From the IMG/VR virus record IMGVR_UViG_3300045009_000939, positions 1 to 20,028 of that record: 20,028 nt of DNA, one strand, 5' to 3'. Shown one piece after another: positions 1 to 20,028 of this stretch (positions are counted from its first letter, which is position 1; each line of letters opens with the position of its first letter). A program made the translations under genes and the position numbers. Source of the stretch: a virus. The notes beneath the pieces are model-generated. The model worked only from the letters and a program-made list of their open reading frames with translations. It searched no databases and had not been told where the DNA came from.

Positions 1-212
1 GGTGGTCTGAACGCATGATGTAGAATATTTATGGCTCGCAAATCTCCAGCGGCACCCAGAATGTATTTACCATTTGCGCCCAATTTGCTATTACTTTCCC
101 GTAGACCGACAATTTGCGATATCAAATTAGAATCAGATTCTGTTTCGGAAAGTCTTGAATCTGCCGCTGCTATACAGAATCCATCTCCCTGTATGCCAAT
201 AATTGTTGTCAT
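1..212 (-). CDS. Proteasome/HslV-like Ntn-hydrolase, 5' part only (runs off the left edge)
   Basis: This leftward frame starts at the ATG at 212 and is open to the window edge (about 70 codons visible). The protein begins MTTIIGIQGDGFCIAAADSR and later reads KLGANGKYILGAAGDLRA. This is the pattern of the proteasome beta/HslV family: a Thr right after the start Met (the nucleophile after Met removal), a first strand, an A-A-D-S-R turn, and a K-plus-G-A-A-G-D segment. Such single-domain proteasome-like proteins are known from actinobacteriophages. The role would be an N-terminal-nucleophile peptidase, substrate unknown. It lies 1 base after the stop of the next gene, so it is probably translated with it. 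The C-terminal part is outside the window, so whether the active site is complete cannot be judged. The rightward frame over the same bases looks like a shadow. Confidence 0.75.
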   Translation of the reverse strand, partial: MTTIIGIQGDGFCIAAADSRLSETESDSNLISQIVGLRESNSKLGANGKYILGAAGDLRAINILHHAFRP

Positions 213-213
213 T

Positions 214-441
214 TTATTTTTCGTCTTTGTTGTTGATTTCTGTTTCAAAAATCAATTCGGTGATTATATCCCATATGTCTTCTTTTGATGAATCTGCAAT
301 TCTTTCTTTCATTTCTTTTGTTAATGCGTATAGCCATTCACCATTGCTGGCAACGCCAACAATTTCAATAAAATTGTTTTTCCGTAAAAATTCAATATCT
401 TCTGCAAGGTCTTCCATTCCGTACTCCTGCTCGTCGTTCAT
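214..441 (-). CDS. Small acidic hypothetical protein (75 aa)
   Basis: Begins MNDEQEYGMEDLAEDIEFLR. The first half is acidic and helical; the middle (NNFIEIVGVASNGEWLYALT, about residues 22-41) looks like the last helix and beta-wing of a small winged-helix domain, but this is only a resemblance. Its ATG overlaps the stop of the metallophosphoesterase gene (438-441), and its stop is one base from the start of the proteasome-like gene, so all three are probably co-translated. No family recognised. It is supported by tight packing and sensible composition rather than homology. Confidence 0.68.
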   Translation of the reverse strand: MNDEQEYGMEDLAEDIEFLRKNNFIEIVGVASNGEWLYALTKEMKERIADSSKEDIWDIITELIFETEINNKDEK

Positions 442-1649
442 TTGGCGGTGTACTCTCTGCCTCGAAAAAATCCCCTCCCGTTATAAATCCACATTGGCTC
501 GTAGTTGAACCACTCATTACCTACTCCTGGTGGCTGGTATTGAACTACTGCCAATCCCTGTTGCCAATTCTCTGCGCCCATAAGCATTGGTCGCCCAAAT
601 TCGTCGGCTCCAGATTTCGTGGAGGGAACTGCGCCGTCTATCCGACAGAGACATCCCGGACTTGCCGCCATAACTGTTCGTGGTCCATTCTTTGACAGTC
701 TGGTTCTGTACGCATACTCTGTACGATGGACGTGTCCGTATATCACCGAAATGTGGGCATCGTTCAAGTATTTGGTTGTAGTGGAGCCATTAGATGTAAC
801 CTTGTGGCCATGGATGACCATGATGTTTTCGTTAAGAGCAACATACGATTCTGGATATCCAGACACGTAATCAATGTCATACTCGTCCATTCGGCAGAGA
901 TAGGGAACCGACATAACTGGCCATTTATCTCGAAGTTCAGTGGATAATTTGCCCCTAGTTATCCCAAAAGCAGCTTCCGCATTCGTTTGTATATAGCGAG
1001 CCATGCGCGCTTCGTGATTGCCAGCAATCCATGAAATTTTAGCGTTGGGGGCGGCCGAGCGCATTTGTGCACAAAGCATTGTTGCTCTATCAACTGCCGC
1101 CTGAACCAACTGTTTAAATGGGGCGGCGGTCAGGTATTTGCTAAATTCGGCAAAGTCAAGGTTGTCACCAATCATTACTATTTGATTTGGGTTGATGTCC
1201 TCAATGAGTTGTAGCGCAACGGATATCGCTTTTTCGTCATGAATCGGCTCCAACTTGTTCGACTCGTTGTCTTTCTTGTAGAAACCAATTTGTATATCAG
1301 GGATGATGACCGCCTCTTCCCAACCCTTGGGGCGGGCAACTTTTGTCATTGACTTTTGTAGTTGTATTTTGGGCCCCTGTTGGATTACTGGCCATTCGGG
1401 ACCGTCTTCCCATTTGGGACTAAATTGAATTGCCTGAAGGTCGTGAACAACGAATTCACCGACTTCATCTTTCGTCACCTGTTGATAAACAGATACCTTA
1501 TTAACTCGACCTATTTCAGATAGGTCGATTCCTTTTTTGGAAAGCATTTCCATAATTGCGTTAATTGTTTTTTTACTAGCTTCATTCTTGGCTGATTGGT
1601 CGGCAATAGTTTTCAACTTGTTGCCGAGTTTATTTATTTTACTACTCAT
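438..1649 (-). CDS. Calcineurin-like metallophosphoesterase
   Basis: A protein of about 403 aa with the ordered metal-binding motifs of the calcineurin-type phosphoesterase superfamily (numbered from the ATG at 1649): D118-I-Q120, GDNLD 161-165, GNHE 210-213, HGH 280-282 and GHVH 305-308. The family binds two metal ions and cleaves phosphomono- or diesters; the substrate here is unknown. The first motif is D-x-Q where D-x-H is usual, a variant that may alter metal preference. About 110 residues precede the catalytic domain, with no recognised fold. I prefer the ATG at 1649 over the in-frame GTG at 1658 because an AAGGTG ribosome-binding site sits 6 bases before the ATG and overlaps the GTG. 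The start overlaps the upstream gene by 8 bases. Phage enzymes of this type are common and often act in nucleic-acid processing, but that is not shown here. Confidence 0.88.
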   Translation of the reverse strand: MSSKINKLGNKLKTIADQSAKNEASKKTINAIMEMLSKKGIDLSEIGRVNKVSVYQQVTKDEVGEFVVHDLQAIQFSPKWEDGPEWPVIQQGPKIQLQKSMTKVARPKGWEEAVIIPDIQIGFYKKDNESNKLEPIHDEKAISVALQLIEDINPNQIVMIGDNLDFAEFSKYLTAAPFKQLVQAAVDRATMLCAQMRSAAPNAKISWIAGNHEARMARYIQTNAEAAFGITRGKLSTELRDKWPVMSVPYLCRMDEYDIDYVSGYPESYVALNENIMVIHGHKVTSNGSTTTKYLNDAHISVIYGHVHRTEYAYRTRLSKNGPRTVMAASPGCLCRIDGAVPSTKSGADEFGRPMLMGAENWQQGLAVVQYQPPGVGNEWFNYEPMWIYNGRGFFRGREYTAK

Positions 1650-1944
1650 TTTTTTCACCTTGTGGATAGAGGTTTGTTTTTTTCATAAGTTTTAAAACAC
1701 AACAAGATTTTGCAGAATCTATATCTTTAAAACAATTTCGTTTAGTTCCAAGAAATTCCCTACTAAAAGAATGACCTTCCGAGCGAAGTGTTCGTACCAA
1801 ATTTATTGTTGATACTTCTCCGGCCATTGCAGAAATCAAAATCTTTATAGTGTCTTCGTCAAGAGATTTTAATAATTTTCCAAACTTGCATTCTTTGCTT
1901 TCTGACTGTGAATCAAGCAAATTTGTTAGCGAATCTTTTAGCAT
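1642..1944 (-). CDS. Hypothetical protein (100 aa)
   Basis: First gene of the leftward unit that includes the metallophosphoesterase. The protein starts MLKDSLTNLLDSQSESKECK and contains mostly helical, hydrophilic sequence (SLDEDTIKILISAMAGEVST) followed by a region with three cysteines (FKDIDSAKSCCVLKL). The middle could be a small helix-turn-helix, since STINLVRTLRSEGHSFSREF has the length and pattern of one, but I do not recognise the family. It ends TAG, overlapping the next start by 8 bases. A GCAGG sequence lies about 9 bases upstream of the ATG. Function unknown. Confidence 0.62.
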   Translation of the reverse strand: MLKDSLTNLLDSQSESKECKFGKLLKSLDEDTIKILISAMAGEVSTINLVRTLRSEGHSFSREFLGTKRNCFKDIDSAKSCCVLKLMKKTNLYPQGEKNE

Positions 1945-2064
1945 GATTTCAACCTGCTAACCTCTCTTGATTGTGGCAGCGTTTTTTATTGTGATTTTCA
2001 TTGTCGCCCCCAATGTCGTTTATCAAGATAATACACCATCGAATTACAATGATGTGGGCAACCA
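1945..2064. promoter_or_regulatory. Divergent intergenic control region
   Basis: These 120 AT-rich bases separate a leftward gene (start 1944) from a rightward gene (start 2065), so both transcripts probably begin here. On the + strand a GATAAT at 2027-2032 could be a -10 element, but no good -35 lies 16-18 bases upstream. The complementary strand carries TTGATA, which could be a -35 for the leftward unit. The adjacent winged-helix gene is a plausible regulator of this region. The assignment rests mainly on gene orientation. Confidence 0.25.
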
Positions 2065-2499
2065 ATGAAAAATCAAAAACCAGACAATATTAAAAAAGCA
2101 TTAGAAGAAGCAATAACTTCTGTCGGCATAGATAGCGACAGAGTGGACGAAATATTAAAAACACTGGATAAACAAAAATTATTTCGTTATCATCGTGACT
2201 CTGATGCAAATCTTCTCTCCACCGCCGGGAGGGTTCTCGTGGCGATTATTGAAGACCCAACAATGACACTTAGGGCAATATCTGTTTATCTTGATTTAAG
2301 CGAAACAATGATTGACAAAACAGTTAAATATCTAATTGCTGGCGGGTTAATTACAAAGACAAAATCCAATCGCAGAAATGTCTATACATTAAATAAAGAA
2401 CTTATTAAAAAACAACAAGATATACAACATATTTTGGCCGCAGTTAGGGCTTTGGACGAACTCGATGATGGTGGGGTTGGAAATGGGGATGTTTTCTAA
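2065..2499 (+). CDS. Winged-helix DNA-binding protein (144 aa)
   Basis: Residues about 50-112 form a convincing winged helix-turn-helix. A first helix (AGRVLVAIIEDPTM) is followed by a helix-turn-helix (RAISVYLDLSETMIDKTVKY), a conserved-looking LIAGGLI turn, a basic wing (TKTKSNRRN) and the closing strand VYTLN. This layout is typical of MarR/ArsR-like regulators. Helical, charged flanks (residues 1-40 and 110-135) may mediate dimerisation. It is the first gene of a short rightward pair and lies beside a divergent control region, so it may regulate its own transcription or early/late switching; that is inference. It could also be a non-regulatory DNA-binding protein. Confidence 0.75.
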   Translation: MKNQKPDNIKKALEEAITSVGIDSDRVDEILKTLDKQKLFRYHRDSDANLLSTAGRVLVAIIEDPTMTLRAISVYLDLSETMIDKTVKYLIAGGLITKTKSNRRNVYTLNKELIKKQQDIQHILAAVRALDELDDGGVGNGDVF

Positions 2500-2514
2500 T
2501 ATCATGAATTAACG

Positions 2515-2922
2515 ATGAGTAAAAAAAAGACTAAGTATAAAATCCACAAGTCAACCGAAGAGCTGACCGGAACCAAAATTAAGTACGGTTCAGCAACGTA
2601 TACTCTTTTATGTTTTGCTGAAATGAAGTCAAGAATGAAACAGCCATCTTTCTCCCTAAAAGATGTTGTATATGTTATTTCTGGAAAAATAACAAGGAAT
2701 TCTGACGCAAAAAAATCAATAAATATTTTAATTAGTGCTGGATGTTTGGAGCAGGTTTCTGATGGCAAGTGGAAAATAACAGATTTTGGTATAAAGACGA
2801 GAAAAATATTCGGAAGTTATGGCTCTATTGCTTCAGATTACAAATTGGAGCTAAACAGGCGCAGGTCATTGTATAAAAGAGAAGAAATTGGTTGGGAAGA
2901 CCAAACAGAAATTATTTTTTAG
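2515..2922 (+). CDS. Hypothetical protein, possibly winged-helix (135 aa)
   Basis: A basic protein starting MSKKKTKYKIHKSTEELTGT, 15 bases after the preceding winged-helix gene and probably in the same transcript. The central part (FSLKDVVYVISGKITRNSDA, then AKKSINILISAGCLEQVSDG and KWKITDFGIKTRK) has the helix-turn-helix-helix-wing order of a winged-helix domain: short helices, a leucine/isoleucine-rich third helix ending in a glycine-cysteine turn, and a beta hairpin. The match is structural pattern only. The C-terminus (from SYGSIASDYK onward) is charged and helical. It ends TAG and overlaps the convergent gene by 11 bases. Confidence 0.65.
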   Translation: MSKKKTKYKIHKSTEELTGTKIKYGSATYTLLCFAEMKSRMKQPSFSLKDVVYVISGKITRNSDAKKSINILISAGCLEQVSDGKWKITDFGIKTRKIFGSYGSIASDYKLELNRRRSLYKREEIGWEDQTEIIF

Positions 2923-3253
2923 AAGTATTTAACCAAGCAGAAAAAATCTGGTCAGCTACGGGCATAAACCAAACTTGACACTCATCGAGTGAATTTTTAT
3001 CCCCAATAAGAGTCCAACAAATTTTCATTGGGTTATGAGCATCGGAAATTCCAGCATTACAGTCCATTCCATATCTCATTATGAAGGCAGAAATAATACA
3101 TTCCCCATTTTTGTCTCTGCAGATTGCGTCCCCATCTTGATGTGGGCAAATTACTTCTAAAACTTCTAAATCTGCCCTATTGATACGCAAAATCAATTCA
3201 TGTCCATCATTGTGCCATACTTGTTCTGACTGATTTATTTGTTGATTTGACAT
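2912..3253 (-). CDS. Hypothetical cysteine-containing protein (113 aa)
   Basis: Begins MSNQQINQSEQVWHNDGHEL. The protein has six cysteines, including a C-P-H followed by C-R-D-K-N-G-E-C cluster (residues about 36-53), which could bind metal or form disulfides. Tryptophans and a regular strand-like pattern suggest a compact alpha/beta domain. I do not recognise the family. It converges on the preceding rightward gene with an 11-base overlap. No strong ribosome-binding site is visible before the ATG at 3253. Function unknown. Confidence 0.62.
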   Translation of the reverse strand: MSNQQINQSEQVWHNDGHELILRINRADLEVLEVICPHQDGDAICRDKNGECIISAFIMRYGMDCNAGISDAHNPMKICWTLIGDKNSLDECQVWFMPVADQIFSAWLNTSKK

Positions 3254-3322
3254 GTTTGGCTAAATTTTAAATTTAATATACGCCTTCGAACAAAATGCGA
3301 AGAAATATCTGCTCCAAATTCT

Positions 3323-3616
3323 CTAATGCTTCCATGCATTATCTTTCTTGGATTTTTTCTTATTTTTTCCGTCATTTCCATTCTTGCCAAATACTCCGAC
3401 AGCATGGTCATCGATGTGTCCATCTATTTTTGCCTCAATTACACCTAGGTCCGCATCAATGTCACTAAGGTCGTAGCGAAGCGCATCTAGGCGCTCAACG
3501 ACATATCCATGGTCGCGAACGTTTTCTTTCCTGCTCTTTTGAACAAGTGCGATGACAATACCAAAAAACCCGGTAATTATGGCTACAAGAATGGCATCAT
3601 TCATATCACTCATCAT
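3323..3616 (-). CDS. Small membrane protein resembling the actinophage DUF2746 group (possible holin partner)
   Basis: 97 aa: one N-terminal transmembrane helix (ILVAIITGFFGIVIALVQ, about residues 9-26), a basic stretch (KSRKEN), then an amphipathic coiled-coil-like stretch (RLDALRYDLSDIDADLGVIE) and H-I-D-D-H, ending in a lysine-rich tail (KKKSKKDNAWKH). The order membrane helix, KSRKEN...DHG, heptad helix with D-L-x-x-I-x-A-D-L spacing and H-x-x-D-H closely resembles small proteins encoded next to lysis genes of actinobacteriophages, often annotated DUF2746. It sits immediately downstream of the endolysin's neighbours on the same strand and 34 bases from the endolysin stop. It probably acts at the membrane in lysis. 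The exact start among three close ATGs (3616, 3613, 3604) is uncertain. Confidence 0.7.
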   Translation of the reverse strand: MMSDMNDAILVAIITGFFGIVIALVQKSRKENVRDHGYVVERLDALRYDLSDIDADLGVIEAKIDGHIDDHAVGVFGKNGNDGKNKKKSKKDNAWKH

Positions 3617-3650
3617 CCTTCTTTAACGCTGATGAACATCGTGCGGTCTC

Positions 3651-4478
3651 TCATAGCCCGATTCCCAAATCTTCGAGGACGCGCTTGCCGGCTTTCGGTC
3701 CGTCGCCGTAACCCTTCGCCTTCTTGTAAGCAATTAATGCTTGCTCGGTTTTGGGACCGAACTGACCGTCGAAACTGCTCTTGTAAAAGCCTCGCTGGGC
3801 GAGTTCTTCTTGAAGTTTGACGACTCTCGGGCCGCTGTCGCCCGGGTCCAAATCCCCGCCGTCATCCTTGGCAGTGGGCGCTCCAGAGACAGCATTGTTT
3901 GCTGCTGGAGTCGCCGCACTTTCTGGCTTTTGAATGTTGCTCTTAGCCATGAACTCCACTACGGCCTGGGGCGGATTGTCCCCTTCGGTGTAGCGGATAT
4001 GCCAAGGTTCTTCTGGGACCACCTCCCAAGAAAAACCAAACTTCCTCACGTTGGCAATGAGCCACTTCAAACGTTTCGGTTCCCCTGCGGTATGAACGTC
4101 AACGGCCAACCCGGTATTGTGCTGGGAGGTTCCCGGCGCCGCCAGGCTCGCCAGTTTGGGGTCCTTTTTATACCATTTTTTCCCTTCAAACGTTCTCGTA
4201 GCATTGCCGTTTGGCTCGGCGGTATACCGCTGCTTAAATGCGGCAAGTTGTGATTCATATGTTCTGTATGTGTCCCCGGCGGAAACTGGCTTCAACTCCA
4301 ACCCATCGGCTTTAGCTGTTTCCACCATTGCCGCCCATGCGGCGGCAGTTAGCCAATGAAGTTTTCCTCCACCAGCTGCTGGTCGTAGAAGCGACTCAGG
4401 AAGTTTCCCGGGCTGTATTCCTTTTAGGTCGGCGGGTTGCTTGACCGCAACAACGATATCCCATTCGACCTTCGACAT
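3651..4478 (-). CDS. Endolysin: M15 (VanY-type) L,D-/D,D-peptidase with peptidoglycan-binding domain
   Basis: A 275-aa two-domain lysin. Residues about 55-175 are a VanY/M15 peptidase: YRTYESQLAAF, then S118-Q-H120-N-T-G-L-A-V-D127-V, and E157-P-W-H160-I-R. H120, D127 and H160 fit the zinc ligands and E157 the catalytic base. After a Pro/Ala/Gly linker, residues about 208-270 form a PG_binding_1 domain (D-P-G-D-S-G-P-R-V-V-K-L-Q...DGQFGPKTEQALIAYK). The family cleaves peptide stem bonds in peptidoglycan, so it should degrade the host wall at lysis. There is no signal peptide, so export would need a holin (candidates at 3323-3616 and 6156-6368). I chose the ATG at 4478; an upstream TTG (4505) adds nine basic residues and is less likely. 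The coding DNA is GC-richer than the flanking leftward genes. Confidence 0.92.
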   Translation of the reverse strand: MSKVEWDIVVAVKQPADLKGIQPGKLPESLLRPAAGGGKLHWLTAAAWAAMVETAKADGLELKPVSAGDTYRTYESQLAAFKQRYTAEPNGNATRTFEGKKWYKKDPKLASLAAPGTSQHNTGLAVDVHTAGEPKRLKWLIANVRKFGFSWEVVPEEPWHIRYTEGDNPPQAVVEFMAKSNIQKPESAATPAANNAVSGAPTAKDDGGDLDPGDSGPRVVKLQEELAQRGFYKSSFDGQFGPKTEQALIAYKKAKGYGDGPKAGKRVLEDLGIGL

Positions 4479-4501
4479 ATGTATAACTTTCTTTCTCTTG
4501 C

Positions 4502-4541
4502 ACAATAAAATTCGGTAAGAAAATTGTACAATAAAATTGTG
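4502..4541. repeat. Short AT-rich direct and inverted repeats
   Basis: ACAATAAAATT occurs at 4502-4512 and again at 4528-4538. The second copy is also part of an inverted repeat, ACAAT-AAA-ATTGT (4528-4540). The element lies between the endolysin start and the preceding small leftward frame, where a promoter or operator for the endolysin would be expected. No clear -35/-10 pair accompanies it, so a regulatory role is only suggested by position. Confidence 0.4.
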
Positions 4542-4551
4542 ATAAGAATAA

Positions 4552-4662
4552 TTACTCTGGTTCTTTGTAAATAATTTTGTAAATACTTAAATGTTTTATC
4601 CAATCGAGTCCGTCGCCAGCGATTTCTCCCGCAGGTTCTTCTTCTTTCTTTTTCGCCGTCAC
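4552..4662 (-). CDS. Possible 36-aa acidic/basic microprotein
   Basis: A GTG-initiated leftward frame encoding MTAKKKEEEPAGEIAG, then DGLDWIKHLSIYKIIYKEPE. It has a lysine/glutamate-rich head and an amphipathic tail with W, Y and I, which is protein-like rather than random. Its GTG sits one base past the TGA (4664-4666) of another open leftward stretch, consistent with translational coupling, and it lies in line with the endolysin. There is no strong ribosome-binding site. No family recognised; at this length, evidence is thin. Confidence 0.42.
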   Translation of the reverse strand: MTAKKKEEEPAGEIAGDGLDWIKHLSIYKIIYKEPE

Positions 4663-4663
4663 A

Positions 4664-4957
4664 TCATTTAACTAAAATTTCTTTTGTTTTTTCCAAAACG
4701 TCCAAGTCTTGTTTTGGTACATTTGTGTCCTATGATTCGATTTCTTTTCCTGTCGGCTGCTTTGGCCCTTCTGTTTCTGGTCCTTCTGTTTCTGGCGTGG
4801 TATCTTGTTTTTCGTTCTCTAAAGATTGTTCGGAAGTACGTGATGGGACGTCTTGACGCCCTGGAAGAATTGGAATTGTTTGTCGAGTCCCATCGGGATG
4901 AGGTATTTTCTCGGGAAGAGTAGTCTGTGCTGAATCTGTTCCGTCTGGTTCAGAATC
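4664..4957 (-). pseudogene. Pro/Glu/Thr-rich leftward frame, no start codon and one in-frame amber stop
   Basis: From a TAA at 4958-4960, one leftward frame stays open for 75 codons (starting DSEPDGTDSAQTTLPEKIPH and ending in a PETEG-PETEG repeat and GKEIES). It meets a TAG at 4730-4732, then continues for 21 highly protein-like codons (DTNVPKQDLDVLEKTKEIL) to a TGA at 4664-4666. It contains no ATG, GTG or TTG upstream of the amber. It could be a decayed gene, a sequence with a base error, or a recoded frame. A competing rightward frame (4732-4923) occupies the opposite strand, and both cannot easily be real. Genes elsewhere in the window end in TAG, so global amber recoding is unlikely. Confidence 0.3.
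4732..4923 (+). CDS. Possible small single-span membrane protein (63 aa)
   Basis: A rightward frame embedded among leftward genes. It begins MIRFLFLSAALALLFLVLLF and continues with LAWYLVF, so there is one clear membrane helix (about residues 3-27), then a basic stop-transfer stretch (RSLKIVRKY) and an amphipathic acidic helix (RLDALEELELFVESHRDEVF). This resembles tiny membrane proteins of marine phages. Against it: there is no ribosome-binding site before the ATG, the strand is opposite to its neighbours, and the antisense of a PETEG repeat would produce leucine/phenylalanine-rich sequence by chance. I cannot decide between the two strands. Confidence 0.4.
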   Translation: MIRFLFLSAALALLFLVLLFLAWYLVFRSLKIVRKYVMGRLDALEELELFVESHRDEVFSREE

Positions 4958-4967
4958 TTATTTAAAG

Positions 4968-6065
4968 TTATTTATTATTAGTACACAAGATAGAACGCAT
5001 TGTTGCGTCCCAATCTTCCCCACGTTTATCCATTGAAAAATTACTAAGTAATAAATGATTTTCTCTAACTTCATCTCTTCTCATTGAAAAATCAAGTAGT
5101 TCATCCAAATGATAAATCCATTCATTTGGTGTTTGGGCCACTCTCCCAATACCATTGTCAGCCAAATATTTGTACTCTGGAGAATAAGAACTAACAAAAG
5201 GAATACCAGCGGCGGCATATTCCAAACCTTTTATGAACGACTTAGCGTAGTTAAATTCAATATTATTTAAAGGAACTATACCCACATCAATATCTTTGAA
5301 AGAAGTTGGGTAATCAAGAATTGGCACCAAAGGTGATGTTTTTACTAATTTTTCATTTATATTTAAAAGTTTAGATGCCTTTGGAGCATGATTAACATGC
5401 CCCGAATGTTTAAATAAAATTTTTCTTAAATTTATGTATGAACCAAAAAAAGAACTTAGCTGTTCTAAATCATTTGAACGCCAGTGTGTTGCGCCAACCC
5501 ATCCAATTTTTATTTTTTTTGAAGTGTTTAAATTTCTTGGTTTCCATCTACGCAAATCAATTCCGTTACGAACCATAAAAACATTTTTTCTTAATTTAGA
5601 ATAGTAATCTTTTAAAAACGGGGTCGACGTTATTACAGCATCAGCAGCGAGAATTATTTCTTTGTATATTTCTCGATTTGAATTAGGATTATTTTTTGGG
5701 TCCGTTGCGGCGTGAGCCATATTCGATTTAGCCAATCCATCAAACCAATCATCAACGTCAACAACAATTTTTTGACCACGAGACTGAGCAATCGGAATTG
5801 ATTGTAAAACTTCTTTTTGCATAAGAAGTTTAAAAACAACTATGTTCCATCCATGAACAGCCCTATCTCCATCAATTAGTAGACCAAATCCACGTTGCGA
5901 ATTAAATCCTGGAAAACCAACCGTCGAGCTCCAGCCGCGTTTGTTCAATTCGTGAGATGGTAAAACACACCTGTACCACGCACAACCATTTGGTTGTAGC
6001 GGTTCTGTTCCCCACGACCAATCATGCGTCAAAAATGCCACTGTGGGCTTTAATGGTTTTTTCAT
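4968..6065 (-). CDS. GT-B fold glycosyltransferase (GT4-like)
   Basis: 365 aa. The N-terminal half carries a phage-typical glycosyltransferase opening (PNGCAWYRCVLPSHELNKRG) and the VVDVDDWFDGL segment (about 101-111). The C-terminal half has VRNGIDLRRW (about 165-174), KIGWVGATHW (about 186-195), and the donor-site region DVGIVPLNNIEFNYAKSF followed by IKGLEYAAAGIPFVSS (about 260-293). K-S-F-I-K-G-L-E-Y-A-A-A-G-I-P corresponds to the conserved acidic helix region of GT4 enzymes. It should transfer a sugar from a nucleotide donor to an unknown acceptor, such as phage DNA, a virion protein or the host envelope. The DNA is the most AT-rich in the window, with many A/T third positions, unlike the fibre genes that follow, suggesting separate acquisition. 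No ribosome-binding site is obvious before the ATG at 6065. Confidence 0.86.
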   Translation of the reverse strand: MKKPLKPTVAFLTHDWSWGTEPLQPNGCAWYRCVLPSHELNKRGWSSTVGFPGFNSQRGFGLLIDGDRAVHGWNIVVFKLLMQKEVLQSIPIAQSRGQKIVVDVDDWFDGLAKSNMAHAATDPKNNPNSNREIYKEIILAADAVITSTPFLKDYYSKLRKNVFMVRNGIDLRRWKPRNLNTSKKIKIGWVGATHWRSNDLEQLSSFFGSYINLRKILFKHSGHVNHAPKASKLLNINEKLVKTSPLVPILDYPTSFKDIDVGIVPLNNIEFNYAKSFIKGLEYAAAGIPFVSSYSPEYKYLADNGIGRVAQTPNEWIYHLDELLDFSMRRDEVRENHLLLSNFSMDKRGEDWDATMRSILCTNNK

Positions 6066-6107
6066 AACTGAATAATTTTATTTTACGAGAAACAATAATT
6101 GAGAATG

Positions 6108-6116
6108 TGGTATGCT
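6108..6116 (+). promoter_or_regulatory. Possible extended -10 promoter for the rightward tail/lysis unit
   Basis: TGGTATGCT has the TGn-TATnnT form of an extended -10 element and lies 40 bases before the holin start, in the divergent gap between the glycosyltransferase (start 6065) and the rightward genes. No recognisable -35 is at the right distance, which extended -10 promoters can tolerate. Position and orientation are the main support. Confidence 0.28.
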
Positions 6117-6122
6117 CGTGAC

Positions 6123-6149
6123 ACCGCCTACAAAACAAAGCGGTAGGAG
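6123..6149 (+). promoter_or_regulatory. Two mutually exclusive short hairpins around the holin ribosome-binding site
   Basis: ACCGC (6123-6127) can pair with GCGGT (6140-6144). The overlapping CCTAC (6127-6131) can instead pair with GTAGG (6143-6147). The second pairing covers most of the AGGAG ribosome-binding site (6145-6149) of the holin gene; the first leaves it free. Each stem is only 5 bp, so the structures are weak, but such occlusion could set lysis timing. Confidence 0.35.
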
Positions 6150-6155
6150 AAAACT

Positions 6156-6368
6156 ATGTCAACATTTGTTAAAGATACAGTAGAGAGAGCAGTAAGAACT
6201 TTTCTTCAGGGCTACTTTGGCGCCTGGTTTGCAACCGGTGCAGATTTTGATGGTCTTGTCGCAATGGACAACCTCAAAGTTGGTGTAGTGGCGGTTGCTC
6301 TTTCTGTAGCAATGAGCATGGGATTGAAGAATGTTGGTTCAAACAAGGATTCAGCAAGCGTCTTGTAA
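6156..6368 (+). CDS. Holin, phage r1t type
   Basis: 70 aa beginning MSTFVKDTVERAVRTFLQGY. The pattern F-x-K-D-T-x-E-R-A-x-R-T-F-x-Q, followed by a short hydrophobic stretch (FGAWFATGADFD), a loop, a membrane helix (VGVVAVALSVAMSMGL, about residues 42-57) and a small polar tail with S-A-S-V, is characteristic of the r1t-like holin family found in many Gram-positive phages. Holins oligomerise in the cytoplasmic membrane and release the endolysin at a set time. A strong AGGAG lies 6 bases before the ATG. It opens the rightward unit, 1.7 kb from the endolysin and on the opposite strand, so the lysis genes are split. Confidence 0.87.
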   Translation: MSTFVKDTVERAVRTFLQGYFGAWFATGADFDGLVAMDNLKVGVVAVALSVAMSMGLKNVGSNKDSASVL

Positions 6369-6396
6369 TTACTGCCCGCATCTGTCGGGCTCGTAA
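6369..6396 (+). terminator. Stem-loop directly after the holin stop codon
   Basis: TTAC pairs with GTAA and GCCCG with CGGGC around a 7-base loop (CATCTGT), starting on the base after the holin TAA. No run of T follows, so it is not a textbook intrinsic terminator. It could be a weak terminator, an RNA-stability or processing element, or chance. Confidence 0.38.
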
Positions 6397-6432
6397 TCTA
6401 CAATTGGACACAGTAGTTGGGAGCGCGTGTCG

Positions 6433-6807
6433 ATGCTTGCTGGTATTTACAACATCACTTGTCAGCAAGGCTCGACATTTGGCCGCACGATAACTTACAA
6501 ATATCTCGACCCAGCATCGCCACCATCTGACCCCACGTATTTGGCGTGGAACCTCACTGGCTACACAGCGCGCATGCAAGTTAGACGAACGATTGAATCG
6601 AACACTGTCTTAATTTCGCTGACCACAGAAAACGGAAGAATTTCCTTGGGTGGCCCTAGTGGAATCATTGAGTTAAATATTTCTGCCGCAGACACTGCGG
6701 CCATCACGAGTTCTGGTGTTTACGACCTGGAAATCATTTCGATGACTGGAATAGTAAGTAGAATTATTCAGGGAAACTTTACCCTCTCGCAGGAGGTGAC
6801 AAGATGA
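6433..6807 (+). CDS. Short tail/baseplate-type structural protein (124 aa)
   Basis: Begins MLAGIYNITCQQGSTFGRTI and continues YKYLDP...WNLTGYTARMQVRRTI, then LISLTTENGRISLGGPSGII, and ends IIQGNFTLSQEVTR. The order (Y-N-I-x-C-x-Q-G, L-T-G-Y-T-A-R-M-Q-V-R, T-x-E-N-G-R-I, x-G-x-F-x-x-S-x-E-V-T-R) is that of a widespread small beta-sandwich protein encoded before tail-fibre genes in siphophages, related in pattern to baseplate upper protein N-terminal domains. I expect a virion component linking fibres to the tail. I choose the ATG at 6433, nine bases after a GGGAG, over the GTG at 6427, which is too close to it. It overlaps the next gene by 4 bases. Confidence 0.72.
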   Translation: MLAGIYNITCQQGSTFGRTITYKYLDPASPPSDPTYLAWNLTGYTARMQVRRTIESNTVLISLTTENGRISLGGPSGIIELNISAADTAAITSSGVYDLEIISMTGIVSRIIQGNFTLSQEVTR

Positions 6808-7082
6808 GCGTTCCGAATCAGGTGATTATTAGCCCAGACTCACCGAATCAGGTGACGATAGTGGCATTTAGCGGTCAATTTGTCCTGACTAGTCGACACG
6901 TTCATACACAGAGTACAGCATCGGATACTTGGACTATCAACCACACCCTTGGGGGTAAACCCTCGGTCACCATAGTCGATTCTGCTGATACCACGGTCTT
7001 CGGTGAAGTACAATATGTAAGTAATTCGGAGGTGACGGTATCCTTCTCCGCCCCCTTTTCGGGTTACGCCTATTTGACGTGA
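6804..7082 (+). CDS. Short tail-fibre-type protein (92 aa)
   Basis: Begins MSVPNQVIISPDSPNQVTIV. After a beta-rich N-terminus it carries RHVHTQSTASDTWTINHTLG followed by PSVTIVDSADTTVFGEVQYV and VTVSFSAPFSGYAYLT. This module (W-T-I-x-H-x-L-G, P-x-V-x-x-V-D, G-x-V-x-Y, F-S-x-x-F-S-G-x-A-Y) is a small beta domain that recurs at the ends of phage tail proteins. A diverged copy of it appears at the C-terminus of the next protein. The ATG overlaps the upstream stop (ATGA). It probably belongs to the tail tip; receptor or ligand unknown. Confidence 0.7.
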   Translation: MSVPNQVIISPDSPNQVTIVAFSGQFVLTSRHVHTQSTASDTWTINHTLGGKPSVTIVDSADTTVFGEVQYVSNSEVTVSFSAPFSGYAYLT

Positions 7083-7090
7083 GGTAAAAG

Positions 7091-8410
7091 ATGGCGCAAA
7101 AGTTTTTGACTAACATAAACCTTAATCAGAACCAACTGATTAATGCTTCGTTTGAGGTTCTTGCCAGCGACCCGGGTTCGGGCAACTTCGAGGGTCGCCT
7201 CATCTACAACTCCACCACCGACACCATCAAGGTGTATGCCAATGGTGCGTGGCGCTCGCTCCCGCACACCATCGTCTCCGGCGGCGGTGCCGGAATTGCC
7301 GAGGCACTCACCGTCTCCGAATCGAACGGAACAATCACTCTCACGCTGAATGTTGCCGATACGGACAGCGCTGGCTTGTTGTCTGCCGAGTTTTGGAATT
7401 TGCTGACCAACTCCACATCGGACGCGACGGCGTCCACTCTCGCCAAGCGCGACGCAAGCGGAAGGCTCAAGGTTGCAACTCCCTCCGATGCGGCACATGC
7501 CGCCACCAAGGGTTACGTCGACGCCGCAAGACAGGGCCTCGACGTCAAGCAGTCGGTTCGCGCCGCGACGACCGCCGCGGTCAACATGGCGACCGATTTG
7601 GAGAACGGTGATGTCATTGACGGCGTCACCCTCGCGACCGGAGACAGAGTCCTCGTCAAAGACCAAGGTGGCCCGGGAGTCGCGCACGTCGACAACGGCA
7701 TTTACGTCGTCCAGGCGAGCGGCGCTCCGATTCGCTCGAGCGACGCGAACGGAACCGCCGACACCGGCGAGATTTCCGCCGGCACGTTCACCTTCGTCGA
7801 GGAAGGTACGGCGAACGCCGACCACGGCTTCGTCGTCTCCACGAACGGAACAATCACGGTCGGAAGCACGGCGATTGCCTTCACGCAGTTCTCCGGTACC
7901 GGCTCATTTACCGCTGGCGACGGTTTGTCGAAAGACGGCAACACGCTCAACGTCAACGTCACGGCGAACAGGACGCAGATTACAGCGGACGCAGTGGACA
8001 TCGCCTCCACCTATGTCGGTCAGTCGAGCATCACCACCCTCGGCACGATTACGACCGGTACGTGGAACGCGACCGATGTTGGTGTTGCCCACGGTGGTAC
8101 CGGAGCATCCGACGAGGCGACCGCAAGAACCAACCTTGGTACGAAGACTTCTGCCGGCGCGGTCACCACTTCCACCTCCACGCTCGCTCGCGTCGCCGCG
8201 CAGGGAAACACGGCGCACGCGTCGGGTACGTCCACCACGACGGTGACGCACAATTTCAACACCACCGATGTCATCGTCCAGGTGTACGAAATCGCCACGG
8301 GCGAGACGGTGTTCGGCGACGTGACGCGACCCAATGCGGACACCGTTCAGGTCGTCCTGTTGGGCAATCATTCCGCGAACGCATTCCGAATCGTGGTCGC
8401 GGCGGTCTAA
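7091..8410 (+). CDS. Tail fibre protein (439 aa)
   Basis: A repetitive, Gly/Ala/Thr/Asp-rich fibre. In order: an N-terminal MAQKFLTNINLNQNQLINAS segment shared in style with the gene at 8470; a LIYNSTTDTIKVYANGAWRS unit (about 37-56); DAAHAATKGYVDAARQGLDV (about 133-152), the classic trimeric-fibre D-A-A-x-K-G-Y-V-D motif; a beta domain with DGVTLATGDRVLVKDQ and VDNGIYVV; GVAHGGTGASDEATARTNLG (about 331-350), another recurrent phage-fibre motif; and a C-terminal domain (VTHNFNTTDVIVQVYEIATG, about 385-404) resembling the preceding small protein. It is expected to be trimeric and virion-exposed. GAGGT lies 7 bases before the ATG. The coding DNA is markedly GC-richer than the left third of the window. 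Confidence 0.85.
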   Translation: MAQKFLTNINLNQNQLINASFEVLASDPGSGNFEGRLIYNSTTDTIKVYANGAWRSLPHTIVSGGGAGIAEALTVSESNGTITLTLNVADTDSAGLLSAEFWNLLTNSTSDATASTLAKRDASGRLKVATPSDAAHAATKGYVDAARQGLDVKQSVRAATTAAVNMATDLENGDVIDGVTLATGDRVLVKDQGGPGVAHVDNGIYVVQASGAPIRSSDANGTADTGEISAGTFTFVEEGTANADHGFVVSTNGTITVGSTAIAFTQFSGTGSFTAGDGLSKDGNTLNVNVTANRTQITADAVDIASTYVGQSSITTLGTITTGTWNATDVGVAHGGTGASDEATARTNLGTKTSAGAVTTSTSTLARVAAQGNTAHASGTSTTTVTHNFNTTDVIVQVYEIATGETVFGDVTRPNADTVQVVLLGNHSANAFRIVVAAV

Positions 8411-8418
8411 TACACATA

Positions 8419-8438
8419 GCCGACCTCGAGGGGTCGGC
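8419..8438 (+). terminator. Perfect 7-bp stem-loop between two fibre genes
   Basis: GCCGACC (8419-8425) and GGTCGGC (8432-8438) pair perfectly around a 6-base loop (TCGAGG). It sits in the 59-base gap between two fibre genes, in a region where other junctions overlap or nearly touch. No T-run follows. A hairpin-only terminator, an RNA-processing site or a partial attenuator are possible. Confidence 0.5.
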
Positions 8439-8469
8439 GAACTACTCCCAATAGCGATTGAGGTCGCAC

Positions 8470-9051
8470 GTGGCACAAAAATTCGTTACACCGATAACCA
8501 TCAAGCAGTTGCAGTCGGCTGGGTCCGACGCGATAACGGTTTTCCTGAACGGCGAGGTGTATGGTCGCGTAAAACTCGAGGGTGGCGGTCGCATCTCGTG
8601 GAGCGACGGCACGGGAACGTACGACACGAATCTTTATCGCGACGGCGCGAACGTCCTCGCAACCGACGACATATTCAAAGCGCTGACCGCGCTCGTTTCC
8701 CCGACCACCGCCGGTGCTCCGTCGGTGAGCGTGCCCGACGGCGCGATTGCCGTCGACACGACCAACAACCGCCTGTACTTCAGGTCGAACTCCACTTGGC
8801 GAGTCGTGCAGGGCGGCGCGACGGTTTCCGCCGATGCTCCGGCGAGCCCGCTCGAAGGCGCGCTGTGGTTCGACACCGACGAAGACACGCTGTACATCCG
8901 AGAAGGAAACGCGTGGGTCGTCGCTGGTGGCGGCGGCGGCGGTTTGATTTCGGCTGGCGACATTGACGGCGGAAATGCCGTGGAGGACATTTTGGAGGCA
9001 GAAGTAAGTAATTTTGTTTTGGCTTCTTTTGATGGAGGGACGACCCTGTAA
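8470..9051 (+). CDS. Tail fibre/structural protein (193 aa)
   Basis: Begins (from GTG) MAQKFVTPITIKQLQSAGSD and continues with VFLNGEVYGRVKLEGGGRIS, SDGTGTYDTNLYRDGANVLA and TDDIFKAL. Two related units follow: GAIAVDTTNNRLYFRSNSTW-RV (about 91-112) and GALWFDTDEDTLYIREGNAW-VV (about 130-151). These match the phage-fibre pattern W/I-x-x-D-T-x-x-x-x-L-Y-x-x-x-x-x-x-W. A polyglycine stretch (about 153-158) follows. The start GTG at 8470 has GAGGT 6 bases upstream; a TTG at 8458 is possible but overlaps that site. The opening MAQKF is shared with the 7091 gene, suggesting a common attachment segment. The stop shares one base with the next ATG. Confidence 0.78.
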   Translation: MAQKFVTPITIKQLQSAGSDAITVFLNGEVYGRVKLEGGGRISWSDGTGTYDTNLYRDGANVLATDDIFKALTALVSPTTAGAPSVSVPDGAIAVDTTNNRLYFRSNSTWRVVQGGATVSADAPASPLEGALWFDTDEDTLYIREGNAWVVAGGGGGGLISAGDIDGGNAVEDILEAEVSNFVLASFDGGTTL

Positions 9052-11351
9052 TGGCTGGCGCAAGGATTCAACTCAAACGAGCGACTGCGGCCTCCTGGGC
9101 CTCCGCCAACTCGGTGCTTTACGCTGGCGAAATCGGACTTGAGACCGATACCAACAAATTCAAGATTGGCGACGGAAGTACGGCATACAGTTCGCTCCCG
9201 TATTTCAACGGGAACCTAACCGGCTCAAGCCTGAATGATTTGTTGGATGTCGTAATCACCAGCGCTTCAAACGGCGATTTTCTGCGTTGGAACGGAACCA
9301 ATTGGGTAAATGACGCGGTAAACCTCTCCGTGGATACGGTCGGCGACTACGTCGAGTCGCTCGTTGCCGGCACGGGAGTCACCGTTACCAACAATTCAGG
9401 CGAGGCCGCTACTCCAACGATAGCAATAGGACAAAGCGTCGCCACGAACGCTTCGGTTACCTTCAACAGCGTTTCCGCAAACGTCACCGGCAACGTCACC
9501 GGCAACGTCACCGGAAATGCCGATACCGCCACAACTCTCGCCACTGCCAGAACGATTTCGCTCAGCGGCGACGTCTCCGGCTCGGTGTCGTTCGACGGTT
9601 CGGCGAGTGTGGACATTGTCGCGACCATTCAGTCGAACAGCGTCGCTCTCGGCACGGACACGACCGGAAACTACGTCCAAAGTCTCGTCGCGGGAACCGG
9701 GATAACGCTCAGCGACAACTCCGGCGAGGGCGCGACCCCAACCGTCGCAGTGACGGCAGGGACTTTCGATGCTTACGGTGCGGCGGCGAATGCGGAAAGC
9801 AACGCCGCGACAGCATTGAGCAATCACGAATCCGACACGACCAACATTCACGGAATTGCGGATACGTCCGTTCTCGTGACTTTGGCGGGCACGCAGACCC
9901 TCGTCAACAAGACACTCACGAGCCCGACGATTACTGGAATTTCGCCACAAATTACACTCTCTGGCGATTTGACAGGTTCGGTGACGCTTACCGACCTCGG
10001 CAACGGCACATTGACCGCAACCGTCGCCGCCAACTCGGTCGAACTCGGCACCGACACCACCGGAAATTACATGTCGGATGTTACGGCCGGAACGGGAATA
10101 AGCGTCACGCACACCCAAGGCGAAGGTTCGAATGCCACGATTGCCATCGATGCCACGCTCGATGAACTTTCCGATGTCAGCGCGGCGTCACCGACGGAAG
10201 GTCAATTCCTCAAGTGGAACGGAACGGCATGGGTGCCAGATGACATTCCGACCATCAACACCCTTGACGACGTTGGCGATGTCACCATCACGGAAACGGC
10301 GTCGGGTCAATTTCTTAAGTGGAATGGAAGCGCCTGGGTGAATGATGCGATTGACCTCGGCACCGACACGACTGGCAACTATGTTTCTGATGTAACAGCA
10401 GGGACGGGCGTCTCTGTAACACACACGCCAGGCGAGGGTTCAAGTCCGACCATCGCCATCGGTCAGTCCGTCGCCACGAACGCCAACCCATCGTTTGCCG
10501 GAGCGACCCTCGATGCGGTGCAAATTGGAATTACCGCTGCTGGCGAAATCGATACGACTGCCGGCGATTTGACGATTGACTCGGCTGGCGGCACGGTAAC
10601 GGTCGATGACAACCTGACCGTCACGGGCAACCTGACCGTCTCAGGGACGACGACGACCATCAATACCGAGACACTGACGGTGGACGACAACATCATCGTC
10701 CTGAACAACAACGCAACCGGCGCCCCATCCGAGAACGCAGGCATCGAAGTCGAGCGCGGCTCTTCGGCAAACGTTCAGTTGCGCTGGAACGAGACGAGCG
10801 ACAAATGGGAGTTCACGGACGACGGAACAAATTTCTATGAAATTGCCTCAGTCAATTATGTTGACCAAAACGTCATCTCTTCGCTTGACGACATCGGCGA
10901 CGTAACAATCACCTCTGCGTCTACCGGGGAGTTCCTGAAATGGAGCGGAAGCGCCTGGGTCAATGATGCGATTGACCTAGGTACCGATACAACTGGAAGT
11001 TATGTGCAGTCGCTCGTCGCCGGTACGGGGATAACTCTTACCAACAACTCCGGCGAGGGCGCGACACCGACGATTGCGGTGACTAGCAATACCTTCGAAG
11101 CACACGGTGCAGTTGCTTCCCACGAGGCTGACACGACCAACATTCACGGAATCGCCGATACCTCGGTTCTTGTCACTCTCACTGGAACGCAAACTCTCAC
11201 GAATAAAACGCTGACCAGTCCGTCGCTCACCGGCACCCCCACTGCGCCAACGGCAACATCTTCGACCAGTTCGACACAAATAGCAACCACGGCATTTGCT
11301 GCAACCCTGCAAAGAGATTCCTTGGTAAGGTTCTACATGGAGGTAATTTGA
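9051..11351 (+). CDS. Large repetitive tail fibre with Mtd-like N-terminal domain (766 aa)
   Basis: Residues about 5-52 (RIQLKRATAASWASANSVLY, AGEIGLETDTNKFKIGDGST, AYSSLPYF) match the major-tropism-determinant N-terminal domain family, which attaches fibres or receptor binders to the tail. The rest is built from recurring modules: A, an LDDVGDVTIT...GQFLKWNGSAWVNDA type (about 61-90, 370-398, 404-434, 611-641); B, a GTDTTGNYVQSLVAGTG...NNSGEGATPTIAV type (about 96-127, 201-235, 333-366, 437-471, 643-678); C, DTTNIHGIADTSVLVTL...TQTLTNKTLTSP (about 261-296, 693-727). A shaft segment with NLTVTGNLTVSGTTTTINTE (about 521-540) is a common marine-phage fibre signature. The end has STSSTQIATTAFAATL, a frequent C-terminal fibre motif. 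Expected to be a trimeric virion fibre. It ends 1 base before the next gene. Confidence 0.88.
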   Translation: MAGARIQLKRATAASWASANSVLYAGEIGLETDTNKFKIGDGSTAYSSLPYFNGNLTGSSLNDLLDVVITSASNGDFLRWNGTNWVNDAVNLSVDTVGDYVESLVAGTGVTVTNNSGEAATPTIAIGQSVATNASVTFNSVSANVTGNVTGNVTGNADTATTLATARTISLSGDVSGSVSFDGSASVDIVATIQSNSVALGTDTTGNYVQSLVAGTGITLSDNSGEGATPTVAVTAGTFDAYGAAANAESNAATALSNHESDTTNIHGIADTSVLVTLAGTQTLVNKTLTSPTITGISPQITLSGDLTGSVTLTDLGNGTLTATVAANSVELGTDTTGNYMSDVTAGTGISVTHTQGEGSNATIAIDATLDELSDVSAASPTEGQFLKWNGTAWVPDDIPTINTLDDVGDVTITETASGQFLKWNGSAWVNDAIDLGTDTTGNYVSDVTAGTGVSVTHTPGEGSSPTIAIGQSVATNANPSFAGATLDAVQIGITAAGEIDTTAGDLTIDSAGGTVTVDDNLTVTGNLTVSGTTTTINTETLTVDDNIIVLNNNATGAPSENAGIEVERGSSANVQLRWNETSDKWEFTDDGTNFYEIASVNYVDQNVISSLDDIGDVTITSASTGEFLKWSGSAWVNDAIDLGTDTTGSYVQSLVAGTGITLTNNSGEGATPTIAVTSNTFEAHGAVASHEADTTNIHGIADTSVLVTLTGTQTLTNKTLTSPSLTGTPTAPTATSSTSSTQIATTAFAATLQRDSLVRFYMEVI

Positions 11352-11352
11352 T

Positions 11353-11715
11353 ATGCCATTGACACAAAAACGACTGGTTGGTCCGACCCAACTTACGACT
11401 ACGACGACTACGGTTCTTTACACCGTGCCACAGAGCACGACCACCATCGTGAAGCAGATTATCCTCTGCAACACCACGGCGTCTGCCGTCACGGTGACAT
11501 TGGTGTGCAAGCCGCTAAACGTCACGCAGGCTTCGTCGCAGAATTTCTTCAACGCCCTTTCCATTGCGGCGAACGAAACATTGACTTTCCAGACGAACCT
11601 TGTCTTGACGAACAACGGCAGCACGGCGAACGCCACCAACAGCGACCAAATTATTGGTTCCGCAAGTTCCAACTCGGCAGTCAATATCTTCCTGAACGGA
11701 GTTGAGGAATCGTAA
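11353..11715 (+). CDS. Small Thr/Asn-rich virion protein (120 aa)
   Basis: Begins MPLTQKRLVGPTQLTTTTTT and reads as an all-beta protein: VLYTVPQSTTTIVKQIILCN, TTASAVTVTLVCKPLN, ALSIAANETLTFQTNLVLTN, and the end SNSAVNIFLNGVEES. The pattern Y-T-V-P-x-x-x-T-T-x-x-x-x-I-x-x-C-N-T-T followed by L-x-x-N-E-T-L-x-F is a recurrent small structural protein next to phage fibres. Its alternating strands suggest a jelly-roll or Ig-like fold, but the role (fibre cap, chaperone, decoration) is not known. It shares one base with the next gene's ATG. Confidence 0.72.
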   Translation: MPLTQKRLVGPTQLTTTTTTVLYTVPQSTTTIVKQIILCNTTASAVTVTLVCKPLNVTQASSQNFFNALSIAANETLTFQTNLVLTNNGSTANATNSDQIIGSASSNSAVNIFLNGVEES

Positions 11716-12452
11716 TGGTCGCAAGTTTTGTTCGCCTGAACAACACGTCGCTTTCAACAGCGGAGTCCACATCGAGTATCTCCGGCTCACTGGTGAACTT
11801 GGCGAGTTTTTTGAACCTTCCCGACCCCGTATATGGGAGTGGGGCGGACGGCGATGGAACGATTGCGGCAGATACGACCATGTCTCGTGATTTTTTCTAC
11901 AGAAATCTGACCGTTAACGCCAACATCAAATTGAACCCCGGCGGTTTCAGGTTGTTCGTCCAAAATGTTCTCACGTTGAACAGCGGTTCCGAAATCGGCT
12001 ACACCACGGGATTTTCGACCGCAGGCTCACTCGCTCAGGGCGGTGCGACGAATACGGCGGTCACCCACAGTCTCGGTGGTTCGAGCGGCGCACAAACGGC
12101 GACTGCGCCGACGGCGGCGCTTGGCGGTACGGCGTACTACCAGCAACCGTTGCAGGCAATTCGCGGTTGGGCGGTGACGGCATCATCGGTGACTCCCACG
12201 TTTCTAAGAGGGGGTGCGGGCGGGTCTTCCGGTGCCGGTGGCGGTGTCGTTCTAATTTCTGCTCGGTACATAACCGTTTCCTCCGGAACGGCGTCTTTCA
12301 AAGCACCGGGAACCTCCGGTGCCGGAGGTGGTGGCGGGGGCGTAATTCTCATCGTGTCTTCTGCTTCGGTCCTCAATGCGTCAATATCAACCGACGTGAC
12401 GGGGGGAACGGGCGCATCGGTCGGCACCGTGAACTACATGCAGGTGGCGTGA
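11715..12452 (+). CDS. Glycine-rich adhesin-like tail protein (245 aa), paralogue of the next gene
   Basis: After a short N-terminus (MVASFVRLNNTSLSTAESTS) comes a block GSGADGDGTIAADTTMSRDF, FYRNLTVNANIKLNPGGFRL and FVQNVLTLNSGSEIG (about 41-95) that is clearly repeated in the next gene. The C-terminal part has glycine-rich stretches (RGGAGGSSGAGGGVVLISAR at about 165-184; SGAGGGGGGVILIVSS at about 201-216) alternating with short beta strands. Such strand/polyglycine alternation is known from tail-tip adhesins of T4-like phages (gp38 type), where glycine loops carry host specificity, and from parallel-beta glycine-rich surface proteins. I infer a receptor-binding tail-tip protein. It ends one base before the next ATG. 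Confidence 0.75.
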   Translation: MVASFVRLNNTSLSTAESTSSISGSLVNLASFLNLPDPVYGSGADGDGTIAADTTMSRDFFYRNLTVNANIKLNPGGFRLFVQNVLTLNSGSEIGYTTGFSTAGSLAQGGATNTAVTHSLGGSSGAQTATAPTAALGGTAYYQQPLQAIRGWAVTASSVTPTFLRGGAGGSSGAGGGVVLISARYITVSSGTASFKAPGTSGAGGGGGGVILIVSSASVLNASISTDVTGGTGASVGTVNYMQVA

Positions 12453-12453
12453 C

Positions 12454-13743
12454 ATGGCAATCGAAAGACTCGTAACAAAAAGAAACCCGGTACAAAAAAC
12501 CGGCACTGACAAGTTGTTCGGTGCCGGCAGTGACGGAACGGTGACGATTTCAACCAACACTTCGCTTGCCCGCGACATGTATTACGCCAACCTGACCGTG
12601 AATGCTGGCGTCACGTTGTTTACGAACGGCTTCAAGATATTCGTAAGCGGAACGTTGACAAACAACGGAACAATCGGAATGCCGACCGGAACGGCACAGA
12701 CCACTAGCGTTCTGGCGGGTTCGGTGATGACGCGAATCGACGGAAACGCCGCATACGTTGCGGCTGATGCACTTGGCGCAAACCTGGCAATAGCCGAAGT
12801 GCGAGACATAGAAACGTTGATTTCTGGCGTCATGCAAAAAGGAGCGAACAGACGGGTGTTTTGGTCGGGCTCGGCTGGCACTACGGGAAATCCCGGCTCG
12901 GCGAACCCCGGCGGCGGCGGCGCAGCGAATCCCGGCTCTGCGGGAAGCGGCGGCTCCGCCGGAACGGGGGGTGGCTCGGTCGTCGTGTTGGCAAAATCAA
13001 TCAGTGGTTCCGGAACTTTCGTAAGCCAAGGTACGGCCGGAGGTTCAGGCAACCCGGGGAGTTCTGGTTCGAGCGTTTCCGGCAATCCCGGCCACAACCC
13101 ACAAGGTCACTCGCCTGGTCACAATCCGGGAGGTCACTCGCCTGGTCACAATCCAGGAGGTCACTCGCCTGGTCACAACCCCCAAGGACATTTCCATTCG
13201 CCAGGCAGCGAGTCCCACGCTCACAATCCCCCCGGACATTTCCATTCGCCAGGCAGCGAGTCCCACGCTCACAATCCCCCCGGACATTTCCATCATGATG
13301 GCCACCATCAAGCGCCGAATTGCCAACACGATACACACCATCACCATGGCCACTGTGCTGGTCATCATCCCGGTCACCATAACCCGAGCCACCAGCACAC
13401 CAATCCGGGCAATTCGCATCCCCACCATAACCCGAGCCACCAGCACCAAAATCCGGGTAATTCGCATCCCCACCATAACCCGAGCCACCAGCACACCAAT
13501 CCGGGCAATCCTTTCCATTTCTCCCACCCGGGCAATCCTTTCCATTTCTCCCACCCGGGCAATCCGTTCCATTTCTCCCACCCGGGAAATCCTTTCCACA
13601 ATCCCTCCCATGCTGGGGGTACCGCAAATCCGGGAAACAGTGGAAATCCCGGAGGTACCGGCAGTTTGGTGGTCCTGACCCGAGGAATCACCACGCACGT
13701 CGCATCCTCGAACCTGACCTACGTGGAGGACTTGGATGACTGA
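12454..13743 (+). CDS. Adhesin-like tail protein with a large tandem-repeat histidine-rich insert (429 aa)
   Basis: Residues about 23-72 (FGAGSDGTVTISTNTSLARD, MYYANLTVNAGVTLFTNGFK, IFVSGTLTNNG) parallel the preceding protein. Glycine-rich segments (about 144-175, 195-213) and SLVVLTRGI (about 404-412) match its C-terminal half. Between them, residues about 214-387 hold roughly 50 histidines with Pro, Asn, Gly and Ser, almost no charge, and two cysteines flanking a D-T-H-H-H-H-G-H core (C290, C301). The segment is made of four tandem-repeat families (see repeat entries). It sits where the paralogue has only a short polyglycine loop, so it looks like an expanded loop. It may bind metals (Zn, Ni, Cu, Fe), protonate with pH, or form polyproline/polyglycine-type helices. 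I expect a virion tail-tip protein; the ligand is unknown. It overlaps the next gene by 8 bases. Confidence 0.82.
   Translation: MAIERLVTKRNPVQKTGTDKLFGAGSDGTVTISTNTSLARDMYYANLTVNAGVTLFTNGFKIFVSGTLTNNGTIGMPTGTAQTTSVLAGSVMTRIDGNAAYVAADALGANLAIAEVRDIETLISGVMQKGANRRVFWSGSAGTTGNPGSANPGGGGAANPGSAGSGGSAGTGGGSVVVLAKSISGSGTFVSQGTAGGSGNPGSSGSSVSGNPGHNPQGHSPGHNPGGHSPGHNPGGHSPGHNPQGHFHSPGSESHAHNPPGHFHSPGSESHAHNPPGHFHHDGHHQAPNCQHDTHHHHGHCAGHHPGHHNPSHQHTNPGNSHPHHNPSHQHQNPGNSHPHHNPSHQHTNPGNPFHFSHPGNPFHFSHPGNPFHFSHPGNPFHNPSHAGGTANPGNSGNPGGTGSLVVLTRGITTHVASSNLTYVEDLDD
13105..13185 (+). repeat. Tandem repeat 1: three 27-bp units (GHSPGHNPG)
   Basis: Three head-to-tail 27-base copies, nearly identical in DNA, each encoding GHSPGHNPG (last copy ends Q). 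Identity at synonymous positions indicates recent duplication, so copy number may vary by slippage or recombination. A partial unit (GHNPQ) precedes it. Confidence 0.9.
13186..13281 (+). repeat. Tandem repeat 2: two 48-bp units (GHFHSPGSESHAHNPP)
   Basis: Two consecutive 48-base copies encode GHFHSPGSESHAHNPP, followed by a partial third (GHFH). The copies appear essentially identical in DNA. The unit contains H-x-H pairs, a common metal-binding spacing. Confidence 0.9.
13375..13509 (+). repeat. Tandem repeat 3: 48-bp units (HHNPSHQHTNPGNSHP)
   Basis: Two full copies and most of a third encode HHNPSHQHTNPGNSHP with one T/Q difference. The same NPSHQH core is regularly spaced every 16 residues. 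It follows a unique His-rich stretch (13282-13374) holding the two cysteines. Confidence 0.88.
13504..13611 (+). repeat. Tandem repeat 4: 27-bp units (GNPFHFSHP)
   Basis: Three copies of a 27-base unit encode GNPFHFSHP, followed by a diverged fourth (GNPFHNPSH). Small synonymous differences (CCT/CCG, GGC/GGA) separate the copies. Phenylalanine alternates with histidine, giving an amphipathic strand-like pattern unlike the other repeat families. Confidence 0.9.
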
Positions 13744-14044
13744 TACCGATTACAGTGGTAGAATTACTACTAGAATTTCATCTGTATCCGAGTATTACAG
13801 GAGCCCCAGAATGCCCTACGAGTTTTCGATGCTTGCCCCCGAGGACATCGCGCAAGAGACGGCTCGAGTCCAGAAGGAACTTGAGCGCCAGTTGTACGGC
13901 GCCATTCTGAAATTGGGTGTGGACCCCAAAGAGTATGACACCGCCACGCACGTCGTTCCGGAGGATGAGACGACACCCGATTATCAGACGAAACTGGACA
14001 TTGCGCGAATCCTGAGCAATCTCGCATTCATCGAATCCCTCTAA
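13736..14044 (+). CDS. Hypothetical protein (102 aa) at the end of the tail module
   Basis: Begins MTDTDYSGRITTRISSVSEY. The N-terminal 35 residues are Ser/Arg/Tyr-rich and probably extended; the remainder (APEDIAQETARVQKELERQL, YGAILKLGVDPKEYDTATHV, TKLDIARILSNLAFIESL) is helical and soluble. A GGAGG 7 bases before the ATG at 13736 decides the start. It overlaps the adhesin gene by 8 bases, so it is co-translated with it and could be a chaperone or partner of the adhesin, as small genes after receptor-binding proteins often are. That role is inference; no family recognised. Confidence 0.7.
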   Translation: MTDTDYSGRITTRISSVSEYYRSPRMPYEFSMLAPEDIAQETARVQKELERQLYGAILKLGVDPKEYDTATHVVPEDETTPDYQTKLDIARILSNLAFIESL

Positions 14045-14047
14045 GTT

Positions 14048-14064
14048 TCGGCGCCGTGCGCCGA
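14048..14064 (+). terminator. Strong stem-loop separating tail genes from the auxiliary cluster
   Basis: TCGGCGC (14048-14054) and GCGCCGA (14058-14064) pair perfectly around a CGT loop; two further outer pairs (one a G-T wobble) are possible. It begins four bases after a stop codon and ends just before the first auxiliary gene. There is no T-run, so it may be a hairpin-only terminator or an attenuator giving lower expression downstream. Confidence 0.55.
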
Positions 14065-14086
14065 GAATATGTTAGGCTCCCTAGTC

Positions 14087-14698
14087 ATGGAACAAATGGA
14101 TGTTGCGCCGTGCTTGACGGTGTTCGAGAACGCGTTCAAACCGCAAAATTTCATTGAGTTGCTTGAGGACGAATGCAGGCAACAGTGGGGTTATGCCTCC
14201 TGGTATCTGACGTACGTCGGCTCCGAAGGTAAGCAGCGTCAGCAAGTCAATTACAGGTCGTCCCTCGCCTGCGAACTTCACCCCCTTTTGGTGCCTATCG
14301 AGCAGATTGCCGAGCCGAGAATAATTCCGCTGGCGAAACTTTGGCAATCAATCCACTCCGATTTGCAGACATGCGTTTGGTCGTACCGAAACGCCTACGA
14401 CCTGGAGGTCAGCCGTGACGAAGGTTTCGCTTGCCTGAAATACGGCCAGGGTGCCGAATATCGAGGGCACGTCGACCACGCCCCACAAAATCAGCGAGTT
14501 TTTTCCATCGTTGCCTTCGTCAACGACGATTTTGACGACGGGGAATTGGTGTTTCCTCATTTTGATGTATCAATCAAACCGAAGGCTGGTTCCGTCGCGG
14601 TATTCCCGTCAAATTTTCCTTATTATCATTTTGCGAGACCAGTCGGAACGACGAACGACACCGACACGAAGTATTCCCTGGTGACATGGTTTAGGTAG
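14087..14698 (+). CDS. 2OG-Fe(II) oxygenase (prolyl-4-hydroxylase-like), copy 1
   Basis: About 203 aa (numbered from the ATG at 14087). The double-stranded beta-helix signature is complete: Y-R-G-H128-V-D130 gives the H-x-D iron ligands; DDGELVFPHFDVSIKPKAGS and VAVFPSNFPYYHFARPV give strands and the distal histidine (H181); K195-Y-S-L-V-T-W-F supplies the 2-oxoglutarate-binding basic residue. The family couples 2-oxoglutarate decarboxylation to hydroxylation, demethylation or related C-H oxidation of proteins or small molecules; the substrate is unknown. An in-frame ATG at 14069 is only four bases from a strong hairpin, so I prefer 14087; 14096 is also possible. It is the first gene of the auxiliary cluster and ends 4 bases before the halogenase. 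Confidence 0.88.
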   Translation: MEQMDVAPCLTVFENAFKPQNFIELLEDECRQQWGYASWYLTYVGSEGKQRQQVNYRSSLACELHPLLVPIEQIAEPRIIPLAKLWQSIHSDLQTCVWSYRNAYDLEVSRDEGFACLKYGQGAEYRGHVDHAPQNQRVFSIVAFVNDDFDDGELVFPHFDVSIKPKAGSVAVFPSNFPYYHFARPVGTTNDTDTKYSLVTWFR

Positions 14699-14702
14699 CA
14701 AC

Positions 14703-16166
14703 GTGCTTCCGCGAGTGTGCATAGTCGGTTCGGGAACCTCGGGGTTGGTCGCGGCGATTCTTTTGAATTCTCTTTTTCCCAAAATGCAAATCACCGTGAT
14801 TTCATCGAAGGAAATCGGGATTATCGGCGTCGGGGAAGGCTCGACGGAGCACTGGCGCCAATACTTCCAAGAACCCTGCGGCATAGACGTCAACGAGATG
14901 ATTCGCAACACCGCCGGAACGCATAAATACGGCATAAAATTCGAGAACTGGACCACCCATACCCCGGCTTATTTCCACAGCGTGAGCGGAGAGGGATTCG
15001 GTCCGAATTTTTTCAACGCGACGTATTCATTCGCCCATTTCAATGACTGGCTTCTGACTCCGGCGATGATTACACATCTCGACAACAACAAAATCGTCGA
15101 CGACAAGGACAATCCACACAGAACGACTAATCAATTTCATTTCGACACATTCAAACTGAATTCGTATTTGACGGCGACGGCGGCCGACAGGAACGTCACT
15201 TTCGGCGAAGGCAAGGTGGCGAAAATTGAACGAAACCCAGAAAACGGATTCATAACGGCGATAATCACCGACACGAAACTAAAATGCGAAGCCGATTTTT
15301 TCATTGATGCCAGCGGGTTCAGTCGCGTCCTCATGTCAAAACTCACGGACAACGACGAATTCGTGAGTTACAGAAAGTACCTTCCCTGCGATTCAGCGGC
15401 GGTATTTCCGACCCCACCCGACGAGTCGGGGAACATTCGCCCCTACACGAGGGCCCGGGCCATGCCGAATGGTTGGATGTGGGAAATACCCACGCAAGAG
15501 CGACGAGGCAACGGCTACGTATTCGCATCGGACTTTTGCAGCGACGAACAGGCGGTCAGGGAGTTGTCGGAGGCGCACGGTCGCCAGATAGAACCAGCGA
15601 AAATAATCCGTTTCAAGTCCGGTTACTTCAAGAACGCAGTCCTGTTCAATTGTGCAAGTATTGGACTGTCGAGTTCTTTCGTTGAGCCGCTGGAGGCGAC
15701 GGCAATCACGACCAGTATCCAGCAAGCGCGAATGATTTCAACGATGCTCCCGACCTTTCACATCGGCAACAAGGCGCAGGTCAGGCAATACCAACAGCGA
15801 TACGAGAGTCTGTTGGAAAATATAGTGACCATGATTTCTCTGCATTATATTTCCGACAGAACCGATACCGAGATGTGGCGGGCTCAACAAAGCGCCGAAA
15901 TCCCGGAAACATTGTCACAATTGTTGGCGTTGTGGAAGGAGAGAATGCCGGAACAGTTTGACGTTCCGGTTTTCGGCTACGAGATGTTCGGCTCGGCGCA
16001 TCTGTGGCACGTCGCGCAAGGTCAAGGCATACTCGACAAAAACGTAGCACTCGCTCAATTGAACGCATACTTGTCGCATTCTGCTTGCTCAAAGACGTTC
16101 GCCAACAAGAAAGCAGAGCAGGCCAAAACGAGGAAAATCGACCATGCGCTTGTTTTCAAGACGTAA
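14703..16166 (+). CDS. Flavin-dependent tryptophan-halogenase-like enzyme (487 aa)
   Basis: Full length for the family. Visible features: the FAD-binding G-S-G-T-S-G (9-14); the GIIGVGEGST turn (39-48); catalytic lysine K75 in THKYGIKFENW, equivalent to K79 of PrnA/RebH; DASGF (202-206); the diagnostic W-x-W-x-I-P motif as W258-M-W-E-I-P263; and SSFVEPLEATA (324-334), where E331 matches the second catalytic glutamate (E357 of RebH, from memory). The canonical E-S-T-G there reads E-A-T-A, so the chloride-binding loop is slightly altered. Family chemistry: FADH2 and O2 convert halide to HOCl/HOBr, which the lysine delivers to an aromatic substrate, in known cases free tryptophan, indoles or peptides. 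A flavin reductase is needed and none is encoded here. Start is GTG (14703). It overlaps the next gene by 23 bases. Related genes have been reported in marine cyanophages. The substrate is unknown. Confidence 0.9.
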   Translation: MLPRVCIVGSGTSGLVAAILLNSLFPKMQITVISSKEIGIIGVGEGSTEHWRQYFQEPCGIDVNEMIRNTAGTHKYGIKFENWTTHTPAYFHSVSGEGFGPNFFNATYSFAHFNDWLLTPAMITHLDNNKIVDDKDNPHRTTNQFHFDTFKLNSYLTATAADRNVTFGEGKVAKIERNPENGFITAIITDTKLKCEADFFIDASGFSRVLMSKLTDNDEFVSYRKYLPCDSAAVFPTPPDESGNIRPYTRARAMPNGWMWEIPTQERRGNGYVFASDFCSDEQAVRELSEAHGRQIEPAKIIRFKSGYFKNAVLFNCASIGLSSSFVEPLEATAITTSIQQARMISTMLPTFHIGNKAQVRQYQQRYESLLENIVTMISLHYISDRTDTEMWRAQQSAEIPETLSQLLALWKERMPEQFDVPVFGYEMFGSAHLWHVAQGQGILDKNVALAQLNAYLSHSACSKTFANKKAEQAKTRKIDHALVFKT

Positions 16167-16989
16167 TCGCCCGACAATCAAGCCGGGGATATGGGAAAAT
16201 TTGCCAGTCCCAAAGCCGAACGAAATCTTCGCCGCACCGGTGGACAATCGCCTGTGGCATCCGAAACTCGCCCTTCGGACCAGCAGGAGTCGAACACCCG
16301 ATTGGTTCAGGGACCTTCCCCACGGAGAATTGAGCCTAAAGCGATGTTACGGCGTCGCCGACTTCCTGAGAACCGGGTACGTCCTCCCGTTGTGGGCGAC
16401 CTTGGATGTCAGGCTACCAATCAACAAACTTAACACCCGATGGGACGCGAGATTCGACGGGATTGCATCCGAACTGTTCAGGGTCGAATCGCTCAGCGAG
16501 AAGGACAAGCAGTATTTTTTCAGCCAACACGCCCTGTCCAATAATCAATTTGGGTCTCAACAAACTGGCGGCGATTGTCCGGTGGCGCATAAAAAACCGC
16601 GAGAATCTTCCTACCTCAAATTGCCGACGCCGTGGGTGGTGAGGACCGCGCCGGGTTGGTCGTCGTTGTTCTTGCCAGTGCTATGGGAACCCAATGAAAA
16701 TTACGAAGTGCTGGGCGCGGTGGTGCACACGGACTACTATCCGAACGGGAATCTGGTGATGAACATACTCACGAACCAACCATTCAGAATTGAGGAGGGA
16801 ACGGTGATGCAGCACATTATCCCGTTCAAGCGAGACGCTTCCATACTCGATACGGAGGTTTTGAGGGGCGACGAATCCGCGCACAAATTATTGCACAATA
16901 CGGGGTTCGGCGCGGTATTCACCGGCAAGGAGGACATGCACGGCGGCTACAAGCGCGAACAAAAACGATTAGACAATGAGATGAACTGA
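16144..16989 (+). CDS. Unknown phage protein, possibly DUF6065-like (281 aa)
   Basis: The core at about 72-90 (ADFLRTGYVLPLWATLDVRL) and 159-230 (KLPTPWVVRTAPGWSSLFLP, then AVVHTDYYPNGNLVMNILTN and RIEEGTVMQHIIPFKR) resembles a phage family of unknown function that I associate with DUF6065; the assignment is from memory of the pattern. The strand-turn pattern F-x-I-x-x-G-T-x-x-x-x-x-I-P-F-K-R suggests a beta-rich fold, superficially like dUTPase/dCTP-deaminase beta-clips, but no catalytic motif of those is evident. The C-terminus (GGYKREQKRLDNEMN) is charged. AGGA lies about 9 bases before the ATG inside the halogenase 3' end. Coupling to the halogenase by a 23-base overlap and to the next gene by one base suggests a shared pathway. 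Confidence 0.75.
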   Translation: MRLFSRRNRPTIKPGIWENLPVPKPNEIFAAPVDNRLWHPKLALRTSRSRTPDWFRDLPHGELSLKRCYGVADFLRTGYVLPLWATLDVRLPINKLNTRWDARFDGIASELFRVESLSEKDKQYFFSQHALSNNQFGSQQTGGDCPVAHKKPRESSYLKLPTPWVVRTAPGWSSLFLPVLWEPNENYEVLGAVVHTDYYPNGNLVMNILTNQPFRIEEGTVMQHIIPFKRDASILDTEVLRGDESAHKLLHNTGFGAVFTGKEDMHGGYKREQKRLDNEMN

Positions 16990-17447
16990 TGTACCGCGTC
17001 GTATTTCTCCCGGAGGATGCCGCCGTCGAGGATGCATATTCCCTGGCGTCGGAATGGGGATTGAGCATTCAGCACGGAGATTCACCGAGAACAGAACCGT
17101 TGGACTTCGACCGCTCGAAAATTCAGATTCTTTCGATACCGATAGACAAAGGCTTCGAATACGAAAAGGCAACATTCCGAACAAATGAACCGATTTCAAT
17201 TAAATACAGCAACGACCACGAGAACGTCAAAGATTATTCATTTTTCATGAGACCGGACGGCATCAGGGTCGGCAAAACCTGGTCCGTTCCCTCAATGTTG
17301 ATGGATGACCATAGGGCCGTCATGAACATCTCCGTCTCCTTCCCCGGAAAATATGAACTCGTTTCGGTGAGAGACGGAATCGAACAGGATACGGTCACCT
17401 TGATAGTTTTGGGACCGAACGACGACGCCGAAGGGGTTGATGAATGA
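16989..17447 (+). CDS. Hypothetical protein, probably beta-rich (152 aa)
   Basis: Begins MYRVVFLPEDAAVEDAYSLA. The first ~35 residues look alpha/beta; the rest (KATFRTNEPISIKYSND, YSFFMRPDGIRVGKTWSVPS, AVMNISVSFPGKYELVSVRD, DTVTLIVLG) alternates strands and turns like an Ig-like or carbohydrate-binding beta-sandwich. I do not recognise a family and see no catalytic signature. Its ATG shares a base with the previous stop and its TGA overlaps the next ATG, so it is locked in the operon between the DUF6065-like protein and the second oxygenase. It may be an accessory or substrate-presenting subunit; that is speculation. Confidence 0.72.
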   Translation: MYRVVFLPEDAAVEDAYSLASEWGLSIQHGDSPRTEPLDFDRSKIQILSIPIDKGFEYEKATFRTNEPISIKYSNDHENVKDYSFFMRPDGIRVGKTWSVPSMLMDDHRAVMNISVSFPGKYELVSVRDGIEQDTVTLIVLGPNDDAEGVDE

Positions 17448-18172
17448 TTGAACACATAGGTCACAAATCAACCCACATCGCCGTAGTGCCCGACATTGTT
17501 TCTCCGGATGTCTGCAACGACCTCCTGGAGGCTTGTCGGAAGGATTGGGAAAAATTGTTTTACCCGGGTCCAACGCTCGCCGGCGTCGACCCGACGATAA
17601 AACTTACAATGGACTTCGATTTCAGCGGACATCAAGCGGCCGAAAAGGGCGCAGATTATGCGACTTACCAATACCCGGAAAACAAAATAGCGGAATCGCT
17701 GCGAACATCAATATCCCTATACCTTGAGGCATATTCGGAACTAAAGGCCGCGCCGAGTTTAAGGGATTCGGGCTTTCGCCTACAACGTTACACGAAAGGT
17801 TTCGGCTTTTACCGTTCCCACCACGACGGCGCTCCGTGGGACCCGGAGCCGACATGCAACAGAATTCTGGGAATCGTGATATATCTCAACACCGTCGAGC
17901 GCGGCGGCGAGACGTGGTTCCCGCTGCACGACGTGAAGGTCAAGGCTCGCGCTGGCTCGATAGCGATTTTCCCGGCCACATGGACACATCCGCACCAATC
18001 GTGCGTCCCAATTTCATCGGACAAATGGATAGTCAGTTCCTTCATACTGTCCGATAAGCGACCCCCATCGGTCAACGAACCGCAACAGTCGAAATCCGTC
18101 CCCGACGCTCCCGTCACGCTGATTGACACCAATCCGGAAAACCAAAGTGCGCAACACGATGCCGACCAATGA
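17444..18172 (+). CDS. 2OG-Fe(II) oxygenase (prolyl-4-hydroxylase type), copy 2
   Basis: 242 aa. The catalytic core runs from RLQRYTKGFGFYRSHHDGAP (about 112-131), with H126-x-D128 as iron ligands, through GIVIYLNTVERGGETWFP (about 143-160) and VKARAGSIAIFPATWTHPHQ (about 166-185), with the distal histidine at H182 (or H184), to K194-W-I-V-S-S-F-I as the 2-oxoglutarate anchor. R-G-G-E-T-x-F-P is the strongest hallmark of P4H-type dioxygenases. The final ~40 residues after SDKRPPS are Pro/Gln/Asp-rich and probably disordered. GAAGGGG lies 7 bases before the ATG, which overlaps the previous stop. Of the three oxygenases this most resembles protein prolyl hydroxylases; the substrate remains unknown. 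Confidence 0.9.
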   Translation: MIEHIGHKSTHIAVVPDIVSPDVCNDLLEACRKDWEKLFYPGPTLAGVDPTIKLTMDFDFSGHQAAEKGADYATYQYPENKIAESLRTSISLYLEAYSELKAAPSLRDSGFRLQRYTKGFGFYRSHHDGAPWDPEPTCNRILGIVIYLNTVERGGETWFPLHDVKVKARAGSIAIFPATWTHPHQSCVPISSDKWIVSSFILSDKRPPSVNEPQQSKSVPDAPVTLIDTNPENQSAQHDADQ

Positions 18173-18812
18173 TTTCCCCATTCTGATTAGACAACTCGTC
18201 CCAGACGAGGGCATGCGACGACGGTTCAGTTCCCACCATAGAGGGATGGAAACGTATAGAGACGAGGATTGGGCGAGAATGTCAAACGACATTCCACTCA
18301 TTCCGCAACTCTGCAACCCCAAGGTAGATGTTTCTTTTTGGTCAATTATTTATGATTGTGCGAAACGGTATTTTCCCGAGGAGGCAGTCGCCTCTTACTG
18401 GAAGTGGGTCAAGTACTCCCCGTTGTTGGGCAACCCGAAACTTCCCCCACACGTGGACCTGAACGCGTGCACCTTCACGATTGACCTACAATTGGACGGA
18501 AATATCGATTGGGAACTGTACGTGGAGGGTACGCCCTATCTCATGCGTAACGGCGATGCGCTTTTGTATATGGGTTCAGACCAGATGCACTGGCGCCCCA
18601 AATACCCCAGCGAAAACATAAAATCGTATCTGGAAATGTGCTTCATTCATTTCGTCGAACCAGGGCATTGGTACCACCTCAAGGGGCCTCGGCACATAAA
18701 TTCGGACGAAGTGCGGCTTCCGTGGAAAGAAAAGATGCTAGGGTTGCTGGCGCAATACAAATGCGATACTTTCCAACCGCTCGGCGACGAGGAGAACTTC
18801 AATGGATACTAA
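18159..18812 (+). CDS. 2OG-Fe(II) oxygenase-like protein, copy 3
   Basis: 217 aa from the ATG at 18159, which overlaps the previous gene by 14 bases; a TTG at 18123 is less likely. Iron ligands can be read as H98-V-D100 in GNPKLPPHVDLNACTFTIDL and H144 in DALLYMGSDQMHWRPKYPSE. WELYVEGTPYLMRNGDALLY is typical of the phage/cyanophage 2OG oxygenase group that ends G-D-x-x-x-Y-x-G-x-x-x-H-W-R. The R/K that binds 2-oxoglutarate may be R146 or K148; the usual late basic residue is less clear than in the other copies. It is only distantly similar to copies 1 and 2, so the three are not recent duplicates. Substrate unknown. The next small gene starts inside its last codons. Confidence 0.8.
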   Translation: MPTNDFPILIRQLVPDEGMRRRFSSHHRGMETYRDEDWARMSNDIPLIPQLCNPKVDVSFWSIIYDCAKRYFPEEAVASYWKWVKYSPLLGNPKLPPHVDLNACTFTIDLQLDGNIDWELYVEGTPYLMRNGDALLYMGSDQMHWRPKYPSENIKSYLEMCFIHFVEPGHWYHLKGPRHINSDEVRLPWKEKMLGLLAQYKCDTFQPLGDEENFNGY

Positions 18813-18954
18813 AACACTCAGGAGATTGGCAAAGCAGTACGGCATTCCCGAAACCGAGGACATACGCGATTGCATACCCGTGCCGCAAAGTCCGGACGAT
18901 TGGCTTTTTGCGCCGGTCTTGAAATGGGTGAAGGAAAAACTCGGACTTGATTAA
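18802..18954 (+). CDS. Small hypothetical protein (50 aa)
   Basis: A short, well-supported gene: MDTKTLRRLAKQYGIPETED, then IRDCIPVPQSPDDWLF, ending LKWVKEKLGLD. GAGGAG lies 7 bases before the ATG. It overlaps the previous stop by 11 bases and the next start by 8, filling the only gap in the operon. The N-terminal helix (RRLAKQYGIP) looks like a recognition or docking helix, and the whole is a compact helical miniprotein. No family recognised. Confidence 0.65.
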   Translation: MDTKTLRRLAKQYGIPETEDIRDCIPVPQSPDDWLFAPVLKWVKEKLGLD

Positions 18955-19243
18955 GCCCAAAGACATCGCCGAGATATCCAAGCAGTGGTTCACTCGTTCA
19001 TACTGGAACAGGGTCAACACCATTGAGGCATGGGCATTCGCAACCAAAATATGCATCATTTTTCCGGGGTTGCTCTTCGGCAAGCAGTGGTGGTGGTTGT
19101 ATATTTTCGCCCTTCTTTCGAGTTTGGCGCTCGTATTGACGTCGACCATAAAAACCCTTCCGACGATTATTTGGTTCAACATCGCCTGGATTTGCTTAGC
19201 CATCCTGTCGATTGTTAAGCACTTCACAGGGTTCGGGTCGTGA
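18947..19243 (+). CDS. Small multi-span membrane protein (98 aa)
   Basis: Starts at TTG (18947), overlapping the previous stop. A soluble N-terminus (MIKPKDIAEISKQWFTRSYW, about 1-30) is followed by two or three membrane segments: ATKICIIFPGLLF (about 32-44), WWWLYIFALLSSLALVLTS (about 48-66) and IIWFNIAWICLAILSIV (about 74-90). A cluster of tryptophans marks the interface. It resembles the unknown small membrane proteins found with these auxiliary genes in marine phages. It could anchor the cluster's enzymes or transport a substrate; neither is shown. Its stop overlaps the next GTG. Confidence 0.68.
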   Translation: MIKPKDIAEISKQWFTRSYWNRVNTIEAWAFATKICIIFPGLLFGKQWWWLYIFALLSSLALVLTSTIKTLPTIIWFNIAWICLAILSIVKHFTGFGS

Positions 19244-19989
19244 CCGAAACGATTACTTTATATTGGGCACCTGCACACGGACTCGGTAGTCAATACGATT
19301 ATTGCCACCTGTACCCCGAGCCGCTAACCCTGTACGAGGAATTGACGCCCTACAAAGCCGACCTGAAAGACAACCGAGACGATTACCTTCGTTGCCCGGC
19401 GGTGAGCAACAGGCTGAAAAAAACCTTCGTGTTTCGCTCGGTCACGAACACCAATGTTCGGGTAATTGACCAATCGCACGTTTCGTACGAAATCACCTCG
19501 AATGACGACCAGCGAAGACATCAGACGACGGTGGAGTTACTGCACAAGCAAACCCTGAACAATCACCTGTTATTGAATTATTCGCATCCGGTTATTTTCT
19601 TTACGGACGTGGAATCGCTGACGGTCTCCATCACGGCACCGTTCTTTCAAAAGACCGCGCACTCCCAATACGGAGTCATCGTACCCGGGGAGTTCGACGT
19701 CGCCAAATGGTTCAGACCCATGAATTTTGAATTTCAATTATGGGAAGGCGTCAATGAATTGAGGGTGCCCGTCGGGGACCCGCTCGCATATTTTGAGTGT
19801 CAGACCGATGCGAAAGTCGTGTTGAGAAAATTCTATTTGACGCCGCATTTGAACAAATTGTCCAGTTCGCTGATACACGTGCAACCCCACCGACGCTTTG
19901 CCAAACTAAAAGAAAAGTACCGTCTGTTCGAACAGGCAAAATTGAGCAAAGGAATACTCAGGGAGATTCAAGCAAATTTGATGGATTAG
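19240..19989 (+). CDS. Unknown marine-phage-type protein (249 aa)
   Basis: GTG start, overlapping the previous stop. It begins MTETITLYWAPAHGLGSQYD and continues YPEPLTLYEELTPYKADLKD, YLRCPAVSNRLKKTFVFRSV, NYSHPVIFFTDVESLTVSIT, FDVAKWFRPMNFEFQLWEGV and VPVGDPLAYFECQTDAKVVL. The order Y-W-A-P, C-P-A-V-x-x-x-x-K-x-T-F-V-F, G-E-F-D-x-x-x-W-F-R-P and F-x-x-x-x-G-D-P-x-x-Y-F is one I recognise from a recurrent unknown family of marine tailed phages; it is beta-rich with a helical C-terminal tail. No catalytic site is identifiable. Its consistent company with 2OG oxygenases and halogenase here suggests the same pathway. After its stop only 39 bases remain, with no feature seen. Confidence 0.75.
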   Translation: MTETITLYWAPAHGLGSQYDYCHLYPEPLTLYEELTPYKADLKDNRDDYLRCPAVSNRLKKTFVFRSVTNTNVRVIDQSHVSYEITSNDDQRRHQTTVELLHKQTLNNHLLLNYSHPVIFFTDVESLTVSITAPFFQKTAHSQYGVIVPGEFDVAKWFRPMNFEFQLWEGVNELRVPVGDPLAYFECQTDAKVVLRKFYLTPHLNKLSSSLIHVQPHRRFAKLKEKYRLFEQAKLSKGILREIQANLMD

Positions 19990-20028
19990 GACTTGATTGT
20001 TCTATCGGCGAAATTCAACCCGCTGAAT

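Follow-up and report, generated by a model that had tools for sequence, protein, structure and literature searches.

Why should a virus of bacteria, probably of aquatic actinobacteria, encode next to its tail genes a protein in which almost every third residue of a long stretch is histidine, and what could such a stretch be for? We examined this question on a whole IMG/VR viral contig of 20,028 bases (IMGVR_UViG_3300045009_000939, hereafter the window). An earlier note, based on the sequence alone, had described about 50 histidines in roughly 174 residues, four families of tandem repeats and two cysteines around a central histidine cluster, and this description proved correct in every particular that can be checked. 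The features of the window that bear on the question are as follows.

9051 to 11351, plus strand: tail fibre / minor tail protein with an Mtd_N domain (P0003), a tail-fibre-like protein of 766 aa with internal repeats (TNIHGIADTSVLVTL, LDDVGDVTIT)
11353 to 11715, plus strand: conserved 120-aa protein upstream of the following gene pair (phrog_20100, unknown function)
11715 to 12452, plus strand: His-poor paralogue (P0002), 245 aa, directly upstream of the His-rich gene in about 40 relatives
12454 to 13743, plus strand: gene of the 429-aa glycine/histidine-rich tail-region protein (P0001)
12454 to 12873, plus strand: its N-terminal domain, residues 1-140, with predicted beta-helix strands, shared with P0002
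12874 to 13092, plus strand: glycine-rich blocks (residues 141-174 and 192-213) around a beta hairpin (175-191), with Gly at period 3
13093 to 13614, plus strand: His-rich hypervariable insert, residues 214-387
13093 to 13173, plus strand: repeat family 1, HNPGGHSPG x3 (27 nt)
13174 to 13293, plus strand: repeat family 2, HNPPGHFHSPGSESHA x2.5 (48 nt)
13303 to 13374, plus strand: central Cys/His loop HHQAPNCQHDTHHHHGHCAGHHPG, a candidate metal or disulphide site and the best-conserved part of the insert
13375 to 13509, plus strand: repeat family 3, HHNPSHQHTNPGNSHP x2.8 (48 nt)
13501 to 13598, plus strand: repeat family 4, NPFHFSHPG x3.6 (27 nt)
13615 to 13740, plus strand: third glycine block and C-terminal beta strand returning to the core
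14069 to 14698, plus strand: 2OG-Fe(II) oxygenase, prolyl-4-hydroxylase-like (Pfam PF13640)
14703 to 16166, plus strand: flavin-dependent tryptophan halogenase homologue (Pfam PF04820, E 2.9e-98)
17444 to 18172, plus strand: second 2OG-Fe(II) oxygenase

We found that the insert holds 50 His, 31 Pro, 23 Gly, 20 Asn and 18 Ser in 174 residues, with only two Asp, two Glu, no Lys or Arg, and two Cys at residues 290 and 301, whereas the remaining 255 residues of the protein contain a single His. Against a background of 2.1% His in the other ORFs of the window, this corresponds to a binomial probability of about 4e-41. Tandem Repeats Finder detected four arrays (27 nt x3.2, 48 nt x2.5, 48 nt x2.8 and 27 nt x3.6) with scores of 144-242, while codon-shuffled arrays never exceeded a score of 85 in 200 shuffles. 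Full repeat units differ by 0-4 nt, so the expansions are recent. Two antisense ORFs that cover the array (13001-13627 and 13045-13698) are most simply explained as shadows of a stop-poor repeat, since a close relative (contig L003) has only shorter antisense ORFs there and gave no support for a second gene.

Young and nearly identical repeats could indicate an assembly artefact or a neutral expansion without function, and the absence of the array from related phages had been named in the earlier note as an outcome that would overturn its observation. The opposite was found. A protein search detected the insert in L003, and a search with the N-terminal domain then recovered seven distinct close relatives on other contigs (L003, L004, L005, L007, L008, L010 and L011), all with the insert at the same place but with other repeat numbers. 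A ten-sequence profile reached 277 viral relatives, of which 80 loci were kept, and 47 of 50 distinct complete viral members carry a His-rich insert (at least 10 His in some 100-residue stretch) at the same site, with different wording and length. Some of these inserts are hardly repetitive, and the longest was seen in a member of 1,123 residues with 95 His (L099). The exact copy number in the window rests on one assembly, as a contig identical to the window over 13588-20028 (L026) ends inside the last repeat; the recurrence of the feature in dozens of independent contigs, with flanks that stay His-free, nevertheless makes an artefact or a functionless expansion very improbable. Homologues in bacterial genome assemblies lack the insert, apart from a modestly His-bearing one on contig PBNR01000075.1 (L121), which is binned as a Gammaproteobacteria MAG but is probably a misbinned phage contig.

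Searches of Pfam, the PDB and deposited phages with the whole protein gave no hit, and a PDB search with the array alone gave none either. PHROGs returned only a family of unknown function (phrog_13336), and tblastn found neither P0001 nor P0002 in 50,697 deposited phage records. A DNA pattern for the Cys/His motif matched only the contig of L003 and an unrelated protease region. The papers searched contain no description of such a domain, although this absence is weak evidence because only openly licensed papers were covered, and the protein appears to be an undescribed type of phage surface protein, although what it binds is unknown.

The architecture of the protein suggests how the insert may be presented. 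The N-terminal domain is shared with the paralogue P0002 (hhalign E 9.9e-28), which is almost free of His in all relatives (0-3 His) and stable in length. In the glycine blocks on both sides of the insert, Gly recurs at every third residue (period-3 ratios 1.83 and 2.54, z 19 and 22), a polyglycine-II-like pattern of which the insert itself shows only a weak trace (1.22, z 3); the continuous Gly-X-Y repeats of a collagen-like protein are therefore not present. AlphaFold2 predicts confident strands and Gly segments (residues about 21-80, with pLDDT 72-89, 141-210 and 381-412) but leaves the insert unstructured (pLDDT 31-37). As half of the full model is disordered, Foldseek/VIA comparisons with it were uninformative, and giant-virus collagen-like proteins in BFVD aligned only with high rmsd over low-complexity sequence and were not pursued. 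P0002, folded instead, gave a confident, strand-rich and beta-helix-like model (pLDDT 88, pTM 0.82), whose best solved matches are generic beta-helices (Z up to 5.9), too weak to assign a family.

The surroundings of the gene point to a tail module. The Mtd_N tail-fibre gene lies upstream, the pair P0002-P0001 is conserved in about 40 loci, homologues occupy the same gene position in more than 40 viral loci, and portal and TerL genes are present on the overlapping contig. Left of about 6 kb, the GC content of the window is 0.35-0.45, against 0.46-0.62 to the right, and most of the left-hand genes have few or no matches in the related loci, though a VanY/PG-binding endolysin (3651-4505) does; our data did not distinguish a natural mosaic from a chimera in this region (1-6000). 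That the array lies inside a phage tail adhesin, as the earlier note proposed, is well supported by architecture and context, though not by experiment.

The note also proposed that the array binds metal, so that the tail tip engages siderophore or metal receptors of the host or is stiffened by the metal. Metal binding is plausible for any stretch with 29% His, as His-rich stretches bind Zn, Cu, Ni or Fe in vitro, and it has one specific support: in the window and six of the seven close relatives (not L011), the best-conserved part of the insert is a loop HH...C-x1-2-H...C with C-X7-10-C spacing and a His two or three residues after the first Cys, followed by HHPGHHNPxHQH-like (HPGHHNPxHxH-like) sequence. 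Outside this sub-lineage the Cys are rearranged or missing, with at least 10 of 48 His-rich members lacking any Cys, and there is no fixed ligand pattern across the family. In 31 non-redundant inserts (His 18.8%, Gly 15.3%, Asn 10.6%, Ala 10.4%, Pro 10.1%), His pairs at spacings 1-4 are rarer than in shuffled sequences, and HxH pairs, the iron-binding motif of T4 gp37 that was also predicted in Alteromonas phage R22Y (PMC11705849), are depleted (ratio 0.79, z -4.3), although the window insert alone has 13 HxH. No metal evidence exists, and bound iron was not measured here. A metal that folds and stiffens the otherwise disordered insert, or makes the tail tip a metal-loaded probe, is thus possible but doubtful as the key property.

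The siderophore-receptor part of this proposal is unlikely in view of the probable hosts. WhiB (PF02467), which is used as a marker of actinophages (PMC6802176, PMC10202952), was found in 17 of 24 related contigs with this gene, including all 15 of at least 65 kb in that search, but in 0 of 7 contigs of insert-free homologues. For the window itself the host assignment is by kinship and is not settled by this marker, as WhiB was not found on the overlapping 44-kb contig and none was recognised among the window's own ORFs. Actinobacteria have no outer membrane and no TonB-type siderophore receptors in it. Taken together, the interpretation offered in the earlier note is partly supported. Its alternative, a pH-sensitive switch in which His protonation changes the charge and conformation of the tip near the cell wall, seems improbable: the insert is almost free of other charges, so protonation would dominate its charge, but nothing in our data is specific for this reading and natural waters are usually above the pKa of His.

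An unexpected pattern emerged downstream of the adhesin gene. The order P0004 - P0002 - P0001 - 2OG-Fe(II) oxygenase - flavin halogenase recurs among relatives, in which the cassette of two oxygenases and the halogenase (14069-18172) is conserved. Of 42 distinct His-rich loci with at least 2.3 kb of downstream sequence, 40 have an oxygenase, 41 a halogenase and 40 both within 3.5 kb, against one (L121) of 17 His-poor homologues with both. The nearest solved relatives of the oxygenase are prolyl 4-hydroxylases (3itq/5hv0), and the halogenase is related to PrnA, RebH and cyanophage VirX1 and keeps the WxWxIP motif in the window (WMWEIP), a motif that a simple pattern match, not looked into further, found in only 18 of 49 related halogenase segments. 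X-Pro-Gly occurs 23 times in the window protein, and Pro and PG are enriched over cassette-free homologues (P 4e-8 and 1e-4). The one clearly His-poor family member on a WhiB-bearing contig (L083, 3 His in 452 residues) has no halogenase on its 35-kb fragment, a natural contrast case, which is suggestive only.

This suggests that the enzymes might hydroxylate and/or halogenate Pro, Asn, His, Tyr or Trp residues of the adhesin during assembly and so change its binding or its resistance to proteases. The association is, however, not corrected for kinship, two members with a less His-rich insert (L068 and L109) carry the enzymes upstream, the array has no Trp or Tyr, and most viral halogenases and oxygenases have no known substrate. 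Cyanophages also pair halogenase and 2OG oxygenases, but in the neighbourhoods checked no His-rich adhesin of this type was found; in Synechococcus phage S-H38, two genes annotated as 'DNA endonuclease V' next to its halogenase (7401-8033 and 10443-10934 of that record) match 2OG-Fe(II) oxygenase families in Pfam weakly, below cut-off, which suggests misannotation and the same pairing. We consider the modification hypothesis unlikely on present evidence, but not excluded. If true, a widespread family of uncultured actinophages would build its attachment protein from a chemically modified, His/Pro/Asn-rich hypervariable domain, which would give the orphan phage halogenases and oxygenases a substrate.

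In our favoured reading, to which we give a probability of roughly 55%, the array is the variable, probably surface-exposed part of a tail-region adhesin of an uncultured tailed phage that probably infects an actinobacterium. The analysis itself demonstrates the insert and its recurrence across the family, the conserved N-terminal domain, the flanking period-3 Gly blocks, the conserved neighbourhood, and a variability in which the insert diverges almost beyond alignment while staying about 19% His and almost free of charge, and in which repeat number changes between close relatives. From architecture and precedent we infer that the beta-helix and the polyglycine-II-like blocks form a rigid mount, from which the His/Asn/Pro/Gly insert protrudes as flexible, turn-rich loops that touch the host cell wall and glycopolymers, and that gain and loss of tandem repeats is how the phage varies this contact. 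In the sub-lineage of the window, a disulphide or a zinc/copper-type metal may pin the Cys/His loop, whereas metal loading of the rest is possible but not required. No experiment shows that the protein is in the virion or binds cells, and contact alone does not explain why His is retained, as the receptor segments of known gp38 adhesins are not known to be His-rich; whether metal, pH or enzymatic modification explains this is open, and the host-contact, metal and modification readings are not mutually exclusive. If the function is attachment, this family shows how phages of abundant aquatic actinobacteria, for which receptors are largely unknown, vary their binding, and its fixed neighbourhood makes the question of what the many phage halogenases and oxygenases act on directly testable.

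Glycine-rich hypervariable phage adhesins are already known; new here is a His-dominated hypervariable domain, nothing like which was found in deposited phages, solved structures or the papers searched, although nearly every member of this uncultured family has one. Compared with viral flavin halogenases (VirX1, cyanophage prnA) and phage 2OG-Fe(II) oxygenases, the window enzymes are homologues of these families, but form a fixed cassette directly behind a His-rich adhesin. The Ca. Nanopelagicales phages E7/F5 are freshwater actinophages whose tail-fibre and collagen-like genes likewise form a hypervariable island (PMC10202952), but no His-rich domain is described there. With the T4 gp37 needle and other HxH iron-binding tail fibres (the Ferrojan Horse hypothesis), the protein shares its tail-region position, its His and a conceivable metal binding, but no beta-needle is predicted over the array, its His lie in Gly/Asn/Pro turns, and its hosts probably lack TonB receptors. 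The closest plan is that of the gp38 adhesins of S16/T2-type phages, described as a beta-helix whose long turns form a polyglycine-II sandwich, with hypervariable segments between the polyglycine-II motifs that set the host range and are presumed or shown to contact the receptor (PMC6851490, PMC12892980). The protein shares with these the Gly-rich motifs with Gly at every third residue flanking a hypervariable segment. There is no sequence homology to S16 gp38 (hhalign probabilities 0.3% and 0.2%), and the beta-helix-like models leave a shared polyglycine-II lattice undecided, gp38 itself not having been among the structures aligned; attachment of the N-terminus to a trimeric gp37-like fibre, for which the long fibre-like P0003 is encoded upstream, was not modelled, as no complex prediction was run. 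We therefore say that the protein works like gp38 and not that it is a gp38: it carries one very long His-rich insert (roughly 60 to 760 residues in the family) instead of several short loops, and it has different gene neighbours and probably Gram-positive hosts.
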